Assembly (NCBI GenBank): GCA_012270585.1 | Contig: JAAXIB010000032.1 | Location: 1-62,496 of the forward strand | Direction: 5' to 3' | From: Nitrospirales bacterium | GTDB taxonomy: Bacteria; Nitrospirota; Nitrospiria; Nitrospirales; UBA8639 | DNA: 62,496 nucleotides | Shown: piece by piece, positions 1-62,496 of the stretch | How the letters are laid out: every line of letters begins with the position of its first letter | Position numbering within the stretch: the stretch's first letter is position 1 | Position numbers and translations under genes: made by a program | Notes under the pieces: generated by a model | What the model saw: the letters and a program-made list of their open reading frames with translations, nothing else | Databases searched by the model: none | What the model was told of the DNA's origin: nothing

Positions 1-1257
1 TACGATGCCAATGGCAACCTGAGCCAGGGGGCGGGGCGGACGATCACTTGGGATGCGGAAAACCGGCCGACGCAGATCGTCAAGGATGGGGTCACGACCA
101 CGTTTGTCTATGATGGGGATGGGGGGCGGGTGAAGAAGACGGTCAGTCGCACGCAGGGGGGCGCGCCGCAGGAGCGCACCACGGTGTATATTGGCCAGTT
201 GTATGTGTGCGAAGACACGGCCTGTGCCCGGCTGATCTATGCGGGGGCTCAGCGGGTGGCGCTGGTGCAGGTAGGCAATGGGGCCACCAGCTACTTTCAG
301 GCGGATCACTTGGGCTCGACGAGCGTGCTGACGGATAGCAGCGGGACGGCGGAAGAGCACAACAGCTATTTGCCATATGGGGGCCTTCAGACCCACACGG
401 GCACCTCGGACGTGGTGTACAAGTATACGGGGCAGGAGCGGGATGCGAGCACGGGGTGGTATTTCTATCAGACGCGGTATTACGCGCAGGGGCTGGGGCG
501 GTTTGTGTCGCCGGACCCGATTGTGCCGAATGCTCTGGATCCGCAAGCGTTCAACCGGTATGCGTATGCGCGGAATAATCCGGTGCGGTATGTGGATCCG
601 ACGGGCCAGAGGTGGGGCGACCCGCCATGGCCTGGGGACGACTGGAGGTCTTGGCCCGAGGACGACTGGAGGGATTTTGGGCCTTGGGACGACGACGATT
701 TTGGCAGGGGCTATTCGGACCCGGGAGCGGGCTACATAGACCCGTCTACGGGTGTGTATACCCTCCCGACCTATCACTCGTGGGCTATGCGCCTGCCGCC
801 CGAGTCGTTATTCCCCACCCCCTTTGGTCCGGACCCCTGGAGGGTACCCCCTGCCTCGGTTGCTTTTGTCACACGGGTAGCTGTATCCAATCAGCAAAAT
901 CTTACTGCTATTCATTGCACGTCAGGCTCCTGTCCTGCTCTGGTAGCCAAGACAAGTCATGCGAGTGCTCGGGGGCCAAGAGTAACGTTTCATAATAAGA
1001 GCAGTTCAAGGGTACAGTTTATTCTTCAAGGTGGACGTTACGGTGAAGGGGGACCATATCATAATCCTCTTAATTTTGTGCCTGATATGAGTCTTGTTCC
1101 AATCCTTTTTGACCTTCGGCCAGGTCAAATGAGGACTGTCATTCCTTATGGGAGTTATCCCTCCTCCGGTGGATATTTTATGCTCCAGGGCGTCAATTCA
1201 AATTGGACCGGGGACATCCCCGGGTGGGTTCCTCGTAATGATAACATTTATCCATAA
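1..1257 (+). CDS. RHS/YD-repeat protein, 3' part (5' end outside window)
   Basis: The frame is open from base 1, so this is the C-terminal part of a longer RHS-repeat protein; the first in-window ATG at 130 is not a real start. The translation shows YD-repeat sequence (YDANGNL at the start, then TWDAENRP) followed by the RHS-associated core: DHLGSTSVLTD, YKYTGQERDASTGWYFYQ, RFVSPDPI and NRYAYARNNPVRYVDPTGQ, ending near base 609. Known RHS proteins form a shell around a C-terminal toxin or adhesin tip. The roughly 215 residues after the core are unlike the shell: first an acidic D/W/P-rich stretch, then a domain I do not recognise. A secreted HEAT-repeat gene starts 18 bases downstream. Toxin function of the tip is inference from architecture only. 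Confidence 0.85.
   Translation, partial: YDANGNLSQGAGRTITWDAENRPTQIVKDGVTTTFVYDGDGGRVKKTVSRTQGGAPQERTTVYIGQLYVCEDTACARLIYAGAQRVALVQVGNGATSYFQADHLGSTSVLTDSSGTAEEHNSYLPYGGLQTHTGTSDVVYKYTGQERDASTGWYFYQTRYYAQGLGRFVSPDPIVPNALDPQAFNRYAYARNNPVRYVDPTGQRWGDPPWPGDDWRSWPEDDWRDFGPWDDDDFGRGYSDPGAGYIDPSTGVYTLPTYHSWAMRLPPESLFPTPFGPDPWRVPPASVAFVTRVAVSNQQNLTAIHCTSGSCPALVAKTSHASARGPRVTFHNKSSSRVQFILQGGRYGEGGPYHNPLNFVPDMSLVPILFDLRPGQMRTVIPYGSYPSSGGYFMLQGVNSNWTGDIPGWVPRNDNIYP
608..710 (+). repeat. Imperfect tandem repeat coding a D/W/P-rich linker
   Basis: Units around GACGACTGGAGG recur at about 638 and 662, followed by a GACGACGACGAT run. They encode DDWRSWPEDDWRDFGPW, just after the RHS core. The repeat marks the junction between the conserved shell and the variable C-terminal tip. 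Confidence 0.6.
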
Positions 1258-1275
1258 CAGAGTCGGGTAAGAATA

Positions 1276-2820
1276 TTGAATAAAAGACGGCAATGTTCGG
1301 CTCTCCTGCTTGTCGTGGCTAGTCTTGTGATGAGCAGTCCTTGCTTGGGGACACCCCCTGCCCCAGTTGTTTTGGTTGAGAGGACTCACCTTGACCAAGC
1401 GGCCTTGGATGCCTTGGGCTTCTTACAACGACATGAGGCAATAGGGGTCGTAGGGGACAAGGTTCTTCAGACATTACCGGTTTTTGTGAAGGCCGTGGCT
1501 GCTGAGGAGCCGTATGTCCGCTTTGCCGCCCTGTGGGCACTGAGGCAGATCTGGTTGAAGGGAGGAGCTTCCTTTGGTAAGAAACAGCCCTTAGAACTCG
1601 TTGAAAGTTGCGAGCAAGGTTTTGACAACTGGTGGTGTGAACTCTGGGCTGATCGACGGCGAGTCGTTGAGAGGTGGAAGGCTGCTGTTGCTGCTATTGA
1701 TGTCCCAAAGCTCACAGAAGTATTGTTGCACAAACTCGACGATGAGGATTTCTGGGTGCAAAGGCAGGCGATCAGCACCGTCGCCACGATCCACTCGGTC
1801 ACGCCGCAAAGTGAGTTGTGCACCCAACGCATGCTGGCTGCTCTTCTAAGCCTCACCAAGGCTCCCAACCCCTTCATTCGAGAAATGGCTCTCAGAAGCT
1901 TAAGCAGCTGGGGCGATCTTCCAGCCGTGAGAACCGCCTACATAGAAGCCAATCGAGATAATACGTGGTGGGTCCGGCGGTTGGGTGATGTTCGCCAACT
2001 GGCTGTTGCTCGAGAAGCCCTACGGGATGCCGATCCTGCTATTCGGGTCATGGCGATTCGCGGCCTCATGCTCGGCGCCATAGGAGCCGGGTCTGAAGCT
2101 ATAGCCTCTATCAGAGAGGTACTGCTGGAACGAGTCCGTGATCCTCATGGGGAGGTGTCCTCCGAAGCCGTGTTTAGCCTCATAGACCTCAACGACAAAG
2201 AAGCTATTGGCCCCTTGTTGGAGTTATTGGAATTTCCTCATAGTAATGCTCTGAATAAAGACTTTATTGAGCAGGCGCTCCGGAAACTGAGTGGGAAATC
2301 CCTTGCCGAATTACACCAGGATTTTCCGGGACACGTGGAGCGCCCAATGGTTGAGGTTGACTATGCGCCTGTGCGCCGGAAAAACCCAGTCCACCTTCAC
2401 CGCCTGTATCAGGAAGTCGAAGCGGGCTCGTGGACAGCACGCATATCGGCATTACTCGAGTTGACATGGGTGCAAGAGCCTGCTGCGTATGTTGCGATCA
2501 AGGAAGGCCTCGGTGATCGAGATGCGAGGGTGCGGTATGTGGCCTTAGAGCTCTTACGCTGGCAACTCAATAGCTTCGGGGTCAGGGACCCTTTTCATGT
2601 ATATCTGGATAATATTCACAGAGCGCTCCATGATGTCAACCGCCACGTCCAAAAAGTGGCCCTTGACTTGGTTGGCGCCGTGGGCATGGGGGGGGGCAAG
2701 CGTTATTTTTTTGGGGGAAAGTGGAAAAGACTTATGGATGAAGTTTCAGAGAAAGCGGTTCAGGCAGAAGATGGATTTATTCGTCAAGCCGCGATCAACG
2801 CCATACTTCGTTGGGAATAA
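1276..2820 (+). CDS. Secreted HEAT-repeat protein behind the RHS gene
   Basis: This 514-residue protein starts with TTG; no ATG fits better. Residues 1-25 form a Sec-type signal peptide (basic MNKRR, hydrophobic core, cleavage likely after PCLG). The cysteine there lacks a good lipobox. The rest is all-helical with HEAT/Armadillo-like repeats, for example EPYVRFAALWALRQI, DDEDFWVQRQAISTVATI, DPAIRVMAIRGLM and DRDARVRYVALELL. Such repeats usually form protein-binding solenoids. The gene follows the RHS stop by 18 bases, so the two are probably co-transcribed. An immunity, chaperone or accessory role for the RHS tip is inference. No enzyme motif is seen. Confidence 0.8.
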   Translation: MNKRRQCSALLLVVASLVMSSPCLGTPPAPVVLVERTHLDQAALDALGFLQRHEAIGVVGDKVLQTLPVFVKAVAAEEPYVRFAALWALRQIWLKGGASFGKKQPLELVESCEQGFDNWWCELWADRRRVVERWKAAVAAIDVPKLTEVLLHKLDDEDFWVQRQAISTVATIHSVTPQSELCTQRMLAALLSLTKAPNPFIREMALRSLSSWGDLPAVRTAYIEANRDNTWWVRRLGDVRQLAVAREALRDADPAIRVMAIRGLMLGAIGAGSEAIASIREVLLERVRDPHGEVSSEAVFSLIDLNDKEAIGPLLELLEFPHSNALNKDFIEQALRKLSGKSLAELHQDFPGHVERPMVEVDYAPVRRKNPVHLHRLYQEVEAGSWTARISALLELTWVQEPAAYVAIKEGLGDRDARVRYVALELLRWQLNSFGVRDPFHVYLDNIHRALHDVNRHVQKVALDLVGAVGMGGGKRYFFGGKWKRLMDEVSEKAVQAEDGFIRQAAINAILRWE

Positions 2821-2879
2821 ATCCCTCACGAGTCCAACCGTTGGGTAGAGAGACAGCGTTCGGCGGTCCTGTTCTGAGG

Positions 2880-3125
2880 AACTTCGACGCATTCAAGGTA
2901 ACCGGGAAAAAGGGCAGCTTGAGTTGGCCAGGGAAATCAAAACTCCCCGACCTTCTGGATGGTCGGGGCATGCCGCTTGCCATTTTGATTCCAAGGCGAT
3001 CCAGTGCCCTAAGAATCCATCCACCTTTGCCCCGATGAGCTAGGCTCTTTCCCGTTCCAAGCTTGTGATGGGTGCTGTATACGCTATCGCTATAGATGGC
3101 ACGGGGGATACGCCCCGTCACCTAC
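2880..3125 (+). mobile_element. Possible IS5-like transposase remnant
   Basis: A short plus-strand frame around 2905-2995 reads GKSKLPDLLDGRGMPLAILI. This resembles the segment just after the first catalytic Asp in IS5/IS427-group transposases (typically a lysine-rich stretch, then LVDGRGIPLA). A fragment MARGIRPV near 3097-3120 resembles the later RRGIKPVI block, but stops lie between them. No terminal inverted repeats or complete ORF were found. This is pattern resemblance only. Confidence 0.3.
2945..2968. other. Perfect 8-bp hairpin downstream of the HEAT gene
   Basis: CCCCGACC at 2945-2952 pairs with GGTCGGGG at 2961-2968 across an 8-base loop. No T-run follows on either strand, so it is not a standard intrinsic terminator. 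It lies inside the putative transposase scar. Confidence 0.5.
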
Positions 3126-3129
3126 ACCG

Positions 3130-4001
3130 GTCCGCAGTTGCAGAGCGTGCAGGAAAGGCCCACCACCTATGCGCGCACAGTGACCTCAATGCCCTAGACG
3201 CTCACCCGGAGCAAGGGCACCATCACGACCTATAGCTATGATGTGCAGACGTGCCGGCTCAAGACCCTCAAGACGGTAAAGGGCACGACGGTGTTGCAGG
3301 ATCTGGGATACGTTTGATAGCGGTGGCAACGTGATTCTGGGAGGCGGGCGGGTCATTACCTGGGATGCCGAGAACTGGACCGCGAGCATCGTGAAGGACT
3401 GACGACGACGTTTGTGTATGACGGGGACGGGTAAAGAAGACGGTCAGCTGGCTGCCGGAGGAGGCAGGCATGGGGGAGAGCACGACCAAGGAAAGCACCA
3501 AGGTGTATATTGGCCAGATCTATGTACGAAGGCACGGCCTGTGCCAAACTGATCTATGCGGGGGACCAGCGGGTGGCGCTGGTGCAGGGAGGCAGTGGGG
3601 CCACCCGCTATTTCCATGGGGATCATTTGGGCTCGACGAGCGTGCTGACGGATAGCAACGGCACGGAGGAAGAGCACAACAGCTACCGGCCGTATGGAGA
3701 TATAGCCACCCACACCGGCCCCTCGAACGTGGCGTACAAGGATACAGAGCAGGAGCGGGACGCGAGCACGGGGTGGTATTTCTATCAGGTGTGGCGTTAT
3801 GATCTGTTGCTGGGGCGGTTTGTGTCCGCGGATACGATTGTGCCGAATTTCCTCGATTCCCAAGTCTTCGACCGCTTCTTCCCTGCGCATGGATCTAGTG
3901 TGTCGTGGGACGACCTCTGTTGCGAGAGGGGGCCTCGTCATCCACCCATCCGTATCGGGATGGGTTGCTGTTATACAGATCGCTGGAATTTGCCGAAGTG
4001 A
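3130..4001 (+). pseudogene. Degenerate RHS core copy (frameshifted)
   Basis: The DNA closely follows the first RHS gene (compare 3500-3830 with 170-530: VYIGQ, LIYAGDQRVALVQ, DHLGSTSVLTDS, ERDASTGWYFYQ). The copy is broken by stops near 3198, 3316 and 3401 and by a 2-base deletion near 3525 relative to the intact copy, which shifts it from the 3470 frame to the 3510 frame. Similarity ends near 3875, just before the NRYAYARNNP block. It is an orphan RHS cassette, probably left by duplication or recombination of the C-terminal region, and is unlikely to be expressed as a functional protein. Confidence 0.8.
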
Positions 4002-4285
4002 CTCGATGGCTGCGGGCGCTGAGCGACAAAGAAGCCACACGGGCCGGCAGGGTCGAACGAGAGCGGATGAGCAAAGCGTTTCTGATCAGTATACGCTCTG
4101 AATGAATATTGTGAGAGATGGCTTAGCGTGAAGAACAATGGCCGGTCTGACCGTTCACCTCGAGCTCGCCGGAGACTGTTGAGGGTTTCTCCCTCTCGGG
4201 TTCCATGGGCGCACCTCAAAGCTCTCCCGTTTCTCCAGAAAATATTTAGCTTGCATTGCTGACCACTTATGCCGATCGTCTAGTC

Positions 4286-4530
4286 ATGAGAAACATCCGC
4301 ATTACCGACTTGAAAAACGGCCTGAGTGAACACCTTCGTACGTTCGCGGAGGGCGGCCCCTCACGGTGCTGGATCGCAACACGTCCATCGCGCAAATTGT
4401 GCCTTGTGAAGACAATAGAGCCTCGCTCCCAGGTGCCCCAAAACTGTACCGGATCCCCTTGCCTCCTCCCCTCAGACTGCGAAAGGACATCGTCAGTCTC
4501 CTCTTAGAAGAACGAGAGCCCGAGCGGTGA
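4286..4530 (+). pseudogene. Frameshifted Phd-type antitoxin
   Basis: From the ATG at 4286 the frame reads MRNIRITDLKNGLSEHLRTF, typical of the N-terminus of prevent-host-death (Phd/YefM) antitoxins. After base 4360 the family-like sequence continues one frame over (LTVLDRNTSIAQIVP, then the toxin-binding tail to LLLEEREPER) and stops at 4528-4530. A single-base indel near 4352-4361 therefore breaks the gene. The stop overlaps the start of a PIN-domain toxin fragment. Confidence 0.7.
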
Positions 4531-4600
4531 TCGCGTATCTGGATGCCTCCGTGCTCCTGCGTGTCGTCCTTCGTCAACGAAATGCGGTCAAAACTTGGAC
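4527..4600 (+). pseudogene. Truncated VapC-like PIN toxin fragment
   Basis: The GTG at 4527 overlaps the antitoxin stop (GTGA), the usual coupling in vapBC pairs. It reads VIAYLDASVLLRVVL, the first strand of a PIN domain with its first catalytic Asp. Homology-like sequence stops after about 24 codons and no further PIN motifs follow. The bases from 4600 to 4854 hold no gene I can support. Confidence 0.6.
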
Positions 4601-4854
4601 TTCGTCAATAATATTGCCTGCCACCCTGACCTCCGCATCATCCTGCAATTTGACGTCTCCTTCATTCTTGACATGGGTATTCTGAATCTTGCCCCACCCA
4701 TAGCTTCTGCTGGCACAATGCCTTTCGATACCCCAAAGAGTGCCAAAAGTGGTAGCCCATGCCAATCCTTGACAAGGGTTGGCCTCTCTGAAAACATTCT
4801 CTTGTGAAAATGCATGCGTTACGCATCGGTCCGTTTTCTTAGGGTGTCACAGCA

Positions 4855-7800
4855 ATGAAACGGTGGATTTGGTCACAGAGTCTTCAGCGCAAAACGATTC
4901 TGGGAATGGTGCTGGTTGGCCTGCTCCCCCTTGCCCTTTCGTTGTTTCTGACCTACGTGGAAGAGCGCCGGGCCCTGCGAGAAATTACGGGGTCAAACTT
5001 CAAGGGCATCGCCGTTGAAGTGGCGCGAAAAATCGAGACGCAGATCATGCGGGGTATCAATGAGGCCCAACAGTTGGCCACGATCCCCTTTATTCGTGCC
5101 GCGGTAAAGGAAGCGAACCGGAGTTACGAAGGGCGAGATCCCGAAAAAATCAAGGCGTTTATCGAAGAATGGAAAGAGCTGTGGCGGGCTCGACAAAACC
5201 CGCATGAATTTCCCGTCTTTGTGAACCGGATTGCGACGAATTACCTGGTGGACTGGCACGCCGTCAGAAAGTCCGACTATTTGGGGATCTTGGTCACCGA
5301 CAACCAGGGCGCGTTGGTCCTCAGTTCCCTCCCGCAGGTGCGATTTTATCACGGTGATACGGAATGGTGGGAAGCCGCTTTTCGGCAAGGACAAGGGCAA
5401 ATTTACGTGAGTGATTTGACCTTTGATCCCTCGTTCGGCACCCACGTGCTGAACGTGGCCGTTCCTATTTTTGATCAGGGTCGTGACCGAGCGTTGGGGA
5501 CCGTCAGTATCCTGCTTCGCCGGGATTCGTTGTTTCGTTCGATTTCCGAGGTCACCGCGGGCGTCACCGGCCACGCCATGCTCATCGGAGTGGATGGGAC
5601 TCCGTTAATTTGTCCGGTCCTGTCGCTGGAGCAGCACACCGTACCCCCGGCCATGGTGGCCGCCATTAACGAAGATCGGGCCGGGTGGGTTCAAGTGACG
5701 CAAGACACCCATGGCGCCAGGGATTCCCTGGTCGGGTATGCCCACTTGCGGATTCCGGAAACCCTGGCTTCTGAAAGTTTTCGGGGCAGACAATGGCTGA
5801 CGATTGTCCGGCAGAATCCCGAGGAGACCTATGCCCCCTTGCAGCAATTACTGGTCAAGGTGGCGATGTATGGCGTCTTTGTGTTGGGTATTTTGTGGCT
5901 GGCAGGACTCATCGTGGCTCGAAAAATCGTGAGCCCGATTCAAACGCTGCATGAAGGCGTGCAGCGCATCGGCGCGGGCAATTGGGATCATCCCCTCGTG
6001 TTGAAAACCGGCGATGAAATTGAAGCGCTGTCCAATGCCTTTAACAAAATGGCCGTCGACCTGAAGCAGTCGTTTTCGCAGTTGAATACGCAAATGGAAG
6101 AAATCGGTCTCCTCGAGGAACGGTATCGCGATCTGATTGAGTATTCTCCCGAAATGATTCATCAAATCGACAAGAACGGTCGTTTTGTTCACGTCAATAA
6201 AACCGAATTGGAAAAATTGGGATACACGTTGTTGGAAATGCTCTCCATGCATTTGTGGGACATTCTTCCTGCCGAGAAGAAAGCGGAAGCGCTCGAATAC
6301 GTGAACCGGTTGCATACGCAACCACGGAGCACGATTGAAACGGTGTTCCTCACGAGACACGGAACTCCGATCGACGTCGAGATTCACTCCACGGCCCTGA
6401 TTGATTCGGAAACGGGTGACTTGGTGCATACGCGTGCGTTTGTCAGAGATATTACCGAACGGAAGGTGCTGCAACGACAAATTGACCGGTATACCACGCA
6501 ACTGGAGCAGGAGGTGGCCGTCCAGACGCAACAACTCTCGGAATCGGAAAAGCGGTATCGTGTGCTGTTTGATCGATCCGCGGATGCGATTTTTATGGTG
6601 GATCCGTCTGGCGTCATCGTGGCGGTGAATGAACGCGAGCAAGAGGTCCTTGGCTACACGCGGGACGGATTGCTCTCTGAATCTCTGTTGACGGTCGTGC
6701 CGGATTCGTACAAGGAGACGGTCATGCGGTTATTGGACACGGTCGTTTCCAACGAGGAGAAAATCCCGGCTACCGAATTGGAAGTGTATGACGCGCAACG
6801 GACGTTGCGCTCGGTGGAGATGGACGTGATTCGCGTGGGAGAGGGCTCGATGCTTTCGATCATGGTGCAACTCCGTGATATTACGGAGCGCAAGCTGTTG
6901 GAAGCGCAACTCCAGCGGCATAGCGAAGAACTGGAGGGAAAGGTCCAGGAACGGACGCGGGAGATAGAAAAAACACAAAAGTACCTGGAAAGTCTGCTTG
7001 AAAATGCCAATGACGTGATCTACACCCTCGATCGCGATCAACGATTTACCTACGTGAACAGCAAGGTCGAGAATTGGGGCTATCGCAAAGAAGATCTGCT
7101 GGGGCGGCCGTTCTTGACCCTCCTCGCGAAGCGCCACCGCGGGCGTCGTCTGAAAGATATCCTCGAGTTGGAGGTCAAACAGGAATATGAAGTAGAGGTG
7201 ATCAGTCAAAGCGGAGAGTTGCGGTCGGTGCTCGTGAGTGTTTCGCCCCTGGAAAACGAACGCCACAGCGTGATCGGGGTCCTGGGCATTGCCCGGGACA
7301 TTACGGACAGAAAGCTCATGGAAGAGCAATTTCGAAACACCGAGCGACTGGCCTCCGTCGGGAAACTGGCTGCCGGGGTTGCGCATGAAATTAACAATCC
7401 GTTAGGCGGGGTTTTAAACTGCCTCTATAATATTCGGAAAGGGACGTTGCCGGCCGAACGCCAGGAGGAATATTTCACGTACATGGAAGACGGGCTTCGG
7501 CGCGCGCAAAAAATCGTCCGGCAATTGTTGGATTTCTCCCAACAGCACGAGCCGGAATTTTCCATGAACGACATGAACGGGCTGGTCGATCGCGTCCTGG
7601 TGCTGACCAATCATGCCATCGCCGAGAAGGGTCTCCAGTTGCACAAGGTCTATGAATACGACCTGCCGTCGCTGTTTGTCGATCCGCAAATGATCGAACA
7701 GGTGTTGACCAATTTGATTCTCAATGCCGTTCAGGCGACCGACGAGGGCGGGTCGATCATCCTGCAAACCCGAAAAGTCTACGAGCGCTGTGAGATCGAC

Positions 7801-8034
7801 GTGGGGGATACCGGATCGGGCATTCTCCCGGAGATTCGTCCCCATATTTTCGATCCTTTTTTTACCACGAAGGGCACGGGCGAGGGGACGGGCCTGGGCT
7901 TGTCGGTGAGTTTGGGAATCGTTGAACGGCACGGGGGGCAATTGACCGTGGAAAGTGAAGTCGGGAAGGGAACCGTCTTTACCGTGAGCCTTCCCTTGAG
8001 TGCCAACCGAGCCGCGCTGGCGAAGGTCTCCTGA
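4855..8034 (+). CDS. Membrane sensor histidine kinase (Cache-HAMP-3xPAS-HisKA-HATPase)
   Basis: The 1059-residue protein has a transmembrane helix near 17-36, a periplasmic sensor region of about 290 residues (Cache-like by size and position), a second helix near 328-350 and a HAMP segment (about 350-405). Three PAS domains follow (about 424-535, 560-675, 700-815), each ending in a RDITERK/RDITDRK tail. The HisKA phospho-acceptor is His844 (GVAHEINNPLGG). The ATPase domain carries an N box (NLILNAVQA, about 953-961), DTGSGI and GTGLGLS. The stop overlaps the ATG of the sigma-54 regulator (TGATG), so the two form one two-component system. The signal is unknown. Its position upstream of the NxrC region suggests control by respiratory state, which is inference. 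Confidence 0.93.
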   Translation: MKRWIWSQSLQRKTILGMVLVGLLPLALSLFLTYVEERRALREITGSNFKGIAVEVARKIETQIMRGINEAQQLATIPFIRAAVKEANRSYEGRDPEKIKAFIEEWKELWRARQNPHEFPVFVNRIATNYLVDWHAVRKSDYLGILVTDNQGALVLSSLPQVRFYHGDTEWWEAAFRQGQGQIYVSDLTFDPSFGTHVLNVAVPIFDQGRDRALGTVSILLRRDSLFRSISEVTAGVTGHAMLIGVDGTPLICPVLSLEQHTVPPAMVAAINEDRAGWVQVTQDTHGARDSLVGYAHLRIPETLASESFRGRQWLTIVRQNPEETYAPLQQLLVKVAMYGVFVLGILWLAGLIVARKIVSPIQTLHEGVQRIGAGNWDHPLVLKTGDEIEALSNAFNKMAVDLKQSFSQLNTQMEEIGLLEERYRDLIEYSPEMIHQIDKNGRFVHVNKTELEKLGYTLLEMLSMHLWDILPAEKKAEALEYVNRLHTQPRSTIETVFLTRHGTPIDVEIHSTALIDSETGDLVHTRAFVRDITERKVLQRQIDRYTTQLEQEVAVQTQQLSESEKRYRVLFDRSADAIFMVDPSGVIVAVNEREQEVLGYTRDGLLSESLLTVVPDSYKETVMRLLDTVVSNEEKIPATELEVYDAQRTLRSVEMDVIRVGEGSMLSIMVQLRDITERKLLEAQLQRHSEELEGKVQERTREIEKTQKYLESLLENANDVIYTLDRDQRFTYVNSKVENWGYRKEDLLGRPFLTLLAKRHRGRRLKDILELEVKQEYEVEVISQSGELRSVLVSVSPLENERHSVIGVLGIARDITDRKLMEEQFRNTERLASVGKLAAGVAHEINNPLGGVLNCLYNIRKGTLPAERQEEYFTYMEDGLRRAQKIVRQLLDFSQQHEPEFSMNDMNGLVDRVLVLTNHAIAEKGLQLHKVYEYDLPSLFVDPQMIEQVLTNLILNAVQATDEGGSIILQTRKVYERCEIDVGDTGSGILPEIRPHIFDPFFTTKGTGEGTGLGLSVSLGIVERHGGQLTVESEVGKGTVFTVSLPLSANRAALAKVS

Positions 8035-9476
8035 TGACTCGATCGGTCTTAATCATTGATGATGAGCCGCTGATGCGGTTGTCCATGTTGGATGCGCTCA
8101 GAGCCGAGGGGTATCAGGTTCAGGAAGCGTCCAATGGCGAGGAAGGTATTCACAAAGCCAAAACGGATCGATACGACTTGGTGATCACCGATTTGAAAAT
8201 GCCCGGGAGTGACGGGCTCCAGGTCGTACGGTCGTGCAAGGAATGTTCTCCCGAAACCGAGGTCATCGTGATTACCGCGCACGGCTCGGTCGATACCGCG
8301 GTCCAAGCCATGAAATTTGGGGCCCATGATTACATCACCAAGCCTTTTTCCATGGATGAATTATTGCTGACGGTGGATCGAGCGACCAAGGTCCAGGCGT
8401 TGCGGCAGGAAAACACGGCCCTGCGACAGGAACTCGAAGGCAAATTCAATTTCGACGGCATGGTCGGCAAAAACGAGCAAATGCGTCAGCTCCTGGAAAA
8501 AGTCAAACTGGTGGCGACCACGGATGCCACGGTGTTGATTGTCGGGGAAAGCGGAACGGGGAAAGAAGTCATTGCGAATGCCATTCATCGAAACAGCCCG
8601 CGCGACGGACAGGCCTTGATTAAAGTCAGTTGTGCGGCCTTGCCGGAAACCCTGCTGGAAGCCGAATTGTTCGGGCATGAGAAAGGGGCCTTTACCGGAG
8701 CCTTGAAGCAACGGTTGGGTCGGTTTGAATTGGCCCATAAAGGGACCTTGTTTTTGGATGAGATCGGGGAAATATCTCCGATGGTCCAGGTCAAATTGCT
8801 CCGGGTTTTGCAGGAAAAACGGTTCGAACGGGTCGGGGGTACGGAGACAATTGAAAGCGACGTCCGGCTGGTCTGTGCCACGCAAAAAAATTTAAAGGAG
8901 GAAGTCGAAGCCGGACGATTTCGAGAAGACCTGTTCTATCGCCTCAATGTCGTGCCGGTTGCCCTTCCGCCCCTTAGGGAACGAAAGGAAGACATTCTGA
9001 TTCTGGCCGAGCATCTGCTGCAACGGAGTACGAGTCGAATCCCGCGTGTCATGAAAGGATTTTCTGCATCGGCCCGGGACGTGCTCCTGCATTATTCCTT
9101 TCCGGGAAACGTTCGTGAACTGGAAAATACGATTGAACGAGCGGTGGCGTTAGCGCGGGAAGGGGATGAAATTCAGGTTTGGGATCTCTGTGGCCAGCCC
9201 GGTTGTCCTTTCTTGGGCGGACCGTTGCAGTCCGGGTGCGGGTTTTGTCAGGAAGGGTTGTCGAACCTCACGAATTCCCAACAAAAAGGCACGCTTGCTG
9301 AAGTGCGAGAACGTTGTGAGCGGGAGTATATCCTGACCGTGTTGGCGCGGGAAGGGTGGAGTCGAACCGCGACGTCAAAATCCTTGGGCCTTTCGCGGAA
9401 AGCCTTGTGGGAAAAATGCAAACGCTACGGCATCGCCACTCCCGACGCCGATGAGGGTGAAGAGGCTTCCGATTGA
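8034..9476 (+). CDS. NtrC-family sigma-54-dependent response regulator
   Basis: The 480-residue protein has a receiver domain with phospho-acceptor Asp53 (VITDLKMPG), then an AAA+ domain with Walker A GESGTGKE (171-178) and the sigma-54 contact loop GAFTGA (218-223). The C-terminal Fis-type helix-turn-helix is visible in ATSKSLGLSRKALWEKCKRY. Between AAA+ and HTH lies a linker with Cys386, Cys391, Cys402 and Cys405, a possible metal or redox site. It overlaps the kinase gene by one base and is presumably phosphorylated by it. Its stop lies 13 bases before the convergent WD40 stop. Targets are unknown; no convincing -24/-12 promoter was found by eye. Confidence 0.95.
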   Translation: MTRSVLIIDDEPLMRLSMLDALRAEGYQVQEASNGEEGIHKAKTDRYDLVITDLKMPGSDGLQVVRSCKECSPETEVIVITAHGSVDTAVQAMKFGAHDYITKPFSMDELLLTVDRATKVQALRQENTALRQELEGKFNFDGMVGKNEQMRQLLEKVKLVATTDATVLIVGESGTGKEVIANAIHRNSPRDGQALIKVSCAALPETLLEAELFGHEKGAFTGALKQRLGRFELAHKGTLFLDEIGEISPMVQVKLLRVLQEKRFERVGGTETIESDVRLVCATQKNLKEEVEAGRFREDLFYRLNVVPVALPPLRERKEDILILAEHLLQRSTSRIPRVMKGFSASARDVLLHYSFPGNVRELENTIERAVALAREGDEIQVWDLCGQPGCPFLGGPLQSGCGFCQEGLSNLTNSQQKGTLAEVRERCEREYILTVLAREGWSRTATSKSLGLSRKALWEKCKRYGIATPDADEGEEASD

Positions 9477-9489
9477 CGGAGGAACCGGT

Positions 9490-10587
9490 TCAGTCTTCTG
9501 ACCCGTCTCCCCCTTTCCACAATTTCACCGTGCGGTCCCAGGAGGCGCTGGCGAGATACCGGGCGTCCGGGGAAAAGGCAATGCCTCGAACGGGGCCTCT
9601 GTGGTCCTTGATCACGCGAACCTGTCTTCTGGTCTGAATGTCCCACATCTTAATGGTGTGGTCGTCACTACAGCTCACCAGGAGTTTCCCATCCGGAGAA
9701 ACGAGCAATCCTCGAACCCATTCGGAATGTCCTTTAACGGTGTGGACCTCTTTCATGTCGGGCATCTCGAAATATTTCATCGCAGCGTCTCGACTTCCGG
9801 TAATCATGGTTTTTCCATCCGGCGTAAAAGCAATCGCGCCTACCCAATACTCCATTGGTTTTTGAAATCCACCCTGGTCATCGACAAAAAATCCTCGCTG
9901 TTCGGTCTCTTCATCATCGGGCTCATCACGCCAATGGCCGTTATGCACGAGTTTCTCTTCTCCACTCGGCAGGACTTCATATAACTTCAATTTGCCGATG
10001 TCGCTTCCGCCTACCAGATGAATGCCATCGGGAGAAAACGCGGTGCAGACCGTCCAATTATGGTCATATTGATCTTTGCCGAGGAGCGTCATGACTTCGG
10101 TCCCGGTGGTGATTTCCCAGATCTTTATATCTTTATTCTGTCCGGCCCGAGCCAGCATCAGACCATCCGGGGAGAAGGAGAGGCTGGAGACCGCGTGATC
10201 ATATTGGGTAAAAAGAAGCCGTATCGTCTCCCCCGAGTGAGGGTTCCAGAGCCGGATGGTCCTGTCGTCACTGCCGGTTGCGAGTATCTGGCCGTCTGGA
10301 CTGAAGGCGACTTGCCGTATATCGTTGGTGTGCCCTTTCAAGGATTTGAGAAGGCGACCGGTTTCAATTTCCCAGATGCGGAGAAACCGATCCGCGCCTC
10401 CGCTGACGAGCGTCAATCCGTCAGGGGAATACGCCACGTCCCAGACGCCGTGAGAATGGCCCCGAAAGGTCCGGACTTCGTGAATACCCGCCTTCCAATA
10501 CTCCAAGGCATCGATGGGTGACAATTCAGGTTTCGGGTCTTCCGTGAATTCCGAGGGTGCAATGTTTGGGAATGGGGGGTGATTCAT
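9490..10587 (-). CDS. WD40 beta-propeller protein
   Basis: This 365-residue protein consists of about seven WD40 blades, for example GHSHGVWDVAYSPDGLTLVSGGADRFLRIWE, written here only in part, plus VAFSPDGQILATGSDDRTIRLW and IAFSPDARYLASASWDRTVKLW. It has no signal peptide or catalytic motif, so a cytoplasmic protein-interaction platform is likely. It is divergent from the HExxH gene and convergent with the sigma-54 regulator. The start ATG is preceded on its strand by AAGGACG. The partner is unknown. Confidence 0.9.
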   Translation of the reverse strand: MNHPPFPNIAPSEFTEDPKPELSPIDALEYWKAGIHEVRTFRGHSHGVWDVAYSPDGLTLVSGGADRFLRIWEIETGRLLKSLKGHTNDIRQVAFSPDGQILATGSDDRTIRLWNPHSGETIRLLFTQYDHAVSSLSFSPDGLMLARAGQNKDIKIWEITTGTEVMTLLGKDQYDHNWTVCTAFSPDGIHLVGGSDIGKLKLYEVLPSGEEKLVHNGHWRDEPDDEETEQRGFFVDDQGGFQKPMEYWVGAIAFTPDGKTMITGSRDAAMKYFEMPDMKEVHTVKGHSEWVRGLLVSPDGKLLVSCSDDHTIKMWDIQTRRQVRVIKDHRGPVRGIAFSPDARYLASASWDRTVKLWKGGDGSED

Positions 10588-10627
10588 AGAACGAGCGTCC
10601 TTTCAGTGTGATCCATGTCAGGGGGCC

Positions 10628-10657
10628 TTGCGTAGGAAAAAGGGGCCTGATTATAAT
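10628..10657 (+). promoter_or_regulatory. Candidate sigma-70 promoter for the HExxH gene
   Basis: A perfect TATAAT lies at 10652-10657, in the divergent region between the WD40 gene and the gene starting at 10792. A weak -35 (TTGCGT, 10628-10633) is 18 bases upstream. By-eye prediction. Confidence 0.35.
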
Positions 10658-10791
10658 GATGACGACGTTTCCGGAGAAGGATACTAGCGAGCCGTTACGG
10701 GCGTCGTCAAGCAGGTGCGGGATGCGACATCAGACGTTCTCGCGGTGACGTTTTTTCAATGCAGGGGTCGAGACAGGCAAGGAGTGAAAGG

Positions 10792-11793
10792 ATGGAAATT
10801 CGATTTCAGCCGGCTTTGCTTCAAGAGGTCATTGATTCTTTCGCCGAAAAAACTGAGCGGGAGGGAGACCCTACCTATTATAACGAATTCCATGAATTAG
10901 CCGATCCGGTGTACGAGAAATTTTCCCTGGACGAGAGGGAACCTGAATTCAAGAAACTCTATCAACACCTCTTTGCCAAGTGGGGCTTTGCCGATATCTT
11001 GAGAGATGGATTTGCGGAATTTCCCGACTTAAAGGAAAAGGTCGGCATTGTCCTCGTTCGCGGTGTGCTGAAAGAAGATCAGGAAGGTGTGGACGTCCTC
11101 AGAAAGTGGGGGACCGTGGAGGAGAAACTGGCTCGTCAATTTGAGGAGAAAGGTCAAAAAGGCGTAGGGATTAAACTGATTCCTCGACGGTTTTACGATC
11201 CGGCCATTAACAGGTATCTCCGCCATGAATTGACGCATGTCTCCGATATGCTCGATCCCGCTTTCGGATATGACCCTGACACGAAAGTTGGCATGAATCC
11301 GGGCGAAGAACATCTCCTTCTGAATCGGTATCGCGTGCTGTGGAGTTTGCACGTCGATAGTCGAATTGCCCGCTTGGGGAAGGAACCGATGTTCAGTCGG
11401 GAATACCGGTTGCGGGAATTTCGTTCCTGGTACCGGAAGATTCCTCCCACGCAAGTCGAGTCGGTGTTCGAAGGGCTCTGGCAGACGGAATATTTCACCC
11501 ATGCCGAATTGGTGGAAATGTCTCAGGATACCCTCCGGGTGATGGAACGGGCGGTCGAAGTCGAAGAAGGTGAATTGCCCGCGGAGGTCCCTGCCAAGCC
11601 CATGCTGATGCCCGGGTTCCCGTGTCCTCTCTGTCGATTCCCCACCTATTCCTGGGTCGAGGATCTTGAAGAAAAGGTTGAACCGTACGTGCTGGATTAT
11701 ATCAGGGAAAATCATCCGGGCTGGGACGTCGAGTACGGTGCGTGTGATCGCTGCGTGGAGGTGTACAGGCTTCGCGCCGCAGGCGTCGTCTAG
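10792..11793 (+). CDS. Unknown protein with HExxH motif and C-terminal zinc ribbon
   Basis: An ATG at 10759 is in frame, but the one at 10792 is preferred because GGAGTGAAAGG sits just before it, giving 333 residues. His145-Glu-Leu-Thr-His149 forms an HExxH motif, the zinc-binding core of many metallopeptidases (RYLRHELTHVSDMLDP). The C-terminus has two CxxC pairs, Cys278/281 (PCPLC) and Cys318/321 (CDRC), spaced like a zinc ribbon. There is no signal peptide or membrane helix. It precedes the ferredoxin and TorD genes, so a role in maturation of the respiratory enzyme is possible. I do not recognise the family. HExxH alone does not prove peptidase activity. Confidence 0.85.
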   Translation: MEIRFQPALLQEVIDSFAEKTEREGDPTYYNEFHELADPVYEKFSLDEREPEFKKLYQHLFAKWGFADILRDGFAEFPDLKEKVGIVLVRGVLKEDQEGVDVLRKWGTVEEKLARQFEEKGQKGVGIKLIPRRFYDPAINRYLRHELTHVSDMLDPAFGYDPDTKVGMNPGEEHLLLNRYRVLWSLHVDSRIARLGKEPMFSREYRLREFRSWYRKIPPTQVESVFEGLWQTEYFTHAELVEMSQDTLRVMERAVEVEEGELPAEVPAKPMLMPGFPCPLCRFPTYSWVEDLEEKVEPYVLDYIRENHPGWDVEYGACDRCVEVYRLRAAGVV

Positions 11794-11907
11794 GACATGA
11801 GCCCATGCCGTCGCGCCTCCTGCACAGGTCGGGGTGAGGGATCGACGGAATGACGTGTTTCTGTGCTCAACCAGCAACACGTTGACCAAATGAAAGAAGG
11901 GCCGTTC

Positions 11908-12561
11908 ATGGCACAATCTCCCCGAGGGTCCTCCAAGAATCCTGAGCCGTCCTACGGGCGAAGGAATTTTCTCAAACAGAGCGTCGTTTCCCTGGGTGTC
12001 ACGGTGCACGAGTACGTCAAGCATCGGGATGCGGAAGACGCCAAGGAGGAACAACCGGACAAAAGACGCCCCGATTGGTTGCGGCCCCCAGGCGCCCTCG
12101 AAGAAGCCCAATTCCTTGAGAGTTGTACGGGCTGTGGTGAATGTGTCGAGGCGTGCCCGCACGAGAGCATTCGCGTCCTCGAAGCAGATCACGTCTCCGA
12201 CGTCCTTGCTCGGAGGGAGACCCCCGTCATCTATCCGGATGAACAACCGTGTTACCTCTGTGAGGATTTCCCGTGCATTGCCGCCTGTGAACCGGAGGCG
12301 CTTCGGCCGGTCGGCGTTCTCAAAGAAGTCAACATGGGGACCGCCGTTGTTTCTCAAAGGATTTGTACGGCCGGGCAAGGCTGTAACGCTTGCGTGGCCC
12401 AGTGCCCGACTCAGGCCATTGGGATGGATTTTGCTTCGCTGTCTATTCGGGTTGAAGGGGACCTGTGTGTCGGGTGCGGGATTTGCGAACATATTTGTAA
12501 GACGGTGAATGATCATATTGCGATAAAGGTCGCTCCGGCGAGATTAGGAACATTGTCTTAA
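11908..12561 (+). CDS. NapG/MauM-like polyferredoxin with Tat-like N-terminus
   Basis: Upstream starts (GTG 11863, ATG 11890) are in frame, but the ATG at 11908 has the best Shine-Dalgarno (GAAGAAGG). The 217-residue product has an RRNFLK Tat-type motif near residue 17, followed by an unusually short hydrophobic stretch. Four cysteine clusters follow: CTGCGECVEACPH, CYLCEDFPCIAACEP, CTAGQGCNACVAQCP and CVGCGICEHIC, enough for about four [4Fe-4S] centres, as in NapG/MauM ferredoxins. A strong intrinsic terminator lies 60 bases after the stop. A likely role is electron transfer to or from the nitrite/nitrate-type molybdoenzyme. Export by Tat is uncertain. Confidence 0.88.
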   Translation: MAQSPRGSSKNPEPSYGRRNFLKQSVVSLGVTVHEYVKHRDAEDAKEEQPDKRRPDWLRPPGALEEAQFLESCTGCGECVEACPHESIRVLEADHVSDVLARRETPVIYPDEQPCYLCEDFPCIAACEPEALRPVGVLKEVNMGTAVVSQRICTAGQGCNACVAQCPTQAIGMDFASLSIRVEGDLCVGCGICEHICKTVNDHIAIKVAPARLGTLS

Positions 12562-12622
12562 GTTGAGAGGCGTATATGACTCGACGCCCCCATGGAAAAC
12601 GGGTAAAAACCTCTGAATTGTT

Positions 12623-12645
12623 TACGGGGTGGGCCCCGTATTTTT
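12623..12645 (+). terminator. Intrinsic terminator after the ferredoxin gene
   Basis: TACGGGG (12623-12629) pairs perfectly with CCCCGTA (12634-12640) over a 4-base loop, followed by five T. It separates the HExxH-ferredoxin unit from the TorD-NxrC unit. The rest of 12646-12794 holds no gene and probably contains the TorD promoter. Confidence 0.85.
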
Positions 12646-12794
12646 AACTGGTACTGGTTTTAGACCTTGACTTCGATCAGAAGTTGGCCTATTATCTGTC
12701 TCCGCACTTCTGGTGGAGAGGAGACTCAGGAGGAGCTATGGTTATTGCAAAGCAAGGGAACAGAGATCGTTCCTGTTGAGAGAAGAGGAGGTTT

Positions 12795-13757
12795 ATGGCC
12801 ACGAAAGTCACGGGAGAACAAAGCGGGAGTTCATCAACGTCTTCCGTCACTCAACAAGTTGGGTCGTCCTTGAAAGATTCCCCGGCTGTTGAACGGGCTT
12901 TAGCCAGAAGTAAGCTGTATCTTCTTCTCTCCTGGAGTTATCTTTATCCCGAAGATGATGAATTTTTGGATTATCTGCAAAGTGGAGAGTTGGTTGAAGA
13001 TGGACGAGCCGCACTCAACAGTTTGAGAGCGGCCTTGTCGACTCCCATTGATAAGGAAACCGAAGAAGTCTTAAAGGGGATTGCGGACCATTTCGACGCG
13101 GTGGAGCATTGGGTGTCATCGGAGGGAGTCAATTGGGACATCCAAGACCTGAGAGACGAACATCGAAGGGTGTTCAGTAACGTCATTGCCTTGGACTGCC
13201 CGCCGTATGAAACCCTGTTTGGAAACGATCACGTGTTTGGCCAATCCTACGTCATGGGAGACATCGCCGGATTCTATTCGGCTTTTGGCGTTCAGCTTTC
13301 TCAAGACATCCATGAACGTTTGGACCATTTGAGTGTGGAACTTGAATTCTTGCATTTCCTGGCCTACAAAGAATCGTATGCGTTGTGCCATGATGGCCCG
13401 GAAAAACTCAAAACGGTGGTCGAGGCCGAAAAAAAATTCGTAAAGGAGCACGTGGGAAGATGGGTTCCTCTGTTTTCCGGCATGTTGAAGAAAAAAGCGG
13501 AGTATGGTTTCTATAAAAGCGTTGCGGATTTAACGTCACAATGGGTGGCTTTTGAAATTGCCTATTTGGGCGTGAGTCCTCAACCGTATTCCGAAACAGA
13601 TTATCGTCCGGCGAATTTTGTCTCTCCCGAGGGGCTGTCTTTTGAATGTGGGGCGCAGGATAAAGGCAATGAACTCAGTCTTTTGATGAATGAGGTGGGG
13701 GCTCAGGCCTATTTGGACAAAGAGAAACCGGAGTCTGGGCAATCAGGTACGGCGTAG
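12795..13757 (+). CDS. TorD/NarJ-type molybdoenzyme chaperone
   Basis: The 320-residue protein starts at an ATG preceded by GAGGAGG. The central block DEHRRVFSNVIALDCPPYET followed by GFYSAFGV is typical of the TorD/NarJ (nitrate reductase delta) family, which binds the alpha-subunit signal peptide and assists insertion of the molybdenum cofactor before Tat export. It is longer than typical TorD proteins (about 200 residues), with a Ser/Thr-rich N-terminus of about 30 residues and an extended C-terminus. It lies directly upstream of an NxrC-like gene, so its client is probably NxrA, encoded elsewhere. Confidence 0.88.
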   Translation: MATKVTGEQSGSSSTSSVTQQVGSSLKDSPAVERALARSKLYLLLSWSYLYPEDDEFLDYLQSGELVEDGRAALNSLRAALSTPIDKETEEVLKGIADHFDAVEHWVSSEGVNWDIQDLRDEHRRVFSNVIALDCPPYETLFGNDHVFGQSYVMGDIAGFYSAFGVQLSQDIHERLDHLSVELEFLHFLAYKESYALCHDGPEKLKTVVEAEKKFVKEHVGRWVPLFSGMLKKKAEYGFYKSVADLTSQWVAFEIAYLGVSPQPYSETDYRPANFVSPEGLSFECGAQDKGNELSLLMNEVGAQAYLDKEKPESGQSGTA

Positions 13758-13869
13758 ATCACATAACATAATCGTGAGGAAGTTGTCGGTGTCTGTAGTG
13801 CAGTTTTAGAAGAAGTAGGCAGTCCGCAGTCATTTTGTTTTAATCTTTATCAAAGGAGGATGCGTCATT

Positions 13870-14823
13870 ATGAGAGTGGTGCAGACGCGTAACAAAGGAT
13901 TGGTGTTCGGCATTCTTCTCTCTGCCTTGGTCGTCGGCGTGATGTTGACGATGGGGCAGGTCCCTTTGGCCGTCAGCCAGCCGGTGACGATTCCGGTGGG
14001 CAGCATTAGCGGGCCGATCCCGATGGACGCGGCCAACCCGGTGTGGGAAACAGTGCCCGGAATCGTGGTGCCCTTGAGCGGTCAAACGATTACGACCCCC
14101 ATGCATCCCAATATCTCGGTGAAGACCGTCATGGTCAAAATGGCCACCAACGGCAAGGAGATTGGGGTGTGGGCCAACTGGGGTGATCAAACCCTGAACA
14201 ACACCACGATCGGCCCGCAGGATTTCCGCGATCAGGTGGCTGTGCAATTTCCCGTCCAAACGTCTGGAGCGCCGCCGTTCCAATGTATGGGGCAATCCGG
14301 TGGCACGGTGAACATCTGGCGCTGGAATGCGGAATGGCAACGGGATATGGGCGCGGGCGTTGCGGGGATGTGGGACGTAGATCAGCAATATCCCTCGATC
14401 GCCTGGGACTTTTACTATGAAGAGCCGGCTGGGGGCGTGACCTATCCGGACCGGATCGGCCGGAGCTTGGGGCCGTTCAATCCGGGGATTTGGTCGGGCA
14501 ACATCATGTCGGATCCTGATTTGCGGGCCAGTTCGGTGGAAGATCTGAATGCGAACGGGTTCAGCACGTTGACGACTCAGGCGTCGCAGGACGTGCTGGG
14601 CAATGGGCTGTGGGAGCCGTACGGCGCGTTGAAAGGCGGGTGCTGCAGCGGCCCGACGTGGCGCGTGGTGATGAAGCGGGCGTTGGCGACGAATGACGCC
14701 AATGACGTGCAATTCGGCGCCGGCCAGAGCATCCCGGTAGCGTTTGCGGTGTGGGATGGCCAGAACGTGGAGCGGAACGGCATGAAGGGCATCTCCACTT
14801 GGTTCACCGCCAAGATGCCGTAA
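13870..14823 (+). CDS. nxrC: NxrC-like heme b subunit (copy 1)
   Basis: An AAAGGAGG ribosome site precedes the ATG. Residues 1-37 form a signal peptide or anchor (basic start, hydrophobic 10-35). The mature part resembles the gamma subunit of type II DMSO reductases (ethylbenzene dehydrogenase gamma, NxrC): FQCMGQSGGTVNIWRWNAEWQ, SSVEDLNANGFSTLT and WRVVMKRAL. Family members bind heme b and pass electrons between the catalytic AB dimer and cytochrome c. The same landmarks occur in the copy at 20530. It follows the TorD chaperone and is closed by a strong terminator, so these two genes may be their own unit. The exact enzyme (nitrite oxidoreductase rather than another DMSO-family enzyme) is inferred from context. 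Confidence 0.82.
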   Translation: MRVVQTRNKGLVFGILLSALVVGVMLTMGQVPLAVSQPVTIPVGSISGPIPMDAANPVWETVPGIVVPLSGQTITTPMHPNISVKTVMVKMATNGKEIGVWANWGDQTLNNTTIGPQDFRDQVAVQFPVQTSGAPPFQCMGQSGGTVNIWRWNAEWQRDMGAGVAGMWDVDQQYPSIAWDFYYEEPAGGVTYPDRIGRSLGPFNPGIWSGNIMSDPDLRASSVEDLNANGFSTLTTQASQDVLGNGLWEPYGALKGGCCSGPTWRVVMKRALATNDANDVQFGAGQSIPVAFAVWDGQNVERNGMKGISTWFTAKMP

Positions 14824-14857
14824 GCTGTACTGAATCTTTTTGCCGTAGCGAGTTGAA

Positions 14858-14905
14858 GAGACCCTGGGGTCCTCCTGAAAGTGAGGAGGACGTCAGGGTC
14901 TTTTT
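14858..14905 (+). terminator. Strong intrinsic terminator after NxrC copy 1
   Basis: GACCCTG (14860-14866) pairs with CAGGGTC (14894-14900), with an inner CCTCCT/AGGAGG stem, followed by five T (14901-14905). Confidence 0.92.
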
Positions 14906-14991
14906 ACGTGTAGAGTGTTTTTCGAGCAAACCTTGTGCGGGAATCCTCAATCCGATGAGTGTGTCTGAAGAGTATCCGGCCCTTCGTAGAG

Positions 14992-15021
14992 TTGCATAAG
15001 AAACCGGAAGCCGTGTATAAG
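14992..15021 (+). promoter_or_regulatory. Candidate promoter for the radical SAM operon
   Basis: TTGCAT (14992-14997) and TATAAG (15016-15021) are separated by 18 bases, after the NxrC terminator and about 100 bases before the radical SAM start. This leaves a leader of roughly 90 bases in which I see no ORF. Confidence 0.4.
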
Positions 15022-15119
15022 AATTATTGATTTTTCAGCGTATGATTGTACGAACGAAACATGTCGATGATGACGTATATCTTCATGGGACGCGGGAACA
15101 CTTCATGTAAGGAGGCAAT

Positions 15120-16895
15120 GTGAAAATCTCTTTGCTATTTCCTCCAAGTTGGCATCCCTCACAACCCTACCTGAGTCTTCCGTGCTTAACGGCTTTTCTT
15201 GACCAAGCCGGCATTGCCGACAAAAGTCAACGGGACTTGAACATTGAACTCCTGGACACGATTCTGTCGAGAACCTATGGCTTGGAAGTCTATGAAAAGC
15301 TTGTCGAAAAACTGAAGCAATTGGAGCATTCACGTGAACGAGAGACGGGACCGGGAAGTAACGAACATTACGGTCGGATCGTGGAAGCCTTGGATCGGTT
15401 TCCACACTTGATCGATCAGATTGAGCCGGCCAAAGCTTCACTGCGGGGAGAAGAGTTCTATGATATCGAGCGTTACCGGGAATGCCTGTTTTTAATCGAT
15501 CGTTGGTTGGAAGTGGTCTCTTCGAGTTATTTCCCAACCAGGATTACCGTGGTCGACAACCAGTTTTCCTATTCCATATATTCCTCGCGAGACATTCTCA
15601 AAGCGATTCACGACGAAGAACAAAATCCGTATCTGGACTTGTATCGACAACATTTTCTCTCTTCCATCGTTGATAAAAACCCGGAATTGATTGGCATATC
15701 GATCACCGCAACGTCCCAGATCATTCCCGGCCTCACCTTGTGCCGGCTCATCAAGGAAGCGAATCCCGACATTCACGTGACCGTTGGCGGCAGTATCTTT
15801 ACCAGGCTTGTGGACAATCTGCGTCGATGTGATCGGCTGTTCCAGGTCACGGATGATTTTATCGTCTTCGAGGGAGAGACGGCTTTATTGGAGTTGGTGA
15901 ATCAATTGGAAGGGAAAAAGAATTTTGCCAAAGTTCCGAATCTCATCTATCGGGAAAATGGAAAGGTTATTGTGAATCAGCCGTTTTATTCCGAGAACTT
16001 GGCTCAACATCCGGCTCCCAATTACGACGGATTTCCTCTCGACCGGTATCTCGCCCCCAAGACGGTCCTGCCGGTGCAGTTTTCACGAGGTTGTTACTAC
16101 AAGGACTGTGCCTTTTGCGCCTTGACGTTGGACCATCAGAATTTTCGCCAAAAAGATCCCATCAAGGTTGTGGACGAACTCCAGTCGCTTGCCCAAAGAT
16201 ATGACACACCCTTTTTCTTCTTTACCGATGAATGTCTGGCCTTATCGCCCACCCGCCGGCTGTGTAAAGAAATCCTGAAACGACAATTCGACATTCAATG
16301 GACGGCTGAACTTCGTTTTGAGAAGAATCTCTCTAGAGAGTTACTGTCCTTGATGCGAGATGCCGGGTGCCATAAAATTGTGTTTGGATTGGAAACATAC
16401 AATAAGCGGATGATGGACTTTATGCAGAAAGGCATTACCCAGGAGAACGTCGACCGGATTTGTTCGGATTGTGTGGACTTGGGTATCGGCGTCCATTGCT
16501 ATATCATCGTCGGCTTCCCGACTGAAACGGAAGAAGAAGCCCGGGAAACCATGAACTTTGTATTGGAGAATACCAAATTGAATGCGTCTTATGGGTTTTC
16601 ATGCCAGCCCTGTCTCTTCGATCTTGAAAAAGAAGCCCCCATTATGAGCGATCCGGGCGGCTACGGGATCCAGCGCATCATGCGTCCGGCCGCGGAAGAT
16701 TTAAGCTTGGGCTTTTTCTATGAAGTCAAGCAGGGCATGACACCTGAACAGGCCGAAAAACTGTATCAACACGTGTACGAAAAAATCAGTGAAGTGGTCG
16801 TGGAATTGCCTTTTAATTATTCGATGGCTGATGGATTGTTGTACATCGCCCGACACAAACAACAACATGCTCCGGAATTCACTGCCGTTTCTTAA
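15120..16895 (+). CDS. B12-binding-domain radical SAM enzyme
   Basis: The start is a GTG at 15120, with TAAGGAGG seven bases upstream; the overlapping ATG at 15118 would stop at once. The 591-residue protein has an N-terminal region with a cobalamin-binding-like fold (about 150-290, including IGISITATSQIIPGL and NPDIHVTVGGS). A radical SAM domain follows with Cys325, Cys330 and Cys333 in RGCYYKDCAFC, i.e. Cx4Cx2C rather than the textbook Cx3Cx2C, a spacing also seen in other cobalamin radical SAM proteins. Such enzymes methylate or rearrange unactivated carbons or modify peptides. The substrate is unknown. Co-direction with the membrane, TPR and TatA genes suggests a cofactor or protein modification tied to the respiratory complex, which is inference. 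Confidence 0.88.
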   Translation: MKISLLFPPSWHPSQPYLSLPCLTAFLDQAGIADKSQRDLNIELLDTILSRTYGLEVYEKLVEKLKQLEHSRERETGPGSNEHYGRIVEALDRFPHLIDQIEPAKASLRGEEFYDIERYRECLFLIDRWLEVVSSSYFPTRITVVDNQFSYSIYSSRDILKAIHDEEQNPYLDLYRQHFLSSIVDKNPELIGISITATSQIIPGLTLCRLIKEANPDIHVTVGGSIFTRLVDNLRRCDRLFQVTDDFIVFEGETALLELVNQLEGKKNFAKVPNLIYRENGKVIVNQPFYSENLAQHPAPNYDGFPLDRYLAPKTVLPVQFSRGCYYKDCAFCALTLDHQNFRQKDPIKVVDELQSLAQRYDTPFFFFTDECLALSPTRRLCKEILKRQFDIQWTAELRFEKNLSRELLSLMRDAGCHKIVFGLETYNKRMMDFMQKGITQENVDRICSDCVDLGIGVHCYIIVGFPTETEEEARETMNFVLENTKLNASYGFSCQPCLFDLEKEAPIMSDPGGYGIQRIMRPAAEDLSLGFFYEVKQGMTPEQAEKLYQHVYEKISEVVVELPFNYSMADGLLYIARHKQQHAPEFTAVS

Positions 16896-16964
16896 TCGCG
16901 AAGAACCGCCTGTGTATTCTCAGCGATGATCTGACGGAAAAGAGAAGGCAAAGGCGGAACGCAT

Positions 16965-18074
16965 ATGACGGCAGCGACGACATCGGGTCACGAAAGCGGG
17001 ACTAATCCCGGTATCCTGTTTGAATATGCGCTGAAGTTTTTCCTGCTTTCGGCTTTTTTGGAACTCGTTCTCTATCGCTTGGCCTCGCGGTTGGGCATGC
17101 ACATGGCCAAGCTCGCCGAAAAATCCGAAGCCGTCAGACTGACGTTTCAAACGCTCTCCTCCCTCGGATTTGTTCTTCTCAACGTCACCTCTATTCTGCT
17201 GTTCCTGGTCCTGTTCATTTTGCTGATTCAAAAATTGCGGGAATCGGTATGGTCGGGTCGATTTGACGGGTTCCTGGTTCCGGCCGTCTCATTGCTTGTC
17301 GTGTTGACCGTTGTCTATCTCCTCTTTCCCCCCGCCATGGTGGGTGCGGTCGTCTATAATCTCGTGTCTTTGGTGATTCTTGCCATCCTGATGGCGGAAT
17401 TTTGGGTGACGCATCGTCTTTGGGCACAACGTGTCACCGTGGGGTGTTTTTTGTTGGGCATTATCGGATGGATTTACTACCAGACGGTGTCCACGACCTA
17501 TGGGTTGTTGGGCATTGTTGCTCCGCCGCCTCTCGTGAATGAAATCAGTCGGGGGGGTGAAGCCCTCATGGTCCTGGCGAGTATCCTGGTTTTGTGGTCG
17601 TACGGCAGCATGTCGTTCTTTACCAAGAATAAAACCCAACGGAAATGGGCTGCGACCCTTCTTCTCAGCGGGAGCGCGACCTTTTTGGTGTTGCTCTACA
17701 TCGATTTTTTCCTGTCATTGTATAGTCCCGCGCTGGCCGAAGACGCGAGAAAGGCAGGGCAGGGGATCGGCTGGGTGTTTCAAATGGGCATGGGATATAC
17801 TTTTTATTTACCCTTTGCCCTCTATATGGCAGGCTTTACATGTTGGGCGTACACTGTCATTAAACTGGTGTTGATCGGTCGTTTGGCGGGGTACGGCTTG
17901 GGGTTGATGTTCATGGCAGGATATGCCTTGCAATTGTCACATTTGACGTTGATGGTGGTTGTCGGGTTCATGCTGATGACGCTTGATAAGCGGGGTACGC
18001 TGGGAAAATTACGCAATAAAGCAGGAACGGTGGCCTATTCCCCGGTAACTCCTGCGTTCAGTCATATACGGTGA
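16965..18074 (+). CDS. Polytopic membrane protein of unknown function
   Basis: The 369-residue protein has about nine or ten hydrophobic helices, with short basic loops such as KNKTQRK. I recognise no family motif. There are few His or Met residues placed like heme ligands in the helices, so a NarI-like role is not evident. It lies 70 bases after the radical SAM gene, and its stop overlaps the upstream GTG of the TPR frame, so the three are probably one operon. It may be the membrane partner of the periplasmic NxrC-like proteins or of the TPR protein. Confidence 0.8.
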   Translation: MTAATTSGHESGTNPGILFEYALKFFLLSAFLELVLYRLASRLGMHMAKLAEKSEAVRLTFQTLSSLGFVLLNVTSILLFLVLFILLIQKLRESVWSGRFDGFLVPAVSLLVVLTVVYLLFPPAMVGAVVYNLVSLVILAILMAEFWVTHRLWAQRVTVGCFLLGIIGWIYYQTVSTTYGLLGIVAPPPLVNEISRGGEALMVLASILVLWSYGSMSFFTKNKTQRKWAATLLLSGSATFLVLLYIDFFLSLYSPALAEDARKAGQGIGWVFQMGMGYTFYLPFALYMAGFTCWAYTVIKLVLIGRLAGYGLGLMFMAGYALQLSHLTLMVVVGFMLMTLDKRGTLGKLRNKAGTVAYSPVTPAFSHIR

Positions 18075-18091
18075 GAGGATATGTAACGATC

Positions 18092-18892
18092 ATGGAATCA
18101 GAACGTGTCGCAACAGAGAAAGAGGGCGAAGTGGTTGAACCGCAGGCTCAGGAGCAGCCGTTGACTCCGGATGAAGAGATTGCAGAACTTGAAAAGTTGC
18201 TCAGTGAAGAACCTGACGATTTTCAAGCCCGTTGCCGGCTGGGCGAACTGTATTTTGGAAAAGGGAAACTGGAAGACGCCTTGACCGAAGTCAAAAAGGC
18301 CGTAGAAATGGCCGAGGGGTTGAGAACGGAGATGGACCGCTCCCTGGCCATGTATTATTCAAACCTGGGAACGATCTACGGCACCAAGGGCATGATGGAT
18401 GATGCACGTCCTCAATTTGAGCGAGCATTGGAGTTGAACAAATATGACGTGTTGGCCCTGTTCAATCTGGGAAGGCTCCATCATGATAAGAAAGAGTATA
18501 TGCAGGCAAAGGAGTACTTCGAACGATTAATCGAAATTACCCCTGAAGATCCGATCGCCTGGTATAATTTGGCTGGAGTCTATGAACAGTTGGATAATCC
18601 TCAAGTATCGGATTACAACACCCTTGATATGGCCGTTCAAGCCTATATGAAGGTGTTGGAATTCGATCCCAAACATTTGGAATCCAGTTTTAAACTCATG
18701 GACATTGCGTTTACATTGAAAAAATCAGACATGGCTGTAAAAATCATGGAAGAAGCCGTTGAGCACAGCCCGGATGAGCCGTTGGCGTATTACAACCTCA
18801 TCAATACCTATGAGAAGTGTAAAATGTTTGAACAGGCTGAAGGGGCGCGACAACGGTTAAAGCAAAGGTTTGCGAAACGAGCCCGCGAATAA
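18092..18892 (+). CDS. TPR-repeat protein
   Basis: A GTG at 18071 is in frame and overlaps the preceding stop. The ATG at 18092, with GAGAGGAT upstream, is the better start (266 residues). A charged Glu-rich N-terminus is followed by five or six tetratricopeptide repeats, e.g. [40 protein letters not shown] and [14 protein letters not shown]. It has no signal peptide. TPR proteins scaffold complex assembly, and its place between a membrane protein and TatA suits a cytoplasmic assembly factor. Confidence 0.85.
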
Positions 18893-18924
18893 GGGCATTT
18901 TTGTCCCAAAAGGAGAAATCGATC

Positions 18925-19230
18925 ATGTTTGGAAGTTTAGGCTTTACCGAGTTGATTCTGATACTCTTCATCGTTCTGATTATATTCGGCGCCGGGAAAT
19001 TGCCGCAGCTTGGTGAAGGGGTCGGGAAGGCGATAAAGGGCTTCAAAAAATCCGTGAATGAAGCCGAAGCCATTGAGCACGAAGCGCACAATTTAGCGGA
19101 GCAGCAGAACCAAGCTCCGGTGAGTCCGCAAGGCGCAGACGTGGCACCGTCGCCGGTTCCGCAAAGTGATCAAACGGTTTCTCCAATACAAGCCTCTCAA
19201 TCAGAGCCGGCTCAGACGTCCAAGAGTTAA
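18925..19230 (+). CDS. tatA: Twin-arginine translocase subunit TatA/E
   Basis: The start is the ATG at 18925, preceded by AAAGGAG; the in-frame TTG at 18901 is rejected. The 101-residue product shows the TatA signature: an N-terminal helix ([20 protein letters not shown]), the hinge [17 protein letters not shown] and a polar, Pro/Gln/Ser-rich tail. TatA forms the variable-size Tat pore that exports folded cofactor proteins. No tatB or tatC is adjacent. Lying between TPR and NHL genes of the respiratory cluster, it may supply Tat capacity for the NxrAB-type enzyme. Confidence 0.93.
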
Positions 19231-19266
19231 TTTTCTGCGGTTCTGACGTGAGAACAGGAGTGCGGT

Positions 19267-20520
19267 ATGGAAACGAGCGTAGAGTCACCGGTTGGAAGAA
19301 TTGAAACGTTTGCGGGAAACGGGAAATCTCGAAGCACGGGTGACGGGAAACGTGCGAAGAAAGCCGGGATTCCCTTACCCAATCATATTTGTGTCGACAA
19401 GGAGGGCCGTTGGCTCTACATAGCTGAAAACGGGTCCGACCGGGTTCGACGGATCGATTTGGAAGCCGGGACCATTCATAACTATGCAGGTATTGGAGAG
19501 ACCTGTTACAGCGGGGATTACGGTCCTTGTGGAGAAGCGGGTCTGTACCTGCCTTTGAGCGTGGCAATTGATTCCAACAACGATTTGTACATTTGTGATT
19601 CCGGAAGTAATCGCGTTCGCAAAGTCGATCACGAGACCGATATTATTACCACGGTCGTGGGTTCCGGAGAGTCCGGCTTTAATGGTGACGGCCCGGCGTT
19701 GGAAGTCAACTTGACTTATCCCGGGGCGATTGCATTCGATTCGGAAGACAATCTGTATATTGCGGATACCCAAGCCCATCGTATTCGGAAATACGATCCT
19801 CGAACGGGTTTGGTGACCACCATTGCGGGGACGTGGTCCAGAGCCGATGAAGACTGGATCAGCCCATTGACCGCACAAAACCTGGTCGTGCTTTCCGGTG
19901 ACGCGATTGGCATTGACTTTAGCGATGATCAAGGATGGCTTCGCCCGCAATGTTCGGATAATTTGGATCTGTCCCCCTATCTTGACGACGGCCGTCCGGC
20001 GCTTGAAGCGAAACTCTGGGACATCGTGGCGATTGACGTGGACTCATGCGGGAACGTGTTTCTCACGGATAAAGCCAGCAACCGCATCCGAAAGATTGAT
20101 GCCCAAACGGGCATGATTTCGACCGTCGCCGGGGTCTGTCGTTTTGGATATGATGGAGATGGAAAACCCGCAGTGAGGTCCATGTTGAACGTACCGGAGG
20201 CGGCCATTGTCGATCAGGAGGCGAACGTCTATATTGCCGATTCGATGAATCACCGCATCCGCAAAGTGGATCGCACCACGGGCCTGATCGAGACCATTGC
20301 GGGGAACGGAGACAGTGGATACGAGGATAAAAACATGGGAGGGTGTGGCGCCGCGCGCTTTGTGGCCAAAGAAGATGCGGGTATGCTGAAACATGGTGAC
20401 GGGAACCTCGCCGTCGATGCGGTGGTGAATGCCCCGTCAGGCTTGGCCCTTGACGGTCAAGGTCATCTCTATATTTGTGAACGCAACGAAAATAAAGTCC
20501 GGCGCGTCAAACTCTGGTAA
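19267..20520 (+). CDS. NHL-repeat beta-propeller protein
   Basis: The 417-residue protein has about six NHL repeats, each with an LYIADSxNHRIRKVD-type strand followed by TTVAGxGxxGYxGDG (e.g. DLYICDSGSNRVRKVD, NVYIADSMNHRIRKVD). Two insertions interrupt the propeller (about 190-240 and 355-380), the second rich in Gly and charged residues. No convincing signal peptide is present (start METSVESPVG), which is unusual because many NHL proteins are exported. NHL propellers usually bind proteins or act in sensing. It lies 36 bases after tatA and 9 bases before NxrC copy 2. Confidence 0.9.
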   Translation: METSVESPVGRIETFAGNGKSRSTGDGKRAKKAGIPLPNHICVDKEGRWLYIAENGSDRVRRIDLEAGTIHNYAGIGETCYSGDYGPCGEAGLYLPLSVAIDSNNDLYICDSGSNRVRKVDHETDIITTVVGSGESGFNGDGPALEVNLTYPGAIAFDSEDNLYIADTQAHRIRKYDPRTGLVTTIAGTWSRADEDWISPLTAQNLVVLSGDAIGIDFSDDQGWLRPQCSDNLDLSPYLDDGRPALEAKLWDIVAIDVDSCGNVFLTDKASNRIRKIDAQTGMISTVAGVCRFGYDGDGKPAVRSMLNVPEAAIVDQEANVYIADSMNHRIRKVDRTTGLIETIAGNGDSGYEDKNMGGCGAARFVAKEDAGMLKHGDGNLAVDAVVNAPSGLALDGQGHLYICERNENKVRRVKLW

Positions 20521-20529
20521 GGATGGCAG

Positions 20530-21423
20530 ATGAGTGAAACGGTTTGTCCAAACAATGGAAATGGTCCGGTGAAATCGAAACGAACCCTTCCCCGCTCTCT
20601 GATCGTGACGGGATCAGGCATTCTGTTGCTGGCGGTGGTGCTTGGCTGGCTTGGCATTCCCGCGGTGAGTTCTCAAGGGATTGTCATCCGCTCCCATTTT
20701 ACGGAAGGCACGATTCCGACGAAGCCGGATGATGCGGCATGGGAGACGATCGCGCCCATTCCCATTCCGCTGAGCGGCCAGATCATTACTCGACCGGTTT
20801 GGCCCGAACCCAGCGCCAAAGTCATCTCGGTCCGGTCGGTTCACAATGGCAAGGATATCTCATTCCTGGTGGAATGGCAGGATGCGACCAAAAACGAACG
20901 GCTGACCCCCGGGGTGTTTCGTGACGGGGCGGCCCTGGCCCTCCCCCTGGGTAATGCACCGGCGTTTTTCTGCATGGGCCAATTGGATCACTACGTGAAT
21001 ATCTGGCATTGGAAAGCGGATTGGCAAAGCGATGTGGATCGCAGAAAAGCCAGGGCCAAGGAAAGAGGACGCAAAAAAAGAGGCATTCGAAAGTTTGAAG
21101 TCATCCCTCGCCGGCCCTCCTCGGTTGAAGATCTCATCGGTGGCGGGTTCAGTACGTTGACGAGCAAGATCCGGCAAGGCAAGGTCAAGGGAGAAGCCGA
21201 ATGGAAAAACGGGTTTTGGCGAGTCGTCATGAAGCGTCCACTAACCAAATCTGGAGATGACACGGAGAATGAAGCCCTTCTGGTCCCCGGCCGCATGCAA
21301 GCCGTGGCCTTTGCCGTCTGGAACGGTGAGAATAAAGAAAGGAACGGACAAAAAGCGGTGGCGTCGTGGCTCCAACTGCTGGTCGATCCCGTGGGTGGCC
21401 CAATGGCTTCGACGAAATCATGA
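20530..21423 (+). CDS. NxrC-like heme b subunit (copy 2)
   Basis: This 297-residue paralogue of the gene at 13870 shares the order WETI.PIPLSGQIIT, FFCMGQLDHYVNIWHWKADWQ, SSVEDLIGGGFSTLT, WRVVMKRPL and AVAFAVWNGE.KERNGQK. It has a longer polar N-terminus (about 21 residues) before a single hydrophobic helix (about 26-48), so it is a membrane-anchored or long-signal-peptide periplasmic protein. An Arg/Lys-rich insertion (RRKARAKERGRKKRG) replaces an acidic loop of copy 1. It is grouped with PDZ and multiheme cytochrome genes rather than with the chaperone, which suggests a different partner. Heme binding is inferred from family membership. Confidence 0.78.
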   Translation: MSETVCPNNGNGPVKSKRTLPRSLIVTGSGILLLAVVLGWLGIPAVSSQGIVIRSHFTEGTIPTKPDDAAWETIAPIPIPLSGQIITRPVWPEPSAKVISVRSVHNGKDISFLVEWQDATKNERLTPGVFRDGAALALPLGNAPAFFCMGQLDHYVNIWHWKADWQSDVDRRKARAKERGRKKRGIRKFEVIPRRPSSVEDLIGGGFSTLTSKIRQGKVKGEAEWKNGFWRVVMKRPLTKSGDDTENEALLVPGRMQAVAFAVWNGENKERNGQKAVASWLQLLVDPVGGPMASTKS

Positions 21424-21492
21424 ATTATCGATAGCCCAACGTTTTGCTCACGTGTTTCTCTATTATCTCCCTACCATGAAGGTCGAAAGACG

Positions 21493-21921
21493 ATGATCAG
21501 ATGGACTCTCAGTGCCGTTTTGGTGATGTGGATCAGTGGCCTTGTGTGGGCGCCTTTCCTCTCTTTTGCAGAAGACATGACGGAGGATCGCGCCTATGCC
21601 TTGGCGGAAGAGTTTGGAATCGACGTTGGCGAAGTCGATGAGGAGATCAAAGAAATTCTTGGCCTTACCAAGGCTGAAGGCGTGGTGGTTTTTGGAGTGA
21701 TTGGAAGCTCACCGGCAGATCGTGCCGGTATAAAAGTCAAGGCCGTCATCAAAGAGGTGGACGGGAAAGACATCCGGAACTTGCTGGATCTGGGAAAGGC
21801 GCTTGAAAAGTCGCTGCCGACGCAGAATTTTTCGGTAGCGACGTTTGAACCAGCCGGTATCGATGACCAGGGCGTCGGTGGTGGGATGAATTTCCACTTC
21901 GTGCGCGTTGAGAAGGATTAG
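21493..21921 (+). CDS. Small periplasmic PDZ-domain protein
   Basis: This 142-residue protein has a cleavable signal peptide (about 1-26, hydrophobic, ending LSFAE) and one PDZ domain (about 50-135: GVVVFGVIGSSPADRAGIK, then VIKEVDGKDIRNLLDLGKAL). No protease domain is attached. PDZ domains bind C-terminal tails, so this may be an adaptor holding the neighbouring cytochromes or NxrC-like protein. Its TAG stop overlaps a GTG start candidate of the next gene. Confidence 0.85.
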   Translation: MIRWTLSAVLVMWISGLVWAPFLSFAEDMTEDRAYALAEEFGIDVGEVDEEIKEILGLTKAEGVVVFGVIGSSPADRAGIKVKAVIKEVDGKDIRNLLDLGKALEKSLPTQNFSVATFEPAGIDDQGVGGGMNFHFVRVEKD

Positions 21922-21929
21922 TGAGAACC

Positions 21930-23288
21930 ATGCCAGTCTTTCGAAACGACGGGAACCGCAAGAAGAAACGTGGGAAAATGAGATGCCGCGTGCTGATGGT
22001 TCTGATGGGAATACTGTGGGTCCCTCTCCCCTGCGCGAATGCGCAGGAAGCCCCGCAAGTCCCTGAAACACACAAGTGGATCAAGGAAATAGAAGAAGTC
22101 TTTTTGCCTTCCGATCATTGCAAGCAATGTCATGATCGTCACTACGAGGAATGGAAAGGGATGCGGGAGCAAACTCCTGACCTCAAAACGTTCGGGCGCG
22201 TGGATGGGGCCCTGTTACATGGGACCGCGCTGACGTCTCCCGTGTTCAAAACCGTCCTCGGCCTGTGGCTGCAAACGAAACCGACCGCAGAAGAAAAAAC
22301 TCGATGCCTGTCGTGCCATGCGCCCGCGGTTACGGTTTTTCCCCAACATACGGAAAACATCATCGCTCAGGTCCTGTCGGAAAAGCCGAAAAAGCGAGGC
22401 AGACGAGCGAAGAAGACTCATGGAGTTGAAGGGATCAGTTGTTCGTCCTGTCACCTGATTGATTCGGTACGTGAGGATAGCGCGGACTTCCCGGCGTTTA
22501 AGATCAATCCGGGAAACACCTTTTTCGGGCCCTATGCCAATGCCGAAGAGAACCTCGTGCATCCCTCAAAACAGGCTACGGTATACAAGGGCGCTCAATT
22601 TTGTGCTTCCTGTCACTTCAGTAAAGTCAAGGACGTGACCAAGGCCGACTTGCCCGGACAGATTCTGAAAGGGACGATTTGTCAGGATTGCCACATGGAG
22701 CGGTCGACCGGGAGTTCCACCTCCAAACGTGGCTCGCTGACGCGGCCCATCGGACGACATTGGTTTCAAGGGATTGTGATCCCGGGTATCATGCTGAGCA
22801 ATCGAAACCTGCAAGCCGAGTGGTTCCCACGGGTGGATCTTGAGGTGGGGCAATCGGGGAATGGCATTGAAGGCAGGGTGTTGGTCAGGAATGGGAGTCT
22901 TCCCCACGTGTTTCCCGGTGGTGATCCCGTGCTGAAGCAGTTTTTCGTGACAGTCACCGTCAAGGACGCTGAGGGGCACGTACTGGGGACCCAAGAGGAA
23001 CGATTCGGATTGCCGTTTAAGCAAATCCTGCGTGGGCCGATTCCGAAACCGCTCGTCAATGGCGGAACAACGCGGAAAGTGCCGTTCTCCATACAAGTCA
23101 AGGAAGGCACCGCGCCGAGTTACGTGGAGACCTCCCTGAATTATGCCTTAATCCCCAAACCAAGCCAAGCCTTGATCGATCAATATCTCGAGACTCTGGA
23201 ACGCAAACGGGAGAAAAAGAAAGCCATGAAAATCATTGAGGACTATTCATCGCGACGACTTCTGACGTTCCGGACGAAATCCTTATAA
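21930..23288 (+). CDS. Pentaheme c-type cytochrome (first of pair)
   Basis: In-frame starts exist at GTG 21921, ATG 21930 and ATG 21978; all precede a signal peptide (MRCRVLMVLMGILWV, then CANA). Five CxxCH motifs are present: CKQCH, CLSCH, CSSCH, CASCH and CQDCH, all in the N-terminal 55 percent. The last ~170 residues are beta-rich and heme-free. The layout resembles cytochrome c554-like multiheme proteins, though c554 has four hemes. It is followed within 50 bases by a paralogue. Likely role: periplasmic electron carrier serving the NxrC-type enzyme. The electron acceptor is unknown. Confidence 0.88.
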   Translation: MPVFRNDGNRKKKRGKMRCRVLMVLMGILWVPLPCANAQEAPQVPETHKWIKEIEEVFLPSDHCKQCHDRHYEEWKGMREQTPDLKTFGRVDGALLHGTALTSPVFKTVLGLWLQTKPTAEEKTRCLSCHAPAVTVFPQHTENIIAQVLSEKPKKRGRRAKKTHGVEGISCSSCHLIDSVREDSADFPAFKINPGNTFFGPYANAEENLVHPSKQATVYKGAQFCASCHFSKVKDVTKADLPGQILKGTICQDCHMERSTGSSTSKRGSLTRPIGRHWFQGIVIPGIMLSNRNLQAEWFPRVDLEVGQSGNGIEGRVLVRNGSLPHVFPGGDPVLKQFFVTVTVKDAEGHVLGTQEERFGLPFKQILRGPIPKPLVNGGTTRKVPFSIQVKEGTAPSYVETSLNYALIPKPSQALIDQYLETLERKREKKKAMKIIEDYSSRRLLTFRTKSL

Positions 23289-23337
23289 TGAGCCACTTTT
23301 TTCACGAATGCCAACCTGATTAATTAAGGGCGACTTC

Positions 23338-24588
23338 ATGCATAAAATTTTCCAGGCAATAGGTTGGGCCATCGGTGTGTTCGTGGTGACCAATGTATTC
23401 ATGGTTGCAGTTGATGTTCCTGTGCCCCAAACAGTGGCCGCTCAGAAGAGTTCAAAGAAACCGTTCACAAAGGCGTTTCCCGATTCCCAGAAATGCAAGC
23501 GGTGTCATTTGCGAGTGTTTGAAGAATGGGAGGCTTCCGCCCAATCCCGGTCAATTCTGAGTTCTCCCTTTCGCGTCTCGTTGGAACGTTACCGGGAGAC
23601 ATCCGGTGATAAGGAAGGCAGAATGTGTTTCCGATGCCACGCGCCGAGCGTGTTGGAGTATCCGGACCATACGGGCGTCTATATCAAGGAAATCGAATCC
23701 GGTGATCCAAGGTTGGACGGGGTCGGGTGTTCTCAATGCCACCTGATCAAAAACGTGGATCCCAAACAGCATCCTCCGCATCCGATCTACCAACTGGAGC
23801 GGACCGTCTTCGGGAGCTATAAAAAACCGGTGGAAAACCTGGCGCATCAATCCGTCCCCACGGAACTCTACAGCCAATCACAGTACTGCGTGACCTGTCA
23901 TGAAAATTTGCCGGGCCATGAAAAACTTCCGGACTTGCTGGGTCCCTGGCAGGAGACCAAAACCCAAAAGGCAGGAAAAAATTGTCAGTCGTGCCATATG
24001 CCCGAGGCCTTTGGTGAGTCGGCCAATGGAGAGCGGAATCGCAAAATTTCAAACCACAGTTTCCCCGGCCGTTTTGGCAAAGTGCGTGCCGATGCCGTGA
24101 AGGTGGAAGTCAAGACCGAAGTCAAAGGCAAGGAATCCGAAGTCAAGGTCACGGTCCAGAGCCTGGTCCCGCATAATCTTCCGTTACCCCATCCGGGGTG
24201 GTCTCGCGTGGAACTCGACTTAACGATCCTGGGGAAAAATTTGCGAAAAGCCTACGTTGAAAAACGCTACTATGAACGGGTGTTCGGCACAAAAGACGGA
24301 AAAGCCACCATCTTCGACTTTGAAGCCGTTAAGGTGTTGAAAGAGAACGTGCTCAAACCTGAAGAAAAGCGGGTTGAAACGTTTACCTTCCCGACTCCCC
24401 AGAATGCCCCATCCATGGACGTAATCGTCACCATGACCTATGCCCCCATTTACGGGCCTGAAGCGTTTGTGAAAGAAGTCGAACAACGGGCTGCCCTGGG
24501 GAAAAAAGATCGGGCATTCAAGCCGGTCCAAATCATCAGGTACAAAGAAAATATTCTCTTAAAGGACTTCAAGAAAGCCGCAGGATAA
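23338..24588 (+). CDS. Pentaheme c-type cytochrome (second of pair)
   Basis: The 416-residue protein has a signal peptide (about 1-35) and five CxxCH motifs (CKRCH, CFRCH, CSQCH, CVTCH, CQSCH). Order and spacing match the preceding cytochrome, including shared flanks FEEWEAS/YEEWKGM, CHAPSV/CHAPAV, CSQCHLI/CSSCHLI and CHMPE/CHMER. It also has a heme-free beta-rich C-terminal domain. The pair arose by duplication and probably acts in series or as a dimer. It ends the co-directional respiratory block; the next gene runs the other way. Confidence 0.88.
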   Translation: MHKIFQAIGWAIGVFVVTNVFMVAVDVPVPQTVAAQKSSKKPFTKAFPDSQKCKRCHLRVFEEWEASAQSRSILSSPFRVSLERYRETSGDKEGRMCFRCHAPSVLEYPDHTGVYIKEIESGDPRLDGVGCSQCHLIKNVDPKQHPPHPIYQLERTVFGSYKKPVENLAHQSVPTELYSQSQYCVTCHENLPGHEKLPDLLGPWQETKTQKAGKNCQSCHMPEAFGESANGERNRKISNHSFPGRFGKVRADAVKVEVKTEVKGKESEVKVTVQSLVPHNLPLPHPGWSRVELDLTILGKNLRKAYVEKRYYERVFGTKDGKATIFDFEAVKVLKENVLKPEEKRVETFTFPTPQNAPSMDVIVTMTYAPIYGPEAFVKEVEQRAALGKKDRAFKPVQIIRYKENILLKDFKKAAG

Positions 24589-24692
24589 CGAACATATTAC
24601 CCTTCCCCTTCTCTCGCCTTTTGGAGATCGTCCGCAGGGTGGTTGTAGCCCGCGCCCTGTTGTTCCCCTGGCATGAAAATAGCCTTATAGAA

Positions 24693-24731
24693 CCCTCTCC
24701 CCACCGTGGGAGAGGGAAGGGTGAGGGAGGA
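24693..24731. repeat. Dispersed CCCTCTCCC/GGGAGAGGG palindrome
   Basis: CCCTCTCCCC and GGGAGAGGG face each other around a short loop and are followed by GGGTGAGGGA. The same unit recurs at 40815, 40924 and 62141 (inverted). Here it lies between convergent genes, where it may act as a bidirectional transcription end. The rest of 24589-24767 holds no gene. Confidence 0.75.
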
Positions 24732-24767
24732 GTCGGGGCAGGGAGCGTAACCCGACACGATCCTCCG

Positions 24768-26441
24768 TCAGGTCACGGCGCCTTTTGAAGCCGATGAGAC
24801 GGCATGAGCGTACTTTGCGAGGACCCCACTCGTGTATTTCGGGGGCGGGGCGGTCCATTGTTGCAAACGGGCATCCATTTCATCGGTGGAAATCATCAGG
24901 TCGAGTCGCCGGTTGGGGACGTCAAACGTAATCATATCCCCATTTTGAACCACTGCAATGGGGCCGCCTTTGGTGGCTTCCGGAGTCACGTGCCCGGCCA
25001 TCAATCCATGCGTGGCACCGGAAAACCGTCCGTCCGTGAGCAGGGCGACGGTCTCGCCAAGACCGGCGCCGACAATGGCGCTGGTCACGCCCAGCATCTC
25101 TCGCATGCCGGGTCCCCCTTGAGGCCCTTCATACCGAATCACGACGACGTCACCATCCGAGATTTTCCCGTTCTGCACCGCGGCGAAGGCGTCTTCTTCA
25201 CACTCAAACACTTTGGCCGGACCGGTGTGGGTCAGCTTGTTATGGCCTGCGACTTTGACCACGCATCCGTCTGGAGCCAGGTTTCCGTGCAGAATCACCA
25301 TGCCACCCGTGGCCTTGATCGGCGATTCCGCGGGGTAAAGGACTTTTTGGCCCGGCGTTTCCGAAGCGGTTTGGGCCTCTTCCCCGATGGTGCGTCCCGT
25401 GACGGTCAGGCACTGGCCCTTGAGCAAGCCGGATTCCAGCAATCGTTTGGCCACGAGACGGGTGCCTCCGGCTTGATAGAGGTCTGCGGCCATGTACCGG
25501 CCGCCCGGCTTCAAATCGGCGATCAGGGGTATCCGTTGGTTGACGGCGTCGAAATCGTCAATGTCCAAGGCAACCCCGATTTCATGGGCCACGGCTAACA
25601 GGTGAAGCACGGCGTTCGTGGACCCGCCGGTTGAAGCCACCGCGGCAATCGCGTTTTCCAGGGCATCCCGCGTGATAATGTCTTTGGGCCGAAGGTCGCG
25701 TTTCAACAGGTCCATCACGAGATGCCCGCATTGGACCGAGACGGATTCTTTTTGTGGGTCCAAAGCGGGAACGCCGTTAAATCCCATCGGAGAAATGCCC
25801 AGGAACTCGAAGGCGATCGACATGGTATTGGCGGTAAATTGTCCTCCACAGGCGCCTGCTCCCGGACAAGCCTCACTCTCGAGATCGTGCAGTTCGGCAT
25901 CCGACATGGTACCGCGAGCGTGAGCCCCCACCGCCTCGAACACTTCCTGAATCGAGACGTTCCGGCCCTGGAAGCGGCCCGGCATAATGGATCCCCCATA
26001 AAGCATCAACGACGGAAGATTGAGCCGGGCCAGGGCCATGACCGTGCCTGGAATGGTTTTGTCACACCCGGAGAGCGCCACCACGGCATCAAACAAATGA
26101 CCGCGAACCACCAATTCGATGGAATCGGCCACGACTTCACGGCTGATCAGGGAAGTTTTCATGCCCTCCGTGCCCATGCTGATACCGTCGGACACGACGA
26201 CGCTGTTGAACTCGAGGGGAACTCCACCGGCCTCGCGGATACCCGCCTTGACCTGTTCCGCAATGTCACGCAGGTGGAAATTGCAGGGTGTCACCTCGGA
26301 CCATGTATTCGCGACGGCGACAAGCGGTTTGGCAAAATCCTCATCCCGAAGCCCCACGGCTCGTAACATGGCCCGAGCCGGTGCCCGTCCGGGTCCCTCG
26401 GTCAACTCACGACTTTTGTGTTTGAGATCCGAAGCCATCAT
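24768..26441 (-). CDS. ilvD: Dihydroxy-acid dehydratase
   Basis: The 557-residue enzyme dehydrates 2,3-dihydroxy-acids in valine, isoleucine and leucine synthesis. It carries the IlvD/Edd cluster ligands [12 protein letters not shown] and [16 protein letters not shown], plus [23 protein letters not shown] and GHVTPEA. Length is normal for the family. Two adjacent ATG codons start the gene, preceded by AGAGGA on its strand. The ATG overlaps the stop of the small upstream membrane gene (ATGA), which suggests translational coupling. The protein is cytoplasmic. Confidence 0.97.
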
Positions 26442-26776
26442 TTATCCTCTTTCAGATCATCTTTTCGATCTAGAAAATAAAAAGGAACTCTTCCTATTAT
26501 CCAATAGGCCAAGAACAATATGCATATGAATACAATGGCCTCTGCAGTTTCTAATTTTAGCGTTTTTCTCATGCGAAACACCGTAAAAGGGATGGCAATG
26601 CAGATGAGAGTCTGAAGTGTTGTCGAATTGGTAACCTTGGTCAACACGGTCACTGCATGTTTTTTCCAACTGGGTTGTTCAGAACGACTCTGCCAAGTTC
26701 TAGTCAGTATTGCTAGGTTGTCCCAGAAAACAACAAAAAGCACCGCAATAACCAGAACTGTTGCTAAAATTTCCAT
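26438..26776 (-). CDS. Small membrane protein, AT-rich
   Basis: The 112-residue protein has an N-terminal helix ([17 protein letters not shown]), a weaker central one ([15 protein letters not shown]) and a third ([16 protein letters not shown]), ending in a charged tail. The family is not recognised. Base composition is visibly more AT-rich than flanking ilvD and ttuA, hinting at acquisition. It overlaps the ilvD start by four bases, so it could be translated from the same transcript. Confidence 0.6.
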
Positions 26777-26921
26777 AGGAACCAGACTGTGCGCGATTGT
26801 CTGACAATAAGAACATAGAAAAAGTCAAAAAAGTTAATAAGCTAGGCAATAGTTTCCTGTTCAAGGGACTATCAAAAATATGAAAAATATGGAATTCAGC
26901 ATGTAGTTGAAATTGCCTTAT

Positions 26922-27170
26922 TCATCTGTTCTTTACCGGCGGAACCGGAAACCCTATTCTTTGTAGAGCACTTCGGGCGTTCATGGAACCAAAAGAATCC
27001 AGTGTTTTAGTTACAAGCCGGATCAACTGTTTCGGCGGGAAGCATTCCCCCTCCACCTCTATATAGTAGTCTCTAATTTTTTCGGGTGAAGAATTTCTGG
27101 CAGCTTGCCTAACGTCTTCATCAGTTATTTTGTAAGGTATGCGCTTAATCGTTATAGTCGTCTCTTTCAT
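26922..27170 (-). CDS. Small conserved-looking protein, AT-rich
   Basis: The 82-residue product begins at an ATG with GGAG seven bases upstream. The pattern (DYYIEVEGECFPPKQLIRL, then NARSALQRIGFPVP) resembles small proteins in which a PPKQ-type turn is followed by an ArsR-like LxxLGF ending. I know this pattern from hypothetical proteins in many bacteria and cannot assign a function. Composition matches the neighbouring AT-rich gene at 26438. The gap 26777-26921 holds no gene. Confidence 0.6.
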   Translation of the reverse strand: MKETTITIKRIPYKITDEDVRQAARNSSPEKIRDYYIEVEGECFPPKQLIRLVTKTLDSFGSMNARSALQRIGFPVPPVKNR

Positions 27171-27259
27171 AGTTCACTCCAGTTATCTTTGGCCGCTGAG
27201 TAGAAAACCGAATGTGGCATCGCAACGGTTCCTGCGGTCGTCTTTCATCTCCTCGGTTC

Positions 27260-28192
27260 TTAGACGTGGGCCTTGGCTTTGGCCCTCATTTGGCAGTACG
27301 AGCAGACGTCCGTGGAGGTCGGTTGCCCGCAGGTGGTGCAGGGGTGGAGGCGTTCTTGATCCCGTTGGGCAATTTGCCCGGTTGTTTCCTGCTGTTTGGC
27401 CTGACGATCCAAAAAGGTCAGATAAAAGGTATGCTTGGTCCCCGGCGAGTCGGCCTCCAGTCGATTCAAGGCGTGTTTGTATGCCAGTAACTTGGAGCCC
27501 TTGGCCATTGGGCATTCCTCCACGATGTAGTCGATGTGATGGATAACCGCGTAGGCCGCGATTTCACGCTCCGTCAGGCGGTACAGGGGTTTAACCTTCT
27601 TGGCAAACCCTCCGAGTGAGGCAGGCAACGACGGCGTTTGTTTGTCCAGGTAATCGGTCTGCCAATGCAGGACGTTTCCCAGGAGCCTGGCTGCTTCATC
27701 ATCCAGGTTATGACCGGTTGCCATCGCGTCGTAGTCCTGCTCGATGGCCACGCGGTTAAACTGGTAGCGTTTCACGGTCCCGCAGGTGGAGCAGGTCGGT
27801 CGGTGGACTAACGTCGCCAATTCCCGGATGCCGGCACCTTGTTCCTGTTCCACCGTATGAACGTGGAGGTTCGATGCGTAGGCGGCGGCCACGGTGTCGG
27901 TGAAACGTTGGACCTTTTGCCTTGATCGGAGCGAGTAATCACCAATGCCCAAGTCCACGTATAAGGCGTCGGCCCGGTACCCGAGTTTCAGCAGGATGGC
28001 CCAGAGGGTGAGGCTGTCCTTGCCCCCGGATACGGCCACCAAAATGCGGTCCTCGGCAGTGAACATCCGGTGGGCTTTGATGGCTCGACGGACTTGGTTA
28101 TGCACAAACTCGGTAAAGCAGTCTTTGCACAACGAGATATTGTGCCTGGGCATCTTGATGACCGCGGGATGGGCACATTTTCGGCAACGCAT
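27260..28192 (-). CDS. ttuA: TtuA/Ncs6-type tRNA 2-thiolation enzyme
   Basis: The 310-residue protein has an N-terminal zinc finger (Cys3/6/22/25), a PP-loop ATPase motif SGGKDS (55-60), an iron-sulfur cysteine set (Cys134, Cys137, Cys227) and a C-terminal zinc finger (Cys285/288/297/300). This layout is that of TtuA/Ncs6 (TIGR00269). TtuA adenylates a tRNA uridine and inserts sulfur taken from a thiocarboxylated carrier; in Thermus the target is U54. The carrier gene lies seven bases upstream on the same strand. The target tRNA here is not shown by the sequence. Confidence 0.93.
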   Translation of the reverse strand: MRCRKCAHPAVIKMPRHNISLCKDCFTEFVHNQVRRAIKAHRMFTAEDRILVAVSGGKDSLTLWAILLKLGYRADALYVDLGIGDYSLRSRQKVQRFTDTVAAAYASNLHVHTVEQEQGAGIRELATLVHRPTCSTCGTVKRYQFNRVAIEQDYDAMATGHNLDDEAARLLGNVLHWQTDYLDKQTPSLPASLGGFAKKVKPLYRLTEREIAAYAVIHHIDYIVEECPMAKGSKLLAYKHALNRLEADSPGTKHTFYLTFLDRQAKQQETTGQIAQRDQERLHPCTTCGQPTSTDVCSYCQMRAKAKAHV

Positions 28193-28199
28193 GGCGCGA

Positions 28200-28394
28200 C
28201 TATCCCCCGGAGATTACCGATCGGATTTCAATCGAGTCTGAATCCCGAAGCACCGTATCCTCCGTGACCAACTCGTCCCCGCGGATGACCAGGTAGGCTT
28301 CCGGGGTCAGGTCGAGCCGTTGCAGGAGTTGATGTACCCGGGTGGGTCCCGGAACTTCAAGCTCTTTATGCGGATGAGTCATGATGACTTTCAT
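28200..28394 (-). CDS. ttuB: Ubiquitin-like sulfur carrier (ThiS/MoaD/TtuB family)
   Basis: The ORF extends to 28469, but the ATG at 28394 gives a 64-residue protein of normal carrier length. It ends in Gly-Gly (RSVISGG, then stop), the tail activated as thiocarboxylate. The core VHQLLQRLDLTPEAYLVI and DSDSIEIRSVISGG matches the beta-grasp fold. It is coupled to ttuA, so TtuB is the best match, although ThiS or MoaD-like activity cannot be excluded. In Thermus, TtuB also tags proteins like ubiquitin. Confidence 0.88.
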   Translation of the reverse strand: MKVIMTHPHKELEVPGPTRVHQLLQRLDLTPEAYLVIRGDELVTEDTVLRDSDSIEIRSVISGG

Positions 28395-28585
28395 GGCAGG
28401 TCGTATCATAAGGCCGGGAGAAGCCGGTTTGCAATGAACCATTGACCCTCCGACGCCCGTTGCCCTCATTTGGCAAGACCCCTTTCAAAAGGGTATTCTC
28501 CCGTTGACGCAACGTTTGCCGGAACAACTGAAATACACGGTAAATTTACGTATATCTCCATGAATCGTCACAACGGAAGGATAGC

Positions 28586-30676
28586 ATGAAAGGGATGATG
28601 ACTATGTCAGGGCAGCAATCCGTAGAGCAACTCAGTATCAACACCATTCGTACGTTGGCGATGGATGCGGTACAAGCCGCGAACTCCGGTCATCCCGGCA
28701 CCCCCATGGCCCTGGCACCGGTGGCTTATTGCTTGTGGAACCGGTTTTTGCGTTTCGATCCCGGTGATCCCGGTTGGCCCAATCGTGATCGATTCGTTCT
28801 TTCCGTGGGCCATGCCTCCATGCTGTTGTATGCCATCCTTCATCTGTGCGAAGTCAGGGCGGCTGGTGATGGGGAGACATCAGGCGACCGGCTTGCGGTG
28901 CCATTGGACGACATTAAACGGTTTCGGCAGTTGGACAGCAAATGCCCGGGTCATCCCGAACAGCATTGTACGATGGGCGTGGAAACCACCACCGGTCCCC
29001 TGGGACAGGGACTGGCGAACAGCGTCGGCATGGCCATTGCCCAACGGTGGATGGCCCGGTATTTCAACCGCCCCGGTTTCAATGTCATCGATTACGAAGT
29101 CTTTTCTTTTTGTGGAGACGGGTGTTTGATGGAGGGGGTTTCCAGCGAAGCAGCCTCGCTCGCGGGCCATCTCAGGTTGTCGAATCTCTGTTGGGTGTAC
29201 GACAACAACCGTATTACCATCGAAGGCAACACCGAATTGGCCTTCAGTGAAGACGTGGCGGCACGGTTTCGAGCGTATAGATGGAATGTCTCACGCGTCA
29301 ACGACGCCAATGATTTGGAAGCGTTGACGAAGGCGTTCGATTCGTTCAAGCACGAAACCGAATCCCCGAGTCTCATTATCGTTGACAGTCACATTGCGTT
29401 TGGCGCGCCCAACAAACAGGATACGCATGGGGCACATGGCGAGCCGTTGGGCGAAGAGGAAATTCGCCTGGCGAAAAAAAACTACGGATGGCCAGAAGAT
29501 GCGAAATTCCTGGTGCCCGAGGAAGTTCTGGCTCATTTTCGTTCCGGCATAGGCGCGCGAGGCAAGGCCGAACGGCACGCCTGGACGACCATGTTTCACG
29601 CGTACCAGGAGAAATATCCTGAATTGGCGGATCAACTGTCGAAAATGGAAGGCCGGCAACTGCCCGAAAGCTGGGACAAGGAATTGCCCGAATTTCCTGC
29701 GGATCCCAAGGGCCTGGCAAGCCGGGCATCTTCGGGAAAAGTGCTCAATGCCATTGCCAGGGAAGTGCCCTGGTTGATTGGCGGTTCCGCGGATTTGGCT
29801 CCTTCCACCAAAACGCTTCTGACGTTCGAGGGAGCCGGAGAATTTCAAGACGGGGGCGGGCGCAATATGCATTTCGGCGTTCGGGAACACGCGATGGGCT
29901 CGATCTTGAGCGGAATGGCGCTCTCGAAAGTTCGTCCCTACGGCGCCGGGTTTTTGATCTTCAGTGATTACGGCCGACCGGCCATCCGCCTTGCGGCCAT
30001 GATGAAGGTTCCCGTGATTTACGTATTTACGCATGATTCGATCAGCCTTGGCGAAGACGGACCGACGCATCAACCCATCGAGCATCTGGCGTCGTTGCGC
30101 GCCATTCCCGATCTCATGGTGATCCGGCCCGGGGATGCTAATGAAGTCGTGGAGGCGTGGCGGGTCATCATGCAACTTCAACGTCAACCCGCGGTCCTGG
30201 TCCTGACGCGGCAGGCCATTCCGACGTTGGACCGGACACGGTATGCGCCGGCCAGTGGTCTCGCCAAAGGAGCATACGTCCTGGCTGAGGCCGAGAACGG
30301 CAAACCCGAGGTACTGTTGCTGGCGTCCGGGAGTGAAGTCTCTCTCTGTGTGCAAGCGTATGAGGAACTCAAAAAGGAGGGGATCCACGCGCGAGTGGTG
30401 AGCATGCCGGCCTGGAGACTCTTCGAGCAGCAGGGTCGGGAATATCAGGACAGTGTGCTTCCTCCTGAAGTGACGGCCAGGGTTTCCATTGAGCAAGCGA
30501 CGACGTTCGGCTGGAGCAAGTACGTGGGCTCGAGTGGTACGAGTCTCGGTATCGATACCTATGGGGCATCGGCACCGTATAAAGATTTACTTCAGCATTT
30601 TGGATTTACCGTGGATCGGGTCGTGGCTGCTGCCAAACAACAGTTGGAGACTGCCGTCAACGCAGAAGTTCGTTGA
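28586..30676 (+). CDS. tkt: Transketolase
   Basis: The 696-residue ThDP enzyme moves two-carbon units in the pentose phosphate and Calvin-type pathways. The N-terminus has ANSGHPGTPM and the diphosphate-binding GDGCLMEGVSSEAAS. The pyrimidine domain holds REHAMGSI, DSISLGEDGPTHQPIEHL and the C-terminal VSMP.WRLFEQQ. Length matches bacterial transketolases. A GGAAGGATAGC ribosome site precedes the ATG at 28586; in-frame ATGs follow. It begins the sugar-phosphate gene group (tkt, pgi, zwf, gnd), though zwf and gnd run the other way. Confidence 0.97.
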   Translation: MKGMMTMSGQQSVEQLSINTIRTLAMDAVQAANSGHPGTPMALAPVAYCLWNRFLRFDPGDPGWPNRDRFVLSVGHASMLLYAILHLCEVRAAGDGETSGDRLAVPLDDIKRFRQLDSKCPGHPEQHCTMGVETTTGPLGQGLANSVGMAIAQRWMARYFNRPGFNVIDYEVFSFCGDGCLMEGVSSEAASLAGHLRLSNLCWVYDNNRITIEGNTELAFSEDVAARFRAYRWNVSRVNDANDLEALTKAFDSFKHETESPSLIIVDSHIAFGAPNKQDTHGAHGEPLGEEEIRLAKKNYGWPEDAKFLVPEEVLAHFRSGIGARGKAERHAWTTMFHAYQEKYPELADQLSKMEGRQLPESWDKELPEFPADPKGLASRASSGKVLNAIAREVPWLIGGSADLAPSTKTLLTFEGAGEFQDGGGRNMHFGVREHAMGSILSGMALSKVRPYGAGFLIFSDYGRPAIRLAAMMKVPVIYVFTHDSISLGEDGPTHQPIEHLASLRAIPDLMVIRPGDANEVVEAWRVIMQLQRQPAVLVLTRQAIPTLDRTRYAPASGLAKGAYVLAEAENGKPEVLLLASGSEVSLCVQAYEELKKEGIHARVVSMPAWRLFEQQGREYQDSVLPPEVTARVSIEQATTFGWSKYVGSSGTSLGIDTYGASAPYKDLLQHFGFTVDRVVAAAKQQLETAVNAEVR

Positions 30677-30726
30677 TGGCATTCGTTCCAAGCATGCCAT
30701 GACAAACATATCAAAGATCTTCTTCT

Positions 30727-30953
30727 GTCATCCCCGATACTCGATCGAGTCGAGGACAGGCTCTGATCGGGGATCCAGGGTTTTTGCTTTTGTCTTCGTC
30801 CTTGTCTGTCATCCTCGACAGCTTTAATCGAGGATCCAGAGGTTTTTGTTCCAAGCGGGTCCACATGAATGGTGGGGCAGAAGAGAAAGACCCTGGATTC
30901 CCGATTACTAACGTCGGGAATGACAACAGGAGGTTATTTTCATACCAATGACA
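30727..30953. repeat. Mosaic of dispersed hairpin repeats (copy 1)
   Basis: Between tkt and pgi lie several short hairpins that read TCAT-stem-loop-stem-CCAG (e.g. ATCCTCGA/TCGAGGAT, ATCCCCGA/TCGGGGAT, TTCCCGA/TCGGGAA). Bases 30846-30950 are a near-identical inverted copy of 56292-56402. No gene is visible from 30677 to 31005 apart from the repeats. Confidence 0.85.
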
Positions 30954-31005
30954 GATTGGGGCTATTCTTACACCAAGAACCTCGGCTGCATGTTGAATCG
31001 GACGT

Positions 31006-32802
31006 ATGAGTGAGAACGATCAGGAACGGTCGCTCGACCCGGGGATGAACCATCAAACCTGCGTGGTGGGATCATTCGACCAGGCCGTGCGGGCTGCGCT
31101 CGACGACTTGCAAGCCAGGGACTTTGCCCGCAGGATTTGGGCGAAAGATCCCGCCCTTTGGCATGAGGCTTCCGCTCATCAGGCCATCATTCGAAACGCC
31201 CTCGGTTGGCTGTCTCTGCCTGAACAACAGCTCCGTCACGTCTCCCGGTTACAGGCGTTTGCCGATGAAGTAAAAGCCGCCGGGTTTACCCATATCCTTC
31301 TGTTGGGGATGGGCGGCAGCAGCCTCTGCCCGGAAGTGTGCAGGATGACCTTTGGCGTCGTCCGGGGCTACCCTGAGTTGCACGTATTGGATAGTACCGT
31401 GCCCTCGCAAGTGAGGAATTTTCAACAAAAAGTCGACCTCGAACGTACGCTGTGTATCGTGGCGAGCAAGTCCGGTTCAACCACCGAACCGCTGGTGTTC
31501 CAGAAATATTTCTTTGACTGGATGCGACAGATCAAGGGTGAGCGCGCCGGCGAGAATTTTGTCGCGATTACCGATCCGGGCTCTCTCCTGGAACGTCTGG
31601 CCCGGGAACTCCGGTTTCGAGCTATTTTCCCCGGTGTGCCCGACGTTGGGGGACGCTATTCGGCCTTATCCAACTTTGGCATGGTGCCGGCCGCCGCAAT
31701 GGGCGTGAACGTGGAGGTCCTGCTGCGTCAGGCCGAACGCATACGTCGGAATTGCGATTCGACCGTGTCCGCTACGGACAATCCCGGGATCACGTTGGGG
31801 GCGGTTCTGGGGATATTGGCAAAAGCCGGTCGTGACAAAGTGACATTTATCACCTCGCCCGCCGTCAGCGATTTAGGGGCTTGGTTGGAACAGTTGATTG
31901 CCGAAAGTACGGGAAAAGAAGGAAAGGGCATCATTCCGGTCGATGATGAACCGTTGGGAGTACCGCAAGTCTACGGCGACGATCGTGTGTTTGTGTATAT
32001 CCGGTACGCGGATGGGGTCGTTCCGGAGCAGGATGCAACCGTCGATGCCTTGAAATCGGCCGGACATCCGGTCGTGTGTATTGACGTCACGCATTTGATA
32101 AATCTCGGGCAGGAGTTTTTCCGGTGGGAAATGGCGACCGCCACCGCAGGGTCCCTGTTGGGAATCAACGCATTCGATCAACCCAACGTCCAGGAAAGCA
32201 AAGACTTTACCAAGTCCTATCTCGAAGAGTTCAAAAAGACCGGACGATTACCTGATGAATCACCCGTGATTACGGATGGCGACGTTTGTCTCTTCACCGA
32301 TGACGTGAATCGACAAGCGTTGGATGGCGCGTCTTCGTTGGCCGACGCGGTGGCCGCGCACCTCTCCCGTGTACGGACCGGTGATTACGTGGCGATCAAT
32401 GCGTATCTTGAACGGACGCCCACGGTTCACGACGCCTTCCAGCATATTCGCACCATCATTCGTGACGCGAAGCGGGTCGCGACGACGTTGGGGTATGGCC
32501 CCCGCTTCCTGCATTCCACCGGTCAACTCCATAAGGGGGGCCCCGATTCCGGAGTGTTTCTGCAGGTGACTGCGGATCAAAAGGAGGATCTGGCCATTCC
32601 CGAGGAAGCCTATTCCTTTGGGACGTTGGCCGTCGCACAGGCATTGGGAGACATGAAAAGTCTTTCCACGCGCAACCGGCGGGTGATCCGGATTCATCTC
32701 GGCTGCGACGTTGAAGCCGGAGTCAGGCGAATCCAGAAGTCGGTCGAAGAGGCCCTTTTTTTTTGCCCCTCCTTTGTAAGGGGAATTATCGACAATAGGT
32801 GA
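31006..32802 (+). CDS. pgi: Glucose-6-phosphate isomerase of the Tal-Pgi fusion type, stand-alone
   Basis: The 598-residue protein matches the isomerase half of bifunctional transaldolase-Pgi fusions rather than classical Pgi: LLLGMGGSSLCPEVCRMTFG, LDSTVPSQV, SKSGSTTEPLVFQKYF, GGRYSALSNFG and HSTGQLHKGGPDSGVFLQV. No transaldolase domain precedes it; upstream are only repeats. It interconverts glucose-6-P and fructose-6-P. The last ~18 residues (FFCPSFVRGIIDNR and neighbours) are encoded by a T8 tract and an intergenic-type repeat, so the natural C-terminus was probably replaced. The core is intact. Confidence 0.9.
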   Translation: MSENDQERSLDPGMNHQTCVVGSFDQAVRAALDDLQARDFARRIWAKDPALWHEASAHQAIIRNALGWLSLPEQQLRHVSRLQAFADEVKAAGFTHILLLGMGGSSLCPEVCRMTFGVVRGYPELHVLDSTVPSQVRNFQQKVDLERTLCIVASKSGSTTEPLVFQKYFFDWMRQIKGERAGENFVAITDPGSLLERLARELRFRAIFPGVPDVGGRYSALSNFGMVPAAAMGVNVEVLLRQAERIRRNCDSTVSATDNPGITLGAVLGILAKAGRDKVTFITSPAVSDLGAWLEQLIAESTGKEGKGIIPVDDEPLGVPQVYGDDRVFVYIRYADGVVPEQDATVDALKSAGHPVVCIDVTHLINLGQEFFRWEMATATAGSLLGINAFDQPNVQESKDFTKSYLEEFKKTGRLPDESPVITDGDVCLFTDDVNRQALDGASSLADAVAAHLSRVRTGDYVAINAYLERTPTVHDAFQHIRTIIRDAKRVATTLGYGPRFLHSTGQLHKGGPDSGVFLQVTADQKEDLAIPEEAYSFGTLAVAQALGDMKSLSTRNRRVIRIHLGCDVEAGVRRIQKSVEEALFFCPSFVRGIIDNR

Positions 32803-32904
32803 CAGGCTCTTCTTGTGGTTGCTGTGGGAACTCCGCTCAGAAGCGGGGAATATGCCGCTGCCACAACTGCGGAGATGCCACGGGGCGCCTGATATTTGCG
32901 TTTT

Positions 32905-33185
32905 TTCTTTTCATCCCCGACGCCTGTCCTCGATGTTGGTAATCGAGGATCCAAGGCCTTTGCTTTTGCCTTTCCTCCTGCTGTCACCATCGACAATAAG
33001 ACCTGGATCCCCACTTACTACTGCGGGGATGGATCCAGTGTCCTTGTCTTTATCTGTCATCCTCGACATTGGTAATCGAGGATCCAGTGCCTTTTTTTCT
33101 TCTCTTTACAAGAATACCGACCCTGGATTCCTGCGTTCGCAGAAATCGTTCGCAGGAATGACAGATAAGGAAATCGGGGATCAAA
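32905..33185. repeat. Mosaic of dispersed hairpin repeats (copy 2)
   Basis: This stretch holds hairpins of the TCAT...CCAG type with different paired stems, including ATCCTCGA/TCGAGGAT (near 33058-33084), ATCCCC/GGGGAT (near 33007-33034) and CTGCG/CGCAG-containing units (near 33130-33160). The bases 32803-33471 hold no gene except repeats; an inverted variant of the pgi-tail repeat lies at 33328-33353. Confidence 0.82.
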
Positions 33186-33471
33186 GTCGAGGGCAGGTTT
33201 ATGATACTTGCTGTTCCTGACGGCCGCTTCTGGTCGCATGAGGCCCGGCCCGGACCTTACCCTGGGATACGGTCCTACAAATCACGGCATTTCTCCAGGA
33301 AGAACAGTCGTGGTCTACAATTCTTGATAATTCCCTTTGTAAGAGGAGGGGATCAGGGGAGCTTAGGCTTGCTCCGGACTTGATCCGGGGTAGTGTGTCG
33401 GGGAAGGCAGGTTTGAATCACAGACCTGAAGAAGAAGGGATTAAGACTGATATACGGGAACCATATCACAC

Positions 33472-33588
33472 CTACCACCAGATTCCGTTGACGAACGCAC
33501 GAAATGCCGGCGAAACCTTTGAGCCTATTGCAAGGATAACGATCGTTACCGCAACGGTCATCCAGTTTACTGTATCCATTTTTGACAT
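33472..33588 (-). CDS. Possible 38-residue membrane miniprotein
   Basis: On the minus strand, 75 bases downstream of zwf, an ATG opens a 38-codon frame with a central hydrophobic helix (WMTVAVTIVILAIGS), a basic turn and a Trp-Trp end. A weak AAAGAAAG lies before the ATG. The composition is typical of small integral membrane proteins, but no family is recognised, and a chance ORF cannot be excluded. Confidence 0.35.
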   Translation of the reverse strand: MSKMDTVNWMTVAVTIVILAIGSKVSPAFRAFVNGIWW

Positions 33589-33662
33589 CTTTCTTTGTTA
33601 GATTATTGAAAATATTTGAAATAAGATAGAAATCAACTCAGATTGGTAAACCGGAACCGGCT

Positions 33663-35213
33663 TTACACCAACCGCCATTGTTGGCCGTCGGATGCGATCA
33701 GCTTATCCGCTTCAACCGGTCCCCACGTGCCGGCTGGGTATTCGGGCAACCATCGGCTGGTCTGGGCGTTCCAGCCGTCGAGGATGTCCGTAATCCAGGC
33801 CCATGAGGCTTCCACGGCATCGCGCCGCATAAACAGGGAGGCATCTCCGGTCATCACGTCCAACAGCAACCGTTCATAGGCTTCAGGCGATGGAGCGGAA
33901 AAGGCGTCGCCATAGTTGAAGTTCATGTCCACGGGATGGGTAGCTGCCCGGCTGCCGGGAATCTTGGACATAATCCTCAATGCTATTCCCTCGTGTGGTT
34001 GAATGCGAAACGTCAGGACATTGGGGGCTTGGCGTGCTTGAGGTACGGCGTTAAAGAGAATTTCCGGAATGTCTTTGAATTGCACGGCAATTTCCGTGGC
34101 ACGACGCGGCATGGCTTTCCCGGTTCGCAGATAAAAAGGAACCCCCGACCACCGCCAATTTTCCACGTGACATCGCAACGCCACGTAGGTCTCCGTTGTC
34201 GAATCCGGTCGGACGCCTGCCTCGTGCCGGTACCCGGGAACTGCCTGGCCTTTGATGGTTCCCGGGGCGTATTGCGCGCGGACGGTGACGCGCTCCACGT
34301 CCGTGCCGCGGATGGGACGGAGAGAACGCAGGACCTCCATGCGGCTGTTGCGCACGACGTCCGTATCCAATGAATACGGTGGTTCCATGGCAATCAGGCA
34401 GAGGAGTTGGAGGATGTGATTCTGCATCATATCCCGGAGTGCGCCGGCTTGCTCGTAATAGCTGGCTCTGGTGCCCAGGCCTTCCTCTTCACTCACGGTA
34501 ATCTGGACGTGGTCGATATATTTATGATTCCAGATGGGTTCGAAAATGCTGTTGGCGAATCGAAGCACCATAATATTCTGAACCGTTTCTTTCCCGAGAT
34601 AATGATCGATACGGTAGATTTGAGATTCATCGAACACGTCGCCAATCGTCGTATTGATAGCCTTTGCCGACTCCAGATCATGACCAATGGGTTTTTCCAC
34701 GATGACCCGGGAGACGCGATCGGGCTGGTCGGCCGGATAGATCAACCCGGCGTGCCGTAACCCTTCGCATGAGGGGCCGAAGGAGGTGGGCGGAATCGCC
34801 AGGTAGAAGACGCGATGGCCCGGCAAATTGAATTGGGTTTCGATTTCTTCGATTCGTCTGCGGAGCTCTTGATATATCGTGAGATCTTCACTGGCTCCGG
34901 AGAAATAATGCAGTCGTCGTGCAAAGTCTTCCCACGTGTCCTGTTGGAGAGACTGCCGGGAAAATTGCTCAATGCCGCCGTGCGCCATTTTCCTGAACTC
35001 ATCGTCACTCCAGGACTTGCGTCCGATTCCGACCACGGCATAGTTGGGGGGGAGTAATCCATCCAGCCTCAGATTGTAAATGGCGGGCAGGAGCTTGCGC
35101 CTGGTGAGATCTCCTGATCCCCCGAAAATAACGAGGGTACAGGGTTCGACCCGTGCACCCGGGCCGGATGATTTCGGCAGGGGATGCTCTCGTTGTTGTG
35201 TGGTCCTTGTCAT
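33663..35213 (-). CDS. zwf: Glucose-6-phosphate 1-dehydrogenase
   Basis: The 516-residue enzyme oxidises glucose-6-P to 6-phosphogluconolactone with NADP or NAD. It has the nucleotide fold IFGGSGDLTRRKLLPA, the catalytic RIDHYLGKETVQN and EKPIGHD, and the C-terminal domain with YERLLLDVMTGD and GTWGP. Length is normal. The gnd start lies upstream on the same strand with only 10 bases between the two genes, so gnd-zwf form an operon for NADPH supply. Confidence 0.97.
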   Translation of the reverse strand: MTRTTQQREHPLPKSSGPGARVEPCTLVIFGGSGDLTRRKLLPAIYNLRLDGLLPPNYAVVGIGRKSWSDDEFRKMAHGGIEQFSRQSLQQDTWEDFARRLHYFSGASEDLTIYQELRRRIEEIETQFNLPGHRVFYLAIPPTSFGPSCEGLRHAGLIYPADQPDRVSRVIVEKPIGHDLESAKAINTTIGDVFDESQIYRIDHYLGKETVQNIMVLRFANSIFEPIWNHKYIDHVQITVSEEEGLGTRASYYEQAGALRDMMQNHILQLLCLIAMEPPYSLDTDVVRNSRMEVLRSLRPIRGTDVERVTVRAQYAPGTIKGQAVPGYRHEAGVRPDSTTETYVALRCHVENWRWSGVPFYLRTGKAMPRRATEIAVQFKDIPEILFNAVPQARQAPNVLTFRIQPHEGIALRIMSKIPGSRAATHPVDMNFNYGDAFSAPSPEAYERLLLDVMTGDASLFMRRDAVEASWAWITDILDGWNAQTSRWLPEYPAGTWGPVEADKLIASDGQQWRLV

Positions 35214-35223
35214 CTCATCCTAC

Positions 35224-36120
35224 TCACGTCGTTTTGACCTTATGGCCGCCGAATGCACGGCGGAGAGCCGCCAGCATTTTCTCCGAAAATGACTCTTCCT
35301 GCCTGGATCGGAAACGGGTGAAGAGCGCCGCGGACAGGGTGGGGACAGGCACATCCTTGTCCATCGCCTCCATGAGCATCCATCGACCTTCCCCCGAATC
35401 CTGAACGTATCCTTCCAATCCGGCGAGCGTGGGATCATCTTTAAGCGCCGTGGCGCCGAGTTCCAAAAGCCATGAACGCACGACGCTCCCATGCATCCAC
35501 AGGTCGGCAATCTTGGACAGATCAAGATGGTAATCGCTTTTCGACATCAATTCGAACCCTTCGGCATAACCTTGCATGATGCTGTATTCAATGCCGTTAT
35601 GGACCATTTTGACGTAGTGTCCGGCACCATGACCGCCGACGTGAGCCCATCCATCTTTGGGGGCCAATGTGGTGAAAATCGGCGCAAGTTGCCGGACGGG
35701 TGTCTCTTCGCCACCGATCATCAGGCAATAGCCGATCTGGAGCCCCCAAATACCCCCGCTGGTTCCGGCGTCGATGTAATGAATCCGTTTGATTTTCAAT
35801 TCCGCAGCCCGGCGGACGTCGTCGTGGAAGTTGGTGTTCCCGCCATCGATGACGACGTCGTCGGGTTCCAACAGGTTCGCCAGGGCTTGAACGGTCTCTT
35901 CCGTGGGTACACCGGAAGGGACCATCATCCATACTGCGCGCGGCTTGGCCAGTTTCGAGACGAGATCCTGAAGCGAAGAGGATCCGACCGCTCCGGTTCC
36001 TTCGGCCTGCGTCATGAGGTCCTGCACCCGATCGAAGACACGCACCCGATGATCGCCTTGCCGGAGCCGCGTCACCATATTCATGCCCATTTTGCCGAGT
36101 CCGATGAATCCGATTTCCAT
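35224..36120 (-). CDS. gnd: 6-phosphogluconate dehydrogenase, short (YqeC/GndA-like) form
   Basis: The ORF opens at 36186, but the ATG at 36120 has AAGGAAGGG before it and begins directly with the Rossmann motif MEIGFIGLGKMGMNM, giving 298 residues. Other landmarks are DGGNTNFHDDVRRA, DAGTSGGIWGLQ, YCLMIGGE and GAGHYVKMVHNGIEY. This is the short (about 300 residue) bacterial form, often NAD-preferring. It decarboxylates 6-phosphogluconate to ribulose-5-P. It is transcribed into zwf. Confidence 0.95.
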   Translation of the reverse strand: MEIGFIGLGKMGMNMVTRLRQGDHRVRVFDRVQDLMTQAEGTGAVGSSSLQDLVSKLAKPRAVWMMVPSGVPTEETVQALANLLEPDDVVIDGGNTNFHDDVRRAAELKIKRIHYIDAGTSGGIWGLQIGYCLMIGGEETPVRQLAPIFTTLAPKDGWAHVGGHGAGHYVKMVHNGIEYSIMQGYAEGFELMSKSDYHLDLSKIADLWMHGSVVRSWLLELGATALKDDPTLAGLEGYVQDSGEGRWMLMEAMDKDVPVPTLSAALFTRFRSRQEESFSEKMLAALRRAFGGHKVKTT

Positions 36121-36309
36121 ACGTGGTCCCTTCCTTTTCGTGTCAATATGCTCTTCTGGGGTGAGGTTCAGCGTATGAGGGGACAATGGCTTGTCACGAG
36201 AGGGTTCGACCTTTCAGAGAGCCTCATTGTCCGAGGAGTATAGCTTACCTTTGGTTATCCTGATATTGCAAAGTGACAGGGCCGGTGAGACGTCCTATAA
36301 TTTGCCGGT

Positions 36310-37425
36310 ATGAGTCCTGAAGCCGTTTCTTCACCCTTGAGTCCGGATCCGGTGCTGTTGGAGACCACGTTGCGGACCCGGCTGCCCTTTCGAGCCGACT
36401 TGGTGAACGTCGCGCCGTTGTGCGGGGATGCGTCGAACCGGCGGTATTATCGGCTCACGTTGAAAAACGGGCCCATTCTCTCGCTGATTCTGATGCAGTT
36501 GGCGGACCCGGAGGGCTTTAAGGTTTCGGAGGAAGCCGTGAGCGGGGCGGTCACAGACGTCCGGGAACTTCCGTTTCTGAATATCCTTCGGCCATTGGCC
36601 CGGGCCAGGATTCCAGTTCCCGCGCTTCACTTTTATGATGAAGCCGCCGGGCTGCTGTATCTCGAAGATTTCGGTGACCTGACCTTATTTCATGCCTGTA
36701 GCAGGGATGGGGGATTTGCCGTTCGGAAATATTATCCGTTGGCCATTGATACGTTGGTTCGGATCCAACTGCAACTGACGGCATGCGGTGCCGATGGTTG
36801 TCAGGCCTTCTCCCACTCGTTTGATACAGCGCTGTTGACGTGGGAGTTCGAGCATTTTTTGGAATACGGCATTTGGGTCAGGCTCGACAAAAAGCCGATA
36901 TGCGCGGATGACGAACGGACGATTCGCAAGGGGTTTTCCACCATCGCCGAATGGCTTGCCGGCCAACCCCGGGTGTTTACGCATCGTGATTATCACTCAC
37001 GGAATTTGATGGTGGACGGTGATCGACTGGGGGTCATTGATTTTCAGGACGCGTTACTGGGACCGGTAACCTATGATCTGGCCTCTCTTCTCCGGGATTC
37101 CTACATGGCCTTGGATGAAGCGTTTGTTGAAGAGATGATTGATCGATACGTCACCGGAATGTGTGCGGGGCTTGAACCGGACGAACGGGATCGTCTGTTG
37201 TTGACGGATCGTCCAGCGTTTCGGCGGCTCTTTGATTTCACGAGCATTCAACGCAATCTGAAAGCCGCCGGCCGATTCGTGTATATTGATCGGGTCAAGG
37301 GGAATCCCAAGTTTTTGGCGGATATTCCCCGGACCTTGGGCTACGTGCGACGGAACCTGGAAAAATACCCAGAGTTGGAACCGCTTCTCCTGCACCTCAC
37401 GCCCTATATTCCCGAATGGCGGTGA
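36310..37425 (+). CDS. amgK: Cell-wall sugar kinase (AmgK-like aminoglycoside phosphotransferase family)
   Basis: The 371-residue protein has the APH-type kinase motifs: LCGDASNRRYYR in the N lobe, LLYLEDFGD in the hinge, the catalytic loop THRDYHSRNLMV and the metal-binding GVIDFQDALLGP. The C-terminus (FDFTSIQRNLKAAGRF) matches AmgK. AmgK phosphorylates the anomeric position of MurNAc/GlcNAc in a recycling route that bypasses de novo UDP-MurNAc synthesis. The partner murU follows 10 bases later. Confidence 0.9.
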   Translation: MSPEAVSSPLSPDPVLLETTLRTRLPFRADLVNVAPLCGDASNRRYYRLTLKNGPILSLILMQLADPEGFKVSEEAVSGAVTDVRELPFLNILRPLARARIPVPALHFYDEAAGLLYLEDFGDLTLFHACSRDGGFAVRKYYPLAIDTLVRIQLQLTACGADGCQAFSHSFDTALLTWEFEHFLEYGIWVRLDKKPICADDERTIRKGFSTIAEWLAGQPRVFTHRDYHSRNLMVDGDRLGVIDFQDALLGPVTYDLASLLRDSYMALDEAFVEEMIDRYVTGMCAGLEPDERDRLLLTDRPAFRRLFDFTSIQRNLKAAGRFVYIDRVKGNPKFLADIPRTLGYVRRNLEKYPELEPLLLHLTPYIPEWR

Positions 37426-37435
37426 AGACGATCTC

Positions 37436-38170
37436 ATGAAAGCCATGGTCTTGGCAGCGGGGCTTGGCATCCGACTTCGTCCGTTGACGGAGTCCGTTCC
37501 GAAACCGCTTTTGCCCCTGGGACCCTATCCTCTTCTGGTGTGGAATCTCCTCTTGTTGCGTCGCCATGGTATCGAGAACGTGATGATCAATCTGCACTAC
37601 CTCGGTGGGCAGATCAGACAAACGTTGGGCGATGGCTCGCAATGGCACATGAGCCTTTCGTATTCGGATGAACCGGTGTTACTCGGAACGGGTGGCGGCA
37701 TCAAACGCGTTGAGGAGTTTTTTGAGGGCAGTTCCTTTCTTGTGTTGAACGGAGACACGATCGCGGATCTCGATGTATCACAACTGGTGGCGTGTCACCG
37801 GAAAAAAGAGGCTCTTGCCACCATGGCGATCCGTGACGATCCCGACGTCGAGCATTGGGGCGTGATCGAGACGGATGCGGATGATCGGGTCTTGCGCATT
37901 CATGGAAAGGGACGTGCGGCTCAAGATGACGACGTGACCCCGTCCCGTCGCATGTTTGCCGGTGTCCACGTGCTTGACCCGTTTATGCTGCGTCACGTTC
38001 CTCAAGGAGCTTTTTCTTCGATCATTGATGCCTACGTGTGGTGGCTCGAACGGGGAGCCATGGTCGGCGGGTACGTGTTTCCCGGGTACTGGTCGGACGT
38101 GGGGACGCCCGAACGCTATGCGCAGGTGCAACGTGACGTCGAGGCGGGAATCCTCAACGTTCCCGAATGA
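37436..38170 (+). CDS. murU: N-acetylmuramate-1-phosphate uridylyltransferase (MurU-like)
   Basis: The start is the ATG at 37436 (244 residues); the longer frame overlaps amgK. It has the nucleotidyltransferase signature MVLAAGLGIRLRPLTESVPKP (shown in part), LGTGGGIK, VLNGDTIADLD and the C-terminal YWSDVGTPERYAQ. MurU makes UDP-MurNAc from MurNAc-1-P and UTP. Pairing with amgK supports this over other sugar nucleotidyltransferases. Confidence 0.9.
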   Translation: MKAMVLAAGLGIRLRPLTESVPKPLLPLGPYPLLVWNLLLLRRHGIENVMINLHYLGGQIRQTLGDGSQWHMSLSYSDEPVLLGTGGGIKRVEEFFEGSSFLVLNGDTIADLDVSQLVACHRKKEALATMAIRDDPDVEHWGVIETDADDRVLRIHGKGRAAQDDDVTPSRRMFAGVHVLDPFMLRHVPQGAFSSIIDAYVWWLERGAMVGGYVFPGYWSDVGTPERYAQVQRDVEAGILNVPE

Positions 38171-38179
38171 GATCCGGTG

Positions 38180-39598
38180 ATGAGGCTATACATGTCGGAA
38201 GAGTTTTGTTTACGTGACGGCCACCTGGTCGCCGACGCACAAGGCGTCATCGAGTCGGCGAACCAGGCGGCGGCGGACATGCTCAATCTGCCGCAACGGG
38301 CGCTGATTGGACGGCATCTGCCTGCGTTGTTGGCTTTGGATGAACACGTTCTGTCTCGCCTCAGGGAGTTTGAAAGGGGTGAGTCCGATCTTGAATGCGA
38401 AATGATGCTTGCCCCGAATGGCCGTGCGAGTTTTCCCGCATTGCTCACGGTTTCTGCGTTGCGGGATTCCTCAGGGCGGATTGCCGCGATGCATTGGTTG
38501 CTTCGGGACGTGTCGATCCGGAAGCGATTGGAGGCCGGTGACCAATTGCTTCACGCCCTGGGTGAACACGTTCTCCAAGGGATTTCTCTTTCCCAGAGCG
38601 TGTCGCGCCTGTGTGAACAATTGACGCAGCGTTTTTCTTATCCCTTGGTATGGGTGGCGATACGAGAGGCTGATGGAGACATTTCCGTATATGCACGGGC
38701 CGGGGATTCTCGTTTGCACCCGGATCCGTCACGGTTGACCGACGAGGAACGGCGTTGCGTGGAGTCCGTACTGGATACGCAGAAGACGCTTCATCTTCAA
38801 GAGGAACGTGACCGGACGGATGGAGCATCCCGTCTTGTGGGAGGAAGACCATATCCGGCGCAACTCGTGGTTCCTCTCCGTACGCGGGACCTGGTGTTCG
38901 GTGTCCTGGCCCTCTATGGTGAGCATCGGGACGCGTTCGATCCATTCACGATTCAATGGGTTGAACAACTTGCGAGGCACATGACGATCATCTTGTCCTT
39001 GGCCACGGTTCGCAAAGAGACGGAAGCGCAAATATTGCACTTGGCTCATCACGATCCTCTGACCGATTTGCCCAATCGGACTCTGTTCCACGATAGACTC
39101 AAGCAGGCATTGGCCCGGGCCAAACGTCATGGTCGGGGAGTCGGGGTCCTCTTCGTAGACCTGGATCATTTCAAACTGATTAATGATTCCCTGGGTCATG
39201 AGACTGGGGATGCGTTGCTCAAAATCGTAGCGCATCGTCTGGTGCGTTGCGTGCGTAGCACGGATACCATCGCTCGGCTCAGTGGCGATGAGTTTACAAT
39301 GGTGTTGCAGGATCTGGACCGGCAGCAGGACGCCGGGCACGTGGCGCAAAAGGTTATGGAAGCCGTTTGCCGACCTGCAACCGTGGGAAATCAGACGATA
39401 CCAATCACGGCCAGCGTGGGCATTGCGTTGTATCCCTTCGATGCGACCGATCCTGATGAATTGATTGCGAAGGCTGATCAGGCGATGTACCGGGCAAAAG
39501 AGAAAGGCGGGCATTGCTATCAATTCGTGTCCGAGGACATGAACGCGCAGGCGATTGAACGGCTCGCATCGGCAAAGAAGCGAGGTTCAAAGCGTTGA
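38180..39598 (+). CDS. PAS-GAF-GGDEF diguanylate cyclase
   Basis: Starts at GTG 38177, ATG 38180 and ATG 38192 are in frame; the last has TGAGG at a good distance. The roughly 473-residue protein has a PAS domain (about 5-120, ending LLRDVSIRKRLE), a GAF domain (about 130-280) and a GGDEF domain (about 300-465) with HHDPLTDLPNRTLFHDRL and the active-site loop SGDEF, an accepted variant of GGDEF. No EAL domain follows. It makes cyclic di-GMP. It has no membrane helix, so it senses a cytoplasmic cue. Confidence 0.93.
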   Translation: MRLYMSEEFCLRDGHLVADAQGVIESANQAAADMLNLPQRALIGRHLPALLALDEHVLSRLREFERGESDLECEMMLAPNGRASFPALLTVSALRDSSGRIAAMHWLLRDVSIRKRLEAGDQLLHALGEHVLQGISLSQSVSRLCEQLTQRFSYPLVWVAIREADGDISVYARAGDSRLHPDPSRLTDEERRCVESVLDTQKTLHLQEERDRTDGASRLVGGRPYPAQLVVPLRTRDLVFGVLALYGEHRDAFDPFTIQWVEQLARHMTIILSLATVRKETEAQILHLAHHDPLTDLPNRTLFHDRLKQALARAKRHGRGVGVLFVDLDHFKLINDSLGHETGDALLKIVAHRLVRCVRSTDTIARLSGDEFTMVLQDLDRQQDAGHVAQKVMEAVCRPATVGNQTIPITASVGIALYPFDATDPDELIAKADQAMYRAKEKGGHCYQFVSEDMNAQAIERLASAKKRGSKR

Positions 39599-39693
39599 CT
39601 AAAAGCAACGCTTGTTGAAAAAAAACATCAGCCAACCCCGCCGTTATTGCCCTCCTTCGGCATTTTTCTTCTTTTGGTCATATCTTCTTCTTG

Positions 39694-39726
39694 AAAAGGC
39701 TTTTGGCCAATACCGGTAAGCCTTTT
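39694..39726. other. Inverted repeat upstream of pal
   Basis: AAAAGGCTT (39694-39702) pairs with AAGCCTTTT (39718-39726) around a 15-base loop. A second stem (AGCGTTG/CAACGCT, 39591-39612) spans the GGDEF stop. No clean T-tail for the plus strand follows either. The rest of 39599-39912 is the pal leader and promoter region, with no gene. Confidence 0.45.
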
Positions 39727-39912
39727 CAGTGTTGGTGATTGGCCCGTTCGGCGCTTTCCATAACAGCAACCCCTGCGGTGCTTTTATAAATTGGTCCCGT
39801 TCTTGCAAGCACTTTCTTATAGGTAGAGGCAGCAGTCTTGTCTTCGGAAGAAAGCAAGCGTGCCGTTAAGGACAGATATGGAACAGGCAGCTAGTGAGAA
39901 GGAGGGGATACC

Positions 39913-40740
39913 ATGAAAACACATCAATCAATCATTGTGATCGCGTTGTCGTGTTTGCTTTTGCTGATTTCGGCTTGTGGAAAGAAGTCGATTCGCGGCG
40001 TGAGTGGAGCCGAAGATCTTTCCTCAAGCCAGGGCAACCATGAGGTTACGGGTCATGACAAAGACCTTTACGGTGATTCCTCGGTCCGGTTTGAGGAATC
40101 CTCGGTGGCAGATGTCGGTGAAGCCGGGACAATAGAAGCGTTATCAATCGCCGATCTTGACGGTAACAGCGAGATAGCGATTGTCGGAGGAGGACAAGAG
40201 GGATCTTCTTCTATTTTTCCTGTCTCGACGGGAAGTGGAATATCGGGTTCTTCCGGAGGGGCTTCGGGGATGGGCAACGGCAATGGTATGGCCCGGGTCC
40301 TGAACCGGACTCCGTTGGCGACTTCCGGCCACTTGTCCGATACTTCTGCTGATCAGGAGAATGCGCGGAAAAATGGTGCGCATGTTTCGCAGGGCCTCCG
40401 GGATATCTATTTTGCGTATGACAGTTGGCGACTTTCCGAGAAAGCTCACCGGATTTTGGAATCCAATGCAAAGTGGCTCAAGACGTACCCGCATGCACGC
40501 ATTACCATAGGCGGGCATTGCGATGAGCGGGGAACGCAGGCGTACAATTACGTCCTCGGCGAAAGACGGGCTGAGACGGCCAAACAGTATTTGTCGCATT
40601 TGGGGGTTCCTTCATATCAAATGGTGGTGGTCTCTTACGGGAAGGATCGGCCGTTATGCCACGTGTTCAGTGCAGCATGTTTCCGGTCCAACCGTCGAGC
40701 ACATTTTTCCATCGATGTGAATACGGTGTCACGCGACTAG
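39913..40740 (+). CDS. pal: Peptidoglycan-associated lipoprotein (Pal/OmpA domain)
   Basis: The ATG follows AAGGAGGGG. Residues 1-21 are a lipoprotein signal with lipobox LISAC and lipidation Cys22. A long Gly/Ser-rich linker (to about 150) precedes an OmpA-like domain: DIYFAYDSWRLSEKAHRILE, IGGHCDERGTQAYN, LGERRAETAKQYL, VSYGKDRP and SNRRAHF. Two cysteines in the late loop could form a disulfide. Pal links the outer membrane to peptidoglycan. No tolB lies in the window. The linker is longer than in E. coli Pal. Confidence 0.92.
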   Translation: MKTHQSIIVIALSCLLLLISACGKKSIRGVSGAEDLSSSQGNHEVTGHDKDLYGDSSVRFEESSVADVGEAGTIEALSIADLDGNSEIAIVGGGQEGSSSIFPVSTGSGISGSSGGASGMGNGNGMARVLNRTPLATSGHLSDTSADQENARKNGAHVSQGLRDIYFAYDSWRLSEKAHRILESNAKWLKTYPHARITIGGHCDERGTQAYNYVLGERRAETAKQYLSHLGVPSYQMVVVSYGKDRPLCHVFSAACFRSNRRAHFSIDVNTVSRD

Positions 40741-40814
40741 CGTCGTGAGACGAGGTCCTGCCTTTCCCTGTATGTGTTCACTCATTCGTTGACAATTTCC
40801 AGCTCCCCAACACA

Positions 40815-40850
40815 CCCTCTCCCCTGGCGGGAGAGGGCTGGGGTGAGGGA
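40815..40850. repeat. Dispersed CCCTCTCCC/GGGAGAGGG palindrome
   Basis: Second copy of the unit seen at 24693, with the same GGGTGAGGGA tail, between pal and the convergent TPR lipoprotein gene. Confidence 0.75.
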
Positions 40851-40854
40851 GCAA

Positions 40855-41020
40855 AAGGCCTGGATCCCCGATTTCCTTTTCTGTCATTGGTATGAAAATA
40901 ACCTCCTTTTGTCATTCCCGTTTCCCCCTCTCCCCATCGTGGGAGAGGGGCTGTGGTGAGGGGGCAAAAGCAAAAACTCTGGATCCTCGATTACAAATGT
41001 CGAGGACAGGCGTCGAGGGG
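40855..41020. repeat. Mosaic of dispersed hairpin repeats (copy 3)
   Basis: Includes the CATTGGTATGAAAATAACCT block shared with 56292 and (inverted) 30930-30950, and a CTCGA/TCGAG hairpin near 40985-41018. A third CCCTCTCCC/GGGAGAGGG palindrome is nested at 40924-40964. Confidence 0.8.
40924..40964. repeat. Dispersed CCCTCTCCC/GGGAGAGGG palindrome
   Basis: Third copy; loop ATCGT, tail GTGGTGAGGGGG. It is nested inside the other repeat mosaic, showing that the two families co-locate. Confidence 0.72.
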
Positions 41021-41042
41021 AAGTTCCGCTCTCATCTGTTCA

Positions 41043-41597
41043 TCACGGTGCGGGAATACGCGCTCGTCTGGCGTCAATTCGTTCTGCCTCCTCGGTCCGA
41101 TTCACAAGCCGAAGCAAGCCGGCATATTGTTCAAGACTGGGAACGAGCCGGGGATGATCGACACCAAAGGCCGCCTCTCGGATTTTGAGCGCCTGTTCAA
41201 CCAAGGGGAGAGCCTTCGTATATTCTTTCCTGCTTTCAAAGACCAACGCCAAGCTGCTTAAGCTCATGGCCATGCGGGGGTCCATGGCCCCGACCGAGGC
41301 CGCCCACACGGGGAGTGCCCGCCAGAAATAGGACTCGGCCGCAGCCAAATCCCCCCGTACCCGATACAATTCCCCGACATTATGCAACGCTACAGCAAGA
41401 TCGCTATCCGGTTGTACTCTTGCTTCGGCCTCGCGAAGCGCCTCTAAAAGGACGAGTTCCTCCGCTGCCTTGTCATTCTCCCGTAACAGGGTGGGCTCGG
41501 AGGTTGAGGCAGGAGGCGAGGGCACACGTTCTTCGCAAGCCGCAAGGAAGAGCAACAAGAAAAGTCCGGCCATCTCTTTGCGCACAATCGGTTTCAT
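41043..41597 (-). CDS. TPR-containing lipoprotein
   Basis: The 184-residue protein begins with a lipoprotein signal (MAGLFLLLFLAAC after a short basic lead; lipidation at the Cys of LAAC). It then has three TPR-like repeats resembling the kinesin light chain type (VALHNVGELYRVRGDLAAAE, LSSLALVFESRKEYTKAL, LEQYAGLLRLVNRTEEAE). It is likely anchored in the outer membrane facing the periplasm. It is convergent with pal and divergent from the yihY-like gene. Confidence 0.85.
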   Translation of the reverse strand: MKPIVRKEMAGLFLLLFLAACEERVPSPPASTSEPTLLRENDKAAEELVLLEALREAEARVQPDSDLAVALHNVGELYRVRGDLAAAESYFWRALPVWAASVGAMDPRMAMSLSSLALVFESRKEYTKALPLVEQALKIREAAFGVDHPRLVPSLEQYAGLLRLVNRTEEAERIDARRARIPAP

Positions 41598-41760
41598 CAG
41601 TACGAAATCATAAAAAAATCCGATCGGTTCGCCAACCGTCGCGGTTCTCGCAGAGGGGTCGTTGGTCTGGACTTTTAGGAACGTCCATTGTAGCCTGCTT
41701 AAGTATCAGGGTAGCGGGTAAACCGAAGTTGTTGAGATCGCCGGTCATGAAGGAAAACCC

Positions 41761-43134
41761 GTGAACGTCTTGCATCGAATCGAGAAATTCTTTCGCCGGG
41801 ATTTGTGGCTTCAGGACTCCGCAACACTCCAGGGGTTGGCTGCGTTTTATATCAAACCCCTGCGGTTGATCGTGGTGGCGATCTCGGATTTTCGCGACGG
41901 TGTGCTCAGCATCCGAGCGACGAGTCTTGTTTCGACCACGCTGTTGTCCCTCGTCCCTTTCCTGGCGGTGACGTTCTCCGTGCTGAAAGCCTTTGGCGTG
42001 CATCAACAATTTGAACCGCTGCTCGCTCAGGGCCTGGAACCGTTGGGGGAAAAGGGCTCGGAAATCGCCGGTCACATTGTCGAATTCGTCAACAATCTCA
42101 AAGTCGGCGCCTTGGGGGCAGTTGGTCTGGCGGGGTTGTTTTATACCACGTTTTCGCTGATCGACAAAATCGAAGAAGCCCTCAATTACATCTGGCGCGT
42201 GCGCGACGCGCGATCCCTGACGAGAAAATTTACCGACTACTTGAGTGTAGTGCTGGTGGGACCCGTACTCGTCTTCACGGCCGTTGCCACCATAGCCTCG
42301 GCCCAAAGCCACTGGCTCGTGCAAACGATATTACGAATCGAACCCGTGGGGATCGCCGTGCTTTGGGTGACGGCCCTCATGCCGTTTGTGTTCATTTGTC
42401 TCGGGTTTACGTTTTTGTACAAGTTCGTTCCTCATACGCAAGTGAGGGTCGCGTCAGCCTTGGTGGGTGGCGTGACGGGCGGGATCTTGTGGAAAATCAT
42501 CGGGATGCTGTTTGCGTCTTTCGTCGCCGGAGCCACGCGCTACAGTGCCATCTATTCCGGTTTTGCCATCCTGATTTTGTTCCTCCTCTGGCTCTACGTC
42601 GGCTGGCTTATCGTCCTGGTCGGCGCACAGGTGGCCTATTATCATCAACATCCCACCGCCTATCTGACTCGCCTCCGATGGAAACAACACACCGCGGCCT
42701 TCCAGGAACATCTGGCCCTGACCATGCTCGTCCACGTCACGCGCCAGTACATAGCCGGTGCGCCCCCCTATCAGACTCAGCAATTGGCGGCAAAATTGGG
42801 GGTGCCCCTGTCCGCGCTCGAAGCCCTGGTCGAAAATTTCGTGGACCACGGTCTGATGTATCGAACGTCCGAGCCGAAAGGCATGGCCTTGGGACGGCCA
42901 CCGGAACGGATTACCGTGCTGGAAGTCCTTCAACTCGTCGCTCATAAAGACCGGACACCCACCGACGTGGCGCAGGAAGGCAACGACCCTGTTGGCGCGC
43001 TTCTGCGCCAACGCGATCAAGCGATCCGTCAGGCCTTGGCCGGTGTAACGCTCGCGATGCTCGCCACCGAAGAACCCGCCACCCTGCTTTCTCCCGAACC
43101 GTCTTCCGTCTTCGTGGACCAGCCCGTCTTGTGA
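41761..43134 (+). CDS. YihY/BrkB-family inner-membrane protein
   Basis: This 457-residue GTG-start protein has a soluble N-terminus and six membrane helices typical of YihY/UPF0761 (RATSLVSTTLLSLVPFLAVT, then IEEALNYIWRVRDARS and GGVTGGILWK). The ~150-residue C-terminal cytoplasmic tail looks like a winged-helix domain (TQQLAAKLGVPLSALEALV). Historic names (ribonuclease BN, BrkB) are not reliable functional guides. It borders the AT-rich defence island. Confidence 0.88.
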   Translation: MNVLHRIEKFFRRDLWLQDSATLQGLAAFYIKPLRLIVVAISDFRDGVLSIRATSLVSTTLLSLVPFLAVTFSVLKAFGVHQQFEPLLAQGLEPLGEKGSEIAGHIVEFVNNLKVGALGAVGLAGLFYTTFSLIDKIEEALNYIWRVRDARSLTRKFTDYLSVVLVGPVLVFTAVATIASAQSHWLVQTILRIEPVGIAVLWVTALMPFVFICLGFTFLYKFVPHTQVRVASALVGGVTGGILWKIIGMLFASFVAGATRYSAIYSGFAILILFLLWLYVGWLIVLVGAQVAYYHQHPTAYLTRLRWKQHTAAFQEHLALTMLVHVTRQYIAGAPPYQTQQLAAKLGVPLSALEALVENFVDHGLMYRTSEPKGMALGRPPERITVLEVLQLVAHKDRTPTDVAQEGNDPVGALLRQRDQAIRQALAGVTLAMLATEEPATLLSPEPSSVFVDQPVL

Positions 43135-43390
43135 TAGCTTTTGGCGGACCTTTCATGATGCTCAACAGGTTCTTGAGGCCTTTGCAATGGCTGGCATGGT
43201 TTTCAGGTAGTCTTTAGTTCAAGTAGAAATTTAGTGAGTCAGGGAGATATTGCAGTAGGAGGAGTCTAAAGTGAATAATGAAGTGAATATCAGGACGATG
43301 TCGTGTGGACCCGAAAATTTCGGGCATAATGTTATCTCCCATTTGGCATCTTTATGTTTAGGAAAAGCCCTTTGAGCGCAAAAGAAATTT

Positions 43391-44383
43391 ATGGATAAGA
43401 GATTTCAGGTATTCGTTAGTTCAACGTATGCTGATCTTAAAGAAGAACGGCAACATGTCATTCAAGCACTAATGGAAATGGATTGCATTCCAGCTGGCAT
43501 GGAGTTGTTTCCAGCAGCGGATGAGGAACAGTGGAAGTTTATCAAAAAGGTTATAGATGACTGCGATTATTACCTTTTAATCATTGGTGGCAGATATGGA
43601 TCTACAACAGAGGATGGTATCAGTTATACAGAAAGAGAGTTTGATTATGCTGTAGAAAAAGGGCTGAAAATTGTTGCTCTTATTCACGATGAGCCAGACG
43701 ATATTCCATTGGGAAAATCTGAAAAGGATCCAGAACTGAGAAATAAACTACTAGACTTCAAAAATAAAGTCAGAGCTGGCCGTTTAGTTAAGTCCTGGAG
43801 ATCAGCTGAAGAGCTTCCCGGACTTGTTGCACTAAGCATGACAAAAACCATCAAAATGTATCCGGCTGTTGGCTGGGTAAGAGCGAACCATGTTGCGAAC
43901 GAGAGTATACTTCAAGAGATTAACGAGCTTAGGAAAGAAAATTTCGAACTGCAAAAAAATCTTAAAGATACAGATAAAAAGCAAGAGTTGCGCATTGATG
44001 ATATAGCCAAAATTGATTCAAAGTTTACAATCCACGGTAGCTATTTCGTGCGCGCTTATGATCGCAAATTCAATTTTACGAGTACGCTGTCGTGGAGAGA
44101 GCTTTTTGCTTTAATTGCTCCCTATCTGATGGAACAACTAAATGATGCTTCTGTAAAAGAAAGGCTTGCATCAGCTTTACTTGAACGAGAAGGAAAGTCT
44201 GGAAGTTATATTTCAGTAAATGACCAAGAATTCAAAACTGTGGCAATTCAATTAAAGGCATATGGTTTGGTCAAAATCGAGCATTTAGCGACTACAAAAG
44301 GTGGTATGGCTTTATTCTGGTCTTTAACTTCTGAAGGTGAGCGACTGATGATTGAAAGTAGGATAATCCGTCAAATTGATTAA
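43391..44383 (+). CDS. DUF4062 protein with C-terminal winged-helix-like domain
   Basis: The 330-residue protein begins with the DUF4062 pattern ([19 protein letters not shown], then [19 protein letters not shown] and [22 protein letters not shown]), a TIR/SIR2-like Rossmann domain of about 150 residues often found in defence and signalling proteins. A coiled coil (about 175-200) and a winged-helix-like region (about 275-325) follow. Codon use is AT-rich, unlike yihY before it. It begins the defence island, 125 bases upstream of the restriction-modification gene. NAD hydrolysis or nucleotide signalling is possible but not shown. Confidence 0.85.
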
Positions 44384-44508
44384 CGCAGTGATCAAAGTTC
44401 GCCATCCAGGTTGATTCTCGGCAAGTTTTTGACATTCTGCCCTTGACTCAATCGTTAGATTCGCAAACCAACTATTATACAGGCCCCACAAAACCAAACG
44501 AAGAATAG

Positions 44509-46617
44509 ATGACACAGCCGGATGTTATCCAGTCGATACTTAAAGACAGTAATTATCATCTCGCTTTGTTCTCGGATGATGAAATTGCATCCTTGCGTGA
44601 GAGAATCTTTACGAAAACCACCAAAGGTAAGGAAACTGCTTTTGTCAACTGTGTTGTCAGGGATAAAGAGATGCAGTTAAAACCGGAAGAAATCGTTCGC
44701 CAGCTTTATGCTGCACGACTTATCAAGGAGTACGGCTATCCCAAGAAGCGGCTTGCCTTTGAATATCCGGTCAATTTCGGTAGAGAAAAGAAAAGTGCCG
44801 ACGTTGTCATTTTTGACAAAGATCGTCCTGATGCTGCCTATATTATCGTCGAACTAAAGAAGCCCAAACTCAAAGATGGGAAGAACCAACTCCGTTCCTA
44901 TTGCAACGCCACAGGTGCCCCCATCGGTGTATGGACAAACGGTGAGAAGATTTCCCATTACCACCGCAAAGACCCGAACTATTTCGAAGACATCACCGAC
45001 GTCCCCAAGGCAACGCAAGGCCTCAAGGACATACTCAGCGAACGTTTTACCTTGAAAGGTCTGGTTCTCAAAGACAAACTCGCCAATGAGCGAAAATCCC
45101 TGAAAGACATCATCCTGGAAATGGAAGATGAAGTACTGGCAAACGCAGGGGTTGATGTATTCGAGGAGGTGTTCAAGCTCATCTTTACCAAGCTCTATGA
45201 TGAATATTTAAGCCGTGATGATAAAGGCATTCTCAACCACTTTCTGAGGCAGGTCACCAAAACCGCCGTCCATGAACCTGCTCCACCCAGTTATCTTGGC
45301 GGTTCGGATTATGATGCTCTCAAGGAAGCAGTCAGCGGTGTCGGGGATGATCGTTTTAGAGTCATGGAGTTCAGAAACACCGGACAGACCGATACCGAAC
45401 TGAAAAACAAGATTCAGGACCTGTTCGATCGAGCCAAAGAGCAATGGAAGGGAGTATTTCCCGAAAGCGCGATGTTCGAGCTTTCTGATAGTCATTTGGC
45501 CGTCTGTGTCTCCAGCTTGCAGAACGTGAAGTTGTTTAACTCCAATCTATTGGTTGTAGACGAGGCGTTCGAGTATCTGGTCAACAAATCCGCCAAAGGC
45601 GAAAAAGGGCAATACTTCACGCCGCGTCACGTCATTGATATGTGCGTGCAAATGCTGAACCCCAAGCGGGGCGAATACATGATTGATACCGCCTCCGGCA
45701 GTTGCGGATTTCCCGTGCACACCATTTTCAAGCTGACGGGTCATCTGTTCACCAATGAAGAAATCCCGCAAGATGACAAGCAGAATGTCCTGAAGGTCTT
45801 CGGCATCGACTTCGACGAAAAGACGGTCAGGGTGGCCCGTACCCTGAACCTGATTGCCGGGGATGGGGAAACCAATGTGCTGCATTTGAATACACTGGAT
45901 TTTGAACGGTGGGGCGATAAAACCGAAAAAGACAAAAAATGGATCAACACCTATGGCAATGGCTTTCAACGGCTGGAAAAGTTGAGAACCGAACAAGGCC
46001 AAAACAAGCAGTTCAACTTCGATGTGCTGATGGCCAATCCACCTTTTGCCGGAGACATCAAGGAAGGCCGTATACTGCATCAATACGAACTTGGGTTCAA
46101 AGCGGATGGCAAAAAGGCCCAAAGTAAGGTGGGGCGTGATATTTTATTTATCGAGCGGAATCTGGCCTTTCTGAAGCCTGGCGGACGCATGGCTATCGTG
46201 CTACCGCAAGGCCGCTTCAACAATACGTCCGATAAACATATCCGTGAATTTATCGCAGAGCGTGGTCGTATTCTTGCGGTAGTCGGATTACACGGTAACA
46301 CCTTCAAGCCCCATACCGGCACTAAAACCAGCGTCCTGTTTGTGCAGAAGTGGGATGAGAAGCTTTGCCCCAAGGTCGATGACTACCCTATCTTCTTTGC
46401 GGTTTCTGAAAAAGGTGGCAAAGACAATTCCGGCGATTATGTCTATGTAAAAAACGACAATGGTCAAGACAAGCTGGATACAAACGGTCATCTGATCGTT
46501 GACCATGATCTACATAACCACGCCGGTGAATTACCGGACGGGATCGCCGAAGCCTTTATTGATTGGGCGAAGGGTGAAAATTTGAGCTTTTGGAGGGATA
46601 AACCATGCAATCACTAA
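44509..46617 (+). CDS. hsdM: Type I restriction N-terminal nuclease domain fused to N6-adenine methylase (HsdM)
   Basis: The 702-residue protein has an N-terminal HSDR_N-like PD-(D/E)xK domain with Asp98 (SADVVIFD), Glu115 and Lys117 (VELKKP). It continues into HsdM: an N-terminal helical part, the AdoMet motif DTASGSCGF (393-401) and the catalytic NPPF (510-513). The normal motif I Pro/Gly positions are changed (T and C), but the order is intact. With HsdS it would methylate, and with the nuclease domain possibly cut, DNA at a bipartite site. No HsdR motor domain is in the window. The stop overlaps the antitoxin start by 13 bases. Confidence 0.9.
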   Translation: MTQPDVIQSILKDSNYHLALFSDDEIASLRERIFTKTTKGKETAFVNCVVRDKEMQLKPEEIVRQLYAARLIKEYGYPKKRLAFEYPVNFGREKKSADVVIFDKDRPDAAYIIVELKKPKLKDGKNQLRSYCNATGAPIGVWTNGEKISHYHRKDPNYFEDITDVPKATQGLKDILSERFTLKGLVLKDKLANERKSLKDIILEMEDEVLANAGVDVFEEVFKLIFTKLYDEYLSRDDKGILNHFLRQVTKTAVHEPAPPSYLGGSDYDALKEAVSGVGDDRFRVMEFRNTGQTDTELKNKIQDLFDRAKEQWKGVFPESAMFELSDSHLAVCVSSLQNVKLFNSNLLVVDEAFEYLVNKSAKGEKGQYFTPRHVIDMCVQMLNPKRGEYMIDTASGSCGFPVHTIFKLTGHLFTNEEIPQDDKQNVLKVFGIDFDEKTVRVARTLNLIAGDGETNVLHLNTLDFERWGDKTEKDKKWINTYGNGFQRLEKLRTEQGQNKQFNFDVLMANPPFAGDIKEGRILHQYELGFKADGKKAQSKVGRDILFIERNLAFLKPGGRMAIVLPQGRFNNTSDKHIREFIAERGRILAVVGLHGNTFKPHTGTKTSVLFVQKWDEKLCPKVDDYPIFFAVSEKGGKDNSGDYVYVKNDNGQDKLDTNGHLIVDHDLHNHAGELPDGIAEAFIDWAKGENLSFWRDKPCNH

Positions 46618-46811
46618 AATCGATTGATTTATCCGTCTTGCCAGAATGGGCGCGCCAGGAAGTGTATGATTTCTTTCTGTTCATGAAACAGCGCATCGAA
46701 CATCAACGGGTATTATCAAACGTCAGCGAGTGTGCTTTGCTCAGCGAAGACAGTCTGGCGGAAGATTGGAATAGATCAGAGGAAGACGAGGCATGGAAAA
46801 ATTTTCAGTAG
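46605..46811 (+). CDS. Antitoxin-like small protein (DUF2281-like)
   Basis: The 68-residue protein has GGAGGG before its ATG, which lies inside the end of hsdM. The pattern LSVLPEWARQEVYDFFLFM resembles DUF2281-type antitoxins, and an acidic tail (LAEDWNRSEEDEAW) is suited to cover a toxin. It overlaps the MazF-like toxin by 19 bases, the usual antitoxin-toxin order. Confidence 0.75.
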   Translation: MQSLKSIDLSVLPEWARQEVYDFFLFMKQRIEHQRVLSNVSECALLSEDSLAEDWNRSEEDEAWKNFQ

Positions 46812-47131
46812 GAGATATTGTGCTGGTCCGTTTTCCTTTCTCGGACCTGAGCCAGCAGAAGTTAAGACCTGCGCTGGTACTTGCTGACGTGCAAAGAGGC
46901 GATTGCATATTGTGCCAGATTACCAGCCAGCCATATCATGACCAACGAGCCATTCAATTAGAGCAGAACAGCTTTACCCGTGGACATTTAATCAAGACAA
47001 GCTATGTCAGGCCAGCCAAATTATTTACTGCGAATGCCGACATTATCGAAAGGGCAGTTGCGCATCTCAAACCAGAGATTAGACAGGACGTGGTCCGTCA
47101 CATCGTGGAACTGTTGCATCATGAGAATTAG
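46793..47131 (+). CDS. MazF/PemK-type endoribonuclease toxin
   Basis: The 112-residue protein has the MazF fold pattern: GDIVLVRFPFSDLSQQKLRP followed by ALVLADV, ILCQITSQ and HLIKTSYVRPAKLFT. MazF-type toxins cleave mRNA at short motifs. Length and motifs look intact. It sits between hsdM and hsdS on the same strand, so loss of the restriction operon would release the toxin. Confidence 0.88.
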   Translation: MEKFSVGDIVLVRFPFSDLSQQKLRPALVLADVQRGDCILCQITSQPYHDQRAIQLEQNSFTRGHLIKTSYVRPAKLFTANADIIERAVAHLKPEIRQDVVRHIVELLHHEN

Positions 47132-47162
47132 ATGACTGGGGTTTGGAGTAGATAGGTAAGCT

Positions 47163-48581
47163 GTGCAGTATTCGATAGCAAAAAAAGGAACGCTCAATGA
47201 AGAGTTTAGGATCGATGCTGAATACTATAGCTTGGATAACCTAACTAAAGAGGATGCCGTAACAAGAAACAAATATAGACGGCTTGGTGATATATGTGAA
47301 TTAATTGCTGGCCCTTTTGGTTCTACCGTTACCACTGAAAAATATGATGCCACAAGTGATAAACGTTATATAAGAGGAAAAGATATACAATAGTTTTTTA
47401 TCGAAAAAAATGATGCTGTTTATTTAGATAATAATTTGTTCGACGATTTGCCTCAATTTCACCTGCGAGCAGAGGACATCTTGTTAACTGTTGTTGGAAT
47501 GAAATTTGGCAAATCCGCAATAATCTTTGCAGAAAACTGTCCAGCAGTTTTTAGTTGCAAAAGTACGCTCGTACGGAATCCATCCGTTAATGTTTGGTAT
47601 CTCCTGACTTATCTATCTTCAAGGGTTGGCTATAGCTTAATTAGGCGAGGACAGAGGGGAGCTGCTCAGCCAGGAATTAATCTACTTGATATTCGAAATG
47701 TTCCAGTTCCAGTACTCGGCAGCAATTTTCAATCAAGAATAGAAATTTTAGTAAAGCAAGCCAAGTCTTTAGGAATGGCTTCGGATACTGTATTTGTCGA
47801 TGCCCAAACTTTCCTTCTTTTCGAACTTGGACTGGCTGATTGGCATCCTAAACACCAACTAACTTTTGTCAAAGACTATTCAGACCTGGAACAAGCCGAA
47901 CGCATTGACGCTGAGTACTTTCAGCCGAAATATGAGGAAATAGATAAAGCCTTAATGAAATTCAACGGCAAGTCAATTGGTTCCTGTGAGTTTTTAGACA
48001 TCACCACAGGACAGTATTGTGATAATTACGTCGCCAGTAATGAAGGGCAGCCCTATCTTAGAGGTACAGACTTAGCTGCTGGTAGCGTGGAAATCGATAA
48101 TCTGGTTTACATAAAGGAAGAAGATCAAATTCTAAGTAAACAAGCTCAAGAGGGGGATGTTGTTGTAACAAGAGTGGGAACCATAGGTTTATCTGCTAGG
48201 ATTCCTAAAGAATGTGCTGGAGGTACAATTAGTGATAACTTAATTCGTGTCAGAATATTAGATAAGAAGAAAATAGACTCCTACTATCTGACATGTTTTT
48301 TGGGCTCAATTATTGGCAAGTCCTTAATGCTAAGAAATGCGAGAGGAAGCGTTCAACAGCGGCTGAACCAAGAAACTCTCAAAGAAATTCTTCTTCCAAT
48401 TCCTGAGATAGAAATTCAAGCAAGAATCAAACAAAAAGTTACCGAATCCTTTAACCTGTGGAACCAATCCAAACACTTGCTGGAGTGCGCAAAACGAGCC
48501 GTGGAAATGGCCATCGAATCGGACGAAAAAACGGCCAGTGACTGGCTGGAAAATGAAACCGAAGAAATGCGAATATCATGA
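47163..48581 (+). pseudogene. hsdS: HsdS specificity subunit split by one in-frame TAG
   Basis: A GTG at 47163 opens a type I specificity subunit (SIAKKGTLNEEFRIDAEYYS, CELIAGPFGSTVT, RYIRGKDIQ). A single TAG at 47391-47393 stops it after 76 codons, yet the same frame continues at once with FFIEKNDAVYLDNNLFDDL through the first and second target-recognition domains and central repeats (GSVQQRLNQETLKEILLPIP, against GAAQPGINLLDIRNVPVPV) to 48581. Without the stop it would be about 472 residues, a normal HsdS. Causes could be a C-to-T change of a CAG codon, amber suppression or a sequencing error. As read, a second-frame TTG at 47436 might restart translation. Confidence 0.88.
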
Positions 48582-48662
48582 GATGCTGTATGCGGAAGAA
48601 AATTCTGTTGCCCTTCATTATCCCCGGTGAATCTGGTCGATATCTCAGCATTGGAGAATTTT

Positions 48663-49541
48663 ATGCAGGGTCTTTGCAAGCTTTGCAATAATTATTCTCA
48701 ATTAGAGGAAAGCCACTTCATTCCAAAATTCATTGTCAGGTGGCTCAAAAAGACCTCTATCACAAGCTATCTCAGGAAATTGGATGATATGCATAAACGT
48801 GTTCAAGACACGGCAAAGGGATATTGGTTATGCGGTGACTGTGAGGATCTATTTTCTGGATGGGAAACAAAGTTCGCCAACAAGATCTTTTTCCCATTTG
48901 TGGATAAGGGAGAGTCGGTAGCGAATTATGGCGAATGGATGTCTAAATTTTGTGCGTCCATTTCATGGCGGGCTCTCACTTATATTAGAAGCCAAAATCC
49001 CCAAAAAGACAAACCCAAAGAGTATTACGAAACTCTTGATTTTGCTGAAAAACATCTTGCTTTGTATGTGCTCGGAAAAGTCCACAATCTCAATCAATAT
49101 GAACAACATGTCTTTCACCTATCGGGAATAGAGTCCACCACTCTAGATAGACTGCCCCCTAATATTAATAGATATTTTTTGAGAACGGTGGCAATAGATA
49201 TCATTGGAAATTCAAGTGATCTATTTGTATATACAAAAATACCTTCATTCATGATATTGGGTTGTATTAAGGTCGAAAAGCTCACAAAAATGCGTTCAAG
49301 TCGTATTGCGCTTAAATCGGGAAAGATCAGCCCTGGGAAATTTTGGTGGCCAGACGGCTTTGCGGAGTATTTACTCGAACAAGCCGACAAAGTTAACCAG
49401 GGCTTAAGCAAAATTCCACAAGAGCATTTAGATAAAATAGAAATGTCTATCGCAAATAATCCAGAGCAAGCCGCCAAATCTAAATTAATTGAAGCCTTCC
49501 TTCAAGACTATGCGATGTTTGGGGAAGAAGTATTCCAATAA
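48663..49541 (+). CDS. HNH-like zinc-finger protein of the defence island
   Basis: The ATG at 48663, preceded by GGAGAA, is preferred to 48627. The 292-residue protein begins with CKLCNNYSQLEESHFIPKF, a form of the HNH start (CxxC, SHxIP), followed about 45 residues later by CGDCEDLFSGWETKFANKIF. The second His/Asn of a classical HNH is not obvious, so nuclease activity is uncertain. The remainder is helical with no known motif. AT-rich composition matches the island. It follows hsdS on the same strand and may be a second effector. Confidence 0.8.
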   Translation: MQGLCKLCNNYSQLEESHFIPKFIVRWLKKTSITSYLRKLDDMHKRVQDTAKGYWLCGDCEDLFSGWETKFANKIFFPFVDKGESVANYGEWMSKFCASISWRALTYIRSQNPQKDKPKEYYETLDFAEKHLALYVLGKVHNLNQYEQHVFHLSGIESTTLDRLPPNINRYFLRTVAIDIIGNSSDLFVYTKIPSFMILGCIKVEKLTKMRSSRIALKSGKISPGKFWWPDGFAEYLLEQADKVNQGLSKIPQEHLDKIEMSIANNPEQAAKSKLIEAFLQDYAMFGEEVFQ

Positions 49542-49606
49542 CGAATCGACTGGCTAGCAGAGGGAGAAGGCCCACTACCAGTAGGTGCACAGGAAAACGT
49601 CGTAGG

Positions 49607-50548
49607 ATGGCGGAGATTTCGGTAGGCTCATCTCTCATGACTCCGGAAAACAATCTGACGATAGCCCTGGTCCAGATGGCTTGTGGGGTTGTGCCTCACG
49701 AGAACCTCAGCTCTGCCCTGGCAAACGTTGAAGAAGCCGCACGGCGTGGGGCCAGGGTCGTCTGTCTGCCGGAATTGTTTCGTTCGCAATATTTTTGCCA
49801 AAAGGAAGATACGGCATTATTTGATTTGGCCGAGCCCGTTCCCGGTCCCTCGACCGAGGCCTTGGGCAAGGTCGCGGGCAAGCACAACGTGGTGCTGATC
49901 GTCCCGATTTTTGAACGACGGACGGCCGGGATTTATCACAACTCGATTGTCGTGGTGGATGGCGACGGGTCCATTGCCGGCCTTTATCGCAAGATGCACG
50001 TTCCCGATGATCCGGCCTACTACGAGAAGTTTTATTTCACTCCGGGAGACAGAGGCTTTCAGGCGATTCAAACGAGTGTGGGCAAAATTGGCACCCTTAT
50101 CTGTTGGGACCAATGGTATCCAGAAGCCGCCCGCCTTACCACGCTTCAGGGCGCCGAGATGTTGTTCTACCCCACGGCCATCGGGTGGCATCCGTCGGAA
50201 AAAGCCCAAGAAGGTGAATTGCAACGAAGTGCCTGGCAGACCATTCAACGCAGTCACGCGATTGCGAATGGCGTGTTTGTCGCCGCGGTGAATCGGGTGG
50301 GCCATGAGAAACCCGATGCGGGCGGAGACGGCATCGAATTTTGGGGGAGTTCGTTCGTGTGCGACCCATTCGGCACGGTCCTGGCCGAAGCGTCGATCGA
50401 CAAAGAAGAGATTCTCCTCGCCGAAGTGAACGTGAGCCGGGTTGAGGAAGTCCGGCGCCATTGGCCTTTTCTCCGGGATCGTCGGGTCGATGCGTATGGC
50501 GGCCTCACGAAACGGTTCTTTGACCAGAGCGACGATGGCGAGTGCTAG
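49607..50548 (+). CDS. aguB: N-carbamoylputrescine amidohydrolase
   Basis: The 313-residue nitrilase-family enzyme has the catalytic triad Glu56 (CLPELF), Lys129 (YRKMHVPD) and Cys166 (LICWDQWYPEAAR). The sequences RSQYFCQKED and EFWGSSFVCDPFG fit the AguB subgroup. It hydrolyses N-carbamoylputrescine to putrescine, CO2 and ammonia. A start at ATG 49637 is also possible; neither has a strong ribosome site. It overlaps aguA by 14 bases. Composition returns to that of the main genome after the AT-rich island. Confidence 0.94.
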   Translation: MAEISVGSSLMTPENNLTIALVQMACGVVPHENLSSALANVEEAARRGARVVCLPELFRSQYFCQKEDTALFDLAEPVPGPSTEALGKVAGKHNVVLIVPIFERRTAGIYHNSIVVVDGDGSIAGLYRKMHVPDDPAYYEKFYFTPGDRGFQAIQTSVGKIGTLICWDQWYPEAARLTTLQGAEMLFYPTAIGWHPSEKAQEGELQRSAWQTIQRSHAIANGVFVAAVNRVGHEKPDAGGDGIEFWGSSFVCDPFGTVLAEASIDKEEILLAEVNVSRVEEVRRHWPFLRDRRVDAYGGLTKRFFDQSDDGEC

Positions 50549-51683
50549 AAAGAAGACCCCGGACCCCTTACCCCGTGGCCCTCTCCCTTCTAAAAAGAGG
50601 GCACTGAATCGCGTATCGACTCCTGCTCAATCAGGATTTCGTATGCCCGCGGAATGGGAGCCGCATGAGGCAACCTGGCTGGGATGGCCCCATAACGCCT
50701 CTGATTGGCCAGGGAAACTGGGTGCCGTTCATTGGGTCTACGGGGAGATCGTTCGAAAATTGGCGGCTGGGGAACGGGTCCGTATTCTGGTTCAGTCCCA
50801 GTTTCACGAAGAGCGTGCGCGGAGTGTTTTGGCACGAGCCGGAGCCGATCTTTCCGCCGTCGAGTGTTTTCGGATTGCAACGGACCGTGGGTGGACTCGT
50901 GACTTCGGTCCGATTTTCGTGACGCGGAATCGGCCGGCTGCTGAAGTGGCCATCGCACGGTTCCGATTTACCGCGTGGGCCCGTTACCCTGATTGGAAAA
51001 ACGACAATCGGGTGCCGGTGAAACTGGCTTCCCGGTTGACATGCCGCTCCTTCCCCGTCATTCACAAAGGGCATAGGGTGGTCCTGGAAGGGGGTGGCAT
51101 TGACGTGAACGGAGTCGGAACCGCGTTGACCACCGAAGAATGTTTGCTGGATCGTGCCGTCCAGGTCCGCAATCCGGGGTTTCTGGCTGCGGACTATGAG
51201 TCGGTGTTACAAGAATCCCTGGGTGTCACCAAGGTCGTCTGGTTGAACAAAGGCATTGCCGGGGACGACACCCATGGGCACGTGGATGATGTGTGTCGAT
51301 TCGTGAATCCGAGGACCGTGGTATTGTGTCAGGAGCGAAACAGCGGTGACGCCAATTATTGCGTGTTGGCTGAAAATCGGGAGCGCCTGGAGAACGCGAC
51401 GTTGGAAGATGGAACAAAGATCGAGGTGGTGCCATTGCCCATGCCGGCCCCCCTGTCCTTTGACGGCCGGCGGCTTCCGGCGAGCTACGCCAATTTTTAT
51501 ATTGCGAATGCGGCGGTTCTGGTTCCGACGTTTAATGATCCCAATGATCGGATGGCCCTGGGCATTTTGAGTGAATTGTTTCAGGATCGCCCGGTTATCG
51601 GGGTCCACGCAGTCGATCTTGCATGGGGGTTCGGGACGTTGCATTGTCTCACTCAACAGCAACCGGCCCTGCCCCCCGGGTAA
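50535..51683 (+). CDS. aguA: Agmatine deiminase
   Basis: The longest frame begins at 50442, but the ATG at 50535, overlapping the aguB end, is the likely start (382 residues). Landmarks are MPAEWEPHEATWLGWPHN, RDFGPIFV, DDTHGHVDDVCRF and the catalytic Cys371 in FGTLHCLTQQQP. It converts agmatine to N-carbamoylputrescine, the substrate of AguB. A short basic Pro-rich N-terminal extension precedes the domain. Confidence 0.94.
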   Translation: MASARKKTPDPLPRGPLPSKKRALNRVSTPAQSGFRMPAEWEPHEATWLGWPHNASDWPGKLGAVHWVYGEIVRKLAAGERVRILVQSQFHEERARSVLARAGADLSAVECFRIATDRGWTRDFGPIFVTRNRPAAEVAIARFRFTAWARYPDWKNDNRVPVKLASRLTCRSFPVIHKGHRVVLEGGGIDVNGVGTALTTEECLLDRAVQVRNPGFLAADYESVLQESLGVTKVVWLNKGIAGDDTHGHVDDVCRFVNPRTVVLCQERNSGDANYCVLAENRERLENATLEDGTKIEVVPLPMPAPLSFDGRRLPASYANFYIANAAVLVPTFNDPNDRMALGILSELFQDRPVIGVHAVDLAWGFGTLHCLTQQQPALPPG

Positions 51684-51693
51684 ACGTTATCTC

Positions 51694-52623
51694 ATGTCCG
51701 GACCATTCACACTTCCTTCTCCGCTTCGTCTTGGATGGATCGGGACAGGTGTCATGGGGGCTGCCATGGTGGGACACCTCCTGGCCAGGAACCATGCGCT
51801 CACCGTCTTTTCACGAACGAGATCAAAAGCCGAAGGTCTGCTTCAACGAGGGGCGCGATGGGTGGATTCGCCGGCACGAGTAGCCGATGCGTCCGACGTG
51901 GTTTTCACGATGGTGGGGTTCCCCCGGGACGTGTCCGACGTGTACTTGGGTGAAGCAGGCCTCGTTCATCAGGCACGTGCGGGAATGGTGTTCGTGGACA
52001 TGACGACCGCTCCACCGAGTCTGGCCGGAACGATAGCGGAGGGCGTCAGGGCTCGGGGCGCGCATTTCCTGGATGCCCCGGTTTCGGGTGGGGACGTGGG
52101 GGCACGCAACGCGTCGTTGTCCATTATGGTGGGCGGAGAACCCCGCGTCGTGGAAGCGATCCGGCCGCTGTTTGAATCCTTGGGTCAGAGCATTGTCCAT
52201 CAGGGCGCAACGGGTGCCGGCCAGCACACCAAGCTCTGCAATCAGATCACGATCGCCGGAACGATGATCGGGGTCTGCGAATCGTTATTGTATGGCTATC
52301 GTGCGGGGTTGGATCTGGAAACCATGTTGCAATCCATCCGGGGCGGTGCCGCGGCCTGTTGGACCTTGGACAACCTGGCTCCTCGAATACTGGCTCGAAA
52401 CTTCGCCCCCGGGTTCTTTGTTGAACATTTTGTGAAGGACATGGGCATTGCCTTGGAAGAAAGCAGGCGCATGGGGCTTGTCCTGCCCGGGCTCTCCCTG
52501 GTGCATCAACTCTATCTGGCCGTTCAGGCTCATGGGCATGGACGTTCCGGCGCGCATGCCTTGATGGTTGCGTTGGAGGAATTGTCGAACGTTCACGTGA
52601 GCGCAACGCCGGCCGGGACCTGA
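51694..52623 (+). CDS. Beta-hydroxyacid dehydrogenase (3-hydroxyisobutyrate dehydrogenase family)
   Basis: The start is the ATG at 51694 (309 residues); the longer frame overlaps aguA. Rossmann motif LGWIGTGVMGAAMVGHL, substrate motif FLDAPVSGGDVGARN, catalytic-Lys region GAGQHTKLCNQ and NFAPGFFVEHFVKDMGIAL place it in the HIBADH/GLYR family. The substrate is not defined by these motifs (3-hydroxyisobutyrate, tartronate semialdehyde or succinate semialdehyde-type reductases all fit). It lies 10 bases after aguA, so co-transcription is likely. Confidence 0.9.
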   Translation: MSGPFTLPSPLRLGWIGTGVMGAAMVGHLLARNHALTVFSRTRSKAEGLLQRGARWVDSPARVADASDVVFTMVGFPRDVSDVYLGEAGLVHQARAGMVFVDMTTAPPSLAGTIAEGVRARGAHFLDAPVSGGDVGARNASLSIMVGGEPRVVEAIRPLFESLGQSIVHQGATGAGQHTKLCNQITIAGTMIGVCESLLYGYRAGLDLETMLQSIRGGAAACWTLDNLAPRILARNFAPGFFVEHFVKDMGIALEESRRMGLVLPGLSLVHQLYLAVQAHGHGRSGAHALMVALEELSNVHVSATPAGT

Positions 52624-52636
52624 TTCCTCTGTTCCG

Positions 52637-54388
52637 ATGCGTACCGTCGATGATCTCAGAAACATCCTCGCCCGGATCGATGGCCGGGGGTACAAGGCGT
52701 ACAAGGATCTGCAAGGCGCCTACGCCTATCCCCGGTTGACCCTGTTCATCGACCACGTGCAAGGCGACCCCTTTGCGTCCCCTTCCAAAATTCGGGTGCG
52801 AGTCCCCGGTGCCGTTGCCAAGCTCCCGCCCGATCTTTTTGCAGATCGTGGCCGACGAGTGGCGTTGCAGGATTTTTTGATCCGTGAAGTCCATCACGCG
52901 ATTCGGCACGTGTGCCGGGGCAATCGGGGGATCGGAAAAAGCGGGCTCATTGCGATTGACGTGGGCGGCCAGGAGGTGTTGGAACGAACGGCGATGGTGG
53001 TGACGCCGCAATGGGTCGAAGCGCGCTTGTCGTTGGGCCTGCCGGCACAGGGCCGTACCATCCTCGGCCGGCAGGCCGAAGCCATGCTCTGTCAGGAAGT
53101 GCCGGAAATTGTGGAACGGGCTTTGAAGTGGGAACACGTTGATCAGGAACGCGCGCGTACCTTTGTCGACTGTGTCGACAATCAGGAATCGATCCGCGCG
53201 CAGCTCGATGCTTTGGGGTTGGTGGCCTTCATCGCCGACGGGGCGATTCTTCCAAGAATCAGTGGGGCGTCCGATCGTCCTCTTTCACGTGAACGGGCGC
53301 AACCGTTCCACGCTCCCGCGTCGCTTCGCGTGTCGATTTCCATCCCGCATCCGGTTTCGCAGGACGGCAGGCTCACGCACTCGCTAACGGGTTTCGGGGT
53401 CCCCCAAGGTGTCACGTTAATCGTGGGAGGCGGGTATCACGGCAAATCCACGGTCCTGCGGGCTCTGGAGCGGGGGGTGTATCCTCACGTGCCGGAGGAT
53501 GGGCGGGAATACGTGGTGACCACGGAACGGGCCGTCAAAATCCGTGCCGAAGATGGACGTTCTATCGAACGGGTCGACATCAGCGGGTTTATCAAAAATC
53601 TTCCTTACGGGCAGGAGACCGGACGATTTTCAACGGACAATGCAAGTGGGAGTACCAGTCAAGCCGCCTCGATACTCGAAGCCGTCGAAGTCGGGGCCAC
53701 CACGCTGTTATTGGACGAAGATACGTCCGCGACGAATTTCATGGTGAGGGACGCCCGCATGCAGGCGCTGGTTCACAAAGAGCATGAACCCATCACGCCG
53801 TTCGTGGATCGCGTTCGTGAATTATATGAAAGCCACGGGGTGTCCACGGTATTGGTGATGGGAGGCTGCGGTGATTATTTCGACGTGGCCGACACCGTGA
53901 TTGCGATGCAGGACTATCAGCCGCTCGACGTGACGGAAGAAGCGCAACGAATCGCACGGGAGTTCCGGACCAAACGGGAAATCGAAACGACTTCGCCCTT
54001 ATCCGGGGTCACGTCCAGAATTCCCGTGCGGGAAAGTCTCGATCCTTCCCGTGGGAACCGTGAAGTAAAAATTGAGGCCAGATCCGTGGAGGCCATTGCC
54101 TTTGGACATGAGGTGATTGATGTGAGCGGAGTGGAACAACTCGTAGACGTCAGCCAAACCCGGGCGGTGGGCTTTGCCATCCATCTGGCGGCACACCGTT
54201 TCCTGGACGGACGGGTGAACGTGAAAGCCGCGGTCCGGAGTCTTGCCGAACTGTTTGACGACGCCGGTTTGGATGGACTCGATCCCTATCACCAGGGCGA
54301 GCGACATCCGGGAAATTTCGCCCGGCCTCGTGCCTTGGAAATTGCCGCGGCGCTCAACCGGCTCCGCACGCTTCGGATCCGGGAATAG
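52637..54388 (+). CDS. ABC-class ATPase (COG3044, MRB1590-like)
   Basis: The 583-residue protein has an N-terminal domain (about 1-240), then a P-loop GGGYHGKST (about 267-275) and further ABC_ATPase landmarks: GFIKNLPYGQ, TDNASGSTSQAASILEA (a signature-like stretch) and LLLDEDTSATNFMVRD (Walker B). A C-terminal domain follows. The family is the soluble ABC-class ATPase group related to trypanosome MRB1590, proposed to bind RNA. No transporter domain is present. It follows the dehydrogenase by 13 bases. Its link to polyamine genes is unexplained. Confidence 0.9.
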   Translation: MRTVDDLRNILARIDGRGYKAYKDLQGAYAYPRLTLFIDHVQGDPFASPSKIRVRVPGAVAKLPPDLFADRGRRVALQDFLIREVHHAIRHVCRGNRGIGKSGLIAIDVGGQEVLERTAMVVTPQWVEARLSLGLPAQGRTILGRQAEAMLCQEVPEIVERALKWEHVDQERARTFVDCVDNQESIRAQLDALGLVAFIADGAILPRISGASDRPLSRERAQPFHAPASLRVSISIPHPVSQDGRLTHSLTGFGVPQGVTLIVGGGYHGKSTVLRALERGVYPHVPEDGREYVVTTERAVKIRAEDGRSIERVDISGFIKNLPYGQETGRFSTDNASGSTSQAASILEAVEVGATTLLLDEDTSATNFMVRDARMQALVHKEHEPITPFVDRVRELYESHGVSTVLVMGGCGDYFDVADTVIAMQDYQPLDVTEEAQRIAREFRTKREIETTSPLSGVTSRIPVRESLDPSRGNREVKIEARSVEAIAFGHEVIDVSGVEQLVDVSQTRAVGFAIHLAAHRFLDGRVNVKAAVRSLAELFDDAGLDGLDPYHQGERHPGNFARPRALEIAAALNRLRTLRIRE

Positions 54389-54602
54389 ACACTTCCGTGT
54401 TATACGTAGTATGTTTTTGTCATGAATTGCCGAACATTCCTTCAAGGACCTGATGACGGCCATTCTGTGGCAGCGCCCGGAAGTAGAAAAGGCTGGAGTA
54501 TAGTAAGGGAAGGGCAGGTGGTGTAGAAGGGTGGGTCGGGTTAGCGTAGCGTCACCCGACAACTGGTATTTCTTTCGTATCAATGAGAGGGAAGGAACGC
54601 GT

Positions 54603-55163
54603 ATGCGACCTGGTTTTGCCGTTGATATCGATAACGTCGTGGCTCAGGCCGAACGGGAAGTTCAACGAATTTTTCATGAATTAACCGGAAGGCCGTGGCC
54701 TTCCGAGATGTATGCCAGTGCCGGCGGGCTGGACGCCAGTGATCTTGATCCAAGTCTGATTGAACGGATTTTTGATTACTTTCATGAGCGCAGTATTCCA
54801 ACGCTGCCGTTGGTTCCCGGTGCGCGACGGGTGTTACAACAACTTCAGGAAGGGTATCGGATCGTCCTGATCACGGCACGTCGCCCGACGGCTCGCCCAC
54901 AAACCTTGGCCTGGTTGGAGGAACACGGGATTCCGTTCGATGAACTCCATCACGCCAAAGACAAAACCGACGTGGCGACGGGCATTGTCCTGGCGGTGGA
55001 CGATCATCCCGCGCACGTGAGTGAGTATTTGAATCAAGGCGTCCGAGTCTTTCTGATGGATCAACCCTGGAACCGAACGTTTTCAGCCCCGGGTGCAACC
55101 AGGGTATCCGGCTGGGATGAGTTATTACGGAACCTCAGTATGAGTTCAACCCCGGCCTCATGA
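54603..55163 (+). CDS. HAD-like 5'-nucleotidase/phosphatase family protein
   Basis: The ATG at 54603, with GGGAAGGA upstream, is preferred to 54531 (186 residues). HAD motifs: FAVDIDNVVAQA (motif I, DxDN with the second Asp present), VLITARR (motif II, Thr) and a late acidic pair LAVDDHP. A helical cap (about 25-70) resembles 5'(3')-deoxyribonucleotidases. The substrate is not defined. The preceding 54389-54602 has no gene and probably contains the promoter. Confidence 0.85.
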   Translation: MRPGFAVDIDNVVAQAEREVQRIFHELTGRPWPSEMYASAGGLDASDLDPSLIERIFDYFHERSIPTLPLVPGARRVLQQLQEGYRIVLITARRPTARPQTLAWLEEHGIPFDELHHAKDKTDVATGIVLAVDDHPAHVSEYLNQGVRVFLMDQPWNRTFSAPGATRVSGWDELLRNLSMSSTPAS

Positions 55164-55203
55164 AGAACCCAAATCCTTCTCTCACGCCTCTGAATTCCAT
55201 TCC

Positions 55204-55545
55204 ATGGCTATCGCTACGGTGACGTTTCGCCGCTGCCTCGTGAATGCTTCTGAAGCCGGGAGTGATGAAGCGCAGATCGGTTCACGGGTATTCTTTGATC
55301 TGAATATCGGGGAACAAGAGTTCGTTGACGTGTATGCGGACGTGACACAGGCGAATCGGGAAGGGGACGCCACGCTATTCGTCACGCCCCCGCGGGGCTA
55401 TGATGGGCCGTTGAACCTTCAGGTGTTTCAAGGTCTCGTCGAGTTTTACTATCGGCAGGCTACGGGAGGCGGTCCTGATGGACTCGGCCTGATGCTGCAA
55501 GATTGGGTCGTCGAACAGGAAATGGTCGTACAGTTTGAGGTGTAA
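55204..55545 (+). CDS. Hypothetical protein, about 113 residues
   Basis: The protein is beta-rich and acidic with no signal peptide; the segments ATLFVTPPRGYDGPLNLQVF and LVEFYYRQATGGG look structured. I recognise no family. It follows the HAD-like gene by 40 bases and shares its composition. The converging gpx stop is 6 bases after its own. Confidence 0.75.
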   Translation: MAIATVTFRRCLVNASEAGSDEAQIGSRVFFDLNIGEQEFVDVYADVTQANREGDATLFVTPPRGYDGPLNLQVFQGLVEFYYRQATGGGPDGLGLMLQDWVVEQEMVVQFEV

Positions 55546-55551
55546 TGCCTT

Positions 55552-56157
55552 TCAACTCTTGTCGAGCGCTCGTTCAATGTCCTGAACGATTTGAGCGGAA
55601 AGTGGTTTCAGCCCCGGTCGATAACGGGCAATAACCTCTCCTTGTCGATTCACCAGAAATTTCTGAAAGTTCCACTCGATCTCCCCGGGGAATGGGCTTT
55701 GCGTAGTCAGGTAGTGATAGAGGGGGTGCATGTCCTGCCCCTTGACGCTGATTTTGCTGAATAAGGGAAACTCCAAAGCGTATTTGGTGTAACAAAAGGA
55801 TTTGATCTCCTCATTTGTGCCGGGTTCCTGTTTCCCGAAATTATTAGCCGGAAATGCCAGAATTTCTAGACCCTGCTCTCGATACTGTTCATACAACGTT
55901 TGCAAGCCTTCGTATTGAGGCGTATTGCCGCACAGACTGGCGGTGTTGACCAGGAGCAGGACTTTTCCCATAAAAGCGTTCAAGGCGAGCGGTTTCCCAT
56001 CAATGTCGTTCAACGTGAAAGCATACACGGGGGCCATGGCATCGCTACCTGTGGAGGTCTCGGCTGAGTAGCCTGGTTTGCAGGCTCCGAACATGAGGGT
56101 CAACAACACACAGGTGGTGAAGCCGATCAGCAAGGTAAGTTGGGAAGAGCGTTTCAT
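55552..56157 (-). CDS. Glutathione peroxidase-family thiol peroxidase, exported
   Basis: The 201-residue protein has an N-terminal hydrophobic signal (about 8-25) ending in FGAC, a possible weak lipobox with Cys26. The peroxidase core has Cys76 (NTASLCG), FPANNFGKQEPG and WNFQKFLV, the usual Cys/Gln/Trp/Asn active-site elements. It is a non-selenium Gpx with Cys at the catalytic position and probably uses thioredoxin-like reductants. Periplasmic location would protect respiratory metal centres from peroxides, which is inference. Confidence 0.93.
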   Translation of the reverse strand: MKRSSQLTLLIGFTTCVLLTLMFGACKPGYSAETSTGSDAMAPVYAFTLNDIDGKPLALNAFMGKVLLLVNTASLCGNTPQYEGLQTLYEQYREQGLEILAFPANNFGKQEPGTNEEIKSFCYTKYALEFPLFSKISVKGQDMHPLYHYLTTQSPFPGEIEWNFQKFLVNRQGEVIARYRPGLKPLSAQIVQDIERALDKS

Positions 56158-56291
56158 GGGCGACTCCTTTCCCCGATGACAAGCGTCGGAGACAAGTTTC
56201 AGGTAACCACCGTTGCTTCGTCCGATGAGAATATTCTACTGCCAAAGAAAACGGTTTGCCAATTCCCTGTGGCATGCCGTCTTGCCTTTGT

Positions 56292-56555
56292 ATCATTGGT
56301 ATGAAAATAACCTCCTTTTGTCATTCCCGACGTTAGTAATCGGGAATCCAGGGTCTTGCTCTTCTGCCCCTCCATTCATGCGGACCCGTCTGGAACAAAA
56401 AAACTCTGGATCCTCGATTTAGATCCTCGATTACCAATGTCGAGGACAGGCGTCGAGGATGACAGATTGGTACAATGGCCTCATTTTCATCCCTTGGGGT
56501 GCAGGCCGCAAGCCTGCATGGGGGATTCCTGCGAAAGCAGGAATCCAGGGTCATT
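56292..56555. repeat. Mosaic of dispersed hairpin repeats (copy 4)
   Basis: Holds hairpins TTCCCGA/TCGGGAA, ATCCTCGA/TCGAGGAT and TTCCTGC/GCAGGAA in TCAT...CCAG frames. Bases 56292-56402 match 30846-30950 in inverse orientation almost base for base. The stretch 56158-56702 has no gene besides the repeats and the P-type ATPase promoter region. Confidence 0.85.
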
Positions 56556-56634
56556 CTTCCCCGCCTCACGCTTTTTGTGACGTTTTGTACGTTTTGTCCA
56601 TATTGTACATTTTGTATAATTCGTAACATTTTTT

Positions 56635-56650
56635 ACATTTATGTAAATGT
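56635..56650. promoter_or_regulatory. Palindromic operator candidate before the copper ATPase gene
   Basis: ACATTTATGTAAATGT is a perfect inverted repeat with a two-base centre. It lies in an AT-rich stretch (56575-56665) where TTTTGTAC/GTAACATTTT-like words recur about every 11-12 bases, suggesting several sites on one DNA face. A metal-responsive repressor or activator is plausible but no regulator gene is adjacent. Confidence 0.45.
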
Positions 56651-56834
56651 GTAACATTTTCAATAATCGTCTTTCTGCAATAACAGGGCCACATCCCGTG
56701 CTGTGAGCCTTCATAGAATCCCCGGAAAACGAGAAGGGAGGATCCTGAAGCTGAGAAAAATATCAGAAGTTGGTTATAATAAGCATGGACAGATCCGGCA
56801 AAAGTCTTCAGCCAAGTCAGTGACCAGGATTGCC

Positions 56835-59210
56835 ATGCCACCCGACCCATCCCATCCCAAACCTGAACGCCGTGAACTCATGATGGCCGCTGTCCCCATG
56901 GCCCGGGACCCGGTGTGTGGAATGATGGTGGATCCGCTCTCTGCCGCGGGAACATACGATCATGCAGGGACGACGTACTATTTCTGTAGTCCCGGGTGTG
57001 TAGAGCGGTTTCGTAGCGATCCCGACGGGTACCTGAGCGGCAAGTACACCCCGTCCATGGAGGAGGCTCCAGCCAAGCCGGGGACCGAATACATTTGTCC
57101 GATGTGTCCCGACGTGGTGTCGGAGAACCCTGCGGCTTGCCCCTTCTGCGGTATGGCTCTCGAGCCGCGAACGGTCACGGTGGAAGAAGAGGCCAATCCC
57201 GAGTTGGGGGACATGACTCGCCGGTTTTGGGTCGGGTTGGGGTTGGCGTTGCCCGTGCTGGTGTTGGCCATAGCGGAAATGATTCCCGGCCAGCCCTTAA
57301 AAAACGTCTTTTCTCCTCGATGGTCGAATTGGTTGCAGTTCGTCCTGGCCACGCCCGTGGTTGGCTGGGTGGGATGGCCGTTCTTTCAGCGCGGGTGGGC
57401 CTCAATCGTCAACCGCCGTCTCAACATGTTTACCCTCATTGCCCTGGGCACGGGAGCGGCCTATCTCTCGAGCGCCTTGGCAACGATTCTGCCCGGTCAG
57501 TTTCCGGAAGCATTCCGTACTCCGGCCGGTGACGTGCCCGTATATTTTGAAGCTGTAACCGTCATTATCGTCCTGGTGGCCTTGGGCCAGGTTTTGGAAA
57601 TCCGGGCGCGCCGTCGAACCACGGGTGCGCTCAAAGCCCTTCTCGGGTTGGCGCCCAAGACCGCAAGGATCGTGCGGAACGGCAACCGGGAAGAGGAGAT
57701 CCCCTTGGAACGGGTCAAAGCCGGCAATCGTCTCCGCGTTCGTCCCGGCGAAAAAGTCCCGGTGGATGGTGCGGTGCTGGAAGGCTCGACTTCGGTCGAT
57801 GAATCCATGGTCACGGGTGAAGCCATTCCGGTTGAAAAGCGGACAGGGGATTGGATGATAGGGGGTACCATGAATGGACCCGGCACCGTGTTGATGGAAG
57901 CCAAACGCGTCGGCCGGGAAACCGTGCTGGCACAAATCGTCAGGATGGTGAACGAGGCGCAACGTAGTCGTGCCCCCATCCAGCGGGTGGCCGACGTCGT
58001 GGCCGGGTATTTTGTCCCGGTCGTCGTGTTGGGTGCGGTCATCACGTTTGGCGTGTGGGCAAGTATCGGGCCGGAGCCTCGCCTGGTCTATGCCTTGGTG
58101 AACGCCGTGGCCGTGTTGATTATTGCCTGCCCGTGTGCGCTCGGGTTGGCAACGCCCATGTCGATCATGGTCGGCATGGGACGAGGCGCCACCGCGGGCG
58201 TGCTTATTAAAAATGCCGAAGCCCTTGAACGATTGGAAAAGGTAAACATGCTGGTGGTGGATAAGACCGGCACGTTAACGGAGGGGAAACCCGTCTTGCG
58301 GTCGGTCGTTCCGGTGTCCGGATTCAGTGAGGCGGGCCTGCTCCAATTAGCGGCCGGCGTCGAGCATGTCAGCGAACATCCTTTGGCCTCAGCCATCGTT
58401 TCCGGTGCAAGGGAGCGAGGACTTTCCTTCAGTGGGGCCCAGGAATTTCGTTCGCAGACCGGGCAGGGGGTGGAAGGCAAAGTCGATGGAAAAATCGTGG
58501 CGTTGGGCAATCGACTGTTTCTCGAACGGGACATGGGTATCCCGTCCAAGCAATTGCTGGAACTCAACAAGCAAAGCGAGGCTCTTCGGAAAGAAGGGCA
58601 AACCGTGGTGTTTGTGGCGGTTGACGCACAGCCGGCCGGTCTCATCGGCGTCATCGATCCGATCAAGGCCACCACGGCCGAAGCGGTGGATACTCTGAAA
58701 CGCGAAGGACTCAACATCGTCATGGTCACGGGTGATCATCGACAGACCGCCGAAGCCGTGGGGCGACAACTCGGATTGCAACACGTTCAGGCCGAAGTCC
58801 TTCCCGAACACAAGCAGCAGGTAGTCAAGCAATTGCAAAAAGAGGCATACGTGGTGGCAATGGCCGGAGACGGCATCAATGACGCTCCGGCCTTGGCCGA
58901 AGCCGACGTCGGCATTGCCATGGGAACGGGCACCGACGTGGCGATGGAAAGCGCGGGCATGACCCTGGTGAAAGGCGACCTTCGAGGCGTGGCCCGCGCC
59001 CTGACCTTAAGCAAAGCCATGATGAAGAATATCCGGCAAAATCTCTTTTTTGCGTTTATCTACAATGCTCTCGGTGTGCCCATTGCCGCAGGCGTCCTCT
59101 ATCCTTTCCTGGGGCTTCTTCTGAGTCCCATCATCGCCAGCGTCGCCATGACATTCAGCTCGGTGTCGGTCATCGCCAATGCGTTACGGCTCAGACGATT
59201 GAGGTTGTAG
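56835..59210 (+). CDS. copA: Copper-exporting P-type ATPase with YHS domain
   Basis: An in-frame GTG at 56703 and ATGs at 56880/56883 also exist; 56835 has CAGGA upstream. The N-terminus carries a YHS domain ([20 protein letters not shown]) and a CPMCP...[10 protein letters not shown] metal-binding segment instead of classical HMA domains. Helix 6 has CPC (432-434), phosphorylation motif DKTGTLTEG (Asp476), the HP motif [30 protein letters not shown] in helix 7 and MxxSS (MTFSS) in helix 8, the Cu(I) signature. It pumps Cu(I) out of the cytoplasm. Confidence 0.95.
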
Positions 59211-59363
59211 CGGTTCTCTGGGATCTGTTGAAATTTTCCATCCGTGAGCGTTCTTGTTTGAAGCATGCATTGGCAAAATCCATTGTCATGCGTTCGTGGC
59301 AGGTCAGGAAGTGATTGAAGCCGTTCCCCAGGGGGACGGTCATGCCGGATGCGGTGATGCGCC

Positions 59364-62000
59364 ATGTTTGATCGGATAGGGCAGGGCTACCAGGCCTTCC
59401 TGGTGTGGTTGGTGGATCACTGCCGGCGAGCGGCCGTATGGGTCGTGCTCGGCGTCTTCGTCGCCACGGGCCTGTCCGCGGTCTATACCGTGAAGAACCT
59501 GACCCTCGACACGGACCCGGTTCATCTATTGGATCCGAACCTGCCCTTCAGGCAGTTGCAACGGGACTTCTATGCCACGTTCCCGCAACTCGATGATTTG
59601 ATCCTGGTCGTCGTGGACCAGGGTTCTGCGGAGCACAGGCGCGACGCGGTCCATGAATTGGCAAGGCTTCTGGAGCAACATCCTTCGTTGTTCGAATCGG
59701 TGTATCAACCCCAACAGCATGATTTTTTCGACAAATACGGGCTGCTGTATTTCGACGTCGAGGAACTCTGGCGGTTGGACGAACGTCTCGCCGAATGGTC
59801 CCCATTCCTGGGGACACTCGTGCAGGATCCCAGCCTGCGCGGGTTCTTTTCCATCCTCACCCTGGCGCTGGAAGAAGACCCCACGCCCGAGCAGCAGAAG
59901 GTTCTTGCCAAAGCCTTTGCCCTGTTGAGCGAGGCGATCGACGCTCAACGACTCAGGAGACCCCCAACCTCGTCCTGGCAGCAGACCATGCTCGAAGACG
60001 TAACGGGCAGAAGCGATCCGTCACGCGGGTTTCTGCTGACGAAATCGCGGTTGGACTATTCGAACCTGGAAGCGGCCGAAGGTCCGCTGGAATTCCTTCA
60101 CCGGCACGGCGCCGACCTTGAAGAGCGGTTCGGGATCCGAATCCGGCTGACGGGTCCCATCCCGATCGAAGCCGAAGAGCGGGAGACCGTCGCCCGGGGC
60201 GTCGGGTTGGCCGCGGGGCTGTCGCTGTGCCTGGTGTCGTTCGTGTTGATCGCGGGGTTCCGTTCCCTGCGGCTCGTGGGGGCGATGCTGTGCACCCTGG
60301 TGGTGGGTCTCTTGTGGACGGCCTTTTTCGTGGTCACGGCCGTCGGTTCGCTGAACTTCATATCCGCATCCGTGCCGGTGTTGTTCATCGGGCTCGGCGT
60401 GGATTTCGGGATCCAGTTCGGCCTGCGATATCGAGAAGAGTTTGACCGCGACGGCGACCACGAGGAGGCCTTGCGGCGGGCGGTCGCCGGGGTTGGCGGG
60501 GCTCTGACGCTCGCGGCGGTGGCCGCGGCCCTGAGCTTTTTCTCCTTTCTTCCCACGTCCTATCGGGGGTTTGCGGAGATGGGGTTCATTGCCGGGGTCG
60601 GCATGTTCATCGCCCTTCTGGCGAACCTCACGTTGTTTCCGGCGCTGTTGACCGTGTTCCCGATTGCCCGGTCCCGGGCGGTGGGTTCCGCGAACATGAT
60701 TGAAGACCGGTCCCGGAACAATTCGATCGCGGGTTCGATTGTCCGATATCGGCGGGTGATCCTCGGAGTTCTGGCCCCCGTGGTGGTGGTCGCCGGGGTG
60801 ATGGTGCCACGGTTGCAATTCGATTTTAATGCCTTGCATCTTCGGGATCCTTCGACCGAAAGTGTGTCCACCTTTCAGGAATTACTGGCGGACCCGGACA
60901 CCTCTCCCTACGTCATACAGGTGATAGCCGATAACCTGCCTGCTGCCGATGCGTTGGCGGAGCGTCTCCGGTCGGTGCCGCAAGTCGATCGCGTCCTCAC
61001 GCTTTCAAGTTTCGTTCCCGGCGACCAGGAAGAAAAGTTGGCGATTATCGACGAGATGGCGTTGGTCCTGGAGCCCGTCCTCATTCCCCAGTCGGTTTTC
61101 GAGCCGCCTGGTGAGGAAGAAGAAGTGCAGGCCATGAAAGAATTCCGCGCCGTTCTTGGCGTGCATGAATCCCGAACATGGCAGAGCGATCTCGACAGGC
61201 ACCTGAAAACCCTCAAACAGGCAATCGATGACCTGTTTCACGACTCCGGCGGATCGACGCTGTTCGTGCACGACCTCCGCACGCGGCTGGTTGGAGACTT
61301 TCCGAAGTGGCTTGAACGATTGCGGGGCTTGCTGGCCCCGGACGAGATCACGCTGGAGACGTTGCCCGAAAGTTTGACGAGTCACTATTCTGCTCACGAC
61401 GGCCGGACCCGGGTGGAGGTTTTCCCTGCCGAGAACGTCGAGGGAAACCGGGCACTCCGCCGGTTCGTGACCAGCGTGCAGCAGCACGCGCCCGCCACGA
61501 TCGGGTCGCCCGTGAGCATCCTGGAAGCCGGGCAAACCATCATCGACGCCTGTATTCAAGCGACCATCCTGGCCGTCGTGCTGTCCGCCCTGCTGCTGTT
61601 CGTGGTCCTGCGACGCCTGGGCGAAACCCTCTTCGTCCTCTTGCCGCTGCTCCTGACGCTGCTGTTCACGGTGGCGACGTGCCTGGCGTTGGGCATTCCT
61701 CTGAATCTGGCCAACGTGATCGCCCTGCCTTTGGTGCTCGGGCTGGGGATCGCCTTCGGCATCTACCTGATCCTGCGGAGACGGGAAGCCGGCTCGCGTT
61801 CCATTGTCGAGGTGTTACGGAGCAGTACGTCTCAGGCCGTGTTTTTCAGCGCCTTGACCACGATGGCTTCCTTCGGAGTTCTCGGGTTTTCGCGCTATCC
61901 GGGCATGGCCAGTTTGGGCATCCTGCTGGTCGTGGTATTGATTCTGGCCATGATCTGTGCCCTGGTGATTCTTCCGGCGCTTCTGGCCGAATTGGAGTAG
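59364..62000 (+). CDS. hpnN: Hopanoid-associated RND exporter
   Basis: The 878-residue MMPL/RND protein has a first helix (about 22-42), a large periplasmic loop with TDPVHLLDPNLPFRQLQ, helices 2-6 (about 280-430, GLGVDFGIQFGLRYREE), a second first-type helix near 470, a second loop (DFNALHLRDPSTESVSTFQ, family-specific) and a closing set of helices (about 735-875, GLGIAFGIYLILRRRE). The pattern matches HpnN, which moves hopanoids to the outer membrane. No other hpn or shc gene is in the window. It starts 153 bases after copA, a gap with no gene. Confidence 0.9.
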   Translation: MFDRIGQGYQAFLVWLVDHCRRAAVWVVLGVFVATGLSAVYTVKNLTLDTDPVHLLDPNLPFRQLQRDFYATFPQLDDLILVVVDQGSAEHRRDAVHELARLLEQHPSLFESVYQPQQHDFFDKYGLLYFDVEELWRLDERLAEWSPFLGTLVQDPSLRGFFSILTLALEEDPTPEQQKVLAKAFALLSEAIDAQRLRRPPTSSWQQTMLEDVTGRSDPSRGFLLTKSRLDYSNLEAAEGPLEFLHRHGADLEERFGIRIRLTGPIPIEAEERETVARGVGLAAGLSLCLVSFVLIAGFRSLRLVGAMLCTLVVGLLWTAFFVVTAVGSLNFISASVPVLFIGLGVDFGIQFGLRYREEFDRDGDHEEALRRAVAGVGGALTLAAVAAALSFFSFLPTSYRGFAEMGFIAGVGMFIALLANLTLFPALLTVFPIARSRAVGSANMIEDRSRNNSIAGSIVRYRRVILGVLAPVVVVAGVMVPRLQFDFNALHLRDPSTESVSTFQELLADPDTSPYVIQVIADNLPAADALAERLRSVPQVDRVLTLSSFVPGDQEEKLAIIDEMALVLEPVLIPQSVFEPPGEEEEVQAMKEFRAVLGVHESRTWQSDLDRHLKTLKQAIDDLFHDSGGSTLFVHDLRTRLVGDFPKWLERLRGLLAPDEITLETLPESLTSHYSAHDGRTRVEVFPAENVEGNRALRRFVTSVQQHAPATIGSPVSILEAGQTIIDACIQATILAVVLSALLLFVVLRRLGETLFVLLPLLLTLLFTVATCLALGIPLNLANVIALPLVLGLGIAFGIYLILRRREAGSRSIVEVLRSSTSQAVFFSALTTMASFGVLGFSRYPGMASLGILLVVVLILAMICALVILPALLAELE

Positions 62001-62009
62001 AAGTGATGC

Positions 62010-62135
62010 GTGGCCCCGACGCCTGTAATCGAGGATCCAGGGTCTTTGCTTTTCCCTCCGTCCTAATCTGTCATCCTCGACGCTTGTCCTCGACGTTTGT
62101 AATCGAGGATCTAAATCGAGGATCCAGTGTTTTTG
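62010..62135. repeat. Mosaic of dispersed hairpin repeats (copy 5)
   Basis: Contains GACGCCTGTAATCGAGGATC and a second ATCCTCGA/TCGAGGAT unit with an inserted TAAATCGAGGATCCAG, as also seen near 56415-56460. Confidence 0.8.
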
Positions 62136-62140
62136 CTTTT

Positions 62141-62181
62141 CCCCCTCACCTCAGCCCTCTCCCACGAGGGGGAGAGGGGGA
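62141..62181. repeat. Dispersed CCCTCTCCC/GGGAGAGGG palindrome, inverted
   Basis: Inverse orientation to the other three copies: CCCCCTCACC leads and the paired CCCTCTCCC/GGGGAGAGG follow. Confidence 0.72.
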
Positions 62182-62394
62182 ATCGGGCATGACAGTTCGG
62201 GGGTGTCATTGGTTATTTGCATACCGATGCCCGCGCGTTGTCTCCCCAGGCAACCAGGCCGGCAGCACCCCGTGACGGCCCCTGGCCCCCGCACGGCTTG
62301 CAAAAGTTGCCGGAATGCACTAGAGTCACTCACCCGTTTGAAGCGAACCAGCAAGATCTGTAGGAGCGGCCCTGTGCCAGCGGAGGAGGTGCGA

Positions 62395-62496
<102 letters not shown>

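Follow-up and report, generated by a model that had tools for sequence, protein, structure and literature searches.

A block of thirteen genes in the genome of a Nitrospirales nitrite oxidizer is, with a probability that we put at about 0.85, the locus for the gamma subunit and the biogenesis of this bacterium's periplasmic nitrite oxidoreductase (NXR), physically split from the catalytic genes nxrAB. Directly observed are the gene content of the block, its conservation, a single TorD chaperone, and the co-localization of ORF1, ORF2, ORF6, TorD and NxrC with nxrA or nxrB elsewhere. NXR is the source of nearly all nitrate in nature, and a nitrite oxidizer likely keeps one structural part of this enzyme, together with assembly helpers, apart from the catalytic genes.

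Gene content of the block

The window (the whole 62,496-nucleotide stretch of DNA analyzed) contains ORF1 to ORF13 at 10792-24588, all in the same direction on the + strand. An earlier note had described a co-directional thirteen-gene block with these contents, which strand and Pfam profile matches confirm; the thirteen genes stand, but the conserved block is larger than described, also taking in a two-component system (19/20 loci) and a WD40 gene (20/20 loci):

4855..8034, + strand: PAS-type sensor histidine kinase, belonging to the upstream portion of the conserved block (19/20 loci)
8034..9476, + strand: NtrC-type sigma-54 response regulator (Pfam Response_reg, Sigma54_activat, HTH_8; 19/20 loci)
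9490..10587, - strand: WD40 repeat protein (Pfam WD40; 20/20 loci, always between regulator and ORF1)
10792..11793, + strand: ORF1, predicted HExxH zinc protein with C-terminal CPLC...CxxC, no family match
11863..12561, + strand: ORF2, NapG/MauM-like multi-[4Fe-4S] ferredoxin (Pfam Fer4; GRRNFLK twin-arginine motif)
12795..13757, + strand: ORF3, TorD/NarJ-family chaperone (PF02613)
13870..14823, + strand: ORF4, NxrC-type haem-b subunit (EB_dh PF09459), corresponding to nxrC_2 of N. moscoviensis
15120..16895, + strand: ORF5, predicted B12-binding radical SAM enzyme (Pfam B12-binding and radical SAM)
16965..18074, + strand: ORF6, polytopic membrane protein (eight hydrophobic segments; invariant RLxSRLGMH motif)
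18071..18892, + strand: ORF7, TPR protein (Pfam TPR)
18901..19230, + strand: ORF8, TatA-family protein (Pfam TatA; TIGR01411)
19267..20520, + strand: ORF9, NHL-repeat protein (Pfam NHL)
20530..21423, + strand: ORF10, second NxrC-type haem-b protein (EB_dh PF09459), corresponding to nxrC_1
21493..21921, + strand: ORF11, predicted exported PDZ-like protein (weak PDZ match; hydrophobic N-terminus)
21921..23288, + strand: ORF12, pentahaem cytochrome c (multihaem c match; five CxxCH)
23338..24588, + strand: ORF13, pentahaem cytochrome c (multihaem c match; five CxxCH)

The best NCBIfam match of the kinase was AtoS (348.8 bits, below the cut-off of 646). No molybdopterin oxidoreductase match was found inside the window, in agreement with the claim that the block lacks nxrA and nxrB; NxrA (63939-67463, with the Tat signal SRRQFLK) and NxrB (62583-63899) both lie on another contig of the same genome, C62, while the NxrC-like genes are on C35, so that nxrA, nxrB and nxrC do not form a complete cluster. 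No site matching a strict sigma-54 promoter pattern was found in the window or in C62:50001-70000. Three proteins in the genome match PF00384, on C43, C22 and C62; the two that are not NxrA, on C43 and C22, are about 897 aa each.

Conservation in Nitrospirales

The block was found in 20/20 loci, from 18 Nitrospirales genera, with the complete 13-gene order kept in 16, and this conservation is far beyond chance. In three of the four loci short of the full order, a contig end or an assembly gap interrupts the block. ORF8 is absent from one genome (G017). N. moscoviensis and N. defluvii are among the synteny matches; the order from sensor kinase to ORF11 is present on the N. moscoviensis chromosome, and ORF12 and ORF13 fall outside these two loci. 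The contig scan of relatives covered the best 80 of 182. Two loci labeled Methylomirabilota (L084) and Geobacteraceae (L087), with ORF1 70% identical and gene order unchanged, were excluded as likely misbinned Nitrospirales contigs.

Among 59 relatives (own genome counted), ORF1 occurs in 55 and NxrA in 50, and no NxrA-positive genome lacks ORF1 (0/50). Four genomes of one genus, g13, have neither; this absence falls in one clade and therefore counts as one event. The same gene order in organisms without any Nxr had been named in advance as evidence against a link to NXR, and five of the 55 ORF1-positive genomes (G003, G022, G035, G040 and G054) do lack an NxrA match, which taken at face value counts against the claim; in these five, nxrA was probably lost in assembly or binning.

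ORF3 scores above the PF02613 gathering score (66.4 bits, cut-off 22.2) and is the sole PF02613 match in the genome. One TorD match per genome was found in 19/21 genomes, the other two, with none, being the g13 genomes tested. As TorD is single-copy, this block has to be the source of the chaperone for NXR.

NxrC-type proteins

Both ORF4 and ORF10 carry an EB_dh domain above the cut-off of 33.3 (93.7 and 105.2 bits), with scores below the TIGR03477 subfamily cut-off of 169.85 (133.0 and 132.7 bits). The top PDB match for both was NXR-C of Kuenenia, 7b04_C (E 3.5e-30 and 1.1e-25), followed more weakly by the ethylbenzene dehydrogenase gamma subunit 2ivf_C (1.7e-10 and 6.6e-13), these being the only two sequences matched. 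A grouping of the NxrC-like proteins with an unrelated dehydrogenase, which would have spoken against the link to NXR, was thus not seen. We take the axial ligands of haem b in the NXR gamma subunit to be Met and Lys; the CMGQ Met and the RNG[MQ]K Lys are kept in ORF4, ORF10 and the NxrC of the Nitrospirota outgroup described below. On this sequence evidence, ORF4 and ORF10 are assigned as NXR gamma-type proteins (NxrC, EB_dh family) with a putative association with NxrAB.

According to the accessible part of PMC6606698, expression of nxrC_2 in N. moscoviensis reaches 20,365 RPKM, on a par with the top nxrAB copy, and that of nxrC_1 354 RPKM, about 57-fold lower; torD is also expressed. NITMOv2_3624 (nxrC) and NITMOv2_3626 (NapG) fit ORF4 and ORF2 (PMC6131200, accessible part). 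The earlier label "accessory" does not hold, as ORF4 is the counterpart of nxrC_2, the most expressed gamma subunit, and the block hence contains a probable structural NXR subunit.

Operons outside Nitrospirales

Genes of the block adjoin NXR genes in two metagenome-assembled genomes (MAGs) from other lineages, both with short contigs. In G089, a Nitrospirota MAG of another class, the order is nxrB-torD-nxrC-ORF1-ORF2-like-ORF6-like-mrp, on two contigs with a 47-base overlap (nxrB 72%, torD 37%, nxrC 40%, ORF1 32-40%). Its NxrB is truncated by the contig end, and the search for nxrA in G089 gave only a weak 683-aa oxidoreductase match. In G410, a MAG labeled Latescibacterota, one contig carries ORF1 (40%)-ORF2-like-nxrA (55%) and a second contig carries nxrA (66%)-nxrB (65%)-torD (41%)-dihaem c/EB_dh; ORF1 was found in 1/16 genomes of this phylum. 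A short ORF2-like ferredoxin directly follows ORF1 in both outgroups. For the ORF6 homologue of G089, tblastn gave a weak match (25%, E 3e-4) and larger searches missed it; it was retained because the hhalign profile comparison gives 98.4% (E 8.1e-15, 280 columns). Co-location in two lineages indicates that ORF1, ORF2 and ORF6 are tied to NXR. The suggestion that members without assigned function belong with NXR is borne out for these three, and the outgroup operons together with nxrAB on C62 support the broader claim of a block tied to NXR whose catalytic partners are encoded elsewhere.

No ORF5 ortholog was found in either outgroup genome, and ORF5 scored 161.4 bits against the RiPP-maturation B12-rSAM C-methyltransferases of TIGR03975 (cut-off 281.85). 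None of ORF7-ORF9 and ORF11-ORF13 turned up on the outgroup contigs; like ORF5, they are thus tied to NXR solely by synteny within Nitrospirales. ORF8 exceeds the TatA/TatE cut-off of TIGR01411 (64.4 versus 53.9 bits); ORF11 is marginally above the cut-off for PF00595 and below those for PDZ_2 and PDZ_6. ORF7 matched generic TPRs only in the PDB, and its TPR repeats do not make it a counterpart of the Kuenenia tubule subunit NXR-T, a monohaem four-helix bundle according to the accessible text of PMC8387239. ORF6 had no Pfam or NCBIfam match over cut-off. Its model (pLDDT 75.1) gave no usable fold, the neighbors (ABC exporters, rhodopsins, receptors) being generic helical bundles, and a di-haem quinone site is not argued, given one conserved His (H46).

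ORF1, a predicted zinc protein

The ATG at 10792 is the preferred start of ORF1, since the alignment of homologues begins at this Met. Pfam and NCBIfam gave no match. Numbered from this start, H145, E146, H149 and E172 are invariant across 48 aligned rows, the pattern expected of gluzincins at the sequence level (invariant HExxH with a downstream Glu). In the AF2 model (pLDDT 87.0, pTM 0.73), HExxH lies within helix 139-154 and E172 within helix 170-194. The best Foldseek match had E 0.36, short of the E<=0.001 threshold, and every VIA-align 2 row stayed under Z 5 (best 4l7a, Z 4.6, rmsd 4.3 over 150), so a zincin fold is not established. Nine of the first 10 VIA rows, all below Z 5, are named peptidases, collagenase, FtsH or HExxH domain, four of them one aminopeptidase, IRAP, and the tenth is SjiH-Ni; such peptidase-rich neighbors are suggestive only. 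We regard ORF1 as a candidate NXR biogenesis factor that may have proteolytic activity.

Proposed role and alternatives

We infer each biochemical step of the following assembly route. NxrA would be synthesized with its Tat signal and held by TorD (ORF3) during insertion of the first Fe-S cluster and Mo-bisPGD, by analogy with NarJ/TorD. The NapG/NapF-like ferredoxin ORF2 may assist Fe-S or redox supply, and ORF1 may be devoted to checking or processing NxrA or NxrAB. NxrAB would then be exported by Tat, possibly reinforced by the TatA protein ORF8, while NxrC (ORF4, perhaps ORF10 under other conditions) would be exported separately and dock afterwards. Membrane anchoring and electron transfer may fall to ORF6 and the two pentahaem cytochromes.

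A bolder version, which we consider possible if somewhat doubtful, makes ORF1 and ORF2, together with ORF6, a cassette dedicated to NXR maturation that moves with nxrAB across phyla. ORF1 would then represent a novel type of maturation factor for molybdoenzymes, a zinc protein with HExxH that proofreads or trims NxrA or NxrAB ahead of Tat export. In Nitrospirales, on this view, the cassette would have parted from the catalytic genes and come to stand with the B12-radical SAM enzyme and the pair of pentahaem cytochromes, so that a single fixed locus for biogenesis could supply one or more nxrAB copies. It is quite conceivable, though short of even odds, that ORF1 is instead no enzyme, its HExxH being a structural zinc site or a site for another ligand in a protein that serves NXR assembly as scaffold or zinc-dependent adaptor. 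The lack of confident structural matches fits this, as do the four C-terminal Cys, which look like a structural zinc ribbon, and the neighbor 8s5f (Z 4.1), the HExxH domain of an oxygenase and not a peptidase; against it, E146, a Glu of the catalytic type, does not vary in any of the 48 rows, and E172 is equally invariant, placed in the next long helix at a spacing like that of gluzincins.

It seems unlikely that the block works as a module for periplasmic electron transfer (NxrC, pentahaem cytochromes, ORF6 and scaffolds), with ORF1, ORF2 and TorD only sharing its promoter and ORF1 a housekeeping zinc protein. ORF12, ORF13, ORF6, ORF4 and ORF10 are indeed electron-transfer or membrane candidates, and the 233 bases between ORF2 and ORF3 and the 296 bases between ORF4 and ORF5 hint at three expression sub-units; yet the four NxrA-lacking relatives also lack ORF1, which in two distant lineages adjoins nxrA or nxrB/nxrC. 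The two further PF00384 proteins could point to service for another molybdoenzyme of the cell rather than NXR, an explanation we hold to be very improbable: the same genes are joined to nxrA and nxrB in the outgroup operons, TorD and the block are missing in g13, where NxrA is missing, and ORF4 and ORF10 match NXR-C best. For the preferred reading, a gamma-subunit and biogenesis locus, the practical yield is a short testable list (TorD, ORF1, ORF2, ORF6, NxrC) for heterologous expression of active NXR, a fixed set that adjoins nxrA or nxrB in two other lineages.

Comparison with known systems

ORF3 shares PF02613 with the TorD/NarJ redox-enzyme maturation proteins and differs in falling short of the TIGR03482 cut-off for the subfamily of type II DMSO reductase chaperones (80.6 versus 152.3 bits). 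ORF2 resembles the products of the periplasmic nitrate reductase accessory genes napF and napG, whereas no nap genes occur in the block. It scored 115.4 bits against the NapG model NF007012 (cut-off 269) and 94.6 against TIGR00397 (NapG/MauM ferredoxins, cut-off 178.85), outside both families; its outgroup homologues also match NapG models, and ORF2 and the G089 homologue match NapF models as well, all far below cut-offs. In the accessible text of PMC10609526, NapF is required for in vitro reconstitution of the Fe-S cluster of Rhodobacter NapA. The accessible text of PMC6131200 counts NITMOv2_3626, the N. moscoviensis counterpart of ORF2, as NapG and as nitrate-reduction potential; ORF2 is not to be read as part of a periplasmic nitrate reductase in this way.

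The block itself is not new, being already documented in the accessible parts of PMC12342949, PMC8115096 and PMC8115632. The first, from 2025, names the N. moscoviensis cluster NITMOv2_3614-3631, with the same NxrC, TorD, unknowns, two pentahaem cytochromes and two-component system, as diagnostic of nitrite-oxidizing Nitrospirales; in its accessible text this is a diagnostic gene set, with no role for the unknown members and no outgroup operon given. In the open-licence PMC literature, we found no mention of NITMOv2_3627 (searched for ORF1), and the texts consulted do not discuss assembly factors of Nitrospira NXR beyond a presumed TorD.

In Nitrospina gracilis, NxrC3 likewise adjoins a TorD-like chaperone, but nxrABC lie in operons (PMC3578206, accessible part). 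The same source lists 'one putative zinc finger' protein in the gene set common to N. gracilis, Nitrospira and Kuenenia, which could be a relative of ORF1. Kuenenia kustd1699-kustd1713 encodes the same enzyme class, and its soluble haem-b NXR-C is the nearest solved relative of ORF4 and ORF10; there, nxrA, nxrB and nxrC share one 15-gene cluster, whereas here nxrAB lie on another contig (PMC8387239, accessible part). New here are the ORF1 prediction and the outgroup operons that carry ORF1 and an ORF2-like ferredoxin beside NXR genes.

Conservation of the block and its separation from nxrAB

The window is one contig (C35) of an assembly that totals 2.50 Mb over 89 contigs and has a listed completeness of 100%. 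Family profile searches confirmed the earlier description of 13 co-directional genes lacking nxrA and nxrB, the NxrA and NxrB genes of nitrite oxidoreductase (NXR) being located on another contig (C62):

10792-24588, + strand: ORF1 (no known family), ORF2 (ferredoxin), ORF3 (TorD), ORF4 and ORF10 (NxrC-type), ORF5 (B12-radical SAM), ORF6 (membrane protein), ORF7 (TPR), ORF8 (TatA), ORF9 (NHL), ORF11 (PDZ-like), ORF12 and ORF13 (pentahaem cytochromes c)

Two of the 13 proteins, ORF1 and ORF6, had no family match over the cut-off, and ORF3 was the sole PF02613 match in the genome. Intergenic gaps from ORF1 to ORF13 (69, 233, 112, 296, 69, -4, 8, 36, 9, 69, -1 and 49 bases) suggest, by their sizes, three expression groups, namely ORF1-2, ORF3-4 and ORF5-13. 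Elsewhere on the contig, positions 44001-50000 have a GC content of 0.44-0.45 versus 0.50-0.62 in the remaining 2-kb windows, and are possibly a foreign stretch.

Of 59 relatives, a count that includes the window's own genome, 55 carry ORF1, at 69%–97% identity over its length; G052 gave a further match at 74% identity, limited to 155 residues at a contig end. We searched 20 loci, which represent 18 of this set's 19 genera, with the window's proteins, and 16 of them carried the full set of 13 genes in unchanged order and orientation. Three incomplete blocks were truncated by contig ends (L060 and L061) or by a 100-N assembly gap (L055); the fourth, L050, was missing TatA ORF8, and no reading frame for a TatA lay between its ORF7 and ORF9. 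An upstream sensor kinase and NtrC-type regulator were kept in 19/20 loci, and a WD40 gene in all 20. Gene order from sensor kinase to ORF11 was identical on the Nitrospira moscoviensis and N. defluvii chromosomes, where ORF12 and ORF13 fell outside the loci examined. Two contigs labelled Methylomirabilota (JAHFDH010000084.1) and Geobacteraceae (WSYB01000066.1) also carry the Nitrospirales block in the same order, with ORF1 at ~70% identity, and are probably misbinned.

The separation from nxrAB is real, although its span is variable (~25 kb to 1.25 Mb). Where ORF1 and NxrA share a contig, the nearest NxrA is ~25 kb away in N. defluvii (G053), ~0.32-0.33 Mb in G027 and G029, 0.44 Mb in G016, 0.5 Mb in G010 (provided that the chromosome is circular), and 1.25 Mb in G009.

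Co-occurrence with NXR

The earlier note held that finding this gene order in organisms without any Nxr or DMSO-family enzyme would refute its reading. Matches to NxrA, several of them contig-end fragments, were found in 50 of the same 59 genomes. ORF1 occurred without one in five (G003, 98% complete; G022, 78%; G035, 90%; G040, 99%; G054, 71%), whereas NxrA never occurred without ORF1, and four genomes of one genus (g13) had neither. Poor binning may explain the five, as nxr genes of Nitrospinota, often in several near-identical copies, are reported to be difficult to bin (PMC10839748). Of 21 genomes searched for TorD, 19 had exactly one match, and the two tested from g13 had none. Phylum-wide, ORF1 was detected in 138 of 395 genomes, 137 in Nitrospirales or closer and one outside (G089); the six genomes of the order without it were three of g13, plus G221, G296 and G382. 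The genus is probably family UBA2166, described as the only Nitrospirales family without NXR (PMC12342949). Because the co-absence of ORF1, NxrA and TorD is confined to one clade, it is one loss or gain and counts as a single event.

Linkage to NXR genes outside Nitrospirales

Two outgroup metagenome-assembled genomes (MAGs) carry block genes beside NXR genes: G089 (NC_groundwater_1775), a 77% complete Nitrospirota MAG of a different class, and G410 (NC_groundwater_1462), labelled Latescibacterota.

Genes on the outgroup contigs, in order
G089 C41: NxrB, C-terminal 250 residues, 72% to NxrB of the window's genome
G089 C41: TorD, 37% identity
G089 C41: NxrC, 40% to ORF4, 33% to ORF10
G089 C41: ORF1 N-terminal part, 32% identity
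G089 C53: rest of ORF1 (40%), 96-residue ferredoxin resembling the C-terminal part of ORF2, ORF6 homologue, Mrp/ApbC-type Fe-S carrier
G410 C91: small ORF, ORF1 (40%), 97-residue ORF2-like ferredoxin
G410 C91: NxrA, residues 28-674, 55% identity, cut by contig end
G410 C287: NxrA, residues 938-1171, 66% identity, at contig start
G410 C287: NxrB, 65-68% identity
G410 C287: TorD, 41% identity
G410 C287: dihaem cytochrome c fused to an EB_dh (NxrC family) domain

C41 and C53 share a 47-base overlap with a single mismatch and so are very probably neighbours. The search for nxrA in this 77% complete MAG was negative, and NxrB runs off the contig end. The other three genomes examined of its class (G064, G073 and G081) encode EB_dh proteins and were not among the ORF1 matches of the phylum-wide search. 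The Fe-S carrier (L066:1849-2709) follows the ORF6 homologue.

As C91 and C287 have no overlap, we only infer their adjacency. ORF1 was found in one of 16 genomes examined of that phylum, G410 itself, a rarity that fits transfer or a misbinned organism; judged by identities of 40%–68%, its contig is not Nitrospirales under either reading. No ORF5 orthologue was present in either MAG, only partial matches (23%–31%). N. defluvii encodes two adjoining full-length ORF5 paralogues (33%–35% identity) outside the block (C1:2721078-2724729).

Predicted properties of ORF1

Across 48 alignment rows (one, L081, a fragment), H145, E146, H149 and E172 of ORF1, numbered from the Met at 10792, are invariant, and C278, C281, C318 and C321 nearly so. 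An AF2 model (pLDDT 87.0, pTM 0.73) places HExxH within helix 139-154, and E172 within the long helix that follows (170-194), as in the gluzincin layout. Fold searches with the model returned weak matches. ORF1 is a predicted zinc HExxH protein and at most a putative peptidase. It may be the 'putative zinc finger' protein common to Nitrospira, Nitrospina and Kuenenia (PMC3578206).

Proposed roles and a probable structural subunit

NarJ/TorD chaperones set the sequence of Fe-S and Mo-cofactor insertion and hold back export, and in vitro reconstitution of the NapA cluster required NapF (PMC10609526). By analogy, ORF3 would mature NxrA, with ORF2 and ORF1 possibly assisting. ORF8 could help export; substrate specificity of TatA paralogues can be partial (PMC4148689). 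Twin-arginine motifs occur in NxrA (SRRQFLK) and ORF2 (GRRNFLK).

The genome has four EB_dh genes: ORF4, ORF10, one on C66 (~300 aa) and one of dihaem type on C64 (608 aa). The latter, an alternative NxrC, adjoins an ORF resembling MobA by eye (VLAGGKSRRMG), which would fit cofactor supply. ORF4 and ORF10 both retain Met and Lys where the haem b ligands are expected. In N. moscoviensis, TorD is directly followed by the ORF4 homologue; together with the pairing of TorD NITMOv2_3625 with nxrC_2 NITMOv2_3624 (PMC6606698) and the naming of NITMOv2_3626 as NapG (PMC6131200), this adjacency shows that ORF4 corresponds to nxrC_2. Expression of nxrC_2 was 20,365 RPKM versus 354 for nxrC_1 (PMC6606698); therefore, the block probably supplies a structural subunit as well as helpers. 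The earlier interpretation as an assembly module serving enzymes encoded elsewhere accordingly holds in part: ORF1, ORF2 and ORF6 are tied to NXR, but the reading as a pure helper module is not supported. PMC6131200 takes NITMOv2_3626, the ORF2 counterpart, as periplasmic nitrate reductase NapG with potential for nitrate reduction, whereas its place within the block argues for work with NXR instead.

Comparison with published loci

The locus itself is already known: PMC12342949 describes the block as NITMOv2_3614-3631, PMC8115096 records an nxrC-torD-NapG-like group, and nxrC genes that stand apart are documented in PMC6606698 and PMC8115632. An archaeal MAG is reported to carry nxrABC and torD (PMC9562985), which shows that NXR clusters move between phyla. 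Our search of open-licence PMC literature found no statement on the HExxH site of ORF1 or on its outgroup linkage to NXR. New here are the linkage of ORF1, ORF2 and ORF6 with NXR genes, seen in two non-Nitrospirales lineages, and the prediction for ORF1.

What the first reader, a model, noticed from the sequence alone, without database searches (positions are those of the whole stretch)
47391..47393. One amber codon splits an otherwise intact hsdS
The frame before and after TAG encodes continuous specificity-subunit sequence with no other damage in about 470 codons. This points to a very recent mutation, read-through, or an error. With HsdS lost, the methylase would be inactive while the toxin-antitoxin pair may be what keeps the locus.
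Basis: seen in the sequence. Interest (0 to 1): 0.6.

Follow-up and report, generated by a model that had tools for sequence, protein, structure and literature searches.

The report
Stop codon breaks restriction specificity gene
A bacterial DNA-defence gene that should tell a cutting-and-marking enzyme which DNA sequence to act on carries one stray stop codon, so the defence is probably switched off in this genome; this is an ordinary way for such systems to be lost.

Summary
The in-frame amber codon at 47391-47393 is real in the given sequence. It is codon 77 of an otherwise open 472-codon frame (47163-48578, TGA stop 48579-48581) that encodes a two-TRD specificity (S) subunit. In 14 of 14 near-full-length relatives the aligned codon is a sense codon for varied, mostly polar residues, and the alignment is gapless there, so one base substitution explains the lesion. 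The partner upstream is not a plain HsdM but a 702-aa nuclease-methylase (RM) fusion; the best PDB sequence matches of both subunits are those of BsaXI, a Type IIB enzyme. Loss of S should therefore silence restriction and modification together. Read-through is unlikely: RF1 is present, TAG ends neighbouring genes, no CUA-anticodon tRNA was found (tRNA set incomplete), PylS is absent, the context is UAGU. The lesion looks recent: no second lesion, no relaxed selection on RM. The toxin-antitoxin idea is weakened: one sister species deleted mazF yet keeps RM and S; another keeps everything. Sequencing or strain-mixture error cannot be excluded without reads. Broken S genes are well documented. 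Interest is low.

The parts
44509..46617 (+). RM subunit gene, 702 aa: N-terminal HSDR_N_2 nuclease-like domain fused to an N6-adenine methylase
   Evidence: Pfam PF13588 residues 59-166 and PF02384 residues 350-623; best PDB match RM.BsaXI 8w0p, E 3e-20; 92% identical to G001 and 93% to G009
46605..46811 (+). small ORF overlapping the RM end, likely antitoxin of the MazF pair
   Evidence: no Pfam or NCBIfam match; overlaps the mazF start; 88% and 79% identical copies at the same place in G001 and G009; antitoxin role inferred from position
46793..47131 (+). MazF/PemK-like toxin gene, intact, ends in TAG
   Evidence: PF02452 residues 7-107 of 112, E 1.7e-9; 92% identical in G009, deleted except for a stub of about 15 codons in G001
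47163..48581 (+). S (specificity) subunit gene, GTG start, 472 codons, interrupted by one amber codon
   Evidence: AlphaFold model pLDDT 80, S-subunit fold
47391..47393 (+). the in-frame TAG, codon 77 of S, next base T; in a turn just before a strand of TRD1
   Evidence: secondary structure of the model
47232..47711 (+). TRD1 (residues 24-183 of the model), cut after its first third by the amber
   Evidence: model; internal repeat: residues 10-203 match 47883-48458
47721..47825 (+). first conserved long helix (CR1, residues 187-221)
   Evidence: model
47925..48398 (+). TRD2 (residues 255-412)
   Evidence: PF01420 in the post-amber piece; model
48408..48518 (+). second conserved long helix (CR2, residues 416-452)
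   Evidence: model
47481..47483 (+). in-frame TTG with an AGAGGA stretch upstream, the best-looking restart site after the amber; would drop 106 residues including half of TRD1
   Evidence: scan; use as a start is not shown
48627..49541 (+). downstream gene, 304 aa, function unknown, intact; 75% identical in G001
   Evidence: neighbour, not needed for the explanation

Best explanation
The locus is a two-gene, BcgI/BsaXI-like restriction-modification system: a nuclease-methylase fusion (RM) plus a separate S subunit, with a MazF toxin-antitoxin pair between them. A single recent base substitution made codon 77 of S an amber stop. Ribosomes release a 76-residue stub that lacks two thirds of TRD1, both conserved helices and TRD2. 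Without S the RM subunits cannot find or bind their target, so neither methylation nor cleavage takes place. Because both activities need the same S, they are lost together, and the host is not cut by an unmatched nuclease. Shown here: the stop, the otherwise intact frame, the RM-S anatomy, the intact partner gene, no other close S gene in the assembly. Inferred: that no working S is made, that the enzyme is off, and that the mutation is fixed in the population.
For: In-frame TAG with no other lesion. Sense codons at that column in 14 of 14 near-full-length relatives, gapless. RF1 gene over its cut-off. TAG ends 7 of 47 ORFs of the window picked by a greedy longest-ORF rule, mazF just upstream among them. 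None of 41 ARAGORN tRNA calls has a CUA anticodon. PylS only at 21 bits against a cut-off of 178. Amber followed by U, a context in which read-through is reduced in E. coli (PMC5289835, abstract). No close S paralogue: besides the S gene itself only one weak match, 20% identity. RM is intact and shows no relaxed selection on this lineage: 14 nonsynonymous and 75 synonymous lineage-specific codon changes, against 19/77 in G001 and 20/54 in G009 (Fisher p 0.57 and 0.085). Under neutral decay more than about 0.02 substitutions per site should have brought a second lesion (with assumed indel rates), against dS 0.53-0.60 to the sister RM genes. Precedent: an early stop at residue 62 of NgoAV HsdS inactivates that system (PMC6789123 passages).
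Against: No reads, no second isolate of the species and no methylation data were available, so a base error or a minority variant is not excluded. The tRNA search lacks Tyr, Asn, Ile-GAT, Ala-TGC, Thr-GGT and Gly-TCC genes, so a suppressor could sit in unassembled or unsearched DNA. A restart at an internal TTG could yield a shortened S. Recency rests on assumed neutral rates, and its signs fit an error equally well.
Confidence: 0.7

Rival explanations
1. Sequencing, assembly or strain-mixture artefact: the organism, or most of its population, has an intact S gene and a working RM-S system.
For: One isolated base change in an otherwise perfect gene; the genome is an 89-contig assembly of 2.5 Mb; RM shows no relaxed selection.
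Against: 0 of 31 ABC_tran matches of the same genome hold a stop and 0 of 7 Methylase_S matches, so the assembly is not rich in false stops. A substitution inside a codon is not the usual homopolymer error, although a run of six T follows the codon.
Confidence: 0.17
2. Shortened S by restart: translation starts again downstream, for example at TTG 47481, and gives a protein with a defective TRD1 but both conserved helices and TRD2, which pairs with itself and gives the enzyme a new, TRD2-only specificity.
For: An in-frame TTG with AGAGGA upstream lies 88 bases after the stop. An N-terminally deleted EcoDXXI S recognises a palindrome of its C-TRD half-site (PMC3874165 passages), and BsaXI CR1-TRD2-CR2 gives nicking with RM (PMC9159934 section 16).
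Against: The amber cuts inside TRD1, not at a domain border, so a broken TRD1 remnant would remain. BsaXI TRD2-CR2 alone was not expressed. Among Type I systems homodimers were reported for Type IC only. TTG is a weak start.
Confidence: 0.07
3. Programmed or suppressor read-through of the amber makes some full-length S.
For: The frame is intact on both sides; some tRNA genes were not found, so a suppressor is not fully excluded.
Against: RF1 present, no CUA tRNA found in the own genome or in single-contig G009, no PylS, UAGU context, no other relative carries a stop there.
Confidence: 0.04
4. The toxin-antitoxin pair in the operon holds the now useless RM locus in the genome. Not exclusive with the best explanation.
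For: Both TA genes are intact beside the broken S, and MazF is under constraint against G009 (dN/dS 0.12).
Against: G001 lost mazF and keeps RM and S; G009 keeps all; retention is explained as well by recency alone.
Confidence: 0.1

Closest known systems
BsaXI, Type IIB restriction-modification enzyme (RM + S)
   Same: Best PDB sequence match of both subunits: RM E 3e-20, S E 7.9e-6. RM is a nuclease-methylase fusion, S has TRD1-CR1-TRD2-CR2 order, and the S model aligns over 411 residues at Z 17.5, rmsd 8.6.
   Different: RM here is 702 aa, the RM.BsaXI chain 916 aa; here S carries an amber and a MazF pair sits between RM and S. Cleavage on both sides is not known here. By fold alone PacII S and M. 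genitalium S score slightly higher.
BcgI-like systems of Helicobacter pylori (HP1471/HP1472, JHP1364/JHP1365)
   Same: RM fusion plus S, with S switched off by stop codons or a G-repeat frameshift (PMC3936762 section 27).
   Different: There a slippery G-repeat makes S phase-variable; here a plain substitution with no repeat that could switch it back.
NgoAV hsdS with an early stop
   Same: Premature stop at residue 62 of S inactivates the whole system in some strains (PMC6789123 passages).
   Different: Type IC system; there caused by a one-base insertion, here by a substitution; methylation was measured there.
MADS (methylation-associated defence system) MAD2/MAD5
   Same: RM matches MAD2 at 287 bits and S matches MAD5 at 173 bits.
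   Different: Both far under the NCBIfam cut-offs of 720 and 400 bits; other MADS genes were not looked for.

Membership tests
Type IIB (BcgI-like) restriction-modification system | Nuclease and N6-adenine methylase fused in one RM subunit | tested here: met
   PF13588 and PF02384 in one 702-aa protein; PADLOC's best label is Type I methyltransferase, NCBIfam names none over cut-off
Type IIB (BcgI-like) restriction-modification system | Separate S subunit with two TRDs and two conserved helices | tested here: met
   S read through the stop gives TRD1-CR1-TRD2-CR2 in the model, matched to 8w0p_C and Type I S chains; in the DNA as it stands the gene is broken
Type IIB (BcgI-like) restriction-modification system | No separate HsdR translocase in the locus | tested here: met
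   HSDR_N family PF04313 found only on contigs C62 and C48; by eye no HsdR among window ORFs 40000-56000 nor in the 13-kb relative L060
Type IIB (BcgI-like) restriction-modification system | Cleavage on both sides of a bipartite site; (RM)2S assembly | not testable with these tools
   needs biochemistry
Classical Type I (hsdR, hsdM, hsdS) | hsdR with ATP-driven translocase beside hsdM and hsdS | tested here: not met
   HsdR-type genes lie on other contigs, C62 and C48, where other M and S genes lie
Pseudogene by single nonsense substitution | One in-frame stop, intact relatives with a sense codon at the column | tested here: met
Pseudogene by single nonsense substitution | Gene product absent or inactive in the cell | not testable with these tools
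   needs reads, proteomics or a methylome
Amber read-through or recoding | CUA-reading tRNA, missing RF1, or PylS | tested here: not met
   the tRNA set found is incomplete, so the tRNA part is weak
Phase-variable S gene | Repeat tract or silent S cassettes that could switch the lesion on and off | tested here: not met
   the lesion is a substitution with a gapless alignment; no second copy of TRD1 in the genome by protein search (the only other own match is TRD2 of the same gene)
MADS defence system | MAD2 and MAD5 over NCBIfam cut-offs | tested here: not met
   287 of 720 and 173 of 400 bits

The most novel reading that the evidence does not exclude
The amber does not kill the system but changes its target: restart after the stop gives an S that lacks a working TRD1 and pairs two TRD2 halves, so the RM fusion marks and cuts a symmetrical site. 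This would be a natural one-base specificity switch in a Type IIB-like enzyme.
Probability: 0.05. Interest if true: 0.45.

Novelty: new member of a known kind. Interest (0 to 1): 0.12.

Why it matters
On its own it is one more broken specificity gene; such losses are common (7 of 87 pneumococcal hsdS TRDs had premature stops in PMC7557576, passages). It has modest value as a clean case of an RM-fusion system in which one subunit carries both activities, so that one lesion in S should turn both off safely. The site also lets one compare three sister genomes at one chromosomal place: one lost the toxin, one broke S, one kept everything.

Tried and rejected
Hidden frameshift or compensating indels: rejected, as the alignment is gapless at the site. 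Switch by homopolymer: a run of six T lies right after the TAG, but the frame is intact across it, so slippage there would add a lesion, not remove this one. Complementation by another S gene: the other S matches of the genome lie on C47, C48 and C62 beside other M genes; a search with the post-amber protein gave only one weak own match besides itself (20% identity). Selenocysteine-type or odd tRNA as suppressor: C73:170-264 is a tRNA-like gene with a long variable arm that ARAGORN does not call; its anticodon loop reads UUGGCAA by eye, hence GGC, not CUA; no tRNA-Sec match reached its cut-off. dN/dS of S itself: not attempted, since the closest relative is only 49% identical and S TRDs are swapped between relatives. 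Viral contigs: the TRD1 piece found no relative; the S alignment found 6, of which 5 were used for the fold. Plasmids: 10 records with distant S matches, none above 60% identity, not followed.

Rows dropped: of 24 loci examined, three pairs are the same gene, leaving 21 relatives aligned; 19 of 21 have a residue at the amber column and 2 a gap. For one search I kept the 14 that align over most of S and dropped 7 (L056, L069, L072, L075, L077, L078, L080). Relatives there were cut from stop to stop, so absence of stops in them is by construction; the independent statement is the stops column (81 of 82 rows none, the one exception the window itself).

The organism was not identified.

Full report
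Observation. The codon TAG lies at 47391-47393, in frame with a GTG start at 47163 and a TGA stop at 48579-48581. The frame holds 472 codons and no second stop. The piece before the stop (76 residues) and the piece after it (395 residues) both match the same intact S subunits. The closest, L060 from a record titled uncultured Piscirickettsiaceae bacterium, is 49% identical over residues 4-467; residues 4-76 are 66% identical. At the amber column 14 of 14 near-full-length relatives have sense codons for varied, mostly polar residues, with no gap in L060 beside it. Single substitutions from TAG reach several residues, so one base change is enough; I do not name a mend. Intact copies of the gene family exist in sister genomes.

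What the gene is. The S protein read through the stop was folded from a 7-row alignment (mean pLDDT 80, pTM 0.78). It shows TRD1 (residues 24-183), a long helix (187-221), TRD2 (255-412) and a second long helix (416-452). Foldseek and VIA-align 2 place it with S subunits: PacII S (Z 19.6, rmsd 5.7, 351 aligned), M. genitalium S (Z 19.2, rmsd 7.6, 336 aligned), BsaXI S 8w0p_C (Z 17.5, rmsd 8.6, 411 aligned). The amber falls in a turn just before a strand inside TRD1. The stub would keep only the first third of TRD1.

The partner. The gene upstream (44509-46617) is a fusion of an HSDR_N_2 nuclease-like domain and an N6-adenine methylase. Its best PDB match is RM.BsaXI at E 3e-20, and the post-amber S piece has S.BsaXI as its best match at E 7.9e-6. 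HsdR-type genes were found only on two other contigs, and relatives in L060 and in five IMG/VR contigs show RM directly followed by S. PADLOC files the RM protein under Type I methyltransferases, so the Type IIB label is my reading of the anatomy. The locus thus works like a BcgI/BsaXI-type two-gene system. The review PMC3874165 (passages) states that both subunits of such enzymes are needed for cleavage and for methylation. The loss of S should turn off both, which is a safe way to lose a restriction enzyme (inference).

Is it read through? RF1 is encoded. Of 47 ORFs of the window picked greedily by length (some may not be genes), 7 end in TAG, among them mazF just upstream of S. Of 42 tRNA matches in the own genome ARAGORN genes, none with a CUA anticodon; the remaining one reads GGC by eye. 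The set lacks Tyr, Asn, Ile-GAT, Ala-TGC, Thr-GGT and Gly-TCC genes, and single-contig G009 lacks three of these too (Asn, Ile-GAT, Ala-TGC), so the search misses some genes. G009 has no CUA tRNA among the genes called from its 43 matches either. PylS is not present over its cut-off. The next base is T; PMC5289835 (abstract) states that +4U reduces read-through in E. coli. I give read-through 4%.

How old is it? 218 of 4239 single substitutions in S would make a stop. With assumed indel rates of 0.05-0.1 per substitution, at least one further lesion would be expected with 95% chance after 0.018-0.025 neutral substitutions per site. RM genes of the sister species differ by dS 0.53-0.60 from this one, so the lesion is young on that scale if real. 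RM itself shows 14 nonsynonymous and 75 synonymous changes special to this lineage, against 19/77 and 20/54 in the two sisters, no sign of relaxed constraint. Both facts also fit a base error. In the same genome 0 of 31 ABC_tran matches and 0 of 7 Methylase_S matches hold a stop, so false stops are not common here.

The toxin-antitoxin pair. In G000 (this genome), G001 and G009 the RM gene stands at the same place beside aguB (the name aguB is my reading of the protein). G009 has RM, antitoxin, MazF and intact S. G001 has RM, antitoxin and intact S, but mazF is reduced to about 15 codons followed by a stop. G000 has RM, antitoxin and MazF, but S is broken. So the toxin is not needed to keep RM and S, and the idea that it holds this locus is possible but untested.

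Precedents. NgoAV HsdS with a stop at residue 62 is inactive in some gonococci (PMC6789123, passages). Two H. pylori BcgI-like systems are off through a stop before S and a G-repeat in S (PMC3936762, section 27). Seven of 87 pneumococcal hsdS TRD sequences have premature stops (PMC7557576, passages). Truncated S proteins can stay active with a new symmetrical target (EcoDXXI, EcoR124I, NgoAV; PMC3874165, passages), and for BsaXI TRD1-CR1 is active while TRD2-CR2 was not expressed and CR1-TRD2-CR2 nicks (PMC9159934, abstract, passages and section 16). PMC11997821 (BsaXI cryo-EM) was seen as abstract and outline only. This leaves a small chance for the restart model (TTG 47481).

Verdict. The best reading is a young nonsense allele of the S gene of a Type IIB-like system, switching off restriction and modification together (0.7), with an artefact as the chief rival (0.17). 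It is a new example of a known kind. Interest 0.12.

Noticed in passing
L085 (G001), about 7840-8090; window 46605-47131: G001 keeps the antitoxin gene and a stub of about 15 mazF codons directly before an intact S gene, as if mazF had been deleted together with the spacer before S.
   Followed up: partly
window 48627-49541: 304-aa protein with CxxC-like pairs near its start, no Pfam, NCBIfam or PADLOC match, 75% identical in G001 at the same place; the third gene of this defence spot.
   Followed up: partly
L060 7371-7988; L139 4379-4963; L055 2655-3038: A different third gene of about 200 aa (shorter in L055) follows RM-S in these relatives, without a Pfam match over cut-off; perhaps an accessory part of this RM family.
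   Followed up: partly
L048 170-264 minus strand (own contig C73): tRNA-like gene with a long variable arm and an anticodon loop that reads GGC by eye; Rfam tRNA 34 bits, not called by ARAGORN.
   Followed up: partly
L139, L140, L141, L142, L143: Five IMG/VR contigs carry RM-fusion plus S pairs of this family with overlapping open frames, so the system occurs on contigs filed as viral.
   Followed up: no
window 43391-44383: DUF4062 protein directly upstream of RM, a possible further member of the defence spot.
   Followed up: no
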